NCBI GenBank assembly: GCA_025462725.1
Contig: JAOAPE010000010.1
Location: 124,001 to 188,000 of the forward strand
DNA: 64,000 nucleotides
Origin: Terriglobales bacterium
GTDB lineage: Bacteria > Acidobacteriota > Terriglobia > Terriglobales > Acidobacteriaceae
Direction: 5' to 3'
The translations under genes were made by a program, and so were the position numbers. Below, one piece after another: positions 1 through 64,000 of this stretch (the first letter of the stretch is position 1; every line of letters begins with the position of its first letter). The notes beneath the pieces are model-generated. The model was not told the DNA's origin, made no database searches, and saw nothing but the letters and a program-made list of their open reading frames with translations.

Positions 1-1
1 G

Positions 2-2008
2 ACAGAGATAGACGCCGAGCTTCAGAAACACAAGAGCCCCATAACCGTGATGTTCACGGACCTGGCGGGCTCCACTTCCTTCTTTGAACATTTTGGTGAC
101 ACCGTCGGCATTCAATGGCTTGAGGAACACAATGAAATTGTGATCCCCAAAGTGAAGAAGTATGACGGCGTGCTGGTGAAGACCATCGGCGATTCCGTCA
201 TGGCCTACTTCACTGACGCGAAGCAAGCCGTTCGCGCCGCCGCCGATATCCAAAGAGGACTGCTCGAAGCCAATGCCAAGCGCAAGGAATCCGAGCAGAT
301 GAACGTGCGCGTGGCGCTGCATCACGGCCTGGGATATCTCAAGGGTGGCGACATCTTCGGCGACGTGGTTAATGTGGCTGCGCGTATCGCCAAAGCTTGC
401 CTGCCCGCACAGATACTGGTCTCTGAAGCCGTGTACATCAGCACCCATGAAGGCATTGATATGAAATGCCAGGCAGTGGGAGCGATGCAGTTCCATGGGA
501 AGTCCGGCAAAGAGAATCTTTTCGAGTTCATCTGGACAGACGAGATCACCTACCAGAACCTACGGCAGAAATTTCCGCCGAAGCAAGCCACCGCCGAGGA
601 CATCACCGGCGGCCGATACATGATGATGAACGAACTTGGCCGCGGAGCCATGGGCGTCGTCTATAAAGCCTATGACCGTCTCATCGGACGCTTGGTGGCC
701 CTCAAGACGATTCCACTCGAGGTTCCTGAATCAGAGCGTGTTGCGTTGATCGAGCGGCTCAAGACGGAAGCGCGGACTGCGGGAGTCCTTGACCATCCGA
801 ACATTGTTACCGTCTTCGATGTCGGCGAAGAAGCTGGTCTTTTTTATTTCACCATGCAGCACGTTGAGGGCAGGACTCTGGCGCAGGTGAAAGAGAGCAA
901 AGATCTGCTGCCGCTGGACCAGCTCTTCCACATGGCCGACGAGATCTGTGCGGCCATGTCATTCGCCCACGCAAGCGGCGTGATCCATCGCGACCTGAAG
1001 CCTTCAAACCTCATGCTGACCAATCAAGGCATGATCAAGGTGATGGACTTTGGAATCGCCAAGTTGGGTGATTCCGGACTCACCAAAGCGGGAATGGTGC
1101 TGGGCACTCCGAGTTATCTTGCGCCGGAGCAGGCTGCGGGACGAAGGATCGATCACCGGGCTGACATTTTTTCCCTTGGCGCTGTGCTGTACGAGATATT
1201 CACTGGCGAGAAGGCGTTCACAGGGGAGAGCGCGACCACCATCATCTACAAGGTGATGAACGACGAACCGATTCCGCCGAAGATCATTGAGCCATCGCTT
1301 CCCGCGGGATTGGACGCCATCATTCACAAAGCGCTAGCGAAAAATCCTGACCTGCGATACCAGAATTGCGATGAGCTTCGCGAAGCGTTAAAGCAGTGCC
1401 GCGCGAATCCGAATGCACGGGCAGTCGCTCCGGTGTTGGACAAGACCGTAAAGATGTCTTCGCGAGGACAACAACCATCGGCAGCTGAACAGACACAGTA
1501 CATGGCGCAGGGTTCGCAAGCTACGCCGTGGATTGCTGCGGGGGCAGCTGTTCTAGTCTTGGGAGCGGGATTCCTGCTCTGGCAAAAAACGCAGACGACA
1601 CCGCGGCAGGAAGTGCCAATCGCTGCGAGCACTTCAGAACAATCCACGGCGAAGCCGTCGGGAAATCAGAGCGCCGCCCCGAATGCGACGGCTCCCGAAG
1701 AAGCGCCCGCCGCGACTCAACGCGCGGTGGCGCGGACTAAAACCGTCGCTGCACAACACCATGCAAACCCAGGCGAGACGCCCGCGCCGCCTCCGGCTGC
1801 ACCAGTCGCGGCGGCTGAAGCGGGCGGACAGATGTGGAATTTGTCGGACGTCCCCAACCTGATGGGCAAAGCCGATGGGTACGCAGGAAAAGGCGACTAC
1901 CAGAAGGCCATCTTCCTCTACGAGCAGATTCTGCGGGTGGATCCGCAGAGCCGCGCGGCGAAAGAAGGCCTGCAGCGCGCGAAAGATGCGCGCAACCTGA
2001 GGCGCTAG
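2..2008 (+). CDS. Class III nucleotide cyclase-Ser/Thr protein kinase fusion, 5'-truncated by window edge
   Basis: The reading frame is open to the first base of the window, with cyclase-like residues before the GTG at 47, so the true start lies outside. The first ~180 residues form a class III adenylate/guanylate cyclase domain (FTDLAGST and GDSVMAYF metal-binding segments, NVAARI). A Hanks-type kinase follows at about residues 190-455 from position 47, with GRGAMGVVYKA glycine loop, catalytic HRDLKPSN, DFG and APE motifs. A single membrane span (~495-513), a Pro/Ala-rich linker and a TPR-like C-terminus (~600-650) complete it. All key catalytic motifs look intact. The layout suggests a membrane-anchored kinase with cytoplasmic cyclase and kinase domains and an extracytoplasmic TPR tail. 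Substrate and signal are unknown. It is convergent with the next gene, only 3 bp away. Confidence 0.9.
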   Translation, partial: TEIDAELQKHKSPITVMFTDLAGSTSFFEHFGDTVGIQWLEEHNEIVIPKVKKYDGVLVKTIGDSVMAYFTDAKQAVRAAADIQRGLLEANAKRKESEQMNVRVALHHGLGYLKGGDIFGDVVNVAARIAKACLPAQILVSEAVYISTHEGIDMKCQAVGAMQFHGKSGKENLFEFIWTDEITYQNLRQKFPPKQATAEDITGGRYMMMNELGRGAMGVVYKAYDRLIGRLVALKTIPLEVPESERVALIERLKTEARTAGVLDHPNIVTVFDVGEEAGLFYFTMQHVEGRTLAQVKESKDLLPLDQLFHMADEICAAMSFAHASGVIHRDLKPSNLMLTNQGMIKVMDFGIAKLGDSGLTKAGMVLGTPSYLAPEQAAGRRIDHRADIFSLGAVLYEIFTGEKAFTGESATTIIYKVMNDEPIPPKIIEPSLPAGLDAIIHKALAKNPDLRYQNCDELREALKQCRANPNARAVAPVLDKTVKMSSRGQQPSAAEQTQYMAQGSQATPWIAAGAAVLVLGAGFLLWQKTQTTPRQEVPIAASTSEQSTAKPSGNQSAAPNATAPEEAPAATQRAVARTKTVAAQHHANPGETPAPPPAAPVAAAEAGGQMWNLSDVPNLMGKADGYAGKGDYQKAIFLYEQILRVDPQSRAAKEGLQRAKDARNLRR

Positions 2009-2011
2009 AGT

Positions 2012-4687
2012 TTAAGGCTCCAGTTTGATGGTGCTGACGTTGAAATTCGTTTTCAGATACTGCTGGGCTTCCGCGCGCTCCGGCGTGGACTTCATCCCCG
2101 TCGAATTCAGGTAGACGATGTAGCGTTCGGCAGCGGCTTCCAGATCATTGTTGCTCGAGCGGTTGCGCGCCTCGGTCAGGAACTTCGGCGGCGCGTCGTG
2201 CACCCAGTCGATCAGCTTCTTCACCATCACGGATTTTGCCTGGCTCTCTGCCTCCGCTAGCAATTGAATCTCATCCAGCGGATCGCCTTCACCAACGATC
2301 CCGTCAGTATCTTCGGGCTTTACGTTTTCGAGCAGAACGATGGTCTTGGGGACATCCACTCTTACGCTGTCACTCAGCTTCGAACTTTCTACAGCGGGAT
2401 CGGCGAGCCGCAAAGCCACTTCGACTGAGGCCGTGTACTGCATGCTTCGGCGGGTGTAGGTGTAGGGCTCGGTGATGTTTTCCAGAAGCATCTCCGGGAT
2501 TTTCTCCAGCTTGCGCTTGAGCGCTTCGATGCCGTCGGCTTGCGCCGTAAGCTTCGCTGCTTCAGAGGCGGCGACGTTCTTCTTCATCTTCGGAAGCGCG
2601 GCGTTGTAGGCTTCTTTGGCCTTCTCATACTCGCGCGTTGCAATGTCCACATTGCGGTTCGCCTCCGTCCACGCAGGATTCCTCACCTCGCGATGTCCCG
2701 CGCGATAGTGCGAAGTCAGCCGCTGTGTGTCTACCTTCTTGTCGACTTGATGGCGGATGATGTCGCCGATGAGTTGTAGATTGGAGAGCGTGGCGCCCGA
2801 AGAAACATCCGCTTCCATCGCGTTGCGGTCTTTACGGGTGATGGTCTTTACGCCGGGAAGTCCTGAGCCTTCCAGGCCGGAGGCGACGGTATCGCCAAGT
2901 TGGTCGGCAAATCCGAGGCTGTCGCGTCGTGAGGTCTGGTCGCGGAAATAGATCGCGACCGAGAGCTTCGCCTTGGTGTCGTAATCAGGGCTGTACTTTG
3001 TGAGCTGGTCTTTGAGACCTTCGAGGTCTGCCTTGTAGCGCTGGCCTTCTTTCACCAGTAGCCATCCCAGCCCGATGCCCACGCCGCGCGGCTTGTCGAG
3101 CAATCGCTGCGCCTGCTTCATGTAGTAGTCGCTGACGGCGTCACTGGCGAGGTCAAGTTTGATCCTGATGCTCTCGTCGGCATTCAGCGCCGCTGCTTTG
3201 GCGAGATATTCATGTGCCTGCCGGGTGGCGTCTTCGTCGGCGCGTCCGCGAATAGGCAGGTGGACGCGCGTGAGCGCATCCGCCCGGGAGACGAGATCTT
3301 TCACGTAATTTATCTGCAGCGCTTCCATATCAGCGGCAACGAAGCTGCGCTGGGATTCCGGCAAAGACGACAGCCGCTCGTACGCTTCGACGAATTGTTT
3401 CTTATCGGCGAAGGCGCGGGATTCTTCCATCGCCTGCTGCGCGCCTTCTTTGTTATTGAAGAGTTGAAGGTCGGCTTCGGTCTTCTTCAGGACCGCGACT
3501 GTGTCGGCGTCCTGCCTGAAGGTGAGTGCTTTCTTGTACGCGACGATCGCTTCCGCGAGTTTGCTCGCTTTGACCAACTCGTCCGCTTCGACGCGTCTGT
3601 TGGTGAATGCCGCTTGTATCGCAGCTTGGACGCGCGGCAATTCCGGCGCGAAACCAATGTACTTCGAAATGGCAGCGTAGGCTTCGTCGAACTTGGTGGC
3701 GATAAGCAACGAATCCGCTGAGGCCATCGCTCGGTCAATCTCCTGCGATTGCATGGCCAGATCGGAATCCGCTTTCGAGAGCGTTGGGAACGCCGGATCG
3801 ACAGAGCGTGCGTGGTCGAGGTGCGCCTTCGCGGCAGCTAGATGCGCATATCCGGTAGTGTGGTCGGCGACAGCCTTCTGATACGCAGCTATTTCCGCTT
3901 TGCCCGAATCGATGATTGCCTGGATCTGCTGGTTGACATCGCGGGTGAGCGCATCCGCTTTTGCATACGACGCGAATGCGCGACGCGACTCTTCCGCCTG
4001 CTGCTTTGCCTTCTTCAACCGCTCGAAATCCGGAGCCCTCTGCGTAACAGATTTGTTGTAGGCCGCCAATTCCGATTCAGATATCGCGGCAATCAGCGTC
4101 GCCAATGAGGTGTGCGCTTCGGCCGAGTGCGGAGCGGCAGGATACTGCTTCAAATAATCTGACCACAGCGGGATCGTCTGCGTTCGCGCTGCTCGCATGT
4201 ATTCCGCAAGTTCCACGTCAGGAGCATTCACGAATTCGACGTGTGTGCCCGGCTTGAGCACTTGTGGAATCGCATCAGTGGCGTTGCTCGATTTCGTGAG
4301 CAGCCGCGCTTGAACCATGCCCATGTCCACGAGTTCTTTAAGGGACATGCTCTTGTTCTTTTCGAGCTTCAGATTCACAGGCACAATGCAACTGGTGCCC
4401 GAAGGCGAGGTCATTGTGAGCACGCCATCGGCGCTGCGGTCGAGCGAAGTCGCCTGTGCAAGTGAGGCTTTGGGCAGCTTCTTGTAGGAGTTGTTGTCGA
4501 GCGATTCCGTCCCGGCGCAGACATAAACTTCCGTCTTTCCGTTCAGCTGAAAATCGGTGACTTGAACGTAGGCTGGGCCCGCATCCGACTGGAATTGGAT
4601 GATGGCCGTCAGCGGCTTGTCTTTAGCCGCCGCGGGCAGACAGAAACCCACGATCAGCACAACGAGACCCAAACTCCTGCGAACCAA
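2012..4687 (-). CDS. Large secreted protein of unknown function with alpha-helical repeats
   Basis: This 891-residue protein starts with a clear signal peptide (MVRRSLGLVVLIVGFCLPAAAKDK). The body is rich in Ala, Lys and Glu and built of helical, TPR-like segments: tracts resembling 'AAYNKSVTQRAPDFERLKKAKQQAEE' style helices recur from ~190 to 480. No catalytic motif is recognisable. It is probably an exported scaffold or repeat protein acting in the periplasm or at the envelope. It runs convergently into the kinase gene, and its promoter would lie in the 180-bp gap to 4870. I do not recognise the family. Confidence 0.8.
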   Translation of the reverse strand: MVRRSLGLVVLIVGFCLPAAAKDKPLTAIIQFQSDAGPAYVQVTDFQLNGKTEVYVCAGTESLDNNSYKKLPKASLAQATSLDRSADGVLTMTSPSGTSCIVPVNLKLEKNKSMSLKELVDMGMVQARLLTKSSNATDAIPQVLKPGTHVEFVNAPDVELAEYMRAARTQTIPLWSDYLKQYPAAPHSAEAHTSLATLIAAISESELAAYNKSVTQRAPDFERLKKAKQQAEESRRAFASYAKADALTRDVNQQIQAIIDSGKAEIAAYQKAVADHTTGYAHLAAAKAHLDHARSVDPAFPTLSKADSDLAMQSQEIDRAMASADSLLIATKFDEAYAAISKYIGFAPELPRVQAAIQAAFTNRRVEADELVKASKLAEAIVAYKKALTFRQDADTVAVLKKTEADLQLFNNKEGAQQAMEESRAFADKKQFVEAYERLSSLPESQRSFVAADMEALQINYVKDLVSRADALTRVHLPIRGRADEDATRQAHEYLAKAAALNADESIRIKLDLASDAVSDYYMKQAQRLLDKPRGVGIGLGWLLVKEGQRYKADLEGLKDQLTKYSPDYDTKAKLSVAIYFRDQTSRRDSLGFADQLGDTVASGLEGSGLPGVKTITRKDRNAMEADVSSGATLSNLQLIGDIIRHQVDKKVDTQRLTSHYRAGHREVRNPAWTEANRNVDIATREYEKAKEAYNAALPKMKKNVAASEAAKLTAQADGIEALKRKLEKIPEMLLENITEPYTYTRRSMQYTASVEVALRLADPAVESSKLSDSVRVDVPKTIVLLENVKPEDTDGIVGEGDPLDEIQLLAEAESQAKSVMVKKLIDWVHDAPPKFLTEARNRSSNNDLEAAAERYIVYLNSTGMKSTPERAEAQQYLKTNFNVSTIKLEP

Positions 4688-4869
4688 AGAGCTACCTCCG
4701 GATGATCAGAACGAGAAAAAATGTGAAAGGTGTGGCGAGGAAAGTTATCACGGTGTTTCCCGTGAATCAAGGCAGGAACATGGGATGTCGCATGCTCGGA
4801 ATGTGGTGTATCCGGTATCGGCTGTGTGGTGTGCTGCTATGATTCCCCCCGATTAAGGAGAGGTGAAAG

Positions 4870-5337
4870 ATGTTTCGTCGAATCATCAAGATCACGCTGG
4901 TTGGAGTGGCAACGCTAATGACTGTATCGGCACATGGGCAGCAATCCCGGTGGGCGACGAAGGATGACGCCACCGCGAATTACATGATCAGTATGGAACG
5001 GCAGTGGGCCGAGTCAGCCTGCAAAGACAATGGCGTCGCCGAGAAGATCCTTGCCGATGATTTTCAGGGGACCTCGACTAAAGGCGAGCGGTATACGAAG
5101 AAAGAGGAAATGCAGCCCCCGAGTTCCTCTAACCGACCACACGATTGCAAACTGGATGACGCCAAAGTCCGCTTTTTTGGAAACGAGATGGCAATCGCGT
5201 ACGGCGCTGAGCGCAGGATCGTGCCCGCGAAAGGTACGGAGGAAACCCAGTGTCAAATTTGGACTGACGTATGGCTAAAGCGCAAAGGAAAGTGGCAAAT
5301 CGTAGCGGCACAGGATTCAAAGGTGGAATGCAAGTAA
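4870..5337 (+). CDS. Secreted SnoaL/DUF4440-like (NTF2-fold) small protein
   Basis: The 155-residue product has an N-terminal signal peptide ending near VSAHGQ. The mature part follows the DUF4440/SnoaL pattern: 'ERQWAESACKDNGVAEKILADDF', then an internal 'AIAYGAERRI' strand and the terminal 'DVWLKRKGKWQIVAAQDSKVE'. Members of this NTF2-like fold bind small ligands or are enzymes of varied type, so the specific role is open. An excellent ribosome site, AAGGAGAGG, sits 8 bases before the ATG. The gene is single and ends in a shared terminator with the convergent peptidase. Confidence 0.8.
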   Translation: MFRRIIKITLVGVATLMTVSAHGQQSRWATKDDATANYMISMERQWAESACKDNGVAEKILADDFQGTSTKGERYTKKEEMQPPSSSNRPHDCKLDDAKVRFFGNEMAIAYGAERRIVPAKGTEETQCQIWTDVWLKRKGKWQIVAAQDSKVECK

Positions 5338-5345
5338 CTTAAAGC

Positions 5346-5386
5346 CTTGAAGGTGCTGCAGTCTCAGGACTCCAGCACCTTTCAAG
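5346..5386. terminator. Bidirectional hairpin terminator between convergent genes
   Basis: CTTGAAGGTGCTG (5346-5358) pairs with CAGCACCTTTCAAG (5373-5386) with one bulged base. The hairpin fills the 56-bp gap between the stop codons of two convergent genes, so it can end transcription from both sides. Confidence 0.6.
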
Positions 5387-5393
5387 CATCGAA

Positions 5394-7778
5394 CTACTGA
5401 CCCAGCCCCGCTCCGCGCGCATCTGGCGGCTTCAGCTCATACCCTTGTGGCGGTTCCGCCCCCATGAGATATCGAACAAAATAATCCCATCGGCGACGCA
5501 CCATGTAAGGCTCGTTCCCGAACCCGTGACGGCGATTCGGCAGCAAGAGCAGATCAAAATCTTTGTTGGCCTTGATCAGCTCGTTTACTACGAGCAGCGT
5601 GTTGTACGGCGGCACGTTGTCGTCGGTTGTGCCGTGCGCGAGCAGCAGATGTCCTTTCAGATTCTTTGCGAAATTCTGATTGGCCTGCGCGTCATAGTTC
5701 GCGTCTGGCTTCTTCGGATCCCACAATCCCTGATACCGCTCTGCCCAATCATCTTCATACTCGCGATTGTCATGATTTCCGGCTTCTGAGATTCCCACCT
5801 TAAAGAAATCCGGATAGTGGAACATTGCGCCAGCGGTGGCATAACCACCGCCGGAGTGTCCGTAGATGCCCGCCTTCTCGATATCAATGAACGGATACTT
5901 CGTAGCGAGTTCCTTCATGGCGATGACTTGGTCGGGCAATGTGTTGTCGCCCAGGTTGCCGTAATAGGCGTCGTGGAATTTCTTCGACCGCGTGGGATTG
6001 CCCATGCCATCGATCTCAACCACAATGAATCCGAGTTCGGCGAGGGACTGCGCATCTCCGCGTGAAGCGCTGAACGAACGCGAGCCTACGCTGCCGCCCT
6101 GGGGACCGGGGTAGATGTGATTGATAATGGGATACTTCTTCGCCGGATCAAGGTTCGTTGGCTTGAACATCAATCCGTAGAGGTCGGTCTGTCCGTCACG
6201 CGCCTTTACCGTGATCGGCGTTGGCGGCTTCCATCCAGTAGCGAGAAGACGGGAGATATCGGTCTTACCGACTGTGGCAACCAGCTTGCCATCAGAATCG
6301 CGCAGGACAGTCACCGCTGGCACGTCAGGTTTGGAATAGATGTCCACGAAATACTTGCCTGATGGCGACAACGTGACTTCGTGATTGCCATCTTCAGGCG
6401 TGAGCAGCGTCAGGTTCTTGCCGTCGAAGCCCACCTTATATAGATGCGTGAAATAGGGATCGCGGCCCTTCTCGCGCCCCGAGGCCAGGAAGTAAAGGGT
6501 GCGGGCTTTGTCGTCTACGCGCAGCAACTGCAACACGCCCCATTCACCGCTGGTGATCTGGTTCTTCAATTTGCCGGTGGTCTGGTCATAGAGATAGAGA
6601 TGTCCCCAGCCATCGCGCTCTGAAAACCAGATGACTTCGTTCGACGCCGGCAGATATTTCCAGTTCACGCGGCCTTGTCCGGATTCATACTGGGTGGGAA
6701 CTTTCTCTTCGAGGACATCGCGAATCGCTCCGGTCGAAGCATCCGCAATCCGTAATTGCGCGACTTTGTGATCGCGCGAGCTGGATACAAATGCGAGACG
6801 TGATGCGTCTGCATTCCATTCGACATCTGCCCAATCATTTCCGCGACAAGCAACGTGGTCGCACAGCGTCGAGCGATGCTGGTCAGCCGGCATTTGCAAG
6901 CGGATTACCTTTGCTGCATCCACATCAATAATCACTCGCTGAATGGTGGTGACCACGTCGTCACCAGGCAGCGGATACTTCCATGCCTGCAGCGTGGGAT
7001 GTCCCACTTTGGTTTCGACGAGGTACATCTCGCCCACGCCACGCTGGTCTTGCTGAAACGTGGCGACCTTTTTCGAATCGGGCGACCACAGCAGGATGGG
7101 ACGGTCGCTCTTCGTCCACCCTGCATTGTCAGTCGCGTAGCCGAAATCCTTCACGCCGTCGGTTGTAAGCTGCGTTTCTTTTCCGGTGGCAACATCGCGC
7201 ACCCAAAGATTGTTGTCGCGGATGAACGCCGTGCGTTTTTTGTCCGGCGAAGGCGCGTCATTGCGCGGGGCAAACCCACCCGGTGCGCCGCGGCCGGGAG
7301 CTTGTGCGCCCATCTCCGGCGCAGAAGCAACGCTGCATTTGTTTCCCTGCACATCGCAAGTGAACCTGCGCGGCCCCAAATTCACGATGATCGATTGGCC
7401 ATCAGGAGAAAACTCCAATGTCTGAAAGGGCAGTTTTGCTGGATCTAATGTTCGTCCCGCAACCGCCGAGAGCGCTGCCGCCAACTTCGCGTGGTCGAAT
7501 GCTGGCTCGCCCTTCCCCTTCGCGGGATCGAAGAGCACAAAGTCACTACCGCTGGCAGTGGTGTTGCGATACCAGAAACGATTATCCGGGAGCCAGTTCG
7601 CGCGTACGGTGCCGGTCACGAGCGGATTGGTGTTGTATCCCATGAATTTTTCCGCGGCGGCGTAATCCGCCGAAGTAAGCGCACGCGGAGCAGCTTGGGA
7701 AAATGCAATATTGGATGTGAGGAGGATCGCAATAAGTGCGAACGTGCTGAGTGAGGACTTACCTGTGCGCTTTGGCAT
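5394..7778 (-). CDS. Secreted dipeptidyl-peptidase IV-like S9 serine peptidase
   Basis: I place the start at the ATG at 7778 because it is preceded by AAAGGA at good distance and begins a signal peptide (MPKRTGKSSLSTFALIAILL...); the frame extends 40 codons further upstream without support. The 794-residue protein has an N-terminal beta-propeller (blades such as 'LWSPDSKKVATF') and a C-terminal alpha/beta-hydrolase domain with the triad in order: Ser in GHSGGG (~641), Asp in HGTTDDNVPP (~718) and His in RRHGFG (~750). DPP-IV family enzymes release dipeptides from peptide N-termini in the periplasm or outside the cell. A second, different S9 peptidase lies at 20804-23143. Confidence 0.9.
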   Translation of the reverse strand: MPKRTGKSSLSTFALIAILLTSNIAFSQAAPRALTSADYAAAEKFMGYNTNPLVTGTVRANWLPDNRFWYRNTTASGSDFVLFDPAKGKGEPAFDHAKLAAALSAVAGRTLDPAKLPFQTLEFSPDGQSIIVNLGPRRFTCDVQGNKCSVASAPEMGAQAPGRGAPGGFAPRNDAPSPDKKRTAFIRDNNLWVRDVATGKETQLTTDGVKDFGYATDNAGWTKSDRPILLWSPDSKKVATFQQDQRGVGEMYLVETKVGHPTLQAWKYPLPGDDVVTTIQRVIIDVDAAKVIRLQMPADQHRSTLCDHVACRGNDWADVEWNADASRLAFVSSSRDHKVAQLRIADASTGAIRDVLEEKVPTQYESGQGRVNWKYLPASNEVIWFSERDGWGHLYLYDQTTGKLKNQITSGEWGVLQLLRVDDKARTLYFLASGREKGRDPYFTHLYKVGFDGKNLTLLTPEDGNHEVTLSPSGKYFVDIYSKPDVPAVTVLRDSDGKLVATVGKTDISRLLATGWKPPTPITVKARDGQTDLYGLMFKPTNLDPAKKYPIINHIYPGPQGGSVGSRSFSASRGDAQSLAELGFIVVEIDGMGNPTRSKKFHDAYYGNLGDNTLPDQVIAMKELATKYPFIDIEKAGIYGHSGGGYATAGAMFHYPDFFKVGISEAGNHDNREYEDDWAERYQGLWDPKKPDANYDAQANQNFAKNLKGHLLLAHGTTDDNVPPYNTLLVVNELIKANKDFDLLLLPNRRHGFGNEPYMVRRRWDYFVRYLMGAEPPQGYELKPPDARGAGLGQ

Positions 7779-7902
7779 TGATGTCCTTTGATTGTGATTT
7801 GGGCAGTGGCACACAAATTTATCACGAGAGTTGCCGGACAGGCAGCATGCGGAACCAGCATCTCTGCTGTAAAATCGTTCACCACACGGAGGCATCACGG
7901 GA

Positions 7903-8409
7903 ATGCTAAAAATCAGGCAGCTGCATCTCTATTTGGGAACGTTTTTTGCGCCAAGTATCATCTTCTATGCACTTACAGGTGCGTTCCAAACCTTTCAGTT
8001 TCATGAGGAACATGAGGGGCGTCCAGCGATCCCAATCTTTGAAAAGCTAGCTGAGATACACAAAGACCAGCGCGTCCCGAAGTGGACGAAGCCAGCCGCA
8101 ACGCCACAAGCGGAGAAGCCAGCAGCTACACAAGCGACTCCGCCGTCTTCCAGCTCCGGAACAGCGGCAAGCGAAACGGAAGCAGCGGCGAAGCCCGCTC
8201 CACAACCGCGCCCCGCGGCGCCTCCGCGAACTCCACGCCGCAAGCCTTCAATACCATTCAAAATTTTCGCAGTGTTCATGTCCGTTGGACTGATGTGCAC
8301 AACATGCCTTGGCATCTACATGTCATTCAGATCTACCCGTGAAAAAGGAAAAGTGTGGGCGATGCTGGTGCTGGGAACGGCGCTTCCGATCGTGTTGCTG
8401 TACTTGTAA
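7903..8409 (+). CDS. PepSY-associated TM-type small membrane protein
   Basis: The 168-residue product begins with a membrane segment (LKIRQLHLYLGTFFAPSIIFYALTG), which resembles the first helix of PepSY-associated TM proteins. A long Pro/Ala/Ser-rich linker follows, then two further membrane spans near residues 125-145 and 155-168. GGAGG lies upstream of the ATG. It is divergent from the DPP-IV gene and convergent with the next gene, with only 3 bp between stops. Function is unknown; a membrane role alongside redox or uptake proteins is typical for the family. Confidence 0.7.
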   Translation: MLKIRQLHLYLGTFFAPSIIFYALTGAFQTFQFHEEHEGRPAIPIFEKLAEIHKDQRVPKWTKPAATPQAEKPAATQATPPSSSSGTAASETEAAAKPAPQPRPAAPPRTPRRKPSIPFKIFAVFMSVGLMCTTCLGIYMSFRSTREKGKVWAMLVLGTALPIVLLYL

Positions 8410-8412
8410 AAC

Positions 8413-9618
8413 TCACCTTGAGAACACAGTTCCGTGCGCGTACGCGTCATCTTTAAATCCGTGCGGCCATGTTTTGCCGTTCATGCTCACACCGGGACGC
8501 GAACTGCCTGCATCTCGAAAGCGTTCGTCGAGTTTCACAGCCCCGGTCGCCTTGTCGAAGTTAATGATGAAGAGACGGTGGTCGGGTCCCTTCTCATCCG
8601 AATTGAGGACGATTCGCGTGCCGCTTGGATCCATTGATATCCAATGTGGCTTTTGACTTTCGTCTAGAGTTACCCGGCTTACTTCCAGCGGATGCTCGGG
8701 GTCGGAGATATCAAAAACTGTCAGGCTGTGCGTTTCAGGTATGGTTTGCAGCCACCAGTGGCCCACTCGGATGGGCACTCCGCAATCGTCGCCGGGAAAT
8801 GCGTGTACGAATTTGATCGAAGGATTGTCGCTTGCGATGTCTTTCATCGCGTAGAGACCGCAAGCAAAGGTGTGGACCAGCACGGTCTTGCCATCATCGA
8901 GCAGACGCGGTTCTCCCGGAAACTCTTGTTCATTCCCGCGCGGACCGGGCGGCAATACTAAGGTTCGCAGCACTTTCAAATTCGATAGCTGCCACACTTG
9001 AACAGTTCGAGTAGCGCCGTCTGATTTGTAATGCATTGCGGTGTTGGTGGAAACGAGCCGGTCAACGTTGGGTAGAAGTTCAATGCTATACGGCCGGATC
9101 AGCTCGCTTTTCGCCGCCGCATCCATCGCGCTTCCCGAACGGATCATCTTTCCCGCATTGTTAATCTCGACTATTCCGCCACCGTCAGACTTTGCGCCAT
9201 GTCCTCCGCGATATTGGAACGTGGCCAACACATTTCCGTTCTTCAAACGGAAGTAAGTGTGGGGATGCATGTATCCATCAATCTCGCCGAACGACGTGAC
9301 GACCTTTGGAGCAAGCGGATTGCGGAGATCGTAGACCCATGTCTGGCCGGATTCGAATCCGTTTGCCATAAGAAAGCCGCCGACAGGCATTTCGATCTCG
9401 GTGTGATGCGGTTGCGTTCCGGCGACTCCGGTGGGCGCAGTCCGCAGAACTTTGCCGTAGGTCGGCGACGACGGCTCGGCATCAATCACCGCGAGGAAGT
9501 CAGAACTTTTCTTTTCGATGTCGCCACACCAGGCGAACAAATAGGAATGTTTCTTCTCTGCCCCGGAACCCAGGGCGCATGACAGCAGCACCGCAACGAT
9601 CACTAAGAGTCGCTTCAT
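8413..9618 (-). CDS. Secreted beta-propeller protein resembling SBP56/methanethiol oxidase family
   Basis: A signal peptide (MKRLLVIVAVLLSCALGSGA) is followed by a ~380-residue WD/LVIVP-like propeller. 'DAEPSSPTYGKVL' and 'PHHTE' early in the mature protein are close in style to the selenium-binding protein 56 family. Later 'VFDISDPEHPLEVSRV' and 'PHWISMDPSGTRIVL' are typical propeller blades. SBP56 proteins act as methanethiol oxidases in some bacteria. Here metal-binding histidines are present but I cannot confirm the full site, so the activity is an inference. The gene is convergent with the preceding one and divergent from the DoxX-like gene. Confidence 0.65.
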   Translation of the reverse strand: MKRLLVIVAVLLSCALGSGAEKKHSYLFAWCGDIEKKSSDFLAVIDAEPSSPTYGKVLRTAPTGVAGTQPHHTEIEMPVGGFLMANGFESGQTWVYDLRNPLAPKVVTSFGEIDGYMHPHTYFRLKNGNVLATFQYRGGHGAKSDGGGIVEINNAGKMIRSGSAMDAAAKSELIRPYSIELLPNVDRLVSTNTAMHYKSDGATRTVQVWQLSNLKVLRTLVLPPGPRGNEQEFPGEPRLLDDGKTVLVHTFACGLYAMKDIASDNPSIKFVHAFPGDDCGVPIRVGHWWLQTIPETHSLTVFDISDPEHPLEVSRVTLDESQKPHWISMDPSGTRIVLNSDEKGPDHRLFIINFDKATGAVKLDERFRDAGSSRPGVSMNGKTWPHGFKDDAYAHGTVFSR

Positions 9619-9692
9619 AGGGCGGGAATGTTATCTTGCAGTGGAGCGTGTGTCTAGCGCGACTCACGCATCACCAAAGGAGAATCCGGAAA

Positions 9693-10115
9693 TTGGTAAA
9701 TCAGTCGGGTAACAGTTCGAAGTCGCAATTGTGGCTAGGTCGCGTGATCAGCGGATTATGCGTCTTGTTCTTCTTGGCAGATACCACCGCGCATTTTATG
9801 AAGCCTGCGCCAGTGGTTCAAGCTTTCGAACAGCTTGGGATTCCCGTTCGGCTGTCCGTCACGATAGCGCTGATCCAGTTGGCATGCATAATCCTTTATG
9901 TGGTCCCGCGCACAAGAATATTGGGCATGGTCTTGATCACGGGATATCTCGGCGGAGCAGTTGCGATCCATCTGCGCGCGGGCAGCGCTACTTTTCCGGT
10001 CGTATTCCCAATCCTACTTGGGGCGGCTTTCTGGACAGGCCCGCTCATGCGGGATCAGCAATTGTGTGGTTTTGTTTTTCATGCTTCGAAGGTAACGAGC
10101 ACGCGCCAGAGTTGA
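9693..10115 (+). CDS. DoxX-like integral membrane protein
   Basis: The proposed start is the TTG at 9693, since AAAGGAGA lies about 10 bases upstream; the frame is open further back to 9636 without a ribosome site. The 140-residue product has four predicted membrane spans with the DoxX-like pattern: first helix 'ISGLCVLFFLADTTAHF', then 'SVTIALIQLACIILYVVPRTRILGMVLITGYLGGAVAIHLRAG'-type segments. DoxX-like proteins are poorly defined inner-membrane proteins, some linked to redox stress. It overlaps or abuts the HD-domain gene downstream, suggesting one transcript. Confidence 0.75.
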   Translation: MVNQSGNSSKSQLWLGRVISGLCVLFFLADTTAHFMKPAPVVQAFEQLGIPVRLSVTIALIQLACIILYVVPRTRILGMVLITGYLGGAVAIHLRAGSATFPVVFPILLGAAFWTGPLMRDQQLCGFVFHASKVTSTRQS

Positions 10116-10159
10116 ATCCGTCGCAAGATGGGTTTAGCCTTCGGGAACGAGGTGAGAAC

Positions 10160-10777
10160 TTGCAGCATGTAATCGACTTCATTCTCGAAACAGAAAAACT
10201 GAAGACCGTTACCCGAAGGACGAAACCTCTCGGACTCGAGCGATACGAGAATTCTGCGGAGCATAGCTGGCAACTTGCGCTGTTTGCCATTTCGCTGGCG
10301 AATTATGCTGACCCTGCCCTCGATCTCGGTCGGGTGATTCGGATGCTCCTGCTCCATGATATCGGCGAGATCGATACTGGAGACACCATGGTATATATCG
10401 AGGAAGGGTGGGAACTCCGCAAGGAACAGGAACTCGCGGCGGTGAAGCGAATCTTTGGAATGCTGCCGGAGAAGCAAGCCACGGAGTTTCTCGAACTCTG
10501 GCAGGAATTCGAGCGCGGTGAGACAGCGGAGTCGCGTTATGCAAATGCGATAGACCGCGCAATGCCCGTGCTGTTGAATCTTTCAAACAACGGCCAGAGC
10601 TGGCGCGAGAACGGCATCAGTTTTGAGCGTGTTGTTGCGCGAATCGCGCCTCCTATAAAAGACGGCTGCCCTGCACTGTGGGAATACTTGGAGAAGCGGC
10701 TCGAAGAAGGACGCCAGAAAAATCTATTCGGCGAAAGCCCAGCCGATACGCCGCACGTGATCACGCCGAAACTCTGA
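10160..10777 (+). CDS. HD-domain phosphohydrolase, YfbR-like (5'-nucleotidase type)
   Basis: The family core starts at 'LQHVIDFILETEKLKTVTRRT', and the TTG at 10160 has GAGGTGAG just upstream, so I chose it. An alternative TTG at 10112 overlaps the DoxX stop codon. The HD metal site is visible: His in 'ENSAEHSWQLAL', then 'LLLHDIGEIDTGD' with the HD pair, and a later Asp in 'NAIDRAMPVLLNL'. Relatives such as YfbR hydrolyse deoxynucleoside 5'-monophosphates in the cytoplasm. The substrate here is inferred by family only. It is probably co-transcribed with the DoxX-like gene. Confidence 0.8.
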   Translation: MQHVIDFILETEKLKTVTRRTKPLGLERYENSAEHSWQLALFAISLANYADPALDLGRVIRMLLLHDIGEIDTGDTMVYIEEGWELRKEQELAAVKRIFGMLPEKQATEFLELWQEFERGETAESRYANAIDRAMPVLLNLSNNGQSWRENGISFERVVARIAPPIKDGCPALWEYLEKRLEEGRQKNLFGESPADTPHVITPKL

Positions 10778-10833
10778 GCTCGCAATTCGAATACCGGAAG
10801 AAGCGAATTTTTCGCGCCTGTTAGGATGAATGC

Positions 10834-11436
10834 ATGTCCAGCCGGCTTGCTTTAGCCTTCGTAATTCTTTTAAGTAGTTCAATCTTTGCCGTTCATACAG
10901 TGGCTGATAGTCGGGATTGGAGTGGCTTCCAACAAGGTAGCCGCATTGAAGTAAACCAGGCCTGTTCCGGCCCCTGGTTTCCCGCCACCATAACAAAGGT
11001 GGAAGAAGACAAGAACAAGGGACCAAAATTCAAGAGATACACCGTTAAAACTGATGACGGCCATGAGTGGTCCTTTAGTGCGCCTAACATCGTCGCTCCC
11101 TGTGTCAGAGCCATTGGCGGAAGTTCTAAAGAGCGCGCACAACTTCCAGCTCCGGCCTTAGGTGTATACAACTGCAACTACCGTGGTCAGGTGGTTCCGG
11201 TGTTCGATTTTGGATTGATCGATGCGAGCACCTACCGTGACTATGACGGCAATCGCGGCACCTACCGGTTCGACTCTAGTGCAAAGGAGATTGTGTTCCT
11301 CACCGGAGTAAGGAAAGGTTCTCGCGCACGCCAAGAGACCGCGAAGACTTTTCAAATCTTAAATAAGGACGGCTCAGGCACTGGCAATTACTGTCCTATC
11401 AATCCCAGCCGCAACATCAATGGCAAACGACTGTAG
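10834..11436 (+). CDS. Secreted protein with tudor/agenet-like segment, unknown function
   Basis: The 200-residue product has a signal peptide (MSSRLALAFVILLSSSIFAVHTVA). Residues ~35-90, 'GSRIEVNQACSGPWFPATITKVEEDK...YTVKTDDGHEWSF', have the spacing of a small SH3/tudor-type barrel, and the C-terminal half is a second compact beta-rich domain. Four cysteines could form disulfides outside the cytoplasm. I do not recognise a characterised family. A short hairpin (GTCACG/CGTGAC, 11463-11481) lies after the stop, without a T-tract. Confidence 0.65.
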   Translation: MSSRLALAFVILLSSSIFAVHTVADSRDWSGFQQGSRIEVNQACSGPWFPATITKVEEDKNKGPKFKRYTVKTDDGHEWSFSAPNIVAPCVRAIGGSSKERAQLPAPALGVYNCNYRGQVVPVFDFGLIDASTYRDYDGNRGTYRFDSSAKEIVFLTGVRKGSRARQETAKTFQILNKDGSGTGNYCPINPSRNINGKRL

Positions 11437-11504
11437 CGGTTACGAAGTTAGAGCTTGCGACGGTCACGCTGAAAACGTGACACTGTGATGTTCGTTAGTT
11501 CACT

Positions 11505-11796
11505 CTACGCCTCGGTGATCTGAATACGCATCTTCTTGATCATATCCTCGGCCCACCCGTGGTGAGTGACATCGAGATGCAATTGGAGATTGTTCTGTCC
11601 CAGAGTGCTCGTGAATGAGCAGAGAAAACACACTAAAGGTTTGATCGGGAGCGCTACTCGTTTCCGAATTAGAAGAGCTGGTCTGCGCATAGTGGGCCTT
11701 GATTCTACTCTCGATTTCATTAGGCCATCTATCTTTTGACAGAATCTCTGGACAGACCAGGGGTGTTGTTTGAACCACGATCAAAAAATGTGGCAT
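11505..11796 (-). pseudogene. Possible small gene broken by a frameshift
   Basis: Two overlapping leftward frames look like halves of one ~97-residue protein. The upstream half reads MPHFLIVVQTTPLV...DQTFSVFSLLIHEH. The downstream half reads TLGQNNLQLHLDV...WAEDMIKKMRIQITEA. They would join by a single indel near 11600-11616. No domain is recognisable. The alternative is that neither frame is coding. Confidence 0.25.
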
Positions 11797-11804
11797 GATT
11801 GCTC

Positions 11805-11939
11805 ATGCCGAAAAATCGCAAAATAGATTACTCAGCACATCAGGCTGACGCATCCCGAAAATCTAAGAAGCCGGGAGTCTTAAAGGGCAGGATTAAAGCT
11901 AAGATCAAGACCAAGCGAGCAGCCAAAAGAGAAGCTTAA
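11805..11939 (+). CDS. Short basic ORF of unknown function
   Basis: This frame encodes 44 residues starting MPKNRKIDYSAHQADASRKS and ending in a Lys/Arg-rich tail. No ribosome site stands out, and no domain is known. The strong basic bias could reflect a small nucleic-acid-binding protein or chance. It sits in a gene-poor, AT-richer stretch. Confidence 0.3.
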   Translation: MPKNRKIDYSAHQADASRKSKKPGVLKGRIKAKIKTKRAAKREA

Positions 11940-12059
11940 CCAAATTAGCCAACATAAAAGCCTACTAGTACGTCGGTTTTCCTCTGACGACTCTTTAACT
12001 TCGCCGCCTAAGTAGAATAAGGTTCACCAAGTATGGGAGTTTAGGCGCATACTGTTGGA

Positions 12060-12257
12060 ATGCCCACCCAAAGCCCACAAACTCAATCCGTTCGTTGTCC
12101 CATGTGCATGGTCAAGGCTGGGAAAGAGTGCGTGCTGTTGACTGGCGACGTTCGCTACACCCCTCATCTGGAGAGACGATTGTTAGCCAGAGCGAGAGCG
12201 AAGAAAGCACTTTTGGATTCATCGCGCATATCGAGGAGCTCTTTACATGCCATGTGA
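12060..12257 (+). CDS. Small zinc-finger protein, phage-type DNA-binding zinc finger pattern
   Basis: The 65-residue product contains CPMCMVKAGKEC followed by PHLERR, matching the Cys-x2-Cys-x6-Cys...His-x2-Arg layout of the small 'DNA-binding phage zinc finger' family. This is a pattern match only. The stop codon overlaps the start of the next small gene by 11 bases, so the two are likely translated together. The ribosome site is weak. Confidence 0.5.
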   Translation: MPTQSPQTQSVRCPMCMVKAGKECVLLTGDVRYTPHLERRLLARARAKKALLDSSRISRSSLHAM

Positions 12258-12441
12258 TGAGTTCAGACGACTGGCCGAACAGTATGTTCAGACGAACCAG
12301 GCGAACCTTCGAAGACGTAATCCAAAGAAGGCGACCTTGAGCAAAGAGGAACCTCGACCCACGACAGACCTCAGCAAGCAAGCTCAGGGGTTCCGCAAAG
12401 AGCGGGACAAGCACTTAGCGAATTGTGATGAGTGCAACTAG
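12247..12441 (+). CDS. Small protein with C-terminal HxxxCxxC motif, unknown function
   Basis: The 64-residue product is highly charged and ends KHLANCDECN, a His-x3-Cys-x2-Cys cluster that could bind zinc as in anti-sigma-like zinc fingers. It overlaps the preceding zinc-finger gene by 11 bases. No further motif is visible and the function is unknown. Confidence 0.45.
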   Translation: MPCDEFRRLAEQYVQTNQANLRRRNPKKATLSKEEPRPTTDLSKQAQGFRKERDKHLANCDECN

Positions 12442-12876
12442 CCTGCTGCCTCTGATGGACCTCCTTGGTTCATGGCATGTTGGGAGGCTCATGCTTTAGC
12501 TGTTCCCTCTGTTGTGAGCACTTCTGAAGCAGACCTACTCCGAAGCCCGCGACAATGATCTTTTCTCCGTCAATGGCCAAATCGCAAGATGGCAGTGCCA
12601 ATCCCGCGCAAGACGCAGCTCGCAGCGACCATATCTATGCGGAGCCACTTGGTGAATGATCTTCGAGGTGACACGATGACACTTTTGGGCTGTTTGCGAC
12701 CATCGAATGTCACTTTCGTTGCCGAATGAAGAGTTAACACAACGGGTAGGCACCGATTCGCGTTGTTTTGCTTCGACTTACGAATTAGTGAAAGATGGCC
12801 AAGGATGGCCAGAGAAGTGCCCTATGAACAGTGACCACAACAGAATAAATCGAAGTAAAAATTGAGGAAAAACACA
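12442..12876. other. Gene-poor interval upstream of the prepilin gene
   Basis: No convincing gene is seen in these 435 bases. Open frames on the minus strand lack a ribosome site and protein-like composition. The last ~100 bases probably hold the promoter of the prepilin gene. Confidence 0.4.
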
Positions 12877-13386
12877 ATGCGCAAGCAAAAAGGCTTTTCG
12901 TTGATCGAATTGCTTATCGTCGTTGCGATCATCTTGATCATCGCGGCCATCGCTATCCCTAACTTGTTGAAGGCCCGTATCGCAGCTAACCAGGCTTCTG
13001 CCGTAGGTTCCTTGCGCACAATCATTACGTCAAACACCAATTTTCAGTCTACATTCGGTGGATTTGCTCCTACACTGGCAGCACTTGGAGGCACCTCTGC
13101 AGTATGCGGTGCAGCCAACGCGGCTCCCGCGATCACGGCGGCTTGCCTGATTGATCCAGTGTTGTCGGCTGCCAGCACTGCCGCGACAGCCAAGAGCGGA
13201 TATTTCTTTACCTACACTGGCGCGACTGCGAATGCGAACGGAACATTCCAATCATTCAATGTGCTCGCGACTCCTGCTGTACCGCACACCACAGGCGACT
13301 TGGACTATTACACCGATCAATCGGGCGTAACGCGTTGGGAGATTAACCCTGTCGTCCCGACTACGACCAGCGCCCCAATCCAGTAG
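12877..13386 (+). CDS. Type IV prepilin/pseudopilin-like protein
   Basis: The ATG at 12877 follows GAGGA by 8 bases and gives a textbook class III signal: MRKQKG then FSLIELLIVVAIILIIAAIAIP, cleaved by prepilin peptidase after the Gly. The mature protein (~163 residues) has the long N-terminal helix with Glu5 and a short, Ala/Thr-rich globular domain with two or three cysteines. It could be a major or minor pilin, or a type II secretion pseudopilin; no assembly genes are nearby to decide. It is monocistronic, closed by a strong terminator. Confidence 0.85.
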   Translation: MRKQKGFSLIELLIVVAIILIIAAIAIPNLLKARIAANQASAVGSLRTIITSNTNFQSTFGGFAPTLAALGGTSAVCGAANAAPAITAACLIDPVLSAASTAATAKSGYFFTYTGATANANGTFQSFNVLATPAVPHTTGDLDYYTDQSGVTRWEINPVVPTTTSAPIQ

Positions 13387-13426
13387 TTTGGTTTGGCCAA
13401 ATACCCGGGGAGGGTATAAGCCGAAA

Positions 13427-13457
13427 GGAGCAAAGACGAAAGTCTTTGCTCCTTTTC
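13427..13457 (+). terminator. Rho-independent terminator after the prepilin gene
   Basis: GGAGCAAAGAC (13427-13437), a GAAA tetraloop, the perfect complement GTCTTTGCTCC (13442-13452) and a TTTTC run form a classic intrinsic terminator 40 bp after the stop codon. Confidence 0.92.
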
Positions 13458-13597
13458 TATTCCGCTCAGATCACAGTTGTCGATTAGTTTAGTCCGCATG
13501 GCGGCCAACTCGGACATTCTCGGCTTCATACTGAACTTCGTTGCCTACGACGCTGTTGACACGAAAATCAGTCTTTACGCGCGAGACATTGAAGGAA

Positions 13598-13646
13598 TGG
13601 AGCCGACGACCAGGGTTGAACTGGTGACCTACTGTTTACGAATAAG
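13598..13646 (-). repeat. Decayed copy of the tRNA-Thr 3' half (probable attachment-site remnant)
   Basis: These 49 bases match the 3' end of the intact tRNA-Thr (16436-16484) in the same orientation, with three mismatches at 13614, 13635 and 13644, and then similarity stops within the anticodon arm. The 3' CCA and T-arm are duplicated. This is the footprint expected when an integrative element has inserted at a tRNA 3' end. Confidence 0.85.
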
Positions 13647-13722
13647 CCTGCCGCGAACCACTTTTTTATTACTGTTGCAGATGCAACTAGCTTAGTTGCA
13701 TGTTACTGATAACTCACAACTT

Positions 13723-13793
13723 ACACACAACAAAAGGCTGAAAGTAAACATACTACATTTTTCGTGTGGATTACTAAGCCTTTTTGTGTGTTG
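13723..13793. repeat. Long imperfect inverted repeat at the island's left end
   Basis: An ACACACAA...AAAGGCT arm (13723-13739) is mirrored by AGCCTTTTTGTGTGTTG (about 13777-13793) with one or two bulged bases. The pair lies in the AT-rich stretch that has no gene and may form a recombination or replication structure. Confidence 0.55.
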
Positions 13794-13830
13794 GAGTTAC
13801 AACTCTCAAAAAGAATCCTTTTACTTTCAG
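13738..13830. repeat. Inverted pair of the 11-bp word CTGAAAGTAAA (left copy)
   Basis: CTGAAAGTAAA at 13738-13748 is exactly mirrored by TTTACTTTCAG at 13820-13830. The same 10-base core recurs as an inverted pair at the right end of the island (16346-16390), so these could be arm-type binding sites of a recombinase. Confidence 0.6.
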
Positions 13831-13853
13831 CACATCAATTAGCTTGACCACAT

Positions 13854-13873
13854 CAACTGATAATAATCAGTTG
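13854..13873. promoter_or_regulatory. Palindrome CAACTGA-N6-TCAGTTG
   Basis: Seven-base arms are perfectly complementary. More TCAGTTG-like words follow within 60 bp (for example 13914-13921), suggesting a cluster of protein sites. The word resembles the anticodon-arm sequence of the neighbouring tRNA-Thr (CAACTGATTCGTAATCAG), which may be chance or a recombinase core mimic. Confidence 0.4.
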
Positions 13874-14093
13874 CCTTTCTGTTGATTTCCCCTGAAGACC
13901 TACTTATGCCTAATCAGTTGACTTCCAGTCAGTTTTCAATTTAATAATCCCTGTCTCGCGAAATTACATACGATTAAAAACTGGTGTGCTGCGGGATGAA
14001 TTTTTCCGCATTTCAGTCCTAATCACCCCTTTGAACAGTGTCCACTTATCGTCTGTAGACCCATCGACATCAGAAACATACCATCTTGCGACC

Positions 14094-14333
14094 GTGCCAA
14101 AGCATGTCAAAAGTGACCCTCGCGTAAAGTTTGGGAAGGCGGTACGCGCCCTTCGCATGAAGCGAGGCTTATCGCAGGAGCGATTGGCGGAACTCGCCGA
14201 GATTCACCGGACCTACATCGGCGATGTCGAACGAGGTACTCGCAATATCAGCCTTATAAACATGTGCCGTATTTCAGAAGCCCTGTCTATTTCTCTCTCA
14301 ACTCTGATTCAGGAGATGGAGCGTTCTCGATGA
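14094..14333 (+). CDS. Xre-family helix-turn-helix regulator
   Basis: The product from the GTG at 14094 is about 79 residues. It is a single HTH_3 domain: 'FGKAVRALRMKRGLSQERLAELAEIHRTYIGDVERGTRNIS' and the usual trailing helix. The frame is open upstream to 13986, but the family normally begins where I place the start; no ribosome site settles it. The stop codon overlaps the next ATG (ATGA), so it leads a coupled operon. It probably controls the island's own promoter. Confidence 0.75.
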   Translation: MPKHVKSDPRVKFGKAVRALRMKRGLSQERLAELAEIHRTYIGDVERGTRNISLINMCRISEALSISLSTLIQEMERSR

Positions 14334-14392
14334 GCGTCACCGCCAGCGGGCTAGAAGTAGCGGTTCCGCTGATGAGCCTGGAGGGGTTATGA
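14330..14392 (+). CDS. 20-codon coupled ORF between regulator and membrane protein
   Basis: The frame encodes MSVTASGLEVAVPLMSLEGL. Its ATG overlaps the stop of the Xre gene (ATGA, 14330-14333) and its stop overlaps the ATG of the membrane gene (ATGA, 14389-14392). Such double coupling argues that it is translated, either as a leader relaying ribosomes or as a short peptide. The ribosome site of the next gene (GAGGGG) lies inside it. Confidence 0.45.
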   Translation: MSVTASGLEVAVPLMSLEGL

Positions 14393-14796
14393 CACCCACT
14401 GATGAAGTTGGGGATTTCCGTACTGAGAGAAACTGGTGGGAACAGCGCCGTCTGCGATACAACATCGGGCTTGTCGCTGCGGGGCTGCTGGCCTTCGTCT
14501 GCTACGTTGTAGTGGTTGACCGAGGAATTTCCACGGGTACGATGCCCGACGCCGAAATCACGCTTTTCACAACTGCGTTCCAAGCTGTTGGCTACCTGTT
14601 CATGATGGCGTTGGCAAACGTCTGTTACTTGGCAGGGCCATTGTCCGAGTCAATCGTGAAGCCTACCAATGTTGACCATTACCGCCGCCTGACTTTTCGG
14701 CTCGGCTTTTGGTTTTCGGTATTGTTGCCGTTCACCATCCCTGGACTTATTGCTTGGTTTTACCTCATACACCCCTCAGCGGCGACTCCGCGGTAA
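14389..14796 (+). CDS. Small integral membrane protein, unknown function
   Basis: The 135-residue product has three predicted membrane spans: 'IGLVAAGLLAFVCYVVVV', 'FTTAFQAVGYLFMMALANVCYL' and 'FWFSVLLPFTIPGLIAWFYL'. GAGGGG precedes the ATG. It is translationally coupled to the ORF before it, in an island with a regulator and a HEPN-like gene. A membrane effector or toxin role is possible but only an inference; no known family is recognised. Confidence 0.65.
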   Translation: MTPTDEVGDFRTERNWWEQRRLRYNIGLVAAGLLAFVCYVVVVDRGISTGTMPDAEITLFTTAFQAVGYLFMMALANVCYLAGPLSESIVKPTNVDHYRRLTFRLGFWFSVLLPFTIPGLIAWFYLIHPSAATPR

Positions 14797-14833
14797 TGTA
14801 AAACGATTCTTCCCAACTACGGGACATGAATTG

Positions 14834-14850
14834 TCCTGCCATAGGCAGGA
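14834..14850. other. Short GC-rich stem-loop
   Basis: TCCTGCC and GGCAGGA pair around an ATA loop in the 140-bp gap after the membrane gene. No T-tract follows, so it may be an RNA-processing or attenuator element rather than a terminator. Confidence 0.35.
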
Positions 14851-14936
14851 ACTGCCGCTAGGATCTTCAAATGATTTCCGCTCTCCTCTTAAAGGCTTGA
14901 GCTACAATCCTTGAACCTTCTAAATCAAGAGGTTAT

Positions 14937-15425
14937 ATGAAGATCGACATTGACCTTTCTTCTGGGAAATTGAGCGTGGAATCTTCAGAGGAAAAGCTAA
15001 AAGAAGTCCTTTCGCAAGTGGAACTCTTCTTACCAGTTTTGAAAACCTCCCTTGTAGACCATGACCCTGATGCTGACAACGGCGGAGTTGAAAAGGTAAA
15101 GAAGGAAAGTGATCCAAAGCCTGCTCGTCCGCGTCGACGTAAGAAAGCGAAAGAAAACGGAATTGGGGCAACACCTAAAATTCGCAAAAATTCCTCAGGA
15201 AGAATTGGCCCCAAAGCGGCGCTGAGCGATCTCATAGCAAAAGACTATTTTTCTGCTGCGAAAAACCCAAGCCAGATCCGAGATCATTTGAAACACAAGA
15301 CTGGCACTGAATATAGCCCTCAAGAAATTGCGGTGTCTCTTGTCCGTCTCATGCGAGATGGCAAATTGGATCGCAACCAGAACTCAGATAACGTTTATGA
15401 GTACACAAACCCCAGCGCCAAATAA
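14937..15425 (+). CDS. Winged-helix-like protein, first gene of a two-gene unit
   Basis: The 162-residue product has a short N-terminal helical part, a Lys/Arg-rich linker (PARPRRRKKAK) and a C-terminal winged-helix-like domain ('SQIRDHLKHKTGTEYSPQEIAVSLVRLMRDGKLDR'). AGAGGTT precedes the ATG. It overlaps the next gene by 29 bases, so the two proteins are probably made together and may interact. The domain suggests DNA or partner binding. No named family is recognised. Confidence 0.65.
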   Translation: MKIDIDLSSGKLSVESSEEKLKEVLSQVELFLPVLKTSLVDHDPDADNGGVEKVKKESDPKPARPRRRKKAKENGIGATPKIRKNSSGRIGPKAALSDLIAKDYFSAAKNPSQIRDHLKHKTGTEYSPQEIAVSLVRLMRDGKLDRNQNSDNVYEYTNPSAK

Positions 15426-16212
15426 GACTTCGCCGCTCCAAGCTGCATTGGCAAATATCGCCGAGCCTTTTCGTAGCCGTCTAGTGGACACCTATGTAGA
15501 AGTCAAGAACGCCTTTCTCCGAGGCGATTCTGAAAAAATCGGGCTTAAGGTAGGAAAATTCTGCGAGACCCTTTTGCGCTTTTTGCAACACATCACTACT
15601 GGTACGCACACAGCTTTCGGAACACCGATAAAAAACTTCATAGATGAATGTTTGAAAATAGAGAAGTCGTCAGCGGCGAATCATCCAGAAGGACTTCGCG
15701 TGCTCATGCCACGTGCTCTAGCGTTCGCCTACAGTGTGCGAAGCAAGCGAGGGGTGGGACATGTCGGTGGTGATATTGATGCGAATGCGATTGACGCAGC
15801 AACATGTGTCAGAGTAGTTGACTGGTGCGTCTGTGAACTGATTCGGGTATATCACAAGATGCCTCTTGAAGAGGCGCAGGCGTTATTAGATGTTGCCGTC
15901 CAGAGGCAAATCCCTGCTGTATGGAACGTAATGGGCAAAAAGCGCGTCCTCATACCTGGTTTAGACGCTGCCACTCAGACATTGCTACTGTTGTACCAAT
16001 CACCGGAATTCGCAGTTGCGGCTGAAGATCTTTCCGAGTGGATTGACTATTCGAGCGCCAAAGACTTCCGAAGATTTGTTCTCTTAAAATTGCACTCCGC
16101 CCGCCTTATTGAATATGACGCAGAGACAGACATGGTCCTGATCTCACCGACAGGAACGAAAGAAGCCGAACGTAAGCTACTGAAACTTGAGAATCAAATC
16201 GGCGAAATCTAG
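15397..16212 (+). CDS. HEPN-like protein with C-terminal winged helix, candidate defence effector
   Basis: The ATG at 15397 lies within the end of the upstream gene. The 271-residue product has a helical N-terminal domain with 'RSKRGVGH' (Arg115-His122), placed in a helix pair like the R-x4-6-H motif of HEPN RNases in Abi-type proteins. A C-terminal winged helix with 'DFRRFVLLKLHSARLIEY' follows. HEPN proteins in small islands are often RNA-cutting toxins of anti-phage systems. The HEPN call is from motif and helical context only. Confidence 0.5.
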   Translation: MSTQTPAPNKTSPLQAALANIAEPFRSRLVDTYVEVKNAFLRGDSEKIGLKVGKFCETLLRFLQHITTGTHTAFGTPIKNFIDECLKIEKSSAANHPEGLRVLMPRALAFAYSVRSKRGVGHVGGDIDANAIDAATCVRVVDWCVCELIRVYHKMPLEEAQALLDVAVQRQIPAVWNVMGKKRVLIPGLDAATQTLLLLYQSPEFAVAAEDLSEWIDYSSAKDFRRFVLLKLHSARLIEYDAETDMVLISPTGTKEAERKLLKLENQIGEI

Positions 16213-16345
16213 TTTGCGGATATGCGCTCGAATCGTTCCTAACTCTTTTGGGATTGAGTCATGCAAAAGCTTTTATGTTTTTTGCATTTGAATACTATGA
16301 GTGGACATGCTATAAGTTGCGTCGCTAAGTAAAAACCAGTGGGTG

Positions 16346-16390
16346 TGAAAGTAAAGATGATTCGATTTTAGGTAGTCTCTTTACTTTCAG
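16346..16390. repeat. Inverted pair of TGAAAGTAAAG (right copy)
   Basis: TGAAAGTAAAG (16346-16356) is exactly mirrored by CTTTACTTTCA (16379-16389). It shares its core with the left-end pair and stands ~50 bp from the tRNA-Thr 3' end. Confidence 0.6.
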
Positions 16391-16435
16391 AAAGCAGGAT
16401 TCGCAAAGTCGCTGTAAATACCTGAAAAGAAAAGG

Positions 16436-16511
<76 letters not shown>

Positions 16512-16744
16512 CTTGAAAAGCGGGCTGCATCGATTTTAATTGCGCATCGCGATTCGGTAAAGGGGCGGTGCCCGCGCTGAACGAAAAACATCACCAATTG
16601 TTCGGCAAAAATTCGCGCATAGTTTTCCACAAGAGATCACAAGAAAATCCTGTTTTCCACTTGCTATTTACCCATGAGATTCCCCATAATTGCTTTCGCT
16701 GCATAGTTTTGATAGTGCGTTGACGTGAGACAACTGCAAACACA

Positions 16745-17623
16745 GTGACTCAATACGGTAGAACAGACGTACTGCGCATATTGCGCGTAACAAATCGGCA
16801 GATGCAGACCTGGGAAAAAGCGGGTCTAGTGGCCGTCTCCGATTCCTATTCCTTTTTTGACCTCCTCCAGATCAAACAACTTCGCGACCTGAAGGCCAAG
16901 CGCGTCCGTTCCGCCGTAATACTGAAGTCGCTGCAGGAAATGCGACTGGCCTCAGGCATGGAGAATCCGTTTCTGGAATCCAGCGTCTTCTCGACTCGCG
17001 GAAACCGCGTGGCGTTTCGGCATCATGGTGCCGCGGTCGAACCTATCGCCGGACAGTTCGTCATGGACTTCAACGGACAAAAGAAAGTTGTCCCCACGAA
17101 TGTTCGCACCATGCGCTCGGCGGAAACCCTTTCTGAATTGTTCGCGCGCGGAGTGGCGCTCGAAGAAGATCCAGAGACGCACCAGGAAGCCATCGATTCC
17201 TACCTGAAAGTTTTGGAACTCGATCCGCAGCACGCGCCGGCACACATTAACTTGGGCACCATCCATTACAACCGGCACGATTTCGTCAAAGCGGAACACT
17301 TTTATCGCCAGGCAATCGCCGCCGATCCGCGATACGCGCTCGCGTATTTCGATCTCGGCAACGTGCTCGACGAAACGGGACGCATGCCCGAAGCCATTAA
17401 GTCCTACATGACGGCTATCCTGCTCGCTCCGACTTACGCTGATGCGCACTACAACGTCGCGCTTGCGCTAGAGAAAACGAAACTGCCACGCAAAGCGCTG
17501 ATGCACTGGCGCGCTTACGTGAAGCTCGACGCCACGGGCCCATGGTCGGCACACGCCCGCGCGCAGATCGCGAAGATCCTCAAGCAGGAAAATCTGGCCA
17601 TCGTCGCTCGAAGCGGCAAGTAA
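16745..17623 (+). CDS. MerR-type HTH protein with TPR domain
   Basis: The 292-residue product begins with a MerR-like winged helix ('YGRTDVLRILRVTNRQMQTWEKAGLV', 'SFFDLLQIKQLRDLKAKRV'). After a linker, three or four TPR repeats follow from ~130 to 270 ('HAPAHINLGTIHYNRHDFVKAEHFYRQAIAADPRYALAYFDLGN'). A GTG start is assumed. The TPR part would sense or bind a protein partner and the HTH part DNA. Such fusions are common in Acidobacteriota. No target is evident. Confidence 0.8.
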   Translation: MTQYGRTDVLRILRVTNRQMQTWEKAGLVAVSDSYSFFDLLQIKQLRDLKAKRVRSAVILKSLQEMRLASGMENPFLESSVFSTRGNRVAFRHHGAAVEPIAGQFVMDFNGQKKVVPTNVRTMRSAETLSELFARGVALEEDPETHQEAIDSYLKVLELDPQHAPAHINLGTIHYNRHDFVKAEHFYRQAIAADPRYALAYFDLGNVLDETGRMPEAIKSYMTAILLAPTYADAHYNVALALEKTKLPRKALMHWRAYVKLDATGPWSAHARAQIAKILKQENLAIVARSGK

Positions 17624-17716
17624 TTTAGCTAATCTACTTCCCTCCTCCCGCCTCTGCGCTTCCTGCTAAAATCATCTGTTCTGCTGTGCTCATATTAGAC
17701 ATTGATAGAGGACGTT

Positions 17717-18898
17717 ATGGCTGAAGCCACGCTACAAAGATCCGATGCCCCTGCCCCGCTGGTCGCGCTCACCGACGACGAACAGATGTTTCGCGACAAC
17801 ATCAAGCAGTTCGCGGACGACAAAGTCCGTCCGCTGGTGCGCGAGATGGACGAAGCACAAGTCTTCGACAAGGACTTGATTCAGCAATTCTTCCAGCTTG
17901 GATTGATGGGCATCGAGATTCCCGAGCAGTACGGCGGTGGCGGAGGATCATTTTTCGAAGCCATTCTCGCGGTGGAAGAGATCTCCCGTGTGGACGCATC
18001 CGCCGGTGTTCTCGTCGACGTGCAGAACACTCTCGTCATTAATGCGCTGCTGCGTTGGGCGAATGACGAGCAGAAGAAGAAATATCTTCCAAAGCTCGCC
18101 ACAGACACCGTTGGTGCCTACGCGCTGAGCGAAGCCGCATCCGGTTCTGACGCATTCGCTTTACAAACCCGCGCTGAAGACAAAGGCGATCACTTTGTCA
18201 TCAACGGCCAAAAGCTTTGGATCACCAACGCCAAAGAGGCTGGGCTCTTCGTTCTCTTCGCCACGGTCGATCCCGCTGCCGGATACAAAGGCATCACCGG
18301 CTTTCTCGTCGAAAAGAGCTTCCCGGGATTTTCCGTCGGCAAGAAAGAGGATAAGCTCGGCATTCGCGCCTCCAGCACTTGCGAATTGATCCTTGAAGAT
18401 TGCAAGGTGCCGAAGGCCAACGTCCTGGGCGAAGTCGGTAAGGGATACAAGATCTCCATCGAAACGCTCAATGAAGGACGCATCGGCATTGGCGGGCAGA
18501 TGATCGGCATGGCCCGCGGAGCATGGGAGCACGCTGCCCGATACGCAAAAGAGCGCAAGCAATTCGGCAAAGCCATTGCCGATTTCCAGGCCGTTCAGTT
18601 CCAACTTGCCCAGGCGGCAACGGAACTCGAAGCCGCGCGCATGATGGTCTATAACGCCGCGCGTATGAAAGACGCCGGCATGAACTTCGTGAAGGAAGCC
18701 GCGATGACCAAACTGTTCGCGTCGCAAGTCGCCGAGCGCGTCTGCTCACTCGCGGTTGAGATCTATGGCGGATATGGCTTCGTCAAAGATTATCCCGTTG
18801 AAAAATATTATCGCGATGCCAAAATAGGAAAAATCTACGAAGGCACCTCAAACATGCAGCTGAACACGATTGCCAAGCTCGTCCTTGGAGGCAAGTAA
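17717..18898 (+). CDS. Acyl-CoA dehydrogenase, short/medium-chain type
   Basis: The ATG at 17717 follows GAGGACG. The 393-residue length and all segments match the family: helical N-terminal domain, 'YALSEAASGSDAFALQTRA' (FAD/substrate loop), beta-domain with 'WITNAKEAGLFVLFA', and C-terminal helices with the catalytic Glu in 'KIYEGTSNMQL'. It oxidises acyl-CoA to trans-2-enoyl-CoA with electrons passed to ETF in fatty-acid or branched-chain breakdown. The exact chain preference cannot be told. It overlaps the PilZ gene start by one base. Confidence 0.93.
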   Translation: MAEATLQRSDAPAPLVALTDDEQMFRDNIKQFADDKVRPLVREMDEAQVFDKDLIQQFFQLGLMGIEIPEQYGGGGGSFFEAILAVEEISRVDASAGVLVDVQNTLVINALLRWANDEQKKKYLPKLATDTVGAYALSEAASGSDAFALQTRAEDKGDHFVINGQKLWITNAKEAGLFVLFATVDPAAGYKGITGFLVEKSFPGFSVGKKEDKLGIRASSTCELILEDCKVPKANVLGEVGKGYKISIETLNEGRIGIGGQMIGMARGAWEHAARYAKERKQFGKAIADFQAVQFQLAQAATELEAARMMVYNAARMKDAGMNFVKEAAMTKLFASQVAERVCSLAVEIYGGYGFVKDYPVEKYYRDAKIGKIYEGTSNMQLNTIAKLVLGGK

Positions 18899-19182
18899 TG
18901 GCCGAAGGAATCGATCGCCGACAGTTCCAGCGGATTCCCATCGAAGGCGCAGTGGCCGTCAACTCCGACGGACGCGAGCTTGGCAAAGTCTCGCAAGCAG
19001 GCGGAGGTGGCATGATGATCTTTCCGCCAAACCGCGACGTCGCCGATTCCCTCACCCTGGGCCAGCGCATGCAAGTCACCATCATGGAGCCCGACTCGCA
19101 GACCTCGAACACGATTGATGTGGTCATCCGCTATCACGACGGCGAAAAGATCGGCTTCGAGTTCGTCACCGGAAACCCCTAG
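18898..19182 (+). CDS. PilZ-domain protein
   Basis: The 94-residue single-domain product has the PilZ pattern: 'DRRQFQRIPIEGAVAV' (RxxxR-like start), 'LGKVSQAGGGGMMI' and 'RYHDGEKIGFEFV'. PilZ domains bind cyclic di-GMP, but the canonical 'D/NxSxxG' is here 'SQAGGGG', so binding may be weak or lost. The start codon overlaps the acyl-CoA dehydrogenase stop (TAATG), implying co-translation, although no functional link is known. Confidence 0.8.
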   Translation: MAEGIDRRQFQRIPIEGAVAVNSDGRELGKVSQAGGGGMMIFPPNRDVADSLTLGQRMQVTIMEPDSQTSNTIDVVIRYHDGEKIGFEFVTGNP

Positions 19183-19293
19183 AATCGCGCCGGTTCAGGG
19201 TTAAACTGTCTTGTCTCGGGCGAGTAAGTGACATACACTGTTGCCCGCGCGCATCCCCCGCCCGCTTCGAATCTCTAGCCCAGGTCAGGAATT

Positions 19294-20802
19294 ATGCAGG
19301 TTGAACACGCCGTCCACGAACTGCTCGATCTAGTGGCAGTTCATGGCTTTTACATTTCGGTGCTCGAAGAAAAACTCGGATTCCCCGTTCCCCTGCCACA
19401 TGAAGCCATCAAACCCGATTCCTCCAGCGCGGAACACTCAATCGGGATACTGCATCGCTGGCTCGCGGTGCTCGACTTTGCGATTCCTCCGATTGTTGTT
19501 CGCGACGCACTGAAAGAATCTCTACCCCGAGAAACCGCCGAGGCGATGCTTCGCTACTACATTGGAAAAAGTTCGAAAGAAGAGACTGACCGAGACAAAG
19601 CCGATTGTGTCGCCACATTTCTGTATCGCAGCTCTGAGCTTGGCGCCCGGCCCATCCCGCCCACCAGCGACCGCTTTCATTTCATCTCTGAGATTGCGCG
19701 CGAGTTTGAATCGTTCATCGTCAATACTCTGGGAGAAACGCCTGTCCCGGTGATCAAGAGCGAGCACACGCAACTACTCAAGGAGTTCGAATTCCTCCAT
19801 CAGGAAGTGGACGACTTCCGCACCTTCGACCAACTGATGGATTCCGGCATCGTGCAGCGCGTGCGCGACATCAAGCAATCGTTCAGTACATCGTTCTATG
19901 CGCCCTCAGTGCTCGCGAATGTCGCCGTTTATAACACGCTCTTCGGTGCGCGTTTCGACAAGCTCTTCCAAACCACCACCGAACAGATCAAGACTTTCGC
20001 GGCTCGCGTGCAGGACGAAGGAGCCAGCATCATGAGCAAGCTCGACGAAGACGTCACCGTCAAGCATCTCGCCGACGTGGAAGGCGAACGCATCATGTCG
20101 CAGGAGTACGGCAAGGCGCAGGAGAATTTCCGTAAGATATCGAAGTTCAAGAAGGTCGTAGACAAGACCGGACGCGCGAGCGGACGCACCACTTCAGCGC
20201 CGATCAATATTCCTGCCGCGAGCGCTCCGGTAAAGGTCACCGCACCGCCGCCGCAATCCACTGCGCCTGCCGCAGCTGCCGCGAAGGCAACTACGACGAC
20301 CACCACGTTGAATCTCGCCACCGGAGTCAACGCCGTTGAAGACGGCAAGATTCGCACTCAGCAGGACGCAATCCGTATTTTCGTTCGCGTCGCCGATAAA
20401 TCCTGTTTTGTAGTTCCGCTGGTGAAAGGTGTCATCAACATCACCGCCTCGGAGGCAGAAGCCTTGCGCAGCGACTTCGGACTTGAGAAAAGTTTTCGCG
20501 CGGACTATGCGAACCTCGTCTCTTATCTCGTGGCCATGATGGCTCGCCTGGTTGTGGAACAGGAAGAGTTTCGCGCGAAGCAGAGTTCCGCTTATCTCTG
20601 GAAGCCGCATGCCGACGCAATGGCCTACATCATCAGCAGCGCCACAAACGTGCTCGCAACGGCAGGCTCCATCTTAGACATGGCGGAAAAGCGCGGACTC
20701 GAAGACAAAGCCACTGCCCTCAAAGCCAGCATTGCGAAGTTCCGCATGGCTCTGCAGCAGACGGCCACTGTGTTGAAGTCCGCCGGCAATCAGACCACCT
20801 AA
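19294..20802 (+). CDS. Conserved-looking cytoplasmic protein of unknown function
   Basis: The 502-residue product has no signal peptide. It is helical throughout, with a low-complexity Ala/Pro/Thr linker (~290-345) separating an N-terminal domain of ~280 residues from a C-terminal helical domain of ~150. No motif is recognised. It is convergent with the S9 peptidase gene, with the stops one base apart. Confidence 0.75.
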   Translation: MQVEHAVHELLDLVAVHGFYISVLEEKLGFPVPLPHEAIKPDSSSAEHSIGILHRWLAVLDFAIPPIVVRDALKESLPRETAEAMLRYYIGKSSKEETDRDKADCVATFLYRSSELGARPIPPTSDRFHFISEIAREFESFIVNTLGETPVPVIKSEHTQLLKEFEFLHQEVDDFRTFDQLMDSGIVQRVRDIKQSFSTSFYAPSVLANVAVYNTLFGARFDKLFQTTTEQIKTFAARVQDEGASIMSKLDEDVTVKHLADVEGERIMSQEYGKAQENFRKISKFKKVVDKTGRASGRTTSAPINIPAASAPVKVTAPPPQSTAPAAAAAKATTTTTTLNLATGVNAVEDGKIRTQQDAIRIFVRVADKSCFVVPLVKGVINITASEAEALRSDFGLEKSFRADYANLVSYLVAMMARLVVEQEEFRAKQSSAYLWKPHADAMAYIISSATNVLATAGSILDMAEKRGLEDKATALKASIAKFRMALQQTATVLKSAGNQTT

Positions 20803-20803
20803 A

Positions 20804-23143
20804 CTATTCCTCTGATCCGCCACTCTGCTGCGGCGCACTCGGGTCAGGATCGTATCCCGCGATCTTCTTCCCTTGCAGATAAATATCAAACCAGTTCACG
20901 ATGTGCTGCAGGCGCTCCACCCGATGCCACGGTTTTCCTGAGCGCGAAAGCTCGTGGCTCTCATCCGGAAATCGCACCATCACCACTGGTTTATGTAAGT
21001 ACTTCAATGCGCGAAACATCTGCTCTCCCCCGGATGTTGGCGGAGTGCGCAGATCAGCTTCACCTTCGATCAGCATCAACGGAGTCTTCACCTTTTCGAT
21101 GTTCGTGATCGGAGAACGCGCGCCGAAATCCTGCTTCTCCTGGAAGGGCGCCCCTTTGAACCACGATGGCTGAAAGAGCGTGAAGTCCGCGGTGTACCAC
21201 CATGAAGACCAGTCCGCGATGGACCGTTGTGAAACCGCCGCAGCGAATCTGTCCGTCTGTCCGATTGCCCAATTGGTCAGCACTCCGCCGCCGCTGCCGC
21301 CGGTAATGCCCAAATGTTTTTCGTCAATGTAGCCGCGCTTGATGAGTTCATCCACGCCAAGCATTAGATCTTTGTGATCGTCGCCGGGGTAGTGATACTG
21401 GATAATGTTGCCAAACTCCTGCCCGTAAGACGTGCTGCCCCGCGGGTTCGGATACAGCACCACGTATCCCTTCGCTGCCATCCACTGGAATTCGTGGTCG
21501 AAGGTGTATCCGTACGCGGTGTGCGGGCCGCCGTGAATGTTCAAAATCAGGGGGTACTTCTTCTTCGGGTCGAAATCCGGCGGCTTCTGTACCCACGCCT
21601 CGATCTTGCGGCCGTCGAAACTGGTGTACCAGATCTCTTCGGGCTCCGTGATTTTGAGCTGGGAAAATAATTTGTCGTTCACATGCGTGAGCTGCTTGAG
21701 ATTTCCGGACGCGTCCGCAACGAACACGTCGCCGATATTCGTCGGCGTGGAGATGACCATTGCGAACTTCGAGCCATCATTCGAAGCAGTGAAGGAAAAC
21801 ACATCGTGATTGCCCGCGGTGAGCGGCGTGGATTTTCCGGTGACGGCATCGAAGCGAACGAGATCGGCCTTCCCTTCGCGCAACACCACGTCAACGATCG
21901 TTCGCCCATCGGCGCTCCATATCGGATTCGTGCCACCACCCGCGCGTGGAGGATGCTGGTCTCCACCGGGTCCGCTGCCGATGTCGGCATCGAAATTTGC
22001 AGTCAGGTTCTTCGGCACGGCAGAAGCAGCCGCATCGATCACCCACAAATCATCTTGCGCATATGAGAGGACAGGCTTATTCGCCGCGCCGCGGAATGCA
22101 AAATGTTTGCCGTCCTTGCTGAGCGCCGGCGCATTCACATTTCCTTCAACTTGAAAAAGCTTCTTCGCCTCGCCGCCATTTGAGGGAATCACGTAGGTCG
22201 AATCGCGCGCGACTTCGTAATACGGCTCGGGTGTGCGGTCAGACTCGAAAAATATCTGCGAACCATCCGGCGACCACATCGCGTTCTCTTCGTCATATGC
22301 TCCCGACGTCAACTGCTGCGGCTTCGGCAGCGGCGCTTCGCTCGGCTCCGCGGGCACGCTGATCACCCAAATGTGGTCAGGATGCTTGGGATCCATGTAT
22401 CCGTTGCCGTTTTGCCGGTAAACCGCGCGCGATATCACTCGCACATCGCTCTCGTGATCGGGCTTCTCTTCCTTTGCAGTTGTTGGCTTCGGTTCAACTT
22501 CCGGCTTCGCTTGCGTGGGCTTGCCTTCCTTTGAAGCCTTCTCTTCGCTCTTTGACTCCTGCGATTTCGGTGCGGGCGGATTCTGCTCCGCCTTTTCGTC
22601 TTTCGATTGCGCTGGTGTGCCCTTCTCTTTTTCGGCTTTCGCGATGTCCGCCGGAGTAGTGCTGCTGGTGAATGCGATCCGCATTCCATCCGGCGACCAC
22701 TTTGGTGACGACGCGCCCTTTGGCAATGAAGTCAACGCCCATGGCTCTCCGCCATTGAAATTCAAGACGTGGATCTGCCCTGGCTGCGGCTTGCCATCTT
22801 TCTCCATCGCGCGCACGAACGCCAACCGCTTTCCATCCGGCGACCACCGCGGAGACGAATCACGCGGCCCATTCGTCAGCCGATGCGGTTGCTCATTCCC
22901 ACTTGTCGACACTGCCCACAGCGCCGTGTCATATCCATCTTTCTTGTCATTTACGTTCACCTTTACGAACACCACCTGCGAACCGTCAGGCGATATCTGC
23001 GGATTCGCCGTCCAATTGAACTGGAAGATGTCTTTCTCAGTGATCAGGCGCTTGCTGTCACTCTGTGCAGGCGCGGGGACGGAAGCTGTGATGAGGGCGA
23101 TCGAGAGAACGATCGTGAAGGCTCTACGCGTACGAAGCATCAT
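20804..23143 (-). CDS. Secreted prolyl-oligopeptidase-family S9 peptidase
   Basis: The 779-residue product has a signal peptide and N-terminal TolB/WD-type propeller blades ('[15 protein letters not shown]', '[14 protein letters not shown]'). The C-terminal hydrolase domain carries GGSGGG with the catalytic Ser (~616), Asp near '[10 protein letters not shown]' (~697) and His in 'DESHEL' (~729). An unusual Lys/Glu/Pro-rich insert of ~70 residues (~165-235) interrupts the propeller. The family cleaves peptides after Pro or releases dipeptides, here probably outside the cytoplasm. Confidence 0.9.
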
Positions 23144-23300
23144 CTAGGGCACTCCTGAGTTTTATCGAAGAAATCCTAACACTAGTTGTAGCCTCCAACG
23201 TGCTGAGTAAATGCTTTGAATTTTGTACAGCTTGACCACAGCAAAAAATGCTGAAGGTGCTGTAAAATATTCGAACTTTCGGCGAGAAAGACGGTGCTCT

Positions 23301-24044
23301 TTGCGACAGTACCTGAAAAAAGAATTTCAAGAGATCAATCAAGGTGACCACGTCTGCTTTGTTTACAGAACGCTGGCCGAGCAGCTATTTGGGATCGCAA
23401 CCTGGGTTTTGCAGGGCCTTGAACGTAATGAGCAATGCTTCTGCATCCAAACTCCGCAAACCAGCACAGCATTGCTGGAGCTACTCGGCAAGTGGGGTTT
23501 TGACGTCGACAAGGAGATTCGCTGCGGCGCCGTTGTTATCGGCGACATGAAGAAGACTTACTTGGCCAATGGGACGTTTGATCCTGTCCTGATGGCAGCC
23601 CTCCTTGCAAAAGCCTCTTCGCTGGCAAAAGTAAATGGGTTCCGTGGGTTCCGCGTTACGGGCGATATGTCATGGGCTTTGAGACACGAGCCCGCTTCAG
23701 ACGGATTGATCCTCTATGAAAGAGCGATGGAGAAGTTTTTTTCTGAGAACAAATCGTTAGGCATGTGCCAATACCATGCCAGGCATTTTCCCGCTCCCAC
23801 TCTACAAAACGCCATGCGTGCTCACGGAACAACTCTTCTTGAGGATGAAGCCTCGCCCAATCGTTGTCGCTTACGCCTCAGGCGAGAGAATTTGTTTGCT
23901 GACATCTTGAAGGGGCCACGCGTCCGTTACAGATACGTGGTGAAGCAAGATGATTCCCCGGACGTACTCGCTTCGGGAGAGGCAGCGGATCTGAGCACCG
24001 CCAGAAAACAAGCGAAGGCCGCGTTGCTGGAGCGGGCTGCGTAA
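23301..24044 (+). CDS. MEDS-domain (DcmR-like) sensory protein
   Basis: 'NQGDHVCFVYRTLAEQLFGIATWVLQGLERNEQCFCI' and 'RVTGDMSWALRH...LILYERAMEKFF...MCQYHARHF' match the MEDS sensory domain of DcmR, RsbR-like and GGDEF-linked proteins. A ~60-residue tail follows with no known domain. The TTG at 23301 is chosen because the domain starts soon after; the frame is open back to 23223 and no ribosome site decides. A -10-like TAAAAT at 23263 fits the shorter form. The ligand is unknown. Confidence 0.7.
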   Translation: MRQYLKKEFQEINQGDHVCFVYRTLAEQLFGIATWVLQGLERNEQCFCIQTPQTSTALLELLGKWGFDVDKEIRCGAVVIGDMKKTYLANGTFDPVLMAALLAKASSLAKVNGFRGFRVTGDMSWALRHEPASDGLILYERAMEKFFSENKSLGMCQYHARHFPAPTLQNAMRAHGTTLLEDEASPNRCRLRLRRENLFADILKGPRVRYRYVVKQDDSPDVLASGEAADLSTARKQAKAALLERAA

Positions 24045-24120
24045 GCGGGCGCCGTTTTGAATTCCAAATAACTGGATGGGAGCGCCAATTTCTCGGCGTC
24101 CTTTACGCCCTCGGTGAAAG

Positions 24121-24930
24121 TTATTTCAGCTGTTTCGGAACGAGCCGGATTTCGAAGATGCTCGGCCACAGTTTGCCGGTGACAAAAAGACACTTCCGGG
24201 TTGGATCGTAAGCGATTCCGTTCAGTACGGCGCCAGACTCTAAGCGATACATAGGTCCCAGCAGCCCGGTGAGATCGATCCAGCCAAGCACTTTCCCGTT
24301 CTGCGGAGAGATCCGAGCGATTCGATTCGACTGCCAAATGTTCGCGAAAATCTCTCCATCTATGAATTCCAGTTCGTTCAACTGATCGATTGAAATATCT
24401 CCATCGTGAACGGTGAACCGGCGCTTTTCAGTAAGCGTGCTGCTATCCAGAACGCGGATCTCCTTGGTTCCGTCGCTCATAAAAAGCTCACGACCATTCG
24501 TTGTGAGGCCCCAGCCTTCCCCTGGATACGAAAAGCGGCGCAGCAACCGAAAATTCGTTGCGTCGTAGACAAATCCCACTTGCGATTGACAGGTGAGCTG
24601 TATGATTTCGTTTTTTGAGAACGTGATGCCTTCCCCGAAGAATTCCGGGGACAGGTCAAGTCGTTGAACAACTTTTCCGGTTTCGATGCGAACTTTACGA
24701 AGAGAGGAACGGCCCTTCAGACCGGTGCCTTCGTATAGAAACCCGTCTCTGTATGCCAGCCCTTGGGTAAACGCAGAACTGTCATGCGGGTACGTTCGAA
24801 TGATTTTGAACGTGTATTCTGGCGTTCGACTTTTGTGCGTCTGATAGGAAGACTTGCCGACGAGCAAAGATGTGCTTGCGCAAACGAAGAACGCTAGCGC
24901 AACCCGCCTACACTCCACTCTCAATTTCAT
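24121..24930 (-). CDS. Glutaminyl-peptide cyclotransferase (plant/bacterial propeller type)
   Basis: The ATG at 24930 starts a signal-like hydrophobic segment; a longer frame would run into the tRNA-Arg gene and is unlikely. The ~269-residue product has the family's core: 'RTYPHDSSAFTQGLAYRDGFLYEGTG', 'FGEGITF', 'EGWGLTTNGRELFMSDG' and 'LNGIAYD'. The enzyme cyclises N-terminal glutamine of exported peptides to pyroglutamate, making them resistant to aminopeptidases. No partner gene is adjacent. Confidence 0.88.
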   Translation of the reverse strand: MKLRVECRRVALAFFVCASTSLLVGKSSYQTHKSRTPEYTFKIIRTYPHDSSAFTQGLAYRDGFLYEGTGLKGRSSLRKVRIETGKVVQRLDLSPEFFGEGITFSKNEIIQLTCQSQVGFVYDATNFRLLRRFSYPGEGWGLTTNGRELFMSDGTKEIRVLDSSTLTEKRRFTVHDGDISIDQLNELEFIDGEIFANIWQSNRIARISPQNGKVLGWIDLTGLLGPMYRLESGAVLNGIAYDPTRKCLFVTGKLWPSIFEIRLVPKQLK

Positions 24931-25013
24931 ACAATTTCCGCAGTCCAAGCAGGCTTGAGCACGTGAGCTTTTGCTTTGCTCTTGCTTTCCCTGGCTACTG
25001 ACTACTGAAATCA

Positions 25014-25090
<77 letters not shown>

Positions 25091-25140
25091 ACGTCAGGTG
25101 GATGACTCATTCTAACAAACCAGCTCAGACCTCAACCGCT

Positions 25141-25725
25141 TCACCGCTTCGCCTGCGCTGCCACCTGTATGAGCGCATTCTGCAGTAGCTTCAGCCCAAT
25201 CGCCCAGCTCTTCTTCGCGCCCGTTTCGTCGTCGCCGAAACCATATATATAAAGCGTCAAATAAAATCCGCTGTCGCTCTCTTCGGGGTCATCAGCGCGG
25301 TGGTAATAACACCGCCTCACCACCACTTCCGCCGACGCCGCGAAATCCGGCACCTTTCCCAGCAGATTCGCTACCGTCTGTCCGAACCGCTCATGCGCTT
25401 CGAATGCCATTCGCGCGGACACATCCGCAAACAACACGTCCACGTATGCGCCGTACTTCCACTCGGTACCGAAGATCTCATCCTCTTCGTCGAGCTCGTC
25501 CGTAAGCCATGTGTCGCACTTCGCCGTTTGCAGCCGCGATGTCGGCTGGTTGATCGCCGACAGAAATTCCGCCAGCTCCCGGTTGTCGTGCGTCTCCACG
25601 ATCTCCAACAAGAGTTCCGGTTGCTGCTTCAGGTCGAAGTAACGCTGCTTGCCGTCGTCAGACGACCACGGTATCTCCAGGCAACTATCCTCGCGCCCAA
25701 GCTCGACACTGAACTCTGCTTGCAT
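25141..25725 (-). CDS. Protein of unknown function
   Basis: The 194-residue product is acidic in the middle (DELDEEDEIFG), lacks a signal peptide, and ends with a helical segment (SWAIGLKLLQNALIQVAAQAKR). It reads as a compact soluble protein with strong protein-like composition. I recognise no family. The 210-bp upstream region contains an AAATGAA/TTCATTT inverted repeat. Confidence 0.65.
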   Translation of the reverse strand: MQAEFSVELGREDSCLEIPWSSDDGKQRYFDLKQQPELLLEIVETHDNRELAEFLSAINQPTSRLQTAKCDTWLTDELDEEDEIFGTEWKYGAYVDVLFADVSARMAFEAHERFGQTVANLLGKVPDFAASAEVVVRRCYYHRADDPEESDSGFYLTLYIYGFGDDETGAKKSWAIGLKLLQNALIQVAAQAKR

Positions 25726-25842
25726 CCGCCCAATGAGAACACCATTTTTGCTTCAGTGCAAAGCCAGATTTCCTTGACTCGGCCGCAAGTAAATGATATT
25801 GCTAAATCAGTGTACTTATCTTTAAGTTACAATCAACAACGC

Positions 25843-25861
25843 AAATGAATTGCATTCATTT
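25843..25861. promoter_or_regulatory. Inverted repeat AAATGAA-N5-TTCATTT
   Basis: Perfect seven-base arms lie in the AT-rich region upstream of the leftward gene at 25725. This is a plausible operator, but no promoter boxes fix its role. Confidence 0.3.
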
Positions 25862-25940
25862 CGGGAGACCGTTTTCTCCTAAAGTCGTCATTCTGGCTAT
25901 CTTAGGGGTGGGGGAAGGGGGGTACCCTGGCAAGAAATGA

Positions 25941-25970
25941 GTGTTCCACCCTTAGCGCCGGTGGGAACAC
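25941..25970 (-). terminator. Hairpin terminator after the YheT-like gene
   Basis: GTGTTCCACC (25941-25950) and GGTGGGAACAC (25960-25970) pair with one bulge, just after the leftward stop codon at 25978. On the minus strand a T-rich stretch (TCATTTCTT) follows. Confidence 0.6.
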
Positions 25971-25977
25971 CCCGAAT

Positions 25978-27006
25978 CTACGCGAAGGCGGCCATTTGCC
26001 TCTCAAAGAAGCCGATGACCTGCTTCTCTGCCCAGCGGCCATCGTAACCGTTGGCGTCGGCCAGGAAGGCACAGTGGCCCCCGTGCTGCGTCTCTATAAA
26101 GGATACGTGCGGGTTAGCAACCAGCTTGGCCCGGGTCTCCGGCATCATGCGGATGAACGGGTCATCCGTCGAGTGAATGACCAACGCTGGGACGGAAATG
26201 AACTCGGCTACCCGCGACGAACTGGCCCGGGTGTAGTAGTCGTCGGCGCCGGTGAAACCGCTATAGCGGGCTGTGATCTCGTTGTCGAATTGGCGGATTG
26301 TCCGCAGGTTTTCAAGGTAGGTGAGGTCATAGCGGTCGGGAAACAAGGCAGCCTTGCGGCGAAAGCGGTTGCGCAGGCCGCGCATGAACTTCCATTCGTA
26401 CATGCGGTTCTGCAGATCGTGAAGCGCATCGGCGGAAGGAGCAAGGTCCATTGCCGGAGAGATTCCCGCGACGGCTATCAGTTCACTGGGAGGGCCTTCG
26501 CTGCCGGATCTCTGTCCCCATTCGCCAGCGAGTTTTAAAACGAGGTTTCCGCCCATGGAATAGCCGACCAGCGCGATGTGCCGGAGATGGTCCTGCTCGA
26601 TGAGCGCGCGCGTGACAGCGCCCACATCCATCGACAGGCCGGAGTGATAAAGAGTAGGAGTGAGTTCTTCCGTGCCGCCGCAATTGCGCATGTTCATGCG
26701 AACAACGTTCATGCCCGTAAGCCACGCTTTGCTGCCGGTGCCGAGAACGTATTGCGACTCGCTGGAACCCTCGAGTCCGTGAACGATGACCACGGTCAGC
26801 GCATTTTGTTTTCGTTCACCGGGCTGCCAGTGGCAGTGGCATAGCACTTGAGCTTCCTCTTCCACTTGGAAGAGACGGTCTTCAGGAGCAGGAAGAAGAT
26901 TTGTTCGGGGAAGAAAATTGCCGGCAAGAGTTTGCGCGTGCGCGTTGCGGAATCCGCGACGCGGCACAAAGACATCATTCTGTTTGGGGCTCTCTTGCTG
27001 CATCAA
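25978..27006 (-). CDS. YheT-type alpha/beta hydrolase
   Basis: The 342-residue product shows the family start 'RGFRNAHAQTLAGNFLPR', the strand 'VVIVHGLEGSSESQY', nucleophile elbow GYSMGG (Ser ~149), Asp in 'STDDPFI' (~280) and His in 'HGGHCAFL' (~314). YheT/COG0429 hydrolases are cytoplasmic esterases whose physiological substrate is unknown. It is divergent from the FmdB zinc-ribbon gene across ~95 bp. Confidence 0.88.
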   Translation of the reverse strand: MMQQESPKQNDVFVPRRGFRNAHAQTLAGNFLPRTNLLPAPEDRLFQVEEEAQVLCHCHWQPGERKQNALTVVIVHGLEGSSESQYVLGTGSKAWLTGMNVVRMNMRNCGGTEELTPTLYHSGLSMDVGAVTRALIEQDHLRHIALVGYSMGGNLVLKLAGEWGQRSGSEGPPSELIAVAGISPAMDLAPSADALHDLQNRMYEWKFMRGLRNRFRRKAALFPDRYDLTYLENLRTIRQFDNEITARYSGFTGADDYYTRASSSRVAEFISVPALVIHSTDDPFIRMMPETRAKLVANPHVSFIETQHGGHCAFLADANGYDGRWAEKQVIGFFERQMAAFA

Positions 27007-27100
27007 GTATTATGAGGTTGAAAGTAGCATAACGGATTTCCCTTCGGAGCCCAAGCACCGGGGTCCCCAGCGCGCGAAGCGTGATGGGGTGGAGAACAAG

Positions 27101-27355
27101 ATGCCGATCTTTGAATACGTCTGCAAGGAATGTGAGAAGCATTTCGAAGCCATCGTGAATGGAAGCAAGAAGGCGCGATGTCCCGGATGTGACAGCACCA
27201 AACTCGAGCAGCAGTATTCGGCCTTCGCAGTGGGATCGGTGAAGGGCAAAGGGCAATTTGCGAAATCCGCGGGAACAGGCGCCCGAGCTTCAAAAGGCGG
27301 CGGATGCGGAAGCTGCGGCGATCCTCGCGGCCCCGGCTCCTGCTCGATGAATTAG
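27101..27355 (+). CDS. FmdB-family zinc-ribbon protein
   Basis: The ATG at 27101 follows GGTGGAG. The 84-residue product begins with the family signature MPIFEYVCKECEKHFE...KARCPGC, a CxxC...CxxC zinc ribbon. It ends with a Gly/Cys-rich tail (GGGCGSCGDPRG). FmdB-like proteins are presumed regulators or small metal proteins; no partner is visible. Confidence 0.85.
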   Translation: MPIFEYVCKECEKHFEAIVNGSKKARCPGCDSTKLEQQYSAFAVGSVKGKGQFAKSAGTGARASKGGGCGSCGDPRGPGSCSMN

Positions 27356-27437
27356 CTGAAGCGTTTCAAGTTTCGAATTTCAAATTCGGGGCATGGCCAC
27401 GGCTCTGCTAAAATGGTGGTACTGAACACCACTGTGT

Positions 27438-27513
27438 GGCGGATATAGTTCAGCGGTAGAACACCGGTCTGTGGCACCGGCTGTCGTGGGTTCGAATCCC
27501 ACTATCCGCCCCA
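27438..27513 (+). tRNA. tRNA-His (anticodon GTG)
   Basis: The extra G at position -1 pairs with C73. The acceptor GCGGATA/TATCCGC, anticodon stem CCGGT/ACCGG with loop CTGTGGC, and T-arm GTGGGTTCGAATCCCAC fold well, with CCA encoded. The prophage begins directly downstream, so its 3' end is the likely attachment site. Confidence 0.96.
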
Positions 27514-27565
27514 TAATTCTCTGATTTGATTCCACTTACAAAAGCTTGGGTCCCGTAAGGGTCAC

Positions 27566-27787
27566 TTAACGCTTCTGGAACTGTACGCAGCCGAAATCAG
27601 GTAGCACTTCGAGCCAACCAATGTGATCGCCATTGTTTTGAGCGAACGCCATTGATTCTCTATGGTCTCCATACCCTTTTCTAGAGTTGGTTCTAGTGAG
27701 CTTGCAGATCCCGATGTGCTCATCCGAATCGCTGGGCGGTTCGAAGAACTTACAGTTTCTACATCGACCTGGTATTTCGTTCTGCAT
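27566..27787 (-). CDS. Small Cys-rich protein at the int operon end
   Basis: The 73-residue product has CRNCKFF near the start and GICKLT and FGCVQF later: four cysteines in a CxxC...C...C pattern that suggests a zinc or iron-sulfur site. It lies 8 bp after the integrase stop on the same strand, so it is the last gene of the int operon. Function is unknown. Confidence 0.6.
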   Translation of the reverse strand: MQNEIPGRCRNCKFFEPPSDSDEHIGICKLTRTNSRKGYGDHRESMAFAQNNGDHIGWLEVLPDFGCVQFQKR

Positions 27788-27795
27788 GTCGCTTC

Positions 27796-28968
27796 CTAAG
27801 CGTTGAAGACCCTATCCTTCGTCAGCACCTTGCCGACGATCTGATCGTTTGCTTCCCTGCGCGGCTTCGACATTGCCGCGCCGTATTTCATTGTAGTGCT
27901 GATGTCCGAATGCCGCATCAGCTTCTGTTGCACACCGAGCGTTGCTCCCGTCTCGTCCAGCCACGCGCGATAGGTGTGGCGCAACGAGTGAGTGCCCAGC
28001 CCGATAATCCCGCAGCTCTTCGCCGCTGGACTGAAGTGCTTTTGATGGTAGCTATTCGGGTGGTACGGTTTTGTGCCGGCGAAGAACGGGCTTGCGAAAA
28101 CATAATCATTGTCTCCTTTGAATTCTGTTTTCTCCCGCCATGCCCTGAAGACCAGCGCCACGTTCAGATGAAGCGGCACATAATCATTCGAGGCTTCCGA
28201 CTTCGTGGTCTCTTCCACTTCCCTGCTGATCACTCGCCGGGAAATGTGAACCGTGCCTTCCATCCAGTCGAAGTCTGACCACTTGAGGGCCATTATTTCC
28301 GATCGGCGAAGACCGAAGCAGAATTGTCCAATGGCCATGACGCGCCACGGATCTTCCAGCTCGTTAAAGATGGCCCACACTTCCTCGCTCGAGAGAACGC
28401 GCGGCGTCTTTTGCCGCTTGCTCACTCCGCGAATGTGGACCAGCTCGATTGGATTGCGACCGACCGGGAGATCTCCCCACAACATCGCGCACTCGAAGAG
28501 CCGGTTCATTAGCCCTTTCAGGTTGCCCTTTGTCTTCGACGCAAGGTCGCGGCCGGTCTCGATGTTCTTGAGACCTTTTAGCCAGAGCTGCACGTCGAAT
28601 GGTTTGATCGCCGCAATGGGCATGCTGCCCCACTTCGGCCGAAGGTGCGTCTTCAGGAGTGACTGATACGAGTTGGTTGTGCTGATGGCCGGTGGCATCT
28701 CTTCTCGCTGAAAACGATTAATCACTTCCCCGAACACTGCGGCGTTGGATGGAAGAGAATGGTTCCCTTCGGCCATGCGTCGATCGCGTTCGGTTTCAGC
28801 ATCGGACTGCGTTCGGAACTGTTTGATGGTCCCGAGTTGAATCCGAAGCTTGCACTTCTTTCCGGTGGCCGTCTTCCCCGGGATGCGCCACGTCCAGACG
28901 TGAAGTCCGGATGCGCGCTTCTGGAGTCGAACAGTCCCCCGCTTGTACCTTGCCCTCGTCTGCTTCAA
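27796..28968 (-). CDS. int: Phage tyrosine integrase
   Basis: The 390-residue product has an Arm/SAM-like N-terminal region (to ~170) and a catalytic domain with Arg in 'FCFGLRRSEI' (~219), 'HSLRH' (~328), 'RHSD' and the nucleophile Tyr in 'TTMKYG' (~359). The TTG start has AGGAG 6 bases before it and overlaps the preceding stop (TTGA). It catalyses site-specific integration and excision, here presumably at tRNA-His, which lies ~280 bp beyond the gene's 3' end. Confidence 0.95.
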   Translation of the reverse strand: MKQTRARYKRGTVRLQKRASGLHVWTWRIPGKTATGKKCKLRIQLGTIKQFRTQSDAETERDRRMAEGNHSLPSNAAVFGEVINRFQREEMPPAISTTNSYQSLLKTHLRPKWGSMPIAAIKPFDVQLWLKGLKNIETGRDLASKTKGNLKGLMNRLFECAMLWGDLPVGRNPIELVHIRGVSKRQKTPRVLSSEEVWAIFNELEDPWRVMAIGQFCFGLRRSEIMALKWSDFDWMEGTVHISRRVISREVEETTKSEASNDYVPLHLNVALVFRAWREKTEFKGDNDYVFASPFFAGTKPYHPNSYHQKHFSPAAKSCGIIGLGTHSLRHTYRAWLDETGATLGVQQKLMRHSDISTTMKYGAAMSKPRREANDQIVGKVLTKDRVFNA

Positions 28969-29150
28969 ACATTCTCCTGACGAGGACGCGGATGGCTGCG
29001 AGAGATTGTACTCTCCAGATCCTGATCTTTTGCCGGGAACTCAGCTCGCAAAATTGCCTCGCAAGTTAGACATCCCATCCGGCAGCAATTAACTAGATGG
29101 TCGGCTGCCCTTGCGTCGTACAAAATTTGCGGAGTCACTTTAGTTCTCAT
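28965..29150 (-). CDS. Small protein of the int operon, unknown function
   Basis: The 61-residue product starts MRTKVTPQILYDARAADHLV and contains a CCRMGCLTC cluster. GGAG stands 8 bases before the ATG. Its start overlaps the zinc-ribbon stop (ATGA) and its end overlaps the integrase start, so it is translationally coupled on both sides. Confidence 0.6.
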   Translation of the reverse strand: MRTKVTPQILYDARAADHLVNCCRMGCLTCEAILRAEFPAKDQDLESTISRSHPRPRQENV

Positions 29151-29308
29151 AGTCGTTTCTCCGGCAGACATTCGCTGTGGCACTTTGGGCAGGTGTGTTC
29201 CGCGGTGAGCTGCGCTTCTTTCAAGAGAGCGCGGCATCTCTCGCCCTGGCACTTGAACCAAGGATTCGCGGTGCCGGGCAGTCCGGCGTTGATGGTGGCG
29301 GTGGCCAC
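29147..29308 (-). CDS. Small zinc-ribbon protein of the int operon
   Basis: The 53-residue frame starts with GTG at 29308, just after the HTH gene's stop and behind AAGGGG. It contains 'FKCQGERCRALL' and 'HTCPKCHSEC', a two-knuckle zinc ribbon. It lies between the xis-like and coupled 61-residue genes in the same operon. A small DNA- or protein-binding accessory is plausible. Confidence 0.6.
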   Translation of the reverse strand: MATATINAGLPGTANPWFKCQGERCRALLKEAQLTAEHTCPKCHSECLPEKRL

Positions 29309-29309
29309 G

Positions 29310-29543
29310 TTAGGACCCCTTCTGTATCGCGGCCGCTTCCTGCTCGGCGATCCACTGCGTGAACGTGGACTGGCGGATGCGCCAGCGGAGGCCGCTCTTG
29401 AACATTGGTATCTTTCTTTCCCTCGCCATCGCTTTCACATGACCGTGGCTCACGCAAAGCACTTTTGCGACCTCTTCCGAGCTAAGCAAACTCTCAAAAG
29501 GCTGCGCGTTTGCTGCTGGTAACGCTGATGTACTCGTGGACAT
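29310..29543 (-). CDS. Excisionase-like helix-turn-helix protein
   Basis: The 77-residue product has an HTH_17/MerR-like core: 'LLSSEEVAKVLCVSHGHVKAMARERKIPMFKSGLRWRI', the form typical of phage excisionases and directionality factors. The ATG at 29543 follows AGGGGGT. It is the first gene of the leftward int operon, directly behind a promoter with an operator at its start site. Confidence 0.75.
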   Translation of the reverse strand: MSTSTSALPAANAQPFESLLSSEEVAKVLCVSHGHVKAMARERKIPMFKSGLRWRIRQSTFTQWIAEQEAAAIQKGS

Positions 29544-29559
29544 TGCCACACCCCCTAGC

Positions 29560-29570
29560 GACTGGCAGTC
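29560..29570. promoter_or_regulatory. Operator GACTGGCAGTC at the leftward promoter start site
   Basis: This 11-bp palindrome lies just after the -10 box of the leftward (int) promoter, where a bound repressor would block initiation. The same word occurs twice more at 29691-29717. Confidence 0.65.
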
Positions 29571-29600
29571 ACCATAGAACCACCTTGAGAGATTTGTCAA
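29571..29600 (-). promoter_or_regulatory. Leftward promoter for the xis-int operon
   Basis: On the minus strand TTGACA (29600-29595), an 18-bp spacer and TATGGT (29576-29571) form a sigma-70-type promoter about 30 bp upstream of the excisionase-like ATG. Confidence 0.65.
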
Positions 29601-29658
29601 GCTAGTTCAGTAGCCAAGTTGGTCAACACTCGATTTTCCACACCACAAACAATTTTTA

Positions 29659-29688
29659 TTGACAACGTAAGTAGCTACGGCCTAATCT
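29659..29688 (+). promoter_or_regulatory. Rightward promoter for the ParB-like operon
   Basis: TTGACA (29659-29664) and TAATCT (29683-29688) are spaced by 18 bp, and the predicted start site falls within the double operator that follows. The -10 is a moderate match. Confidence 0.5.
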
Positions 29689-29690
29689 CC

Positions 29691-29717
29691 GTGACTGGCA
29701 GTCATACTGCCAGTCAC
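29691..29717. promoter_or_regulatory. 27-bp perfect palindrome, double operator
   Basis: Two 12-bp arms (GTGACTGGCAGT and ACTGCCAGTCAC) are exact complements around a 3-bp centre. Each arm contains the GACTGGCAGT word seen at the leftward promoter. Position right after the -10 box fits a repressor operator. Confidence 0.8.
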
Positions 29718-29753
29718 AAAAGCAGCACATAGATAACAAAAAGGAGAATTTCA

Positions 29754-31718
29754 ATGGCCACCGCAACAACCTCACAACCGCAAGCACCACCCGTACCCGC
29801 ATCGCCGGTACTTCACCATTCCTTCCAAGACATTCCACTCGCTCTGATTCACCCTTCACCGACTAACCCGCGCAAGTACTTCGATGAAGCTGCGATGGAA
29901 GACCTCGCCGCAAGCATCCGGCAGAACGGAATCCTTCAGCCTCTTTTATTGCGTCCGCGTGTTGCGTCCAAAGCTGACGTTGAAGTCTTCGAGCATCGCC
30001 TACATAGGATCGACGAGAAGCTGACGCTGGGCCAGGACTACTTTGAAGTCGTCGCGGGTGAACGGCGTTTCCGTGCGGCTCATCTAGCAGGACTCGAGTC
30101 TGTTCCGGCCATGACACGCGAACTCACTGACCAGCAAGTTCTGGAAATGCAGCTGGTGGAAAATCTTCAGCGCGAAGACGTGACCGCTCTAGAAGAAGGC
30201 GTCGGCTACACACAATTGCTGTCTTCCATGGTCAAGGCGCAGCCGAAGACCGCAAAGCAGAAGCATGTGCAGACGATTGCAAACACGATCGGCAAGAGCC
30301 CGCGCTATGTATATGCGCGAATGAAGCTGGACGAAAGTCTCATTCCAGCGGCGAAAGCGGCGCTTGCGTCGGGGAAGATCATGGCGAGTCATGCGGACGA
30401 GTTGGTCCGGCTCGAGGCTGATGATCAACTCCATGTTCTGGATCAGGAGATGTTCGATCACAACGACGAGGCGATTAGTGTTCGCGCGTTGAAGGCGCAG
30501 ATTGAAGAAATATTAGCGGATCGCGGAAGCGAGTTCGATGAGAACGGTGACGAATATCCCGGCGTTGATGCACGTCCGGAGTCTGAATTCAGGCGTGCCA
30601 TTTCGCAAACCCTCGTAGACGAGCTTACGGCAATCATCGATACAGGCCTCGGCAATGACGACACCCTGCGTGGCATCTTTGTTTCGACTGATAACGAGCG
30701 CTATGCGGTTCAGGGCGGTGTTTCCAGTGGAGCGGAAGGAAACATCGAAGCCGGACTTCGTCGTCTCTATACACCGACCGAGTGGGAGGAGTTGGCCCCG
30801 GAACGCAAGAAGAAATATTACGCGCTTGAGGCCACTGGAAAATCGGTCAGCTTCGACGGGTGCGAGTACATCATCGGGCAAGAGCACGTAGACGTAGGTT
30901 TCAAGCCCCGTAAAGGCAAAAAGAAGGCGCCGATACTGGACGGAACCGTGATGCTCTCGCGTGGCGCGAAGGCTCAGGCCAGCCGCAAGGAGAATCGTGC
31001 GGAAGGCGGAGGCTTGGGGTCGAGATCGGCCGCGAATCAGAAGCGGCAAGCTGAAGGAGATGAGAGAGCAGAGCGTGACAAGCGCATCGCGACCGTCGGT
31101 GTGGCGCTCATCAATGCTGCCGGCAAGAGGCTGGAAGAGCCGAACATGCACGTCACATTCATCGGAAGTGTGCTCGTGCCAGCTGCATTGCGGAGGCATC
31201 AACTGCAATTGCCGCAGGTCCGTGAAGCTTTAGAACATCTCATCGGAGCACAGCTGAAAGGCGACGCTGTCGAGGATGCGGACGAGCAGCTTCTAGCCCT
31301 CTACTGGAAGAACTACTCGAAGATCTCTCTTGCCAAGAAGATGCAGATTCTGTTCCTTGGGGAATTTGCGCAAGTCGTACACGGATGGGAAGACGTTGCA
31401 GAGAAGCTTCAGGCGGCGGCACGAGATCTCGGAGTTGATGTCGCGAAAGTCAGTTTGGCGGCAATCGGCAAACAGCCCGCGAAGCCGAAGGAAAAGAAGA
31501 AGCCATCTCCGAAAAACGGCACCAAAGGTAAGCCTTCCAAGAAGAAGGCATCTGTGGCCCCTAAAGGTGTGTGCGCCAATCCGCACTGCAAGCATGCCGT
31601 AGCAGATCACTACAAGGGCAAGGATTGCACACGCTGCCGTTGCAGTAAGTACCGCATCGCCGCAGTTAATAAAAGCGTCACCAAGAAGGCCGCGAAGAAG
31701 AAAGGCGGCCGCTCTTGA
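29754..31718 (+). CDS. ParB/KorB-like DNA-binding protein with C-terminal Cys cluster
   Basis: The 654-residue product has an N-terminal ParB domain ('LALIHPSPTNPRKYFDEAAMEDLAASIRQNGILQPLLLRP', 'VAGERRFRAAHLAGLESVPA', 'LQLVENLQRED'-type box) and a KorB/ParB helix-turn-helix at ~165-200 ('TIANTIGKSPRYVYARM'). A long middle region of unknown fold and a C-terminal Lys-rich segment with CANPHCKHA...CTRCRC follow. It is far longer than host ParB (~300). Canonical ParB proteins bind palindromic parS sites and clamp DNA. No ParA is next to it. AAGGAG precedes the ATG. Confidence 0.85.
   Translation: MATATTSQPQAPPVPASPVLHHSFQDIPLALIHPSPTNPRKYFDEAAMEDLAASIRQNGILQPLLLRPRVASKADVEVFEHRLHRIDEKLTLGQDYFEVVAGERRFRAAHLAGLESVPAMTRELTDQQVLEMQLVENLQREDVTALEEGVGYTQLLSSMVKAQPKTAKQKHVQTIANTIGKSPRYVYARMKLDESLIPAAKAALASGKIMASHADELVRLEADDQLHVLDQEMFDHNDEAISVRALKAQIEEILADRGSEFDENGDEYPGVDARPESEFRRAISQTLVDELTAIIDTGLGNDDTLRGIFVSTDNERYAVQGGVSSGAEGNIEAGLRRLYTPTEWEELAPERKKKYYALEATGKSVSFDGCEYIIGQEHVDVGFKPRKGKKKAPILDGTVMLSRGAKAQASRKENRAEGGGLGSRSAANQKRQAEGDERAERDKRIATVGVALINAAGKRLEEPNMHVTFIGSVLVPAALRRHQLQLPQVREALEHLIGAQLKGDAVEDADEQLLALYWKNYSKISLAKKMQILFLGEFAQVVHGWEDVAEKLQAAARDLGVDVAKVSLAAIGKQPAKPKEKKKPSPKNGTKGKPSKKKASVAPKGVCANPHCKHAVADHYKGKDCTRCRCSKYRIAAVNKSVTKKAAKKKGGRS
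30268..30281 (+). repeat. Dispersed 14-bp site 1 (TGCAGACGATTGCA)
   Basis: Lies inside the ParB-like gene in its HTH-coding part and reads as the codons for VQTIA. Confidence 0.7.
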
Positions 31719-31858
31719 CGAAGAACTTCCAGCAGGGCAAGCGCGACGCGATCAGAGTTCATGCGAGTAAGGCGAAGACTCGCATCGAGAGAGGAGCCGC
31801 CGGCAAACAATCCGGCGGCAACTCTAAGCCGGTCCCGGGAAAGCGAGGTGGAAGATGA
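31715..31858 (+). CDS. Small basic protein, coupled to the ParB-like gene
   Basis: The 47-residue frame starts with TTG overlapping the ParB-like stop (TTGA), behind AAGGCGG, and its stop overlaps the next ATG. The product is Lys/Arg/Gly-rich (starts MTKNFQQGKRDAIRVHASKA). Double coupling supports translation. Function is unknown. Confidence 0.5.
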   Translation: MTKNFQQGKRDAIRVHASKAKTRIERGAAGKQSGGNSKPVPGKRGGR

Positions 31859-32727
31859 ACCGCGCCCTCGACCTTAACTTTGTTAGCAAGACCAAGTGTC
31901 GGCATTGTAAGCAACCCATCTACGACAACGGCACTGTATGGGTACACCGTTTTACATTTCGGCAAGGCTTTGCACTTTCGCAGTGGTGCCAGTCGAACGC
32001 TGAAAACTACACCTCCACGCCGTTCGATAAGTCCGGCTGGACCATGGCTCAAGCTGAAGAGCCGCCTGTCTCTTCTTCCGCTGACTTCCATCCTCACCCT
32101 TCGGGGACTTGTACTGCGTGTGACCGCGCAGCATTTGCGCGTGGCATGGCGGCCGGCGACAGCAGCTCGGCGAGGATGGCGATCGCCGTAGCAGTGGCTG
32201 CAGCCGATGCAGTGAAAAGCAGCGGCCGTGACTTTCTCGGTGATGCTCTGTTGGCACAACACCAAGCGAGGCAGGATGGTGACCCTATCACTCTGGGCGA
32301 TGCTCTCCGGTCGATCGTTGCCGACGCGCTGCTCGGCGTGGGCGCGGACATCGAGCATGCGATCGTTCACCGCGACGACCCGCAGACTCCGGAAGCTTGC
32401 AACGCGAATTTCCTGACGCTCGATATTCCTCGCGTGTGCCGGTTGCCGAAGGGACATGCAGGACTGCACTCGGTGAATAAGTTGGTTAGCATTCGGCAGC
32501 CGTTTCGATGGCTCGACCCAAGCGACTTGCTTGATCTCCCGAATGACTATTTCGGCGGCCTCGAACTCGACTGCCAAGTCTGCGGAGACTTGGTTCTTTG
32601 GAAGCAAGGCACACCCGGTGACCACACCGGATGGATTCACGACAAGAACCGTATCGCTCAATGTCATCCCGGTCGCGACCGAGATGACTATGCAACTCCG
32701 GTCGTCAGAATGGCGGCGAGGGCATGA
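31855..32727 (+). CDS. Phage protein of unknown function with zinc motifs
   Basis: The 290-residue product has CRHCKQP at the N-terminus, a later 'CTACDRAAFARG' and 'CQVCGDLV' near the C-terminus: three CxxC pairs that suggest separate zinc knuckles. No family is recognised. It overlaps its neighbours by 4 bp at each end in an early operon of coupled genes. Confidence 0.65.
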   Translation: MNRALDLNFVSKTKCRHCKQPIYDNGTVWVHRFTFRQGFALSQWCQSNAENYTSTPFDKSGWTMAQAEEPPVSSSADFHPHPSGTCTACDRAAFARGMAAGDSSSARMAIAVAVAAADAVKSSGRDFLGDALLAQHQARQDGDPITLGDALRSIVADALLGVGADIEHAIVHRDDPQTPEACNANFLTLDIPRVCRLPKGHAGLHSVNKLVSIRQPFRWLDPSDLLDLPNDYFGGLELDCQVCGDLVLWKQGTPGDHTGWIHDKNRIAQCHPGRDRDDYATPVVRMAARA

Positions 32728-33116
32728 CGCTGATCATTCCCTGCCCTCGTTGTGGCGGCCGATTTCTTGGCGCGTCGGAATTCGAAGCCCACAAGTGCGA
32801 CGACGCGATATCCAAAGTTCCACAACTGGACGATATTCGAGCGCGACTGGATGAGTGCTTCACGTGCGCTGTGAATCACTCTGCCTCTGCAATCGACCAA
32901 GCCTTCCGCGTCGCACTTCTCTTGCCGACGTTCTTGATGCTGGCCGCCGCCCGGTGGCTAGCTCGGCGAGAGCGTGAGGTCGGGCGCGTGACAGCGATTC
33001 AGCTTGCGGAACGAAGAGACCATACACGACTCACTCCCGGTGCTATTGTCCCGGCGAAACATGGCGCGCCGGGAGCTCTATTCAACTTCCGTTCAATCAG
33101 CAGGAGGACTCACTGA
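32724..33116 (+). CDS. Small protein with N-terminal CxxC...H-C finger, unknown function
   Basis: The 130-residue product starts MTLIIPCPRCGGRFLGASEFEAHKC, a classical zinc-finger-like arrangement, and continues with a hydrophobic segment 'VALLLPTFLMLAAARWLA' that might be a membrane helix. It is coupled by ATGA to the preceding gene. Confidence 0.55.
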   Translation: MTLIIPCPRCGGRFLGASEFEAHKCDDAISKVPQLDDIRARLDECFTCAVNHSASAIDQAFRVALLLPTFLMLAAARWLARREREVGRVTAIQLAERRDHTRLTPGAIVPAKHGAPGALFNFRSISRRTH

Positions 33117-33355
33117 TGGCCAAACAGATTGGCGCTTGCGCGTTCACGAGGGCGTGTACCGCTCCTGGACCGCGTACTCGGCTGGAGCACACGAACCTTC
33201 ATTTCTGCCCAACGCACTTGAAGGTGATGAGTACGACGGCGTCATTCGAGGCCAATGGCACTGAATTCGCGCGGACGGAGTTTATCGAGCCGCGTCAAGA
33301 ACGCCGACGTCGCTCGAGCTGGTTGCGAGAGACGGTCGGGATCGAGAACTTCTAA
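33116..33355 (+). CDS. Small Cys/His-containing phage protein
   Basis: The 79-residue product has 'GACAFTRACTAPG' and 'LHFCPTHLK', a C-x6-C...C-x2-H pattern compatible with zinc binding. AGGAGGACTCACTG precedes the ATG, a strong ribosome site. The start overlaps the previous stop by one base. Function is unknown. Confidence 0.55.
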   Translation: MAKQIGACAFTRACTAPGPRTRLEHTNLHFCPTHLKVMSTTASFEANGTEFARTEFIEPRQERRRRSSWLRETVGIENF

Positions 33356-34056
33356 TGCGCGGAATTCCAAATGTGAAACGCCAGTGCAGTAAATGCCCTT
33401 CTATGGATGCGGGGCGTGACGACCTTTGCAATCTCTGCCGACTGCGTTCTATCCAGTCACCGATGAAGTATCCGTTCTCGGCCGCGCATGACGAACTTGT
33501 CCGCCGCGCCTGGGCGAGCGGTGGAAGCAATCGCAAGCAGTTGAAGGCTGCAATCACTGACGCAACGCGGAGGATTGGATATCCGCGGCATATTGTGCGA
33601 CTGCGCGCACAACGATTGGGGTTGAGCAATGACACGCGGCGGCCGTGGACGCCAGCGGAACTGGCGCAGCTAGATCGCTATTCCGGAACGAAGTCAGCAA
33701 AACAGATCGCGCGGATATTGAAGCGAGGCTTTGCCAGCGTGGCTTCGCAGATGGACGCGCGCAAGATCTCTCGCGCGGTGCTGGAAGGCTATACGCGCAC
33801 CGATGTGACGCGCTTAATGGGTGTCGATATCAGCACTGTGAACCGCTGGTTGCAAGCCCGGTATTTCGCTCTCGACCAAAACAAGCGGATTTCTGAACGC
33901 ACCTTCAAGCACTTTCTGAGAGTTCATCCTGAACTCTACAGCCTGAAGCGGGTGGACGAGCGGCTCTTTAAGGCGTTGGTCTTCGGCGACGTTGCTGCCG
34001 TTTATCGGCCGCCAACCGGCTTCGCGCAAAGGATGAAGCGGGAGGATGCAGCGTGA
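33355..34056 (+). CDS. Phage protein with SANT/HTH-like DNA-binding segments
   Basis: The 233-residue product has an N-terminal zinc-knuckle-like piece (CSKCPS...CNLCRL). A pair of Myb/SANT-like helices ('PFSAAHDELVRRAWASGG', 'RPWTPAELAQLDRYSGTKSAKQIARILKRG') follows, then a helix-turn-helix with 'YTRTDVTRLMGVDISTVNRWLQ'. It may be a regulator of early or late phage transcription; the target is unknown. It is coupled (TAATG) to the gene before it. Confidence 0.65.
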   Translation: MRGIPNVKRQCSKCPSMDAGRDDLCNLCRLRSIQSPMKYPFSAAHDELVRRAWASGGSNRKQLKAAITDATRRIGYPRHIVRLRAQRLGLSNDTRRPWTPAELAQLDRYSGTKSAKQIARILKRGFASVASQMDARKISRAVLEGYTRTDVTRLMGVDISTVNRWLQARYFALDQNKRISERTFKHFLRVHPELYSLKRVDERLFKALVFGDVAAVYRPPTGFAQRMKREDAA

Positions 34057-34154
34057 CCCATCTTCTTCGCAAGATTGCTCTTCCAGTCGTGATCGCGGTC
34101 GTCATTGTTTTCTGGATCGTTGTCGGGCTTGCCTGGATGGGAGGCGCGAAGTAA
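34053..34154 (+). CDS. 33-residue single-span membrane peptide
   Basis: A GTG overlapping the preceding stop opens a frame for MTHLLRKIALPVVIAVVIVF followed by WIVVGLAWMGGAK. Nearly the whole peptide is one membrane helix. The stop overlaps the next ATG (TAATG), so it sits fully coupled in the operon. It resembles small phage membrane peptides of unknown role. Confidence 0.5.
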   Translation: MTHLLRKIALPVVIAVVIVFWIVVGLAWMGGAK

Positions 34155-34813
34155 TGCCAGCGATCAAGATCAAGGTGAACGGAGCGAATGAGGTCAGCGC
34201 GGAGATGCGCGACATCTACAAGAACCAGATTCCCTTTGCTACTGCCCGTGCGATTACGAAGACGCTCGGCGATGCGCAGAAATATATCCGCACTGACATT
34301 CTCACCAAGAACTTCACCTTGCGCCACGCGGCCTTTATCAAAGCCGGCGTCCGGATAACGCCAGCAACAAAGCAAAAGCTCGAGGGTGTGATTCAGGACA
34401 TCGACCGCTTCATGGCGCTGCAGGAGACCGGCGGCACCAAGTTTCCTTACGGATCTGCGATTGCCGTGCCCATCGTCGGCGGCGCGCGAAAGAGTTCGAC
34501 TTCCCTTGTGCGCGATGCGGACCGTCCGCATGCGCTGATGGCTTCAGGAATGGGGTTTATCCGCAACGGGATCATGTACAAGCGCGGCGCTGATTACAAA
34601 CGCGCGCGGAAGTACATGAAGGTTCTAGGACCCGGCGCGGCGATGATGGGCGTGGCGCGTTCCAAGGTCACCGCCATGTATGTGCTGGTGCCTCGCGCTT
34701 CATTGAAGCCGCGATATGAATTCCAAAAAGCTGTTTACACGATGGTCGCTGCGAACTGGCGAGTGAATTTCGCAGATTCATTCCAAGTGGCGGTCAAGAC
34801 CGCGAAGCGGTAA
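34154..34813 (+). CDS. Phage minor tail protein Z (GPZ)-like protein
   Basis: The 219-residue product has 'MRDIYKNQIPFATARAITKTLGDAQKYIRTDI' and 'PRASLKPRYEFQKAV', which resemble the lambda tail-completion protein Z family. Lambda Z acts late in tail assembly. It is oddly located among early genes, ~11 kb ahead of the terminase. The family call is by pattern and needs a profile search. Confidence 0.55.
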   Translation: MPAIKIKVNGANEVSAEMRDIYKNQIPFATARAITKTLGDAQKYIRTDILTKNFTLRHAAFIKAGVRITPATKQKLEGVIQDIDRFMALQETGGTKFPYGSAIAVPIVGGARKSSTSLVRDADRPHALMASGMGFIRNGIMYKRGADYKRARKYMKVLGPGAAMMGVARSKVTAMYVLVPRASLKPRYEFQKAVYTMVAANWRVNFADSFQVAVKTAKR

Positions 34814-34873
34814 GCGCGAGTTTTTACAAGCCGCACCGGACGGCGGCTGATGCGTCCGGAGAAAAGAGAAGAG

Positions 34874-35143
34874 ATGCCACACGACAAAAATGGTGCCCTG
34901 CTGAAAGTGGGTGATGAAGTCATCATCCGCGCAAAAGTGGAATCACTGAACACCGGTGCGGAGTATTGCAACGTCAACGTGAAGACGAACGAACCGATGT
35001 TCCCTTCCGATCAGCCTACAACGATCGTGCTGAACACGAGGCAGGTTGAGCTCGCCAATCCCGAGCCGGTTCCTGCCGCCGCTGAAACCGAAGCACCCGC
35101 TGCCGCGGTTCCCCAGGGAGATGGCGACGCCGACGCCGCGTAG
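34874..35143 (+). CDS. Small phage protein of unknown function
   Basis: The ATG at 34874 follows GAGAAGAG. The 89-residue product has an SH3-like or beta-barrel start ('GALLKVGDEVIIRAKVESLN') and a Pro/Ala/Glu-rich tail. No family is recognised. Confidence 0.55.
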   Translation: MPHDKNGALLKVGDEVIIRAKVESLNTGAEYCNVNVKTNEPMFPSDQPTTIVLNTRQVELANPEPVPAAAETEAPAAAVPQGDGDADAA

Positions 35144-35207
35144 TACTCGAGGGGTCGCGCGCAATCGCGGCCCCTTGCATTTTGCATTTTTGAAAGCGAG
35201 AGAGCGA

Positions 35208-35522
35208 ATGAGGCTGGACCCGAAACTGACATTGCAGAACCTATGCCGCGGCAAGGCGGAAGAGATCTTCCAGCGCGACCTGAAGAAGCTGCTGGCGAAC
35301 ATCGACGATGCACAAGTGCCAGCGGACCCACCGCGCGAGTTGGTTCTCACGATCAAGTTCGCACCGACCAAGGATCGGAAGTATGCGGGCGTTCTTTTCA
35401 GTAGCAAGTTGAAGCTGCCCATTGGGGATGCGGTCGGTGGTGGGATCAACATCCTGCACCGCGGCGATGAGTTGGTCGCGATGCCGGAACAGGACCTCGA
35501 TTTACAGATCAATAAAAAGTAA
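35208..35522 (+). CDS. Phage protein of unknown function
   Basis: The 104-residue product starts MRLDPKLTLQNLCRGKAEEI and has a compact alpha/beta pattern with 'ELVLTIKFAPTKDRKYAGVLFSSKLKLP'. GAGAGAGCG precedes the ATG. It resembles small phage accessory proteins, but I do not recognise the family. Confidence 0.55.
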   Translation: MRLDPKLTLQNLCRGKAEEIFQRDLKKLLANIDDAQVPADPPRELVLTIKFAPTKDRKYAGVLFSSKLKLPIGDAVGGGINILHRGDELVAMPEQDLDLQINKK

Positions 35523-35554
35523 GCAACGAAATGCATTTCAACGGAGGCAACACT

Positions 35555-38539
35555 TTGAGACGAACTATCTCGACCTTGGCTGTGCTGTGGCTCAGCCTGT
35601 TCTTTGCAAACGTCTGCACGGCGCAGACAACAACCGCTTTCGATGCCAATCTGGCACAGCTCGCCGGGGGCGACGTTTCTAATTACCGCGTGGGATTGTC
35701 CGTGAAGAACTGCTCGAACTACCTCCTGCGCTTGTCCGGACCCTCTATTTCGGTCGGAGACACCGCATATCTGACTCCGGACGGCAATGGACTGGTGAGC
35801 GCGCCGGTCCCAGACGAAGCGGCCATCGGATGCGGGTCTACTCCATCCAGCGCGTTCTACACGGTCTCCATTGTCGAGTGGAACTCGAGCACCCAACGAC
35901 CCATCCTTCCCGCGAGACGGCAGAACGACTATGACATCACCGGACCAACATTCCATTTGAATACTGCTACTCCCCGGACGGCACCGGCGCCGGCGTCCAT
36001 TGCAAACGCGATGCTGCTGAATGCCAGCGGTGACCAGACGGCCGTTATTCAGTCCGGCAAGAAGATCGCCTTTGCTGGCGGCACAGTCGACTTCACTGGA
36101 ACCACTCTCACTGGAGTATCCGGTACCGGCATCGCGTCGCTGAATGGACTGACCGTAACCACGCAGACATTTGCAAACGATGCCAACCTCCAGATTTCTT
36201 CGATTGGCGCAATGCACACGTTGACTTGGGCGGGCGCGCTGGCGAAGGCGCGACAGAACGCTCAGACGGCATACCTCGACGGCAACCAGACGTTCACAGG
36301 TAACAACATCTTCAACGCAGGAACATTCACGGTCGGAGTCACGAGCGGATTCTCGACGCTCGGAGGAACGTACATCGCGAGGAACATTCACAACATTGCG
36401 AAGCTGAACGGCTCGACGAGTAAGTACGCGCTTCTCGGCGTGCAATGGCAGGACAATACCGGTTTCCCGCTCATCGGCATTGACACGATGGTCGAGGCGA
36501 CGAATACGGGATTCAATCCAGGCGGGAAGGGGAGCGTGATCGGCCATGTCGTCGATGCCTTCAACACAGGAGGAGGCGAGACTACTTTCCTTTCGGCCAT
36601 CTCTGCGACTTCTGACAATGAAAATGGATTAGCAGACACGCAAAATACCCTGAGCGCTCAATTAAAAATTGGAGCATCAGGATTCTCGACAATCGCATCG
36701 GTGCTTGCGATCGGCGCTCAGGTTCCCGCTGGACAGGCGACCATCCTCACAGGGCTCGACATCGCCGCGATCACAGGCGGGAGCGTGAACTTCGCAATCA
36801 AAACAGACTTAGGAACCGTTAGCTTCGGAGACAATGTTCTCGTACAGGGACACTCCGTCACAGCAGACACGTTCGTCGGAGCTCTCACAGGCAACGCGAG
36901 CACTGCATCTGCCCTGGCATCTGCGCCGTCGCTGTGCGGAGCTGGCAACTATGCACGCGGAATCCTTGCCAATGGCGCTGCGACCGGCTGCACGCCGTCA
37001 TCGGGCTCAGGGACAGTCACATCATTCAGCGCGGGAGCACTCGCTCCGCTGTTCACGACAAATGTCGCGACGGCGACATCGACTCCGGCTCTGTCTTTCA
37101 CGCTCTCAAACTTCGCCGCGCATAAGTTCTACGGGAACAATACCGGAGGCACTGCGGCTCCGGATGCTGAGTCGATTACTGCGGCTGACTTGCCTTCGCT
37201 TCCTGAATCGCAGATTACAAATCTCACTACCGATCTCGGCGCTAAAGAAGCGACTGCGAATAAAGATGCCGTGAGCGGGTATGCAGGGCTCACAGCCGGA
37301 ACAAAACTGAAGCTGGCTGAAGGTCAAGAAGTTTGGGGAGTTGCTGATCTCTCCGATTTCGCTTCAAAGAGCGGAACTGGCACTGCGGCGATCGGCGCGA
37401 CAATCACATCGCCCGCTGTGAACGACTTGCTGCAATGGGATGGCGCGAAGTGGATTAACACAGCGACCATCTCGGCCGCGACGCAGCTCTCCGGGACGCT
37501 GGCCTCGGCTCAAATGCCTTCACTCACAGGCGACATCACAAATGTGGGACTCGCAACGACATTGAAGAGCACAGGGTCAGCGGGAACTTATACGAAAGTG
37601 ACGTTCGATGCACAAGGTCGCGAGACCTCCGGGGCAACAGCGCAGTTTTCAGACATCGGCGGCTCGGTCGCAGGTTCACAGATGCCAGCTCTCTCCGGAG
37701 CAGTCACGAGCTCGGCGGGTTCGACAGTCACGAGCGCAGGAAAGGCCGATGTGATTGACGCGCCCAACTTCTGCCAGGCAGCCGGCGCGAACACTACGAC
37801 CTACACCTGCTCGCTCTCACCGGCGATCTCAGCCTACGTGACGGGAACGCATTACCGCTTCAAGGCTGATGTTGCGAACACAGCAGCGTCGACAGTCAGC
37901 TTCAACTCTGTCGGCGCGAAGACGATCAAGAAGGCCGCTGGCGGAGTCACTACAGACATTGTTGCCAACGATCTGCGCGCCGGCCAATGGGTCGATCTGG
38001 TGTACGACGGCACCAACATGCAAATGCAGAGCACGTTGGGAAATGCGGCCAGCGGCTCTACTCCCGGCGTGACGTTCATGACGTTCGCAAGGACAGGCGT
38101 AAATAATATGCCTCCCGCAGACACGACTCACATTCGCTTCATCGGTATCCCTAACCTCGAAGATTTGACCTTCACGCAAATGACCGTGAACATCGCGGTC
38201 GTCGACGCTTCGAACAATTACGCTCTCGGAATTTACGAAGACGTTTCAGGGACGATGACTAACGTTTGCGGAACAACTCCGCAAGTCTTCAACTCCTTGA
38301 ACGCGGTCACGCTCACTTGTTCCGGAACGACGACGCGAGGTCGAAGGCATTATCTCGGAATAAGCGGAGCGGCTGTGACGATGAAGATTGACCGCGATTC
38401 TGCGCTCGGAAATTTCCTTGGCATGACGAATAGTTCTGTCACGGTGACGGGCGGAGCGGCTCTCGGCGGGACGGCCGGCACGACTCCTGCAAATTCCGCT
38501 TCGACTAATACCGGCGTTCCAGTCCTAGTTCTGAATTAA
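35555..38539 (+). CDS. Fibre-like phage protein with a signal peptide
   Basis: I choose the TTG at 35555, which has ACGGAGG about 8 bases before it and opens directly with a signal peptide (LRRTISTLAVLWLSLFFANVCTAQ). The ~994-residue product then has the repeat style of phage tail fibres ('GNASTASALASAPSLCGAGN', 'LTGDITNVGLATTLKSTG', 'QMPALSGAVTSSAG') and a C-terminal jelly-roll-like domain. A Sec signal on a tail-fibre-like protein is unusual, as fibres assemble in the cytoplasm. It may be a secreted lysogenic product or a mis-routed fibre. Confidence 0.7.
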   Translation: MRRTISTLAVLWLSLFFANVCTAQTTTAFDANLAQLAGGDVSNYRVGLSVKNCSNYLLRLSGPSISVGDTAYLTPDGNGLVSAPVPDEAAIGCGSTPSSAFYTVSIVEWNSSTQRPILPARRQNDYDITGPTFHLNTATPRTAPAPASIANAMLLNASGDQTAVIQSGKKIAFAGGTVDFTGTTLTGVSGTGIASLNGLTVTTQTFANDANLQISSIGAMHTLTWAGALAKARQNAQTAYLDGNQTFTGNNIFNAGTFTVGVTSGFSTLGGTYIARNIHNIAKLNGSTSKYALLGVQWQDNTGFPLIGIDTMVEATNTGFNPGGKGSVIGHVVDAFNTGGGETTFLSAISATSDNENGLADTQNTLSAQLKIGASGFSTIASVLAIGAQVPAGQATILTGLDIAAITGGSVNFAIKTDLGTVSFGDNVLVQGHSVTADTFVGALTGNASTASALASAPSLCGAGNYARGILANGAATGCTPSSGSGTVTSFSAGALAPLFTTNVATATSTPALSFTLSNFAAHKFYGNNTGGTAAPDAESITAADLPSLPESQITNLTTDLGAKEATANKDAVSGYAGLTAGTKLKLAEGQEVWGVADLSDFASKSGTGTAAIGATITSPAVNDLLQWDGAKWINTATISAATQLSGTLASAQMPSLTGDITNVGLATTLKSTGSAGTYTKVTFDAQGRETSGATAQFSDIGGSVAGSQMPALSGAVTSSAGSTVTSAGKADVIDAPNFCQAAGANTTTYTCSLSPAISAYVTGTHYRFKADVANTAASTVSFNSVGAKTIKKAAGGVTTDIVANDLRAGQWVDLVYDGTNMQMQSTLGNAASGSTPGVTFMTFARTGVNNMPPADTTHIRFIGIPNLEDLTFTQMTVNIAVVDASNNYALGIYEDVSGTMTNVCGTTPQVFNSLNAVTLTCSGTTTRGRRHYLGISGAAVTMKIDRDSALGNFLGMTNSSVTVTGGAALGGTAGTTPANSASTNTGVPVLVLN
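35605..35618 (-). repeat. Dispersed 14-bp site 2 (reverse TGCAGACGTTTGCA)
   Basis: Sits in the signal-peptide codons of the fibre-like gene and is read there as ANVCT in the opposite orientation. Confidence 0.7.
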
Positions 38540-38599
38540 GCAGCTCTAGTGGAGGCCGGACAGTGAAGGCCTCCACGCCAAACACCACAAGGGGGCGAG

Positions 38600-38794
38600 A
38601 TGGAATTGATAGAGACGAGCAACGTGCAGCCGCGCATGCAGACGATTGCAGATCTGCTGAAGCAGCGCACTGAGGTCTTCCGCAGTGTAGAGGAAGCTCA
38701 GACGCGGCGGGATGCGCCGGAGATGGAACTGCATTTCGGCAAGTGGAAGGAACTAACCCGCGAGATCGAGCACCTTCAAAAGGCCGGTGTATGA
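38600..38794 (+). CDS. Small helical phage protein
   Basis: The 64-residue product starts MELIETSNVQPRMQTIADLL and is all-helical and charged, perhaps a coiled coil. GGGGGCGAG precedes the ATG. Its stop overlaps the start of the replication-type gene. Function is unknown. Confidence 0.55.
   Translation: MELIETSNVQPRMQTIADLLKQRTEVFRSVEEAQTRRDAPEMELHFGKWKELTREIEHLQKAGV
38637..38650 (+). repeat. Dispersed 14-bp site 3 (TGCAGACGATTGCA)
   Basis: Encodes MQTIA within the small helical gene, close to the start of the replication region. Confidence 0.7.
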
Positions 38795-39723
38795 GCGCAG
38801 AGGCCTTGGTTTACGTCAAGAAGCTCACCAAAGCACCCAACGGCGAGGAAGTTCGTCCGATGGAGAAGCTGTTGCTCTGGTACATCGCCGACGGCCATAA
38901 CGATGAGAAGCGCGCGGCATGGCACAAGATCGCGACGATGGCGGGACACAACAATCTCAGTTCCAGGCGCGTGCGCGAGCTACTCGCTGATTGTATCCGC
39001 AAGGGCATTCTCTGGCGCGAAGAGCGATTCCGCGAGGATGACAGCAACCAGAGTAATTACTGGCGGTTCGCTGAACTGGATGGCCCGCCGACAACTGCCG
39101 CGATGGTCGCTGAAGAGAAGCGGCGTATCCGCGGAGAGATGGCGGCGGCCAAGACGAACGCGACAAAGTCACGCAAGAAATCCACAGATGCTTGTGAATC
39201 AGGGTGCGAATCTCCGCAGGGGACGGATGCGAACTCTCGCATAGATGAGCGCGAAGAGTCGCAGGGGGAGGATGCGAATTCTCGCACCCTAGTGCGCGAG
39301 GAGTCGCAGGGGGAGGATGCGGACTCCCGCATGGATGGGCGCGAAATGTCGCATCCCTTGAACCACCATCTATCCGCCAGTGAACCGCCGTTGACCTTGC
39401 AGTTGAATTCCGCCATTCAACCCTCAACAGAAGCGCCACAGGCTGCGACTGTGGAAATTCCCAAGGGCACATGGGCCAAAGTGCTGGCGGCAATGCTGAC
39501 CTCGGGGAAGTTCACCGAAGCCGAGTTCCTGAGAGTGACGGCATGCACTCGCGAGATGCAATCCGTTCGGATCGGAGAGCGAGTTGAGATCGAGGTCGGG
39601 ATGCTTGAGGCAGAGATGCTCGGTGTTCTTTCTGGCGTGATGGATGAGCTAAAGCGATCGACCGGGATGAAGCCTGGCAACTTGAACTTCCGACTGCAAT
39701 TCATTCAGAAAGGCGCGGCGTGA
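38791..39723 (+). CDS. Phage replication-type winged-helix protein
   Basis: The 310-residue product has an N-terminal helix-turn-helix of the phage replication-organiser type ('PMEKLLLWYIADGHNDEKRAAWHKIATMAGHNNLSSRRVRELLADCIRKGIL'). The middle contains three tandem 15-residue repeats (39217-39351; unit ESQGEDANSRxxxRE), and the C-terminal ~100 residues are a second helical domain. It is coupled by ATGA to the preceding gene. Position next to the HNH-like, MazG and HAD genes fits replication initiation, with the partner helicase loader unseen. Confidence 0.65.
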   Translation: MSAEALVYVKKLTKAPNGEEVRPMEKLLLWYIADGHNDEKRAAWHKIATMAGHNNLSSRRVRELLADCIRKGILWREERFREDDSNQSNYWRFAELDGPPTTAAMVAEEKRRIRGEMAAAKTNATKSRKKSTDACESGCESPQGTDANSRIDEREESQGEDANSRTLVREESQGEDADSRMDGREMSHPLNHHLSASEPPLTLQLNSAIQPSTEAPQAATVEIPKGTWAKVLAAMLTSGKFTEAEFLRVTACTREMQSVRIGERVEIEVGMLEAEMLGVLSGVMDELKRSTGMKPGNLNFRLQFIQKGAA

Positions 39724-40256
39724 TTCTCGACGAGACGCAACAGCGATTGAGGCTAGCTGTGATTGCCCATGCAGATGACAGTTTGGCCAAGATGTGGCCA
39801 GCGACATGGGCGCGATATGCAGAGCCTCGCTTCAGTGCATTGTCGCCAACTGCTAAGAGCAAGCGTGCTGTCTTCGAGAAGCAAGTGCGAATGCGGTGGG
39901 ATGTGTTCCGAAGCACGGCCGAACGGGCTGGAGAGAGATTGGATTTCTCTTACGTTCGACTCCGGCACATGGCATGCCGAGCGCTGGATCTGCCGTGTCC
40001 GTATTGCGGCGCGGCGTTCGGGCTGACCAACTATGCCATCGTGCGCGATGAACCGCAGCGCGGCCAGTCCAGGGCTTATGGGATCAGCAACGTTGTCGTG
40101 TGCTGTGAGCTGTGTGCCGATGCAAAGGGGGACTTGTCTGGCGATGAATGGCTAGAGGTCAGGGCTGCGCTGAAGAGCGCCGATCCTAACGCAGGACAGA
40201 ATGCAGTGGTACGTCTGGCTGCTGGCACGAGAGCACTGGACAAGAGGAAGCGGTAG
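39720..40256 (+). CDS. HNH-like zinc-binding protein with altered active site
   Basis: The 178-residue product ends in a zinc-binding HNH-type frame (CPYC...NVVVCCELCADAKGDLSGDEW). The usual DH pair is replaced (IVRDEP) and the last Asn/His is Ala, so nuclease activity is doubtful. It could be a structural zinc domain. It overlaps the preceding gene by 4 bp. Confidence 0.55.
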   Translation: MILDETQQRLRLAVIAHADDSLAKMWPATWARYAEPRFSALSPTAKSKRAVFEKQVRMRWDVFRSTAERAGERLDFSYVRLRHMACRALDLPCPYCGAAFGLTNYAIVRDEPQRGQSRAYGISNVVVCCELCADAKGDLSGDEWLEVRAALKSADPNAGQNAVVRLAAGTRALDKRKR

Positions 40257-40259
40257 CGC

Positions 40260-40397
40260 ATGACAAAGCGCGACATGAGAAGCCGGGGAGTAATGCATAG
40301 GCGTAGCTGGAGAGGTATGTCGAGACCTCGAAGGGGAAAAGGTACTTCCCCGGGCCACCCCACTGCGGGTAACGCGCCAGCGGCGAACAATTTCTAG
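40260..40397 (+). CDS. Short Arg-rich ORF, uncertain
   Basis: The frame starts MTKRDMRSRGVMHRRSWRGM and encodes 45 residues with strong Arg content. No clear ribosome site is seen. It fills the space before a cluster of AGGTTGATT repeats. It may be a small nucleic-acid-binding protein, or noncoding. Confidence 0.3.
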   Translation: MTKRDMRSRGVMHRRSWRGMSRPRRGKGTSPGHPTAGNAPAANNF

Positions 40398-40414
40398 TGA
40401 AACGCAAAAAAAGT

Positions 40415-40461
40415 AGGTTGATTTTCACCAAAAACAGGTTGATTCCCGAGGTTGATTTTCA
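40415..40461. repeat. Three direct AGGTTGATT repeats, iteron-like
   Basis: AGGTTGATT starts at 40415, 40436 and 40449, with the first and third extended to AGGTTGATTTTCA. The last copy abuts the GTG of the next gene. The repeats lie in the replication-gene region and could be iterons or operator sites. Confidence 0.55.
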
Positions 40462-41004
40462 GTGAGCGAGCAGCAAGTACAGTACGAAGCCATGCCGGTG
40501 CCGATGACCGACGAGCAGATCGCTCAGCTCGTCGCCGGTGAAGTTTGTCCGGCATGCGGCGGCCGCAAGTGCGCGGATCAAGCGTTCTGCCCAACGGACT
40601 TCATCGCGCTGACCGTTTGGATGCGGCGCTGCATGAGCATGGGCGTGAAACATCCAGAGTTCGTCGGGAACTTCCGCGGCGCATTGCGACACCTGCAGCT
40701 GAACCCACAGCGGAAGAAAAACATCCCCGTCCGCGCCGGCGAATGGCCGTACAGCACGGATGAGGAGCTCGAGAAAGCCGGTTTCAAGTTCCTGAATCAC
40801 GCGCACTGCTCGGTCCCTGGATGCCATGTGCGCATCGAGTGGTATCGCACTCCGCGCGGGGCGTGCATCGCCGTCAATCTTGCCGACTACCAAAGGCACT
40901 CGCTCAGCTGCGCGGACCCGATGTACTTCCAGAAGCGCCGCGAAGAGCGTGCGCAGACGTCTGCACGGAAGAAGTTACAGAAAAAGAAGCGGAGAAAAGT
41001 ATGA
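40462..41004 (+). CDS. Phage zinc-binding protein of unknown function
   Basis: The 180-residue product has CPACGGRKCADQAFC near the N-terminus and 'HAHCSVPGCHV' later, arranged as two zinc knuckles, and a Lys-rich C-terminus (KKLQKKKRRKV). It overlaps the MazG-like gene by 4 bp. Function is unknown; a nucleic-acid-binding role is plausible. Confidence 0.55.
   Translation: MSEQQVQYEAMPVPMTDEQIAQLVAGEVCPACGGRKCADQAFCPTDFIALTVWMRRCMSMGVKHPEFVGNFRGALRHLQLNPQRKKNIPVRAGEWPYSTDEELEKAGFKFLNHAHCSVPGCHVRIEWYRTPRGACIAVNLADYQRHSLSCADPMYFQKRREERAQTSARKKLQKKKRRKV
40952..40965 (+). repeat. Dispersed 14-bp site 4 (CGCAGACGTCTGCA)
   Basis: Encodes AQTSA in the zinc-binding protein. It differs from the perfect palindrome only at its first base. 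Confidence 0.65.
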
Positions 41005-41489
41005 GCCACCTTGCTGGGGTAACCGTGAAAGACCTGCAGCTTCTTGCCAAGACGCACTGCTCGTGTGCTGGCAGCCTCGCCTATTGCGACTCATGTCTCG
41101 CTGCGAATGAATTGGCGCGTCGTGATGTCTCGGACGAACCGCTCACCTTCGCGCGCTACAACGATGCTGTGTTTTACGAGTCGCGGATCAAGTATCCCGA
41201 TGCCGGAAGGAATGCCGTGTTCCCTGCTCTCGGGCTGATGGGTGAAGCCGGAGAACTCGCGGAAAAGGTCAAGAAGCTGTGGCGAGACCAAGGAACGATG
41301 AGCGGTGCAAACGTCTGCGCGGAAAAACGCGACGAGGTCGCGAAGGAAATGGGCGATGTGCTCTGGTACCTCAACGCGATCGCCAGCGAATTCGGATTAT
41401 CGCTGGAGCAAGTTGCGCAAATGAACATCGACAAACTTCGCGATCGAGAAGCTCGGCGCGTGATTAAAGGTGAGGGGGACAACAGGTAA
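41001..41489 (+). CDS. MazG-like nucleotide pyrophosphohydrolase with Cys N-terminus
   Basis: The 162-residue product has an extra N-terminal Cys cluster (HCSC...CDSC). It then has the MazG-like fold 'LGLMGEAGELAEKVKKLW...DEVAKEMGDVLWYLNAIA', with the ExxE and ExxD metal ligands visible. MazG-type enzymes hydrolyse (d)NTPs to monophosphates. Phage copies may alter nucleotide pools or the alarmone response. It is coupled by ATGA before and TAATG after. Confidence 0.8.
   Translation: MSHLAGVTVKDLQLLAKTHCSCAGSLAYCDSCLAANELARRDVSDEPLTFARYNDAVFYESRIKYPDAGRNAVFPALGLMGEAGELAEKVKKLWRDQGTMSGANVCAEKRDEVAKEMGDVLWYLNAIASEFGLSLEQVAQMNIDKLRDREARRVIKGEGDNR
41306..41319 (-). repeat. Dispersed 14-bp site 5 (reverse CGCAGACGTTTGCA)
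   Basis: Located in the MazG-like gene and read as ANVCA. It is only ~340 bp from site 4, the closest pair. Confidence 0.65.
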
Positions 41490-41914
41490 TGCCGCTGATC
41501 GCAGTGGATTTTGATGGGACGATTGTCGAACACATGTTTCCGGCGATAGGGCCGCTGAAGGCTGGAGTGAAGGAAGCACTGACGCGATTCCGTGAGCTCG
41601 GCTACGAACTAATCATTTACTCGTGCCGCGGGAGCAAGTGGTATCCGGAAGTTTATCCGCCGGAACAAACCGCGCGGTGCTTCAAGGAGATGGTTGAGTT
41701 TCTGCATGCGAATGAGATCCCGTTCGACATGGTTGACGACGGAGAACTGGGAAAGCCGTTTGCGGATTACTACATCGACGATCGCGCCGTCCGCTTTGAA
41801 AACAATTGGGACCAGATCAAGAACGCGATCGAGTACGAAGCCATGAGTGGCGGCGCTGTGCAGATGGTCCAGCCGATCCTCTCCGTCGCAGTGAAAGGAG
41901 TCGGCCAGGCCTAG
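41489..41914 (+). CDS. HAD-superfamily hydrolase-like protein
   Basis: The 141-residue product has the HAD motif I 'AVDFDGTIVEH', motif II-like 'IIYSCRG' and motif IV-like 'YYIDDRAV'. Motif III Lys is likely present. It lies directly after MazG (TAATG), consistent with a nucleotide-processing pair. The substrate cannot be named. Confidence 0.75.
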   Translation: MPLIAVDFDGTIVEHMFPAIGPLKAGVKEALTRFRELGYELIIYSCRGSKWYPEVYPPEQTARCFKEMVEFLHANEIPFDMVDDGELGKPFADYYIDDRAVRFENNWDQIKNAIEYEAMSGGAVQMVQPILSVAVKGVGQA

Positions 41915-41917
41915 CCC

Positions 41918-42223
41918 ATGCGAAAGAAGAAAACACTTTACGACTTTGTTGTTCCTTCGAACTGCCGGTTGCCGGAAGAGCAAGAACTCTATCGGCGGCT
42001 GCAGATGACGAACTCGCGCGGCGATGAGCAAGGGGTCTTCGACCAGTTGAGCGCGAAGTATCCGGTGCTCCTACGGAATGGCGCGACGCTGCAGACGTAC
42101 ATCACCAAACTGCATGCGTGCTTCCTCCCGAAGTCGCGCTGGCAAAAGCTGCACGAAAAGATCGAGGGCTGGGCCTGGAGTGTGCGCACTTGGTGGAAGG
42201 TGAGGCTTGCGTCATGGCGGTAA
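41918..42223 (+). CDS. Small phage protein of unknown function
   Basis: The 101-residue product is basic and Trp/Lys-rich at the C-terminus (WAWSVRTWWKVRLASWR). It follows the HAD gene after 3 bp and overlaps the ASCH gene. I see no known domain. Confidence 0.5.
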   Translation: MRKKKTLYDFVVPSNCRLPEEQELYRRLQMTNSRGDEQGVFDQLSAKYPVLLRNGATLQTYITKLHACFLPKSRWQKLHEKIEGWAWSVRTWWKVRLASWR

Positions 42224-42687
42224 TCAAAGCCATTTCGTTGTGGCAGATTTGGGCGGCCGCGATGGAGCACGCCAAGAAGCGCATCGAGACGCGTTCATGG
42301 CCGACTTCTTACCGTGGACCGCTGGCGATCCACGCCGCGAAGAAACCTTTCAACGCCCGGGATTACAGCTCGGAATTCGCCTCGCAAGTTCGCAAAGATG
42401 GATTGCTCGACGAGCGGCTCCAGTATGGCGCTGTAGTTTGCATCGTCGAGCTCGTCGCGTGCGTTCCGACGAACTCCATCCGGCGAACGCTTTCGCAAAC
42501 TGAATTGATGTACGGCAATTATGGGGACGGGCGTTGGGCGTGGGTCACTCAGAACCTAGTCCGACTGCCGGCCGCGATTCCCACGCGCGGATTCCAAGGC
42601 CTATTTGATTTCACGCTGCCCGAGTGGATGGAGAACACGTACCGGGATTCTGCGCGGCCGTCGCCGCAAGGACAACTGGTTTTCTGA
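42214..42687 (+). CDS. ASCH-domain protein
   Basis: The 157-residue product shows the ASCH pattern 'KAISLWQIWAAAMEHAKKRIETRSWPTSYRGPLAIHAAK' and a later 'GAVVCIVELVACVP'. ASCH domains resemble PUA folds and bind or process RNA or modified nucleosides. Phage copies have no proven role. The start lies within the end of the previous gene. Confidence 0.75.
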   Translation: MAVIKAISLWQIWAAAMEHAKKRIETRSWPTSYRGPLAIHAAKKPFNARDYSSEFASQVRKDGLLDERLQYGAVVCIVELVACVPTNSIRRTLSQTELMYGNYGDGRWAWVTQNLVRLPAAIPTRGFQGLFDFTLPEWMENTYRDSARPSPQGQLVF

Positions 42688-42688
42688 C

Positions 42689-43324
42689 ATGGCATTGATG
42701 ACACAAAAAGAGTACGCGGCGAAGAAGAAGGTGAGCGCCCAGTACATCAACAAGCTCGTGACCCAGGGGAAGATCGCGCTTGTTGGAAAGAAAGTGGAAT
42801 CGAAGCAAGCGGACGCGGCGATCGCCGCCACTAAGCGCCACGGCCGATTGATTCAACCGAAGCGCAGCGCCTCGAAGGCAAGCAAGAAAACAGCCGTTCG
42901 TATCCGGAAGGAAAAAGCACCGAAGCCGCCAAAGGTGGACAGCGCGACCCGCAAGGCGGCCGCTAGTCGCGCGGACCGAGAGTTCTGGGAAGCCAAGACC
43001 GCGCAACGCAAGTACGAGCAGATGACGGGACTGCTGCTGCCGCGCGACCAAGTACTCGAGGCCGAGCGCATGAAGAACTCGAACATCCGGTCGAAGCTGC
43101 GGGCGTTACCGCGCGAGCTCGCATTGGCGTTGTCGACAGCAACGACACCAGCGGAAGCGGAGAAATTGTTGCTGGACGAAATCGACGCGCTTCTTGATCG
43201 GTTGGCGAAGGACCCATTGGGTATGGAAGAGGCAGCGCGGCCGGTTGCGCCGTTGGAGGATATTCCCGAAGTTGGCGGGCCGATCGTGATGCCGCCGGCA
43301 AGCGATGTGGAGGCACGGGTATGA
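42689..43324 (+). CDS. Terminase small subunit (Nu1-like)
   Basis: The 211-residue product has an N-terminal HTH ('TQKEYAAKKKVSAQYINKLVTQGKI'), a basic linker and the Nu1-type middle 'FWEAKTAQRKYEQMTGLLLPRDQV', followed by helices ('NSNIRSKLRALPRELALALS'). Nu1 family proteins recognise cos and recruit the large GpA subunit. Here it lies ~3.4 kb ahead of the large subunit, separated by small genes and a DUF5131 gene. Confidence 0.75.
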   Translation: MALMTQKEYAAKKKVSAQYINKLVTQGKIALVGKKVESKQADAAIAATKRHGRLIQPKRSASKASKKTAVRIRKEKAPKPPKVDSATRKAAASRADREFWEAKTAQRKYEQMTGLLLPRDQVLEAERMKNSNIRSKLRALPRELALALSTATTPAEAEKLLLDEIDALLDRLAKDPLGMEEAARPVAPLEDIPEVGGPIVMPPASDVEARV

Positions 43325-43719
43325 GCGAAATGGAGCGAGAGGTACTGCGTTGCGTCCATTGCGAGCTGAATCAGTTCGTGACGAAGAGCCGCAACTGTCG
43401 GAGATGCCGCAAGCCTGTGGAGGCGGAAGTCGTCGAAGTGAAAGCTGTTGCGATCGCGTCCGCTCCTAAATTGCCCCCCGTCATCGGTCACGAAAAAAAG
43501 GACCTCGGGTTCGCTATTTGGTTTATCCGGACCGGCTTGGGATTGAGTCAGCAGGAAACCGCGCAGCGCTTGGGGACTTATCGAACGTATGTATCCAAGC
43601 TCGAGAACGGCCGCGTCACTGGTTGTTTGAAAACGGTCGTCCGCTTCGCGAAGACTTTCGATGTCTCTGTCGCGTGGATGTTCTGCATCATGCGCGGCAG
43701 TCGAGGGCTGAGCGCATGA
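43321..43719 (+). CDS. Zinc-ribbon + Xre helix-turn-helix protein
   Basis: The 132-residue product has CVHCEL...CRRCRK at the N-terminus and an Xre HTH in the C-terminal half ('FIRTGLGLSQQETAQRLGTYRTYVSKLENGRVT'). It is the best sequence-specific repressor candidate in the phage apart from the ParB-like protein. It overlaps the small terminase stop by 4 bp. Confidence 0.7.
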   Translation: MSEMEREVLRCVHCELNQFVTKSRNCRRCRKPVEAEVVEVKAVAIASAPKLPPVIGHEKKDLGFAIWFIRTGLGLSQQETAQRLGTYRTYVSKLENGRVTGCLKTVVRFAKTFDVSVAWMFCIMRGSRGLSA

Positions 43720-43934
43720 TTCGCGATGAGGACGGAGTGATGCAGATGTCGGCACTGGCCGCGGCAATCCTGGAGAACGCAGAGCAGCGCGCGCGGAAAG
43801 AGACCCGCGGCCGGAAAAAAGGGCAAGGCGTGTGTCCGAAGTGCGGCTTGCTGCCGCGCAAATGTAAGCAACCGTATTGCACGCCGTGTGCGACGGAGTA
43901 CCGCCGCGAGTTGCGGATGAAAACAGCGGCATAA
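43716..43934 (+). CDS. Small zinc-ribbon phage protein
   Basis: The 72-residue product ends with CPKCGLLPRKCKQPYCTPC, a C4-type zinc ribbon. It is coupled by ATGA to the Xre gene. Function is unknown; a DNA-binding accessory is possible. Confidence 0.6.
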   Translation: MIRDEDGVMQMSALAAAILENAEQRARKETRGRKKGQGVCPKCGLLPRKCKQPYCTPCATEYRRELRMKTAA

Positions 43935-43956
43935 GGATTTCACAAAGGAGAGCATT

Positions 43957-44139
43957 ATGGATTTTCTTTTCTATCTCATCTTCGCCTTCAGTTTCTTTCC
44001 CGAACCGGCGGTCTCCGCGCCCGTTCCTGTGCAGACGTTTGCACGCGCGCAGCCCGAGTGCCGGTGCATCGGCAATCCTCCGGAGAAAGAGCCGGTGCAC
44101 ATTGACTTCGCGCGGCCGTCACGGTCGCGAAGGTTCTAA
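43957..44139 (+). CDS. Small exported-type peptide of unknown function
   Basis: The 60-residue product has a hydrophobic start (MDFLFYLIFAFSFF) followed by an Ala-Pro region. AAAGGAG precedes the ATG. It might be a membrane-anchored or exported phage peptide. No domain is known. Confidence 0.5.
   Translation: MDFLFYLIFAFSFFPEPAVSAPVPVQTFARAQPECRCIGNPPEKEPVHIDFARPSRSRRF
44030..44043 (+). repeat. Dispersed 14-bp site 6 (TGCAGACGTTTGCA)
   Basis: Encodes VQTFA in the small exported-type peptide; the flanking C and G extend the palindrome. Confidence 0.7.
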
Positions 44140-44171
44140 GCAGGATTACAAACTCACAAAGGAGCGATGTC

Positions 44172-44456
44172 ATGGAAGCTGCAACGATCAAAGTGTTTGA
44201 AGTTAACGATACAGAATGGTGGGCAGGTACAGATCTCGAGTCCATCAAAACTGCTTACAAGGAAATCACTGGCATCGACCCCGACGACGAGGATGAAGGT
44301 TTCCAGGACCCGCATGCGTTGACTGATGAAGAGATGGAGACGCTGCAATTCTCTGACGATGACGGTTCCAAGCGTTCCTTCCGTGAGCAATTAGAGCTGA
44401 TGGTTGCAGCCGAACGAGAGAAGTTTCCCACAATGTTTGCGACTACCGAGTATTAG
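44172..44456 (+). CDS. Small acidic phage protein
   Basis: The 94-residue product is very acidic (DPDDEDEGFQDP, LTDEEMETLQFSDDD). AAAGGAG precedes the ATG. Such proteins can mimic DNA or inhibit host factors, but nothing here shows that role. Confidence 0.6.
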   Translation: MEAATIKVFEVNDTEWWAGTDLESIKTAYKEITGIDPDDEDEGFQDPHALTDEEMETLQFSDDDGSKRSFREQLELMVAAEREKFPTMFATTEY

Positions 44457-44459
44457 GCG

Positions 44460-44693
44460 ATGGCGACGAAGTTCACCAAGGAAGTTCAGAAGCTGGTCAA
44501 CGCGATCGACCGGAATACGCGCGGACTGGCGAAGGTCGTCTCTGGTATGTGTGCGCTGGCCGAGGGTGGCGTCCTCGAACAGTATGCGATGAACCTGATG
44601 GATAAATCCATCCGGGCGTTAGTGGCAGAACGGCGCCTCTTGAGAGATGCGCTGGAGAAGGAACTCAAGAAACAGGAAGGATGGCAACGATGA
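44460..44693 (+). CDS. Small helical phage protein
   Basis: The 77-residue product is all-helical with a Lys/Glu-rich end (LRDALEKELKKQEGWQR) and starts MATKFTKEVQKLVNAIDRNT. It overlaps the next gene. No family is recognised. Confidence 0.55.
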   Translation: MATKFTKEVQKLVNAIDRNTRGLAKVVSGMCALAEGGVLEQYAMNLMDKSIRALVAERRLLRDALEKELKKQEGWQR

Positions 44694-44884
44694 TTTATTT
44701 ATTGGCAGCTGCAGTGACGGTGGTTGTGATTGGTTTCCTGCTGCACGAGGACCGCAAGGTCGGGTTCCCTATCGGCACAAAGAAAGTGGCGACGATGATT
44801 GCCGCGGTTGGACCGTGGGCTCTCGGCGCGGCGTTGCTCGCGGTCGATGCCTGGCACTTCGGGAAGTGGGTAATCGCAAGATGA
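44690..44884 (+). CDS. Small two-span membrane protein
   Basis: The ATG at 44690 has AGGAAGG at a proper distance; the in-frame ATG at 44681 is too close to it. The 64-residue product has a first span (IYLLAAAVTVVVIGFLL) and a second (MIAAVGPWALGAALLAVDAW). It could be a phage membrane accessory or a holin-like protein, but no lysis genes lie nearby to support this. Confidence 0.55.
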   Translation: MIYLLAAAVTVVVIGFLLHEDRKVGFPIGTKKVATMIAAVGPWALGAALLAVDAWHFGKWVIAR

Positions 44885-45114
44885 AAGCGAAAGAACTCAT
44901 TGCATTTGCCCGTTTGTTTGGCGGTAGCTATGACTCAAGTATCGAACGCACTGCGCACGGCATGGCGTCTTTACGTTGTAGGAATCGCGGCAGAATTGAA
45001 GGGTCAGACGAACTCGAATCCTGTGAATACATGATGGATGAACCGCGCATGAGTCGCGAAGTTTACGACGAACTCGACGCGCTAGTGAAGGAGTACAAGC
45101 AACGTGGCAGATAA
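44881..45114 (+). CDS. Small phage protein of unknown function
   Basis: The 77-residue product starts MKAKELIAFARLFGGSYDSS and has two cysteines (LRCRN, ESCEY). The ATG overlaps the preceding stop (ATGA), and the end overlaps the start of the DUF5131 gene by 11 bp. Confidence 0.5.
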   Translation: MKAKELIAFARLFGGSYDSSIERTAHGMASLRCRNRGRIEGSDELESCEYMMDEPRMSREVYDELDALVKEYKQRGR

Positions 45115-46246
45115 CAGCAAGATCGAGTGGACGGATGCGAGTTGGAATCCGGTGCGCGGTTGTTCGCGCGTGAGCGAAGGGTGCAGGAACTGCTACGCCG
45201 AGGGAGTGGCGGCTCGATTCAACGGGCCTGGGCAAGCGTATGAAGGCCTCGCTGAGTTCAAGATCATCGGCCAAGGCACAAAGAAGGAACGCCGCGAGGC
45301 GCACTGGACGGGCAAGGTGAGTCTGGTTGAGCGTCATCTCGAAGACCCGCTGCGCTGGCGACGTCCGCGGAAGATCTTCGTGAACTCGATGTCCGACTTG
45401 TTTCACGAGTCCATCCCGGACAGCTGGATTGCGATCGTTTACGGCATCATGGCGATGGCGCACCGGCACACCTTTCAGATATTGACGAAGCGTCCGGAAC
45501 GGCAGCGCGACTTCCTGAACATGCTAGCTGCGGCGAGTGACCCTGCCGAGCGTCTGCTCGAGCTCGCGATTGACGCAGATGGCGATCCGTACTTCAGTGA
45601 TCCCGCAGAGGCATGTATCAGCAATGCCATCCATGACGTTCTCGGTGTCCGTGGCGGCGAGAACTGGAATGTGGGCTGGCCGATGCGGCATGTGCAGCAA
45701 GGTGTCAGTGTCGAAGACGGAAAGACCGCACTCGCGCGAATCCCAATTCTTTTGCGCACGGCAGCGGCGGTGCGGTTCATTTCAGCCGAACCATTATTAG
45801 GAGCAATTGACCTTAGCGCGGTTCAACCCATAAGCCTTTGCGGACAGAAAACGGGGACATTCCGAAAGAATGACTGCGAGAGGCTTGATTGGGTAATCGC
45901 CGGCGGCGAGTCAGGGCCGAAGGCGCGACCGATGCATCCGGATTGGGCGCGGCAGTTGCGAGACCAGTGTGTCGCCGCGGGCGTGCCGTTCTTCTTTAAG
46001 CAATGGGGTGAGTGGGCTCCAGGAGAGTGTGCCGACAAGTTACCGGACAGAACAGAACGGGTTGCGACGTGGTTCGCTAATAAATGGGATTTTGAGCAGC
46101 TGACTCCAAAGCAGAGTGAAGAGACTCACAGCGATGATGCTCCGGATGTGTACAGGCTCGGGAAGCATGCCGCTGGCGCGTTGCTGGATGGAGAAGAGTG
46201 GAAGCAGTTCCCTTCCGTGCAGACGATTGCAGGAGTTACTTCCTAG
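45104..46246 (+). CDS. Phage Gp37/Gp68-like (DUF5131) protein
   Basis: The 380-residue product has the family start 'SKIEWTDASWNPVRGCSRVSEGCRNCYAE', a Cys cluster typical of the radical-SAM-like Gp37/Gp68 family. 'IFVNSMSDLFHESIP' and 'FQILTKRPERQ' follow, with the C-terminal 'FFFKQWGEW'. A CxxxCxxC-type arrangement suggests an iron-sulfur cluster. The biochemical role in phages is unknown. A GTG start is used. Confidence 0.8.
   Translation: MADNSKIEWTDASWNPVRGCSRVSEGCRNCYAEGVAARFNGPGQAYEGLAEFKIIGQGTKKERREAHWTGKVSLVERHLEDPLRWRRPRKIFVNSMSDLFHESIPDSWIAIVYGIMAMAHRHTFQILTKRPERQRDFLNMLAAASDPAERLLELAIDADGDPYFSDPAEACISNAIHDVLGVRGGENWNVGWPMRHVQQGVSVEDGKTALARIPILLRTAAAVRFISAEPLLGAIDLSAVQPISLCGQKTGTFRKNDCERLDWVIAGGESGPKARPMHPDWARQLRDQCVAAGVPFFFKQWGEWAPGECADKLPDRTERVATWFANKWDFEQLTPKQSEETHSDDAPDVYRLGKHAAGALLDGEEWKQFPSVQTIAGVTS
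46218..46231 (+). repeat. Dispersed 14-bp site 7 (TGCAGACGATTGCA)
   Basis: Encodes VQTIA in the last codons of the DUF5131 gene. Confidence 0.7.
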
Positions 46247-46712
46247 CCAGATGCGAACCGAGCCATACGCCAAGCAGAGAAGCAGCCGCCGTGAGAATGG
46301 GGACGATGATCTTCATCCTGCTCTCTCGGCGTTCTTTGCGGATGTTAAAAATTTGTGCCTCCAAGCGCACCCGGCTTTCATTTCGCAACACGTATGCACC
46401 ATGCTCCGTTCGCCATTCGAAGTCTTCCGTTGGTATCCAGATAAAGAACTTGTCCGCATCCCGGATCAACGCGTCCGTGTGGATGTCGATCTCTTCCTGC
46501 CAAAGAGGTTTCGCAGTTACAACATAGTCCGCAATAATATCTGCGCGCTTGAGTTCATGAGTGACGTCCTTCAGTCTCTCTTCCTTGCGGCGTCTGGCCT
46601 GTTGTACTTCGGCGCGAAGCTCGCGCAATCTCGCACGGTCTTTAAAGTTTTCAAGTCGTCGCAGCCATGCGTCACTCACCACCGTGCGCAGGAATCTTAT
46701 CGCTCTCTTCAT
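46236..46712 (-). CDS. Antisense-oriented coiled-coil protein with C-terminal membrane anchor
   Basis: This leftward gene stands alone among rightward phage genes. The product from the ATG at 46712 has ~158 residues: a basic helical start, a coiled-coil-like stretch (RARLRELRAEVQQARRRKEERLKDV) and a terminal membrane helix (MKIIVPILTAAASLLGVWLG). TATACT lies 13 bp upstream. An independently expressed lysogenic gene (moron) is plausible. The 3' end overlaps the DUF5131 gene by 11 bp. No ribosome site is evident. Confidence 0.55.
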   Translation of the reverse strand: MKRAIRFLRTVVSDAWLRRLENFKDRARLRELRAEVQQARRRKEERLKDVTHELKRADIIADYVVTAKPLWQEEIDIHTDALIRDADKFFIWIPTEDFEWRTEHGAYVLRNESRVRLEAQIFNIRKERRESRMKIIVPILTAAASLLGVWLGSHLARK

Positions 46713-46729
46713 GGCGCTGGAGTATACGC

Positions 46730-48904
46730 GTGAGCGCGCCGATTCTCCATCCCCTTGTGCTGACGCCAAACGTGATCGCCACGTTCACCGAAGGCGGGCA
46801 GGTGTTGAAAGCGCCGCCGAAGCTGAAGGTCACGGCATGGGCTGAGCAGTATCGCGTGCTGTCGACTGAATCTTCGAACGCCGCCGGCCGATATCGCTCG
46901 ACGCTTGCACCTTACCAGCGCGAGATGCAAGACGCGGTCAACATCCCCGGAGTCGAGAAGATCACCTACTTCACTGCCGGCCAGATCGGCAAGTCGCTTT
47001 GCCTCGAGAACATCTTCGCGTATTTCTGCAAGGAAGATCCTTGCCCGATGATCTTCATGTGGCCCACCGAGTTGATCGCGAAGGCGTGGAGTGTGGACAC
47101 TCTCGAGCCACTGATACGCGACACTCCGGAGATGGCGAAGCTGTTTGCGTCGGGCACACGGAAATCAAACAACGCCGTGCTCTTTAAGAAGTTCCCCGGT
47201 GGATCTCTTTCTGTCATCGGAGCGAACTCCGCCGCGGGGCTTCGACGTCGCCGCGCGCGCATTGTGTTCTGCGAAGAGATTGACGCATACAAGGCTTCTG
47301 CCGGCGACGAGGGTGACCCGCGCGAACTGGTAGCCAAGCGCCAAGAAACTTTCTGGAATGCCATCATGCTCGAAGCGTCAACGTGCACGATGGCGGGCAT
47401 GTCCGCGATCGAGGCGTCGTATGAGGACAGCAATAAACAGCGGTATTGGGTGCCGTGTCCGCACTGCAGCGAAGTGAAGTTGGAGAACGGTTGCATTTCA
47501 GGTCCGGAGACGCAGCGAAACATCGACGCAGGGATACATCTCGACGGCTATCAAGTACTCCATTGGAACAAAAAAGAAGATGTGCTTGGCGGAATGATCC
47601 TGGACAAGGTGCCTCCGCACACTGGCACGCAATACGAGTGCGCGCATTGCGGCGTTCTGATCGACGAATACAACAAAGCATGGATGCTTAAATATGGCGA
47701 GTGGCGCGCGGAACGGCCGGAGAGAGTCACGCATCAAGGATTTCATTTGAGTACGCTCTATTCGCCATTCCCGAAAGCACGATGGTCGTATCTCGCCGGT
47801 ACGTTTCTCAAAGCTACTCATCACCGCGAGAACCGCGAACTGCTGAAGGCATTCGTGAATATGACGCTCGCAGAAACTTGGAAAGACGAAGGCTTCGAAA
47901 TCGACGAAGACGAATTGCTGCGGCGCGTGGAAGATTATCCGCCGCCGGCATTGCCGAACAAGGTGACTGTGCTCACTGCCGGCGTCGACGTGCAGGACGA
48001 TCGCTTTGAGGTCGTCGTAAAAGGTTGGGGCAAAGGGCAAGAGAGCTGGTGCGTCGATTGGCATCGCATCGACGGCGATACCGCGAAACAGGAAAGCTGG
48101 CAGAAGTTGGACAAGTTTCTCACGGAGACGAAGTATCTGCATGCCAACGGTGTGCGCATGGATATCGCCTCTGCATTCATCGACTCCGGTCACCGCGCGG
48201 GCAACGTCTTCGCTTATACGAAGAATACGTGGGAGCGGAGGATCTGCGCTTGCCGCGGATATCCCGGATTCAATCGACCTCCAGTCGGCGCATGGAATAA
48301 AAGCAACCAGCAAAGGCAAAAGGTCTATCCGGTCCACGTCGATGTGCTTAAAGAGCTGGTCTATGGGCGGCTCCGTTTAGATTCGCCTGGGCCCGGCTAC
48401 ATGCATTTTTCTCGCGCGAAGAACGATCTGGAATACTTCAAGCAGCTCAAGAGCGAGAAATTGAAGCCCGGATATAAGAAGGGCTTCCCTGTTCGTGAAT
48501 GGATACTTCCTCCCGGTGTGCGCAATGAGGCACTCGATTGCGAGGTCTATGCGACGGCCGCATTCCTATCGCTGGCGAAGGATGTTGACGCCATGCTTGA
48601 GTTCCTCCGTGAGCAGTTGATCGACGAGGCGAAGAAGCTCGCTGAACAACGGCGTGAGAAATACGACCCGAACCAACTGGCGCTGATCGAGACGTCTCCG
48701 ATCCATGCGGACCGGCCGGCCGTTCCCGCTGCAGAGCAACCCTCTTCGGCCGTGATTCCTCCTCCGCCGATTCCCGAAAACGGCGAAGGAGTGTCCGAGG
48801 AAGAGTACAAAGTTGCTGCAAACGACAAGCCCGAGCCTGAAGAGAAAGAAGTGGAAGAGCCAGTCGTGCGCGTTCGACGTTCGTCCTGGGTAACGCGCTA
48901 TTAA
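46730..48904 (+). CDS. Terminase large subunit, GpA type
   Basis: The GTG at 46730 has GGAG 8 bases before it. The ~724-residue product has a Walker-A-like loop 'TAGQIGKS' (~81-90), Walker B 'IVFCEEIDAY', and zinc-ribbon-like 'CPHCSEVKLENGC' and 'CAHCGVL' pieces. The C-terminal nuclease domain starts at 'AGVDVQDDRFEVVVKGWG'. Lambda GpA-type motors cut cos sites and pump DNA into heads. All family segments appear intact. Confidence 0.93.
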   Translation: MSAPILHPLVLTPNVIATFTEGGQVLKAPPKLKVTAWAEQYRVLSTESSNAAGRYRSTLAPYQREMQDAVNIPGVEKITYFTAGQIGKSLCLENIFAYFCKEDPCPMIFMWPTELIAKAWSVDTLEPLIRDTPEMAKLFASGTRKSNNAVLFKKFPGGSLSVIGANSAAGLRRRRARIVFCEEIDAYKASAGDEGDPRELVAKRQETFWNAIMLEASTCTMAGMSAIEASYEDSNKQRYWVPCPHCSEVKLENGCISGPETQRNIDAGIHLDGYQVLHWNKKEDVLGGMILDKVPPHTGTQYECAHCGVLIDEYNKAWMLKYGEWRAERPERVTHQGFHLSTLYSPFPKARWSYLAGTFLKATHHRENRELLKAFVNMTLAETWKDEGFEIDEDELLRRVEDYPPPALPNKVTVLTAGVDVQDDRFEVVVKGWGKGQESWCVDWHRIDGDTAKQESWQKLDKFLTETKYLHANGVRMDIASAFIDSGHRAGNVFAYTKNTWERRICACRGYPGFNRPPVGAWNKSNQQRQKVYPVHVDVLKELVYGRLRLDSPGPGYMHFSRAKNDLEYFKQLKSEKLKPGYKKGFPVREWILPPGVRNEALDCEVYATAAFLSLAKDVDAMLEFLREQLIDEAKKLAEQRREKYDPNQLALIETSPIHADRPAVPAAEQPSSAVIPPPPIPENGEGVSEEEYKVAANDKPEPEEKEVEEPVVRVRRSSWVTRY

Positions 48905-49081
48905 GTCCTAAATCGCGGCAAGATGCTCCACGCCCGCGGAAAATTTCAAAAATAATTTTCAGCCAATAAAGACGCTGCTTTGCTGCGTGTATTTGCGCGT
49001 AGTTTCTAAACGTATTTTGACTTGGTTTCTCGCAGATAGGCAAAGTCGCCCTTAGAGAACAGAAAAATTCTGAGGGCGAAT

Positions 49082-49624
49082 TTGAAGCAGCCGTTCGAAA
49101 ATCAGATTGTTGTCGGAGACGCGATCGACTGGACCGTGTCGCTGTGCGATTACTCGGCAGCTGACGGTTACGTGCTGAAGTACTTCTTTCGAGGCCCGCA
49201 AGTTCTCGATCTTACATCGACCGCATCCGGATCTGATTTCAAGTTTGCCGAGACAGCAGCGAACACTGCCAAGCTGACACCCGGACTCTATGGCTGGCAG
49301 CTTGCCATCTTCCTGAATGGCGCGCGGGTGAAGACGCTCGCCCAAGGGCAGATCCAAGTCATCGCCGATCTTTCCGCGCAGAAGGCCGGCTATGACGCCC
49401 GCTCCTTTGCGAAGAAGAACCTCGATGCGGTCGAAGCCGTGCTGCTCGACCGAAACGCGAGAGTCGAGTCCACGTACCAGTTCGAAGGCCGCATGCTGAG
49501 CGTGTGCACGCATGAGCAGTTGATCCAGGCGCGCGCATTCTGGAAACGGCAATACAAGAACGAACAAATCGACGCCGGTGAAATCGAACCGGACAACGAT
49601 CAACTTATCGCGAGGTTCTGCTGA
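49082..49624 (+). CDS. Phage structural accessory protein of unknown function
   Basis: The 180-residue product begins MKQPFENQIVVGDAIDWTVS from a TTG and has a beta-rich start with helical C-terminal half. It lies exactly where lambda has the head-tail connector W, between terminase and portal, though much larger. The ~175-bp gap before it holds no gene. Confidence 0.55.
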   Translation: MKQPFENQIVVGDAIDWTVSLCDYSAADGYVLKYFFRGPQVLDLTSTASGSDFKFAETAANTAKLTPGLYGWQLAIFLNGARVKTLAQGQIQVIADLSAQKAGYDARSFAKKNLDAVEAVLLDRNARVESTYQFEGRMLSVCTHEQLIQARAFWKRQYKNEQIDAGEIEPDNDQLIARFC

Positions 49625-51231
49625 TGGCAATCGTAGAGCCTATCAATCTCGCGGAAGCGCGCCACGCACTGGCATCTACGCCGCGGCAGATGGTAGTAGA
49701 CGGCAGCTCGTTCAAGGGCGGCAGTATGAACCGGCTGAACCTGGACTGGGCAACGCGAATACTCAGCGCGGACCAAGAGATTCGGTCTTCGCTCACTGCC
49801 ATGCGTGCACGCAGTCGGGAGCTGGCGAACAACAACGATTATGCCGCGCGGTTTTTGAACAAGGTGAAAGAAAACGTCATCGGCCCGAACGGTATCGGGC
49901 TGCAGATGGCACTCGACAGCGACCTCGTTCCCAACGCCGAGAAGCTGAATGAAACGATCGAGGATGCATGGGACCGCTTTTGTGAGGACCCCAGCGTCGA
50001 TGGTCGCATGACGTTCGTTGACATTCTGCAGTTGTGGCTCACTTCGCAGTTGCAAGACGGCGAGACCTTCCTTCGCAAAGTGAAAGGCTTTCCGCATAAC
50101 CCATTCCAATTCGGACTGCAGTTCCTCGACCCCGACATGGTGGACGTGAGTTACCAGACCATTCAGAAGACGGACGTGGAGGGCGGCGTCGTCAGCGAAG
50201 TCCGGATGGGGATTGAACTAGACGAATGGCGACGCCCGGTCGCGTATTACGTCTTTGAAGGCCACCCTTCGGAATTTGCCAGCCGGCGGCGTTTGCGGGT
50301 TCCCGCGGAACAGATCGAGCACGCGTTCGTATTCAAGCGGATCAACCAGACGCGCGGGGTTCCATGGATGCACAGCGCTATGACCCGGCTAAACATGCTG
50401 CGCGGTTACGAGGAAGCGGAGCTGGTCGCCGCGCGTGTGGCCGCTTGCAAGATGGCCGTGCTTACGTCGAAGACCGGCGAGGACTTCAAAGGCAAGATCA
50501 TAAAAGGCGGAAAAGGCGGTCCCGCGGAAGTGGACGTCTCGCCCGCTTCTTTCTGGCAAGTGCAAGAAGGCCAAGACGTGAAACCGATCGACTGGAACCA
50601 CCCGAACAGCGGCTTCGGCGATTTCGTGAAGGCGATGCTGCGCGGCGCGGCGATGGGACTCAATATGAGTTACTCCACGCTGACGGGCGACTTGCGCGAG
50701 GTGAACTTCAGTTCCCTGCGGCAGGGCGTGCTAGACGAGCGCGAAGGTTACCGCGTGCTGCAGACGTCTGCAATCTCCCACTGCTGCAAACCTGTTTTCA
50801 AAGAGTGGCTGGTAATGGCAATCACGACCGGCCAGCTCCAGCTGCCCGCAAAATTGCCCCTCGATATGGTCGCGCGCGCCGCGCAATGGACTCCGCGCGG
50901 TTGGGACTGGGTGGACCCGAAGAAAGATGTGGACGCCGATATCGAGTCCGTCCGCGCCGGCATGAACACGCTGAAGTCCGTTGCCGCAAAGCGCGGCCGT
51001 GATTGGCGCGAGGACATCGACCAACGCGCGAAAGAAATCCAGTACGCCAAAGAGAAAGGCGTGCCGATCGACCTCACGACCAGCGGAGCTGGCGGAATAC
51101 AAGGCGACGTCGCAGACGAGTCGGCACCTAGCAACCCAGGTGCTGGCGCGTGCACCGACTGCGGCGCACTGCCCGATGGCAGCGCGACAAATCTACGCAC
51201 TTGTTGGAGTTGTGGAATGGAGAAGGAATGA
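49624..51231 (+). CDS. Portal protein, lambda family, with C-terminal zinc ribbon
   Basis: The 535-residue product has the family segments 'SLTAMRARSRELANNNDYAARFLNKVKENVIGPNGI', 'GRMTFVDILQLWLTSQLQDGETFL' and 'GVPWMHSAMTRLNMLRGYEEAELVAARVAACKM'. It forms the dodecameric DNA-entry ring. Its C-terminus carries an unusual CTDCGALP...CWSCGMEKE zinc ribbon not typical of lambda B. It overlaps the next gene by 4 bp. Confidence 0.92.
   Translation: MAIVEPINLAEARHALASTPRQMVVDGSSFKGGSMNRLNLDWATRILSADQEIRSSLTAMRARSRELANNNDYAARFLNKVKENVIGPNGIGLQMALDSDLVPNAEKLNETIEDAWDRFCEDPSVDGRMTFVDILQLWLTSQLQDGETFLRKVKGFPHNPFQFGLQFLDPDMVDVSYQTIQKTDVEGGVVSEVRMGIELDEWRRPVAYYVFEGHPSEFASRRRLRVPAEQIEHAFVFKRINQTRGVPWMHSAMTRLNMLRGYEEAELVAARVAACKMAVLTSKTGEDFKGKIIKGGKGGPAEVDVSPASFWQVQEGQDVKPIDWNHPNSGFGDFVKAMLRGAAMGLNMSYSTLTGDLREVNFSSLRQGVLDEREGYRVLQTSAISHCCKPVFKEWLVMAITTGQLQLPAKLPLDMVARAAQWTPRGWDWVDPKKDVDADIESVRAGMNTLKSVAAKRGRDWREDIDQRAKEIQYAKEKGVPIDLTTSGAGGIQGDVADESAPSNPGAGACTDCGALPDGSATNLRTCWSCGMEKE
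50759..50772. repeat. Dispersed 14-bp site 8 (perfect palindrome TGCAGACGTCTGCA)
   Basis: This copy in the portal gene is an exact 14-bp palindrome and encodes LQTSA. Confidence 0.7.
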
Positions 51232-53561
51232 AATACGGCCGCATTATCTCGTACTGCATGAATACTCCGTGGGCGATCCTCGATTCCAAATTCGATGCGA
51301 TTGCGATGGTCCTGGCGCGATGCGAGGCCGGCGAGCGACTGACGGAAGAGGAAGTGCGCGATCGCGTCGGTGAGCGAAAAGTGCAAGGCGAAGCTTTTGT
51401 GCTGGGCTCCGAAGCGGGCGTTGCCGCTGGGCCTTCGGTCTTCCTAAAAGACGTGCAAGCGTCTGCAGCTCCCGGTAGGGGGCAGAAGCTTACAGCCGTG
51501 ATTCCCGTCTGGGGCGTGTTGGTCAATCGCGTGGCCTCGCTCGATATCTCGGAAACCGGTACCGGCGTCGATGCATTGGCGGCGGACTTCCGGAAGGCCA
51601 TGGCCATGCCGGACGTGAAGACCATCATCTTCGATTTCGATTCTCCGGGCGGTTCGGTCTATGGCATCGACGAGTTCGCGCAAGAGATCTTCGATGCGCG
51701 CGGGCAGGGCAAGAAGATCATCGCGCAGATCGACCCGATGTGCGCGAGTGCTGCGTACTACCTCGCTTCCCAATGCGACGAGATCGTGATGGCACCTTCG
51801 GGAGATGTTGGCTCGATCGGTGTGCGCATGATGCATCAGGACCTATCGAAGGCCCTCGAGATGAAGGGCATCAAGGTCACGCACATCTTCGCCGGCAAAT
51901 ACAAAACGGAGGGCAATCCTACCGAGCCGTTGAGTGAGGAAGGCTTGGCGTACTCGCAGAAAAGAGTCGGTGAGATTTACGACAAATTTGTTGGTGCGGT
52001 CGCGCGCGGCCGAGCGGTGAAAGCTTCCGAAGTAAAAAGCGGATTCGGAGAAGGGCGTGTTGTGGGTGCCACCGAAGCGAAGCGAATCGGGATGGTAGAC
52101 CGCATTGGGACGCTTGAGGAGACGTTGGCGCGAGTGGGTGCGAACCCAAGCACTACAAAAGTTTCGATGGAAACAAACGTCGAAGTGACAAGAAGGACGG
52201 CGACAGCCGAAAACCAAACGGAGGTAGCAATGGAAAACGCGAATGCAAATGCGTCGACAGTCAATGTCGATGTAATCCGCGCGGGGGCGGTCGCTGAAGC
52301 CGAACGCGTGGAGAAAATCAGCCAACTGGCCACGATGCACGGGATGGTCAGCAAACTTGTGGCGTGGATCAAAGACGGCGCGTCCGTGACGGCTGTGCAG
52401 GGCGAGATCCTGACAGCAATCAAGGCCCAGCCGATCCAGCAGCCCGCCGCTGAACAAAGCCGTGTCACGGTGACTCGCGACGAACAGGACAAGGTTGAGC
52501 CGGGTGCCCGCATCGGACGCTTCATGCGCTCGGTAGCTGGCGCGCACCTGCAGCAGCGCAGAGGCAACTTCATGACACCCGCGAAGTTCGCCACCGAAGT
52601 GCTGAAGGACCCGGTCACAGCCGGATACTTCGCTGCCGCGAATCCGCAAGATGCTTCGTCTTCGAGCGGTGGCGGTTTCATGTTGGCAGACAATATCTCC
52701 AACGAGATCATCGAGTTCCTGCGACCTGCATCGATCGTGCGCAAAGCGAACCCAACGCTCGCGCCGCTCGTCAATGGCGTGTTGACACTGCCGAAGATCA
52801 CCGGTGGATCGACTGCCACTTGGTTGGGTGAGAACAAACCGATCACCCCATCGAAAATCACCGGCGGGCAAGTGAAGGCTGCGGCCAAGAAGCTGGCAGC
52901 GCTCGTGCCGATCAGCAATGACTTGCTGCGTTATTCGAACGGCCGAGCCGATAGCTTGGTGCGTGATGACATGATCGCAGCCATGGCACAGGCCGAAGAT
53001 CTTGCCTTCCTGCGCGGTTCCGGAACCACCTATACGCCGAAGGGTATCCGCAACTGGGCGCTGGTCGGAAACATCGTGGACTCTGCCGGCACGACTCTTG
53101 CAAACGTCCGCACGGACATTGGCAAGGTCCGCTTGAAGCTGCGCGGCGCTAATGTGCGGTTCCTTCGTCCGGTGTGGTTCATGAGCCCACGGACGGAAGA
53201 GTTCCTGCTCAATGTCGCCGACGCGAACGGCAATCTCGTTTACTACAACGAGATGGTCAATAACGGCACCTTCCGTCGTTATCCGTATTTCGTCACGACC
53301 CAGATCCCGGAGAACCTCAACCTCCTGGGCGGCAGCAATGAGACGGAACTGGTGCTTGTGGATATGGCAGATGTTGTCATCGCCGACGCGCCGATCATCG
53401 GCGTAGAAGTTTCCAGTGAAGCGTCTTATGACGACGGCGCTGGCAACATGACCTCGGCCTTCAGCAATGACCAGACGGTGATCCGTGTGATCGAGGAGAC
53501 TGACCTCGTCGTGCGGCACGCCGAGTCGATCGCGGTAATGCAGAAGATCCTCTGGAGCTAA
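51228..53561 (+). CDS. S49 prohead protease-major capsid protein fusion
   Basis: The 777-residue frame joins an S49 (SppA/ClpP-fold) protease with catalytic Ser in 'CASAAYYLAS' (Ser174) and Lys in 'AGKYKTEG' (~224-226) to a scaffold segment and an HK97-fold major capsid protein ('GFMLADNISNEIIEFLRPASIVR', 'WLGENKPITPSKITGGQVKAAAKKLAALVPISNDLLR'). In lambda these are separate (C/Nu3 and E). A strong internal start at 52230 should release the scaffold-capsid part, as Nu3 is from C. Confidence 0.92.
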   Translation: MKYGRIISYCMNTPWAILDSKFDAIAMVLARCEAGERLTEEEVRDRVGERKVQGEAFVLGSEAGVAAGPSVFLKDVQASAAPGRGQKLTAVIPVWGVLVNRVASLDISETGTGVDALAADFRKAMAMPDVKTIIFDFDSPGGSVYGIDEFAQEIFDARGQGKKIIAQIDPMCASAAYYLASQCDEIVMAPSGDVGSIGVRMMHQDLSKALEMKGIKVTHIFAGKYKTEGNPTEPLSEEGLAYSQKRVGEIYDKFVGAVARGRAVKASEVKSGFGEGRVVGATEAKRIGMVDRIGTLEETLARVGANPSTTKVSMETNVEVTRRTATAENQTEVAMENANANASTVNVDVIRAGAVAEAERVEKISQLATMHGMVSKLVAWIKDGASVTAVQGEILTAIKAQPIQQPAAEQSRVTVTRDEQDKVEPGARIGRFMRSVAGAHLQQRRGNFMTPAKFATEVLKDPVTAGYFAAANPQDASSSSGGGFMLADNISNEIIEFLRPASIVRKANPTLAPLVNGVLTLPKITGGSTATWLGENKPITPSKITGGQVKAAAKKLAALVPISNDLLRYSNGRADSLVRDDMIAAMAQAEDLAFLRGSGTTYTPKGIRNWALVGNIVDSAGTTLANVRTDIGKVRLKLRGANVRFLRPVWFMSPRTEEFLLNVADANGNLVYYNEMVNNGTFRRYPYFVTTQIPENLNLLGGSNETELVLVDMADVVIADAPIIGVEVSSEASYDDGAGNMTSAFSNDQTVIRVIEETDLVVRHAESIAVMQKILWS
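51454..51467 (-). repeat. Dispersed 14-bp site 9 (reverse TGCAGACGCTTGCA)
   Basis: Lies in the protease part of the fused gene, in the codons for VQASA. Confidence 0.6.
52230..53561 (+). CDS. Internal in-frame start: scaffold-major capsid protein
   Basis: Within the protease-capsid frame, ACGGAGG stands 5 bases before an in-frame ATG at 52230. Translation from there gives 443 residues starting MENANANASTVNVDVIRAGA: a helical scaffold-like arm and the HK97 capsid fold, without the protease. Making many capsid copies per protease needs such a start. It is an inference from the sequence signal. Confidence 0.65.
   Translation: MENANANASTVNVDVIRAGAVAEAERVEKISQLATMHGMVSKLVAWIKDGASVTAVQGEILTAIKAQPIQQPAAEQSRVTVTRDEQDKVEPGARIGRFMRSVAGAHLQQRRGNFMTPAKFATEVLKDPVTAGYFAAANPQDASSSSGGGFMLADNISNEIIEFLRPASIVRKANPTLAPLVNGVLTLPKITGGSTATWLGENKPITPSKITGGQVKAAAKKLAALVPISNDLLRYSNGRADSLVRDDMIAAMAQAEDLAFLRGSGTTYTPKGIRNWALVGNIVDSAGTTLANVRTDIGKVRLKLRGANVRFLRPVWFMSPRTEEFLLNVADANGNLVYYNEMVNNGTFRRYPYFVTTQIPENLNLLGGSNETELVLVDMADVVIADAPIIGVEVSSEASYDDGAGNMTSAFSNDQTVIRVIEETDLVVRHAESIAVMQKILWS
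53099..53112 (-). repeat. Dispersed 14-bp site 10 (reverse TGCGGACGTTTGCA)
   Basis: Located in the capsid domain and read as ANVRT; it deviates at the fourth base. Confidence 0.55.
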
Positions 53562-53615
53562 GAGCAGCTTTTGACCTTCAGCCTTCAGCTCTGAGCTAAA
53601 GGCAAAACCTAAATC

Positions 53616-53637
53616 GGGTCCGCTTACGAGCGGACCC
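53616..53637. other. Strong stem-loop after the capsid gene
   Basis: GGGTCCGCT pairs perfectly with AGCGGACCC around a TACG loop in the 106-bp gap. It lacks a T-run, so it could be a partial terminator or an mRNA-processing/stability element that limits late readthrough. Confidence 0.6.
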
Positions 53638-53667
53638 ACTTCAGAAAAAACAACGAGGTGAAAGGTT

Positions 53668-54126
53668 ATGACGTTTCCTGGAACTCACAATGTAGGTGCC
53701 CGCCTTTCCGCGAAAGTGGCCGGCATTGCACGGCTGGTGGCCGCTGGCACCGGTGACAATACCGCGGTCGTGGGGCAGATTCTCGATCGCACGCTGTTCG
53801 GATATGCGCTCTCGGCGGTGTTCGGCATTCTGTGCCGCGCGGTGCTCGGGGCCAATGCGACGCTCACTCTGAAGAACATCGCGCTCTTCCACGGTGACGC
53901 CGCGAACATGAGTGACGAAGCCAGCTTCGCCACGATCGCCGACACGGTTGTGTTGACGGACAGCGGGGCAGGCAGCACGTTGCTCAGCGAATTGCTGGCG
54001 AATGTGGACCTGGCCGGCTGCAAGCGGTATGTGCGGTTGAAGTACACGCCGGATCTGAGCGCAGCAAACACGGACACCGCCGAGGTCGCAGGTGTGATCA
54101 TCTTCGGCGGCAAAGACACGATCTAG
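53668..54126 (+). CDS. Phage head protein of unknown type (decoration-like)
   Basis: The 152-residue product is Ala/Val/Thr-rich, beta-like, without charged clusters, starting MTFPGTHNVGARLSAKVAGI. It follows the capsid gene in the place of head decoration protein D. No family motif is recognisable. AGGTGAAAGG precedes the ATG. Confidence 0.6.
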   Translation: MTFPGTHNVGARLSAKVAGIARLVAAGTGDNTAVVGQILDRTLFGYALSAVFGILCRAVLGANATLTLKNIALFHGDAANMSDEASFATIADTVVLTDSGAGSTLLSELLANVDLAGCKRYVRLKYTPDLSAANTDTAEVAGVIIFGGKDTI

Positions 54127-54201
54127 AAGTCGGGCCATTTTTAACAGAGAGCTCCGCTCGGCTTGTATCAGCGAGCGGGGCCGCACAAAGAGAGAGAAAT
54201 C

Positions 54202-54684
54202 ATGGAAGCACCGAAGTTAGTTGGAGTTCGATTTATCGGGCACTACAGCATTTACTTCTCTGGCGACCAGGCTGGCTTCCCGCAAGAGGAGGCGAAGAAA
54301 TTGGTTGAGCTCGGCGTTGCTCAATACTTCGATCCAACAGCCGAACCGGAACTGGCGGAACAAGAACCAGCAGCTCAGAGAGTTCCTGCAACGCTGGAAG
54401 AGTTGGAAGCTGAAGTCAAAGCTGCTGGCTATTCCGATGACGCGGCAAAGAAGATCGCGCAGGACCGCTTCGACGGAGTTTATGGCGAAGCTGGGAAATT
54501 CCTGGGAGCGAATGTCGAGTACGACGAGAAGATGACCCCGGACGAGTACCGCGCCAAGCTCAACGCAATCACGAAGGCCGAGCTGGTGGAGTTGGCGAAG
54601 GCCGAGTATTCGCTCGAGCTCGATGCGAACAGCAAGAAAGACGAACTCGTTGACGCGATCGTTGCGGCGGCGACCAAGAAGTAG
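54202..54684 (+). CDS. Phage protein with C-terminal HeH/LEM-like motif
   Basis: The ATG at 54202 follows GAGAGAAA. The 160-residue product has an N-terminal 'APKLVGVRFIGHYSIYFSGDQAGF' beta portion and a C-terminal helix-extension-helix ('ITKAELVELAKAEYSLELDANSKKDELVDAIVAA'), typical of phage FI-like or head-assembly proteins. The role is probably in head completion or DNA packaging. Confidence 0.65.
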   Translation: MEAPKLVGVRFIGHYSIYFSGDQAGFPQEEAKKLVELGVAQYFDPTAEPELAEQEPAAQRVPATLEELEAEVKAAGYSDDAAKKIAQDRFDGVYGEAGKFLGANVEYDEKMTPDEYRAKLNAITKAELVELAKAEYSLELDANSKKDELVDAIVAAATKK

Positions 54685-54686
54685 AC

Positions 54687-54998
54687 ATGGCCATCGGCGA
54701 CCAGGACGGCGCAATCTTTTTCCGAGACGGTGAGACCGCCGTCCTGGAATCCGGTGGAGAGTTGAAGGGGCACTTCCGTATTCCGGAGAGTGTAGAGGGA
54801 TTCGGGTTAGCCGCGCCCTCGTCCGGAGTGATCCTCGAAAAGGCCACTTTCTCTTACTGGACCGCGTCGGGTGTGGAACTCGGCATTGCCCGAGGGGTGA
54901 AGCTGATGATCAACGGCGTGCAATACGAAGTACGAACGACAGAATTGAAAGGCGACGGCCGCACGAGCATGGCTGCGCTGAAGAAGTGTAGTCAGTAG
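54687..54998 (+). CDS. Head-tail joining protein, FII-like
   Basis: The 103-residue product has 'SYWTASGVELGIARGVKLMINGVQYEVRTTELKGDGRTSMAALKK', a small beta-barrel pattern shared by lambda FII-type tail-attachment proteins. It lies 2 bp after the preceding stop. The call rests on fold-like pattern and position. Confidence 0.65.
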   Translation: MAIGDQDGAIFFRDGETAVLESGGELKGHFRIPESVEGFGLAAPSSGVILEKATFSYWTASGVELGIARGVKLMINGVQYEVRTTELKGDGRTSMAALKKCSQ

Positions 54999-55034
54999 TT
55001 ATTAGCCGGTAGTCAGGAAGTCAAAGGCAAAAGC

Positions 55035-55472
55035 ATGGCGGATTCGGTCAACGAACAGGTACTCGCGGCGATGGCGGTGGCGCTCAATGCGCCGCTGGAT
55101 AAGCCCGCGGCGACTTACCGTACACGCGTGGATGCGTTCGCCGCGAGCGAACTGCCGGCCTTCGTCCTGTTCGCGGGGAAGCAGAACCCAAACCGCGAGT
55201 CCACTCACCGTGTGAACCGAAAGTTAACCGTTCGTCTTGAGGCGATCGTTGCCGCGGAAGCGCCGGCCGACAAGCTGACGGACCCGCTGTATGTGTATGC
55301 GGTGAACACGTTGATGGCGTGGGCCGCCGGGGCGGACATGATCCAGTCCCTGAGCGAAGCCGCGATCGAGTGGCAGACAGAAGCGGGACTCAGCGATGTG
55401 TGTATCGCCTCCATTGAATTCGACGTTGTCTTTACGACAACGCTAGACCCAACCGAAAGGATCAACCAGTGA
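55035..55472 (+). CDS. Tail terminator/minor tail U-like protein
   Basis: The 145-residue product has an alpha/beta pattern of the U/tail-terminator class ('ADSVNEQVLAAMAVALNAPL', 'RKLTVRLEAIVAAEAPADKLTDPLYVYAVNTLM', 'DVCIASIEFDVVFTTTLD'). Lambda U caps the tail tube and joins heads. It overlaps the next gene by 4 bp. Confidence 0.7.
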   Translation: MADSVNEQVLAAMAVALNAPLDKPAATYRTRVDAFAASELPAFVLFAGKQNPNRESTHRVNRKLTVRLEAIVAAEAPADKLTDPLYVYAVNTLMAWAAGADMIQSLSEAAIEWQTEAGLSDVCIASIEFDVVFTTTLDPTERINQ

Positions 55473-55753
55473 ACAACCCTAAAGAAGAATTCGTCCGCCT
55501 TTACTTTCTCGCCCACCATTTGCTCGACGTGGGCGGTGCCCAAGTCAGCCACGAGCTTGGCAAGTACTACCATGTCAGCCGCGCGTATGCGGACAAATTG
55601 ATCGCCGATGGCATCGCGCGCCTGGACACGGTGCATGAGCAGCTGCTGAAGGATGCGGAAGAGCAGAAAGCCCTCAGCTCGCAGCCGGCCGTCATCAGCG
55701 AAAAAGCTCCTACCGCAGAGAGCCCCGAGTCCACAGAGGACAAGGACGCTTAA
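55469..55753 (+). CDS. Small phage protein of unknown function
   Basis: The 94-residue product has a helical start ('NNPKEEFVRLYFLAHHLLDVG', 'YYHVSRAYADKLIADGIARLD') and a Pro/Ser/Glu tail. It starts from a GTG overlapping the previous stop. It stands among tail genes; a tail-assembly accessory is possible. Confidence 0.55.
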   Translation: MNNPKEEFVRLYFLAHHLLDVGGAQVSHELGKYYHVSRAYADKLIADGIARLDTVHEQLLKDAEEQKALSSQPAVISEKAPTAESPESTEDKDA

Positions 55754-55765
55754 GTTTCAAGTTCG

Positions 55766-55779
55766 TGCAGACGATTGCA
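55766..55779 (+). repeat. Dispersed 14-bp site 11 (TGCAGACGATTGCA)
   Basis: This intergenic copy is not read as protein and keeps the 16-bp extended form (G...C flanks), forming a small CGTGCA/TGCACG hairpin. Confidence 0.75.
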
Positions 55780-55860
55780 CGAAACGGGACACGCCAGCCG
55801 GCCTGGGGAATGCCGATGACAGAACTTCCCCACATCTGACGCAGTTTCAGGAGAGAGACG

Positions 55861-56199
55861 ATGCCACGAACCGCACTCGCAATCCAACAGATCACCCGGA
55901 ACAACGGAGCGCAGCTGGTCTCCGTGGTCCCCGATGCTGCCAACGGCAACAACTACGTGAACGACGGCCGGACGGAATTAATCGTCCACAACGGCGACGC
56001 TGCCCCGCACAGCGTCACCATCAAGAGCGTGCCTGCCGGTGACTACGGCCGGAGCGGCGACATCGTCGTGGCGGTCGCTGCGGGCGAACGCGCCGCGCTT
56101 GGGCCTTTCGACAAGGTCGGCTTCAATCAAGCTGACGGCACGGTGAACGTCGATTGGACTTCGTCTGTGAGCATGAAAGTAGCGACCCGCCAGTTCTAG
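55861..56199 (+). CDS. Phage structural protein, beta-rich
   Basis: The 112-residue product starts MPRTALAIQQITRNNGAQLV and has alternating beta strands ('TELIVHNGDAAPHSVTIKSVPAGDYG'). It lies ahead of the tail tube gene and may be a decoration or tail-associated protein. GAGAGAGACG precedes the ATG. Confidence 0.6.
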   Translation: MPRTALAIQQITRNNGAQLVSVVPDAANGNNYVNDGRTELIVHNGDAAPHSVTIKSVPAGDYGRSGDIVVAVAAGERAALGPFDKVGFNQADGTVNVDWTSSVSMKVATRQF

Positions 56200-56297
56200 G
56201 TACTGCGGACGGCAGCGCTGTTGTGGAAGAGCAAAGGTAAGAGTTTCACGTTTCAAGGGCGCAACATAAATTCAACCACTTTCTGGACGGAGGTCCA

Positions 56298-56723
56298 ATG
56301 TCTAATTCACTTCCCGGCTTTAACACCCTGCTCTACGTCAGCATCGACGGCGGAGCGAGCTATACCGAGGTCTTGGAGCTCCGAGACCTCAAAGTCAAGC
56401 GCGCAGCCAAGATGATGGATGCCACCAGTCACTCATCCGCTGGCGACGAAGAATACAAGCCCGGTCTTCGCGGCTGGACTGCCTCTGCTGAAGCCCTTCG
56501 GATCTTCGCGGATGCCGGACAGAACGTGATCGCGGCCGCGCTGGCCGCCGGCACACGCCTGAAGCTGCGGGATTATCCGAGCGGCGTTGGTTCGGGAAAG
56601 CCGAAGCGCGAAGGATTCATGTACATCGAGGACATGGACGAGAATTCGCCGATCAGTGACTTGATCGCCACGAACATCTCCATCCGCGGAGACGGTCCGC
56701 TGGTGGACGGCGTTCAACCCTAA
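56298..56723 (+). CDS. Major tail tube protein (TP901-1/lambda V-like)
   Basis: The 141-residue product has 'GFNTLLYVSIDGGASYTEVLELRDLKVKRAAKMMDATSHSSAGDEEYKPGLRGWTASAEAL', the pattern of TP901-1-type tail tube proteins with small beta-barrel domain. It should polymerise into the non-contractile tail tube. Its place directly before G/GT and the tape measure supports this. A GGACGG ribosome-like site precedes the ATG. Confidence 0.85.
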   Translation: MSNSLPGFNTLLYVSIDGGASYTEVLELRDLKVKRAAKMMDATSHSSAGDEEYKPGLRGWTASAEALRIFADAGQNVIAAALAAGTRLKLRDYPSGVGSGKPKREGFMYIEDMDENSPISDLIATNISIRGDGPLVDGVQP

Positions 56724-56793
56724 AGCTTTCTGCTGGTGGTAGCGGGCGGGGTCTTGGGACCTCGCCCGATTTCTATAAAGGAGATTCAGCCTT

Positions 56794-57228
56794 ATGCAGC
56801 TCGCCAAAATCGTCGAACAAGTCACAATCCTGGAAAAGAAATACTCCCTCGCGTGGAACATGCGCGCAGTCGTGTGCCTCAAGACCGGCCAACATTTGAC
56901 GGTCAACGATCTGCGCAGGTTGATGCGGAAAGAATGCACGCCCGAAGAACGTGTCGAGGTTGTGCAGAAGATGATTTTTTGCATGACCAGAGCGAACAAT
57001 CCAGCGCCCACGATGGAAGACATAAACAACATCTGGCCGGATGAGTATGCCGCCGCAGAATCCGCAGCCCTACGAATCTTCCTGGAGGGTGAGAACGGTG
57101 GATTGGGAAAAGGACAAGCGATTCCCGCAGGTCTGGCCGCGGGAAGCGCGTCAAGTGGGACACGCGCCGGGCGATCACGCAAGCGGTCGACCTCTGCGGG
57201 ATCTCGCCGGAGGAGTGGTGGGAGCTGA
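56794..57228 (+). CDS. Tail assembly chaperone G-like (0-frame product)
   Basis: The 144-residue product starts MQLAKIVEQVTILEKKYSLA and ends in a Ser/Arg/Gly-rich tail that probably arises because translation passes beyond the slip site. Lambda G-type chaperones bind the tape measure during tail assembly. A slippery heptamer lies at codon 104-106 (57105-57111). AAGGAG precedes the ATG. Confidence 0.8.
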   Translation: MQLAKIVEQVTILEKKYSLAWNMRAVVCLKTGQHLTVNDLRRLMRKECTPEERVEVVQKMIFCMTRANNPAPTMEDINNIWPDEYAAAESAALRIFLEGENGGLGKGQAIPAGLAAGSASSGTRAGRSRKRSTSAGSRRRSGGS

Positions 57229-57512
57229 AGCCGTGGGAACTCGAAGTGATGCTCGACGCCGCTATACAGCGCGAGGAAAGGCAGCACAGATTTCAAGGGG
57301 CCATGGTTGCAAACCTGATGAACGCGACCGGCCGATACAGGCGACCGGTCACCGTCGAGTTGCTGTTAGGAACCAAGAAGCCCGGCCGGTCCTTCGCGGC
57401 AATGAGCGAGCAAGAACGGAAACAAGCGATCGAGCGAGCAGTCGATAAAGCCAAGCGAGTCCAGGAAAAGATGCGTGGCAAGCAAAAGAAGGCAGCGAAG
57501 AAAAGCGTGTAG
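56794..57512 (+). CDS. GT-like frameshift fusion of the tail chaperone
   Basis: A -1 slip at GGGAAAA (57105-57111) would join the first 106 codons of G to the frame running 57111-57512, giving 239 residues. The T part reads 'KWDTRRAITQAVDLCGISPEEWWELKPWELEVMLDAAIQREE', a good protein-like sequence matching phage T-type tails. That frame is closed by TGA at 57090 before the slip site, so it can only be reached by shifting. Confidence 0.8.
57105..57145 (+). promoter_or_regulatory. Programmed -1 frameshift signal
   Basis: GGGAAAA (57105-57111) is in the X XXY YYZ phase. Ten bases downstream, TTCCCGC (57122-57128) pairs perfectly with GCGGGAA (57139-57145) in a stem-loop. Both parts match known bacterial/phage -1 signals such as lambda GGGAAAG. 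Confidence 0.85.
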
Positions 57513-57534
57513 CGGGCATCGGCAGCACGAGACG

Positions 57535-57690
57535 ATGGCGAAAGCGATCATCGCCCGAGACAAGCTTCGGGTTAAACATCCGGGCGAAGACTTCAATGCG
57601 TTTGGCTGCATACAGTGTGGCAAGTTCCACGCCGCACACACACCGAAGAAGATAAGAGAAATCATCGACGAGCGCCGGGGGATTCGATAG
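57535..57690 (+). CDS. Small phage protein with CxxCGKFH motif
   Basis: The 51-residue product starts MAKAIIARDKLRVKHPGEDF and has CIQCGKFHAAH, suggesting zinc binding. It lies between GT and the tape measure. It has a weak ribosome site (GAGACG). Function is unknown. Confidence 0.45.
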   Translation: MAKAIIARDKLRVKHPGEDFNAFGCIQCGKFHAAHTPKKIREIIDERRGIR

Positions 57691-60072
57691 ATGGCTAACA
57701 ATGTAGAAGTCACACTGTCCGCGAAGAATGATACCGCCGCCGCGTTCGCAGCTGCCGAGCAGTCCATTCACAAATTGGAGCAGACTGCGGAAGCCGCAAA
57801 GCATGTGCTTGAAGCGCTGGCGATCGTCGAGGTCGCGCGCAAGATGCTGGAATTCGCAGAGCACACGTTCGAAGCGGAAGCCAACCTGGCGAAGATGGCG
57901 CAGCGGACCGGCGTCAACGTGGAGCAGCTTTCCGAGCTGGCTTATGCCGCAAACCTGTCCGGCGTTGGTGTTGATGTACTCGAGAAGGGCATCAAGAAGC
58001 TGCAAAACACTCTTGCCGGGGCCGCTGAAGGAAACACGAAAGCCATCGCGTCGCTGAAGGCGGTGGGCGTTAATGCGCGAGACGCGCAGGGACATGTGAT
58101 CGGAGCAGCCGACGCACTGGAGTTGATCGCGCAGAAATTTGCCGCGACCAAAGACGGCACCGAGAAGGCCGCGCTCGCCATGCAGATCTTCGGCGCGCGT
58201 ACCGGCACGCAGTTGATTCCACTTCTCGATAAAGGCAAGGACGGGATCGCGGAACTTCGGGAAGAAGCTCACCGCTTAGGCGTTGTCTTGACAGAAGAGG
58301 ATGCGGAAGCGGCCGAGCATCTTGAGCAGAACATGAAACGCCTGCAGGCAGTTGCGCAGGGACTGACGCAGCACTTTCTGACCGGACTAACGCCTGAACT
58401 GAATAAGCTCGCGACGGCCATGACTGGACCTGGCGTGGACGCCTTCGATGCGATGGAAAGATCCGGGAAGAGTTTTGGGGAATTCATTAACAAAGTTGCT
58501 TATGTGATCGCCGCACTCCGGATGGAGATGACGGTGGCCGCACCCAAGATCGCCGGATTTGCGGAAATGCTGCAAGGGGCGGCCAACGGCAACCCCTTTG
58601 CTGCTGCTTCTGGCTTTAATGCCATGTTGCTTGACGATACAGCGTTTGCCAAAGCCCAGCTGGAAGAGTTGGGACGATTCGCGAACAAACTCTTTGATGA
58701 ACCGCCGGCCTCGAAACACGAGAAGCATACGGTGCCGCCTCCGGAACTGCTCGGCAAGGAAGTGAATAGCGACGAAGACCAACTGCAAAAGCAGCTTGCG
58801 AAAAACAAGATGGAGCTGGCCAAGGCCGCAGCTGAGCAGATCAAGGCGTTCAACGCGATTGAACTGGCCAGCAACGAGAACCTCTATAAGCACGAACTCA
58901 TCAGCGTGCAGGAGTACTTCAAGAAAAAGAAAGAATTGCAACTCGCCGATGCCGCGGCGGAAGAGTCCGGATTGCGGTTGGAGATACAAGCGGCATTCGA
59001 GCGGGACTTCACGCTGCAGAAAGAGATCGCGGCGCTGAACAAGAAAGGCGACACGCATAAGGAAGTAAAGAAGAAAGAACTGGAGTCGGCGCAGATCGAG
59101 GAGAAGCTGATCCAGTTGAATGAAAAGCTGACAGTGTCCACGGCGAAGCTGAATGCCTTGCAAAACAAGAGAGCGGACGGCAGTACGGACCCGCTCTTAG
59201 AGAAAGCTGACGCCATGGAGCGTTATGCGGCCGAGGCCGGGCGCATGGCGGAACGGATCAACAACGTCTTCAGTCTGCTCGACGAGAACATTGCGCGCGT
59301 CACCACGGCCGAAAAGAACCATGAACTGACGGGCACGGAAGCGGAGAACAAGATCAACGACCTTCGCGACCAGGCTGCGTACAAACTCGATCTGATGGTG
59401 AGCAAGTACAAGGAGATGGCGGATGCCTCCGGCGATCCGAAGCTGGTGGACAACGCCAGCAAGTATGAGCGCAAGCTGGACGAACTGGGCAAGAAGATCA
59501 ACTGGGTGCGGGACGCGGCGATCGATTCCCTACAGAACGACACCGAGAGCCTGTTCGCGAACATGATCAGCGGCTCGAAGAGCGCGGCGGATGCGTTCGC
59601 GGATTTCGCGAGGAGCATTATCTCGGATATGTCCAAGATCATCGCCAAGATGATTGCTATGTCTTTGCTGCAGAAGTTGCTTGGGTTCTTTGGCCTCACT
59701 GCTGGGGGTAGGCAGATTCTCAACGTGTCGCCGGAGGCGAGCGCGAACGGCACCGGACAGTTCGGCGACTTCCTAGGCGGAATGGGAAGTTTCGGGATTC
59801 CTGGTCGCGCTGGCGGTGGACACCAAATGGCTGGCGAGCTCGGGTGGGTCGGCGAAGAGGGACCGGAACTCTGGATTCCTGACCAGGCGGGCACCGTCGT
59901 GCCGATGAGCAAGGCGGGCGGTATGGGTGGTGGCATGACCATCTACAACGATTTCACCAACGCGGATCCGGGTAGCGAGCAGCGAATCGATTCGAAGATC
60001 CAAGCGATGGGTCTCTGGGCGCGCGACGCGGCGGTGTTCAAGGTCCATGACATCCAGCGGAGGAAGGTCTAA
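57691..60072 (+). CDS. Tail tape measure protein (lambda H-like)
   Basis: The 793-residue product is largely helical: N-terminal coiled coil, 'LASNENLYKHELISVQEYFKKKKELQLADAAAEESGL' (lambda-type C-terminal domain start), hydrophobic 'SIISDMSKIIAKMIAMSLLQKLLGFFGL' and a Gly-rich end with 'ELGWVGEEGPELWIPD'. It sets tail length and likely enters the host envelope. Using ~0.15 nm per residue, the tail would be around 100-120 nm. Confidence 0.9.
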   Translation: MANNVEVTLSAKNDTAAAFAAAEQSIHKLEQTAEAAKHVLEALAIVEVARKMLEFAEHTFEAEANLAKMAQRTGVNVEQLSELAYAANLSGVGVDVLEKGIKKLQNTLAGAAEGNTKAIASLKAVGVNARDAQGHVIGAADALELIAQKFAATKDGTEKAALAMQIFGARTGTQLIPLLDKGKDGIAELREEAHRLGVVLTEEDAEAAEHLEQNMKRLQAVAQGLTQHFLTGLTPELNKLATAMTGPGVDAFDAMERSGKSFGEFINKVAYVIAALRMEMTVAAPKIAGFAEMLQGAANGNPFAAASGFNAMLLDDTAFAKAQLEELGRFANKLFDEPPASKHEKHTVPPPELLGKEVNSDEDQLQKQLAKNKMELAKAAAEQIKAFNAIELASNENLYKHELISVQEYFKKKKELQLADAAAEESGLRLEIQAAFERDFTLQKEIAALNKKGDTHKEVKKKELESAQIEEKLIQLNEKLTVSTAKLNALQNKRADGSTDPLLEKADAMERYAAEAGRMAERINNVFSLLDENIARVTTAEKNHELTGTEAENKINDLRDQAAYKLDLMVSKYKEMADASGDPKLVDNASKYERKLDELGKKINWVRDAAIDSLQNDTESLFANMISGSKSAADAFADFARSIISDMSKIIAKMIAMSLLQKLLGFFGLTAGGRQILNVSPEASANGTGQFGDFLGGMGSFGIPGRAGGGHQMAGELGWVGEEGPELWIPDQAGTVVPMSKAGGMGGGMTIYNDFTNADPGSEQRIDSKIQAMGLWARDAAVFKVHDIQRRKV

Positions 60073-60075
60073 GCG

Positions 60076-60089
60076 TGCAGACGTTTGCA
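60076..60089 (+). repeat. Dispersed 14-bp site 12 (TGCAGACGTTTGCA)
   Basis: This intergenic copy lies three bases after the tape measure stop codon. Confidence 0.75.
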
Positions 60090-60110
60090 AAATCCGGAGG
60101 GGCAGCCTAG

Positions 60111-61160
60111 ATGATCTCCTACCCTTTAGTTCCGCCGTCCCTCCCCGCCCCGAACCGCATACGGATGACGCGCCGCAACCTTATCGGGCGCGCCGCGTCG
60201 CCGTTCAGCGGCGTGCAGCAAGTCCAAGAGTGGCCGGGCGAATGGTGGGAGATGTCCGTCTCGTATGCACCCGGACTCCTTCGCCCCGATGCCGAAAAAG
60301 TGATTGCCTTTCTCCTTGCCGCGCGCGGCGGCACCTTTTATTTCGGAGATACCGCGGCTACTTCCAGTCAAGCCGGTGGCGCTAATTACTTCACAGTGAA
60401 GGGGGCGAGTCAGTCGGGACGACAACTTGTTGTTAAGAATGCTATTCCCGGCGTGCTCATTTATAAAGCGGGCGATAATCTCTCGCTTGGTGCCGGCGGA
60501 CTCGGCGCAGATGCCGCAACCCAGGTCATTGCTGCCAGTGGTGGTGGCGCTCTCACGATTTATTACGAAGGCTTGGCCGCGGCCGTCGTGGGAACGACCT
60601 ATGTGACAACTTTACGAGTCGAAGATACAGGCGCGGGTGGTTTTACCGGGGTGAAGTTGAAGGATAACCTCGGCGGCTCCATCGACTTCAGTGCTGTGGG
60701 GGCGGATGGACTTCTTCAATTGGTCACCACTAGCGCGGTGACGTCTCCCTATCGAATTCAGATTGTTGTCCCGGCAGGATTCTTCCTTAGCGGATTCTAT
60801 GCGTGGGGCGCGTGCATGCAGCGTGCCGGAGTCGTTGAAAATCTTGTCCCTGTTGCGAACAGGAACCTCACCGGCTGGATCAATCTGAGCGGCGCAACGA
60901 CCGGTTACACAAAAAGGTTTCACAAGGTTCTGAAGGATGTCTATGGCGTCGCGCTTGGGGGCGGTATCGCCGGAGGCATCGTCGATATAAGTCCAGCGCT
61001 GCGACCGGGACCAATGAACGACGGCGACATCGTGTCGTCTGGCGGCATCAGTTCGCCGAAACCCGTAGGGCTATTCCGGCTTGCCGACAATTCCGTGACC
61101 TATGACATCGGCACTGCAATGGAATACGGGCTCAGCTTTAACGCTGTGGAGGCCATCTAG
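60111..61160 (+). CDS. Distal tail protein, uncharacterised family
   Basis: The 349-residue product starts MISYPLVPPSLPAPNRIRMTR and has beta-rich modules ('PGLLRPDAEKVIAFLLAARGGTFYFGD', 'YFTVKGASQSGRQLVVKNAIPG'). The start resembles distal-tail or M-like proteins; the middle may be a carbohydrate-binding module. It overlaps the next gene by one base. Confidence 0.65.
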   Translation: MISYPLVPPSLPAPNRIRMTRRNLIGRAASPFSGVQQVQEWPGEWWEMSVSYAPGLLRPDAEKVIAFLLAARGGTFYFGDTAATSSQAGGANYFTVKGASQSGRQLVVKNAIPGVLIYKAGDNLSLGAGGLGADAATQVIAASGGGALTIYYEGLAAAVVGTTYVTTLRVEDTGAGGFTGVKLKDNLGGSIDFSAVGADGLLQLVTTSAVTSPYRIQIVVPAGFFLSGFYAWGACMQRAGVVENLVPVANRNLTGWINLSGATTGYTKRFHKVLKDVYGVALGGGIAGGIVDISPALRPGPMNDGDIVSSGGISSPKPVGLFRLADNSVTYDIGTAMEYGLSFNAVEAI

Positions 61161-61783
61161 TGAGAGACCTCACGGCAGGTGTCAAAGCGGAAGTCGTTAA
61201 GGACCGGATCATCCCAGTCTTCTTCGTGGAAGCGACGTTTGTTTCTGGCGTCGTGCGTCTGTGGACCGGCCTAGGACAGATCGTGTGGAACGGTCAAACG
61301 TGGCAAGGCGTGATGACGACTGACGGAAAGATGTTGGGCGCAATCTCCGAGCTTGAAGAGAGTACGACTGTCGAAGCCAAGGGGATGACGCTCTCGCTCA
61401 CCGGCGTGCCGAACACATCGCTGCAGCAAGCGATGAACGAGTGCCGGCCGAACTTTCCCGTGACTGTCTATGTTGCCTTGGGTGACTTAGACACGCAACA
61501 GATCCTTAACAATCCCTATAAAGCTTGGGCCGGAAAGATGGATGTGCCGTCTGCGCTCGTTGGCACAGAGACGTGCACTGTGTCTATCACAGTGGAAAGC
61601 CGAATGATCGCGCTGCAGCGATCGCGAAACTGGCGCATGACTCACGAGGACCAGCAGATCTTCCATCCTGGCGATGACGGATTCAAGTTTGTGGGAGGTC
61701 TTCAGAACGCAGTCATTAACGTTGGAAAAGGATCGCCCAATGGTCCTCAACCTTTTGTTCCAGTACCGGTGAATAAGGGATGA
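61160..61783 (+). CDS. Minor tail protein L/DUF2163-like
   Basis: The 207-residue product has 'FVEATFVSGVVRLWTGLGQIVWNGQTWQGV' and 'TVEAKGMTLSLTGVP', resembling DUF2163 tail proteins of the L class. Such proteins hold an iron-sulfur or metal site in lambda L; only one or two cysteines are seen here (NECRP, TCTVS), so this may differ. It overlaps the following gene by 4 bp. Confidence 0.7.
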   Translation: MRDLTAGVKAEVVKDRIIPVFFVEATFVSGVVRLWTGLGQIVWNGQTWQGVMTTDGKMLGAISELEESTTVEAKGMTLSLTGVPNTSLQQAMNECRPNFPVTVYVALGDLDTQQILNNPYKAWAGKMDVPSALVGTETCTVSITVESRMIALQRSRNWRMTHEDQQIFHPGDDGFKFVGGLQNAVINVGKGSPNGPQPFVPVPVNKG

Positions 61784-62214
61784 AGCAATCACTGCAGCGG
61801 CGTGAGGATTGGCCAGAGAAGCTTGCGGAGCACTTCGAAGCGAAGCCAAAGTTTAAGTGGGGCGTGAGCGATTGCGCGACCAGCGTGTGTGACGCCATCC
61901 GTGCGATGACGGACGTCGACGTCGCTGCCGACTTTCGAGGTAAGTACTCGAGTGGCCTTGGCGCAATGAAAGTCATGAAGAAGTTTGCGAACGGCGGTGT
62001 CGAGGAAACTGCAGAGAAAATCACGGCCGAGCATGGCATGCAAGAGATCCCGATCGTATTCGCCGGCCGCGGCGACGTTGTGCTCTATGACGACGAAGCG
62101 ATGGGACCAGCGCTCGGCAACGTATCGCTCAACGGAGTCACGGCTGTCTTTGTGTCTCCCAAGGGAACCTCATTCATTCCGGTGAACAAGTGCCGGCGTG
62201 CGTGGAGGGTCTAG
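61780..62214 (+). CDS. Tail peptidase-like protein (NlpC/P60-like, K-type)
   Basis: The 144-residue product has 'KWGVSDCATSVCDAIRAMT' with a putative catalytic Cys in SDC and a later 'GRGDVVLYDD' strand, as in the DUF6950/NlpC-like tail proteins that cut peptidoglycan at infection. The His partner is not clear. It is one base from the tail-tip gene. Confidence 0.65.
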   Translation: MKQSLQRREDWPEKLAEHFEAKPKFKWGVSDCATSVCDAIRAMTDVDVAADFRGKYSSGLGAMKVMKKFANGGVEETAEKITAEHGMQEIPIVFAGRGDVVLYDDEAMGPALGNVSLNGVTAVFVSPKGTSFIPVNKCRRAWRV

Positions 62215-62215
62215 C

Positions 62216-64000
62216 GTGCCTCCCGTCATTGCAGCAATCGCTGCTCTTGTCCATGTAATCGGCGTCGGGCTTGCTGCCGGTGGCTGGACTGCATTCCTGA
62301 CTGCGACAGCATTGTCGGTCGGGAGTTCGCTGGTGCTCGGCGGGATCACAAAGCTCATCAAGGGTTCGACGAATCTCAGTCTGCAGAGCGACACAGCGAA
62401 CCACAGCGTCACCATCAAACAGGCGGCCGGATATCGGCGGTTCCGGTACGGCAAGGGTGACGATGGCGGCACGCTCACCTATGCAGCGTCCAGCGGCGCG
62501 AATTCTGAATACTTCCACATGGTGGTCACTTACTGGGCCCACCAGATCAAAGCGATCGACGCGATCATCTTCGATGACTATCAGCTCGTGCTCGATGGCG
62601 CTGGCAATGAGATCGGCAAGTATGCGGGCGGATTCTGTTTCGTCGAGATGAAGCTTGGCGCACCGGGTGAGCCGGCGTTCCCTGGACTCGTTGCCGATAC
62701 GGCCGGGCTGGGCGCTGCAGCCTGGACGGCCAGCTGCAGGCAGGATGGCTTCGCTTCCATCCACGTCAAGCTCAAACTGGACCCGAGTAAATTCCCGAAT
62801 GGCGTACCGCAAGCGGTCAAGGTGGTAGCCCGCTGCAAGCTGGTAAAGGACCCGCGCACCGGCGTCACAGATTACACCGACAACCTCGCGTGTTGCATCC
62901 GCGACTACGCGATCGACCCTATCTTCGGAATGGGTTTCGACGAAGCCACAGAGATCAACGACACAACCTTCATCGCAGCCGCGAACCTTGCCGATGAGAA
63001 TGTTCCCCAGCTCGCCGGCGGCACCAAGCATCGCTATACCTGCAACGGCGGTTCCGACACGAGCAAGAAACCGGGCGATGTCCTGAAGGGGATGCTGGCG
63101 AACGAAGCCAATGGCAAGAGCGCATGGATCGCGGGGCAGCTGAACCTTTGGCTGGGCTCGTACCGCGCGCCGGAACTATCTTTCAATGATGACGACCTCC
63201 GCGGCGCACCGCAGCTGACCGGCCGCACCAGCCGCAGTGAACTCTATAACGCGGTCCGCGGCATCTTCGTATCGCCCGAATCTGGCTACCAGCCCACTGA
63301 CTTTCCTTCCGTTGTGAACCCGGCGTATGTGGCGGACGACAGCGGATTCCCGGGCTGCGCGAACCGATCGTACTGGCTGACTCCGATTGCCTACGCCGTC
63401 AACGACGCTGTCTTTAATAAAGGTTTTGCATACGTCTGCACGAATGCCCACGTCAGCGGCGCTCTTACCGAGCCGGGTGCCGGTGCTAACTGGGCGATGG
63501 TTTGGGTGCTCTGTCCGGAACTCCACTGGAAGGATGTGGAGTACGCGTTCGTCAACAACGCTTCGGAGTGCCAGCGATTGGCAAAGATGGACCTCGAGTA
63601 TGGCCGCCGCATGTTCACGGTGATGAACCCGATGAAGTTGAAGGGCTACCAGGTGCAACCGCCGGAGACGCTGCAGCTGACTCAACAAGCCATGAACTGG
63701 GTGAACAAGACTTTCGAGATGCGGCTCAGTTCCCTGTTAATGGATGGGATGTACCTCGGCGTGAACCATACGCTGAAGGAAGTCGACAGTGGAATCTGGA
63801 GTTGGAGCATCCTCGACGAGCGCCTTATGGGCGCGTTCCCTTCTGTAGTGACGGCGGACCCAAGCGTTGTAGCGGCGGTCACCGGACTCACTCTGGTGAG
63901 CGGATCGGCGACTGTGGTCACCCGCGGCGATGGCGTGAAGCTCAGCCGTATCCGTGTTACTTGGAACCAGCCCATCGACCAATTCGTTCTAGCAGGCGGG
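62216..64000 (+). CDS. Tail tip/host-specificity protein J-like, truncated by window end
   Basis: A GTG at 62216 behind GGAGGGT opens a frame that continues to the last base, for at least 595 residues. It starts with a hydrophobic segment (VIAAIAALVHVIGVGLAAGG). 'RRFRYGKGDDGGTLTYAASSG' and 'KFPNGVPQAVKVVARCKLVKDPRTGV' resemble central-tail hub proteins of siphophages. The C-terminal receptor-binding part lies outside. It carries dispersed site 13. Confidence 0.75.
   Translation, partial: MPPVIAAIAALVHVIGVGLAAGGWTAFLTATALSVGSSLVLGGITKLIKGSTNLSLQSDTANHSVTIKQAAGYRRFRYGKGDDGGTLTYAASSGANSEYFHMVVTYWAHQIKAIDAIIFDDYQLVLDGAGNEIGKYAGGFCFVEMKLGAPGEPAFPGLVADTAGLGAAAWTASCRQDGFASIHVKLKLDPSKFPNGVPQAVKVVARCKLVKDPRTGVTDYTDNLACCIRDYAIDPIFGMGFDEATEINDTTFIAAANLADENVPQLAGGTKHRYTCNGGSDTSKKPGDVLKGMLANEANGKSAWIAGQLNLWLGSYRAPELSFNDDDLRGAPQLTGRTSRSELYNAVRGIFVSPESGYQPTDFPSVVNPAYVADDSGFPGCANRSYWLTPIAYAVNDAVFNKGFAYVCTNAHVSGALTEPGAGANWAMVWVLCPELHWKDVEYAFVNNASECQRLAKMDLEYGRRMFTVMNPMKLKGYQVQPPETLQLTQQAMNWVNKTFEMRLSSLLMDGMYLGVNHTLKEVDSGIWSWSILDERLMGAFPSVVTADPSVVAAVTGLTLVSGSATVVTRGDGVKLSRIRVTWNQPIDQFVLAGG
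63427..63440 (-). repeat. Dispersed 14-bp site 13 (reverse TGCAGACGTATGCA)
   Basis: Found in the tail-tip gene and read as AYVCT; it shows that the array spans nearly the whole visible prophage. Confidence 0.65.

Follow-up and report, generated by a model that had tools for sequence, protein, structure and literature searches.

What does a ParB-type protein do on a phage that integrates into the chromosome of its host and carries no ParA? The question is raised by a prophage of a Terriglobales bacterium, most of which lies in a stretch of 64,000 nucleotides (contig JAOAPE010000010.1, positions 124,001 to 188,000), hereafter called the window, whose numbering is used throughout. Orphan ParBs are common on mobile elements, and the targets and roles of those on phages are largely obscure (PMC12704722). 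A PNAS survey of 2025 reported orphan proteins with the ParB-CTPase fold in phages and prophages, some of which bind CTP, ATP or GTP, and its main text mentions no palindrome or parS-like site for them (PMC12704722). The original prediction for the locus paired the protein with palindromes dispersed over the prophage and proposed that, as an integrating phage should not need plasmid-type partition, a ParB-CTPase may have been repurposed for prophage silencing, DNA condensation or packaging control.

The prophage (27,486-69,991) is integrated at tRNA-His and bounded by two copies of the 28-bp 3' end of this gene (attL, 27486-27513, plus strand; repeated as attR at 69964), and its gene content comprises integrase, replication initiator, terminase, portal, protease-capsid and tail genes. 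A tyrosine integrase assigned by Pfam (27796-28968, minus strand) and an HTH_17 excisionase/AlpA-like gene assigned by PHROG (29310-29600, minus strand) precede parB (29754-31718, plus strand), which is divergent from the latter and, as had been predicted of the first gene of a rightward operon, opens a rightward gene run. Ahead of it lie a promoter-like sequence, TTGACA-N18-TAATCT (29659-29688, plus strand), read by eye and not reported by a consensus scan, and a perfect inverted repeat of 23 bp, GACTGGCAGT-CAT-ACTGCCAGTC (29693-29715), a putative operator just upstream of parB, a half site of which also occurs at 29560-29570. The operator-like GACTGGCAGTC has only three occurrences in the whole genome, and its prophage copies are confined to the xis-parB divergent region (29310-29715). 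No ParA was found on the prophage, as anticipated; the host's own parA lies elsewhere, at C4:281 kb, and the canonical parS of the host, TGTTCCACGTGGAACA, has copies near the host parAB and none on the prophage. Apart from these genes, an ORF of 1002 aa with a signal-peptide-like start (35531-38539) had no match in Pfam or PHROG, three tandem 45-nt repeats (39206-39340) within the replication-initiator-like gene (38743-39723) are possible origin iterons, and one ORF (51150-53561) apparently fuses head-maturation protease and major capsid protein.

By its sequence the 654-aa product of parB is a genuine ParB with CTP-pocket motifs and an HTH, and its use of CTP is predicted. The Pfam domains ParB_N (E=5.5e-27, 94.1 bits) and HTH_ParB (E=2e-5, 25.1 bits) both scored above their curated cutoffs, PHROG 4715, a 'ParB-like partition protein', was matched at 8.7e-42, Thermus Spo0J was the best solved relative (9e-31), and the ParB family model TIGR00180 was exceeded clearly (113.6 against a cutoff of 58.5), whereas scores fell short of the Noc model TIGR04285 (128 against 315) and the PRTRC ParB model TIGR03734 (111.7 against 278.6). 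The HTH is of the ParB type (PF17762), and its former label as KorB-like found no support; the KorB domain (PF08535) had no Pfam match in the protein and only sub-threshold matches in two phage relatives. Structure prediction and a check of the CTPase motifs, both proposed along with the original prediction, agree with a ParB. Box I, GERR and ENxQR are all present (NPRKYFD, VAGERRFRAA and ENLQRED), and their columns are conserved in alignments of ParB relatives; AlphaFold modelled residues about 20-255 confidently and most of the rest poorly (mean pLDDT 60.5), and with the confident part Foldseek matched structures of ParB-CDP, Noc and KorB. Within that part the ParB_N/CTPase fold spans residues about 23-139 and the HTH about 141-253, followed by roughly 400 residues modelled at low confidence and with no fold assigned, at the end of which stands the Cys cluster CANPHCKH...CTRCRC, so that the N-terminal domain, the long C-terminus and the cluster are all as first described. 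A database search with the single 654-aa sequence found no relative; relatives were retrieved with an alignment of three N-terminal ParB sequences.

The 16-letter palindrome GTGCARACGTYTGCAC occurs on the prophage at 15 places with at most one mismatch in its 14-bp core, 14 of them outside parB and all between attL and attR, and is nearly missing from the remainder of the 4.33-Mb genome; the degenerate pattern, too, is nearly confined to the prophage. In the window TGCARACGTYTGCA was matched 16 times with up to two mismatches, where 1.1 matches were expected, and none of 100 shuffles reached 16. The copy inside the HTH codons of parB, which the original prediction had already pointed out, is TGCAGACGATTGCA, with one mismatch, at codons 172-176 (VQTIA; 30268-30281). 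Exact sites are TGCAAACGTCTGCA at the very start of the 1002-aa ORF (35605-35618), TGCAGACGTTTGCA at 44030-44043, 2.6 kb before the large-terminase start, and again at 60076-60089 between the tape-measure and distal-tail genes, and TGCAGACGTCTGCA within the portal gene (50759-50772). With one mismatch, TGCAGACGATTGCA recurs at 38637-38650, at 46218-46231, 0.44 kb before the large-terminase start, and at 55766-55779 in an intergenic position, and further sites of this grade are CGCAGACGTCTGCA (40952-40965), TGCAAACGTCTGCG (41306-41319), TGCAAGCGTCTGCA (51454-51467), TGCAAACGTCCGCA (53099-53112) and TGCATACGTCTGCA (63427-63440). Weak sites with two mismatches are CGCAGACATTTGCA (36162-36175) and TGCAGATGTCGGCA (43741-43754), and two further sites lie past the window end (L004:3243 and L004:5718, equivalent to 67243 and 69718). 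Chance or base composition as the source of the palindrome was rejected on the strength of shuffled sequences, of the reversed pattern and of some 700 permuted palindromes.

The pairing of protein and palindrome, claimed at the outset for one locus, was borne out by comparison in both directions and is shared by many temperate phages that are unrelated. When the surroundings of ParB homologues in this bacterial family were searched blindly for enriched palindromes, the same one came up in a single further genome (G064), that of a different genus, where a prophage has 10 sites in 42 kb; all seven exact copies lie around its ParB within these 42 kb, and no exact copy exists elsewhere in 5.65 Mb. 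Among viral contigs, 23 of the 33 whose ParBs are closest carry the palindrome (63 sites against 0 for the reversed pattern), as was to be asked of other phages with such proteins; a wider set of 50 contigs (34 positive) was not relied on, because some of its members had been added for having sites. For the reverse test, viral contigs of at least 27 kb were picked solely by GTGCAGACGTCTGCAC; of these 44, 39 encode a ParB of this type, against one of 32 controls picked by an arbitrary 14-mer (Fisher p=6e-15), counts which are not fully independent since the phages share ancestry; besides the one strong match counted, the controls held one weak match. In many relatives the copy within parB is conserved and overlaps the conserved protein motif ADVCT, and that copy alone therefore proves little. 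An origin of the palindrome as a coding artefact of the ADVCT codons was rejected, as the pairing persists when this copy is left out: 32 of 37 contigs still encode a ParB after removal of those retrieved by the copy in parB (p=3e-13). With parB masked, 145 sites remained in 28 genomes, part of them chosen by the motif and a few with parB uncalled and hence unmasked, against a median of 1 for 300 permuted palindromes and 12 for the best clearly unrelated one. In IMG/VR the palindrome was present in at least 120 stretches, and one palindrome of the same composition in 2.

The isolated temperate phages VarioGold and Aval have five sites each, with about 0.1 expected, and a Comamonas record labelled as a plasmid is a circular phage genome with six sites and an integrase gene. 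None of the 41 site-bearing contigs encodes a ParA, and three regions from ordinary plasmids that encode related ParBs (one PRTRC, two others) had no site. Site and protein also vary together to a degree: at least two sites were found with 22 of 43 ParB homologues that have a recognition helix of the Y-x-R type and with 1 of 25 that have other helices, shared ancestry being ignored in this comparison. About a third of the ParB-bearing contigs have no site, some despite a similar helix, which would mean that specificity is variable or that incomplete contigs conceal sites. A set of 162 sites taken from 28 phage genomes gave the profile G-TGCA-R-ACGT-Y-TGCA-C (16 bp), whose ACGT centre and length are those of parS and whose flanks differ. 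Because the comparative tests tie protein and palindrome to each other both ways, the palindrome is very probably the loading or landing site of the phage ParB. We propose a class of phage ParB with GTGCARACGTYTGCAC sites, defined by at least two palindromes outside parB and no ParA; the prophage has both features. Of the components of ParABS it lacks the ParA partner and has, to judge by this mutual co-occurrence, a putative cognate centromere-like palindrome.

Other repeats were seen near related proteins. In contig G689 (L121) the sites are almost all TGCAAACGTTTGCA and cluster at the contig ends, and the ParB has an atypical recognition helix, possibly a specificity variant. Near other orphan ParBs (G138, G230; L030-L032, L047-L049), whose recognition helix is of another kind, TTGCCN9GGCAA recurs, a weak signal that may be another type of ParB site. 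In the G064 region (L024-L026) palindromes centred on GCGATCGC are frequent across the host region and reminiscent of genome repeats of the HIP1 type.

On the phage genomes the sites are spaced more evenly than random (CV 0.63 against 0.82, reached in 0 of 500 trials). Most lie within genes, and 41% are intergenic where 18% of the sequence is (rough gene calling), an enrichment that would also fit local gene regulation. Sites recur 0.5-4 kb before the large-terminase gene (TerL) in 19 of 23 genomes against a null mean of 9.2, in an interval picked after the data had been seen; the best 2-kb interval anywhere gave 16 against a null maximum of 13.

The time at which ParB would be made may be gauged from its relatives. 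The usual gene order is int, parB, a few early genes, cI, cII, primase and terminase (TerL). In VarioGold the operator RTAGCN4GCTAY has exactly four copies, one pair in the gap between cI and cro and another in front of the leftward parB operon. The arrangement is the same in Aval and the Comamonas phage, where operators of the cI-cro/cII region recur at the head of the parB operon, with sequences that differ from those of VarioGold. By lambda logic, cI-type operators ahead of the parB operon mean repression in the lysogen and early lytic expression, and ParB is thus probably not made in the lysogen but appears early in the lytic phase. On the prophage no CI-type or other lysogeny repressor was recognised, and the timing of its parB is therefore argued by analogy. 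Since parB is probably off in the lysogen, a lytic role is favoured over prophage silencing; the idea of a repurposed ParB-CTPase holds as far as a ParA-less ParB with CTP motifs is concerned, and its silencing variant has become less likely with the operators of the three relatives.

On balance we favour the reading that the ParA-less phage ParB acts on the phage's own genome in lytic growth. Its HTH would recognise GTGCARACGTYTGCAC, a step for which the co-occurrence of protein and palindrome leaves little doubt. Site binding would then let the CTP-bound dimer close round the DNA and slide, and from 5-15 evenly dispersed sites clamps would be loaded along the entire 40-kb phage chromosome, with host DNA left free, which is likely in view of the conserved ParB-CTPase fold. 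With parB in a repressor-controlled early operon, loading would start after induction or infection and not in the quiescent lysogen; this is rather probable, being supported in the three relatives and extended to the prophage by analogy. In the last and least certain step, clamped phage DNA would form a distinct nucleoprotein body aiding lytic development. For N15 Sop a facilitating role in the expression of late genes has been reported (Ravin, Rech and Lane 2008, by its title as cited in PMC11652158), and as the site recurs just before the terminase genes, help of ParB clamps with late expression is offered as a tentative first guess. A role in packaging or condensation during lytic growth, as the original prediction had it, is possible. 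It is conceivable, though doubtful, that genome marking of this kind is widespread among phages, an early ParB clamp coating the whole phage chromosome from evenly dispersed sites without ParA, keeping phage and host DNA apart and governing compaction, late expression or the shielding of phage DNA against host defence.

This lytic reading has to be weighed against a regulator of the KorB kind, in which the clamp would slide from dispersed operators to promoters and silence phage genes, in the lysogen or as early-gene shut-off, with a partner repressor as clamp lock. RK2 KorB is indeed a ParB-fold CTP clamp with 16-bp operators that acts at distances up to more than 1 kb (PMC11790492), the phage protein matches its fold in Foldseek, and the sites are enriched between genes. 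However, most sites lie in genes, including structural genes far from obvious promoters, their spacing is even, and the cI-type operators of the three relatives predict absence in the lysogen, all of which makes this regulator unlikely. The even coverage of the whole genome would suit a protective coat as well, the clamps shielding phage DNA from host nucleases, restriction translocases or SMC-type (Wadjet) defence, and parB stands in the early-left region between int and cI, the home of accessory early genes; yet neither a defence partner nor a target was found, PADLOC gave no match for the ParB of the prophage or of VarioGold, and we regard such a coat as quite unlikely.

That the palindromes belong to another phage protein, to which ParB is unrelated, has a model in the mycobacteriophage stoperators, whose repressors bind many sites across the phage genome (PMC9283540). 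Against it, palindrome predicts ParB and vice versa across diverse phages, and the cI-type operators of three such phages differ in sequence from the palindrome, which leaves this explanation very improbable. Hardly more credit is due to true partition, by which ParB and its sites would segregate an unintegrated phage form via host ParA: the ParB fold and one relative on record as a circular plasmid speak for it, but all 41 contigs are without ParA, the phage integrates at a tRNA gene, the 'plasmid' relative encodes an integrase, and the host parS set is separate with no member on the prophage. Partition of the plasmid type was rejected on account of the missing ParA and the integrated state.

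The palindrome gives a large group of orphan phage ParBs a concrete predicted target site, and as this site occurs in isolated, inducible phages such as VarioGold, the role of ParB is directly testable. Dispersed parS-like sites thus extend beyond plasmid prophages of the N15 kind, which suggests that clamps of the partition type have been put to new use in the lytic development of phages. In the VarioGold paper the gene carries no more than the label 'ParB partition protein family', and no earlier description of the pairing, nor the palindrome in any of four spellings, was found in the accessible literature, mostly papers outside subscription journals, so that novelty is provisional. To orphan ParBs the prophage system adds a newly recognised site family.

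Among known systems N15 Sop is the nearest precedent and RK2 KorB the nearest mechanistic one. The Sop sites of N15 are reportedly dispersed and near late control elements. Like the present proteins, N15 SopB is of the ParB type and comes from a lambdoid phage whose genome bears several of its sites (IR1-4); N15, however, is a plasmid prophage with SopA and an 18-bp site, GTGCGACCNNGGTCGCAC, while the phages treated here are integrating, without ParA, and have a site of 16 bp centred on ACGT and a far longer ParB. SopB sites of N15 begin with GTGC and end with GCAC (oligonucleotides in PMC7205306). Some phage relatives have the PRTRC-system ParB (TIGR03734) as their closest ParB-specific NCBIfam model, though below cutoff; that protein is found with PRTRC genes on plasmids, and one PRTRC plasmid region had no sites. 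Chromosomal ParB/parS and Noc/NBS share the ParB_N and HTH fold, parS being of 16 bp with an ACGT centre and Noc working without ParA, but the chromosomal parS has another sequence (TGTTCCACGTGGAACA in the host), the phage sites occur along the entire element, and the phage ParB has a different C-terminus. RK2 KorB with its operator OB is an orphan-acting ParB-fold protein with 16-bp operators and long-range CTP-clamp action (PMC11790492); whereas KorB is a plasmid silencer working with KorA, the present system resides on phage genomes, with a different palindrome, a probable early lytic operon and no KorA-like partner identified.
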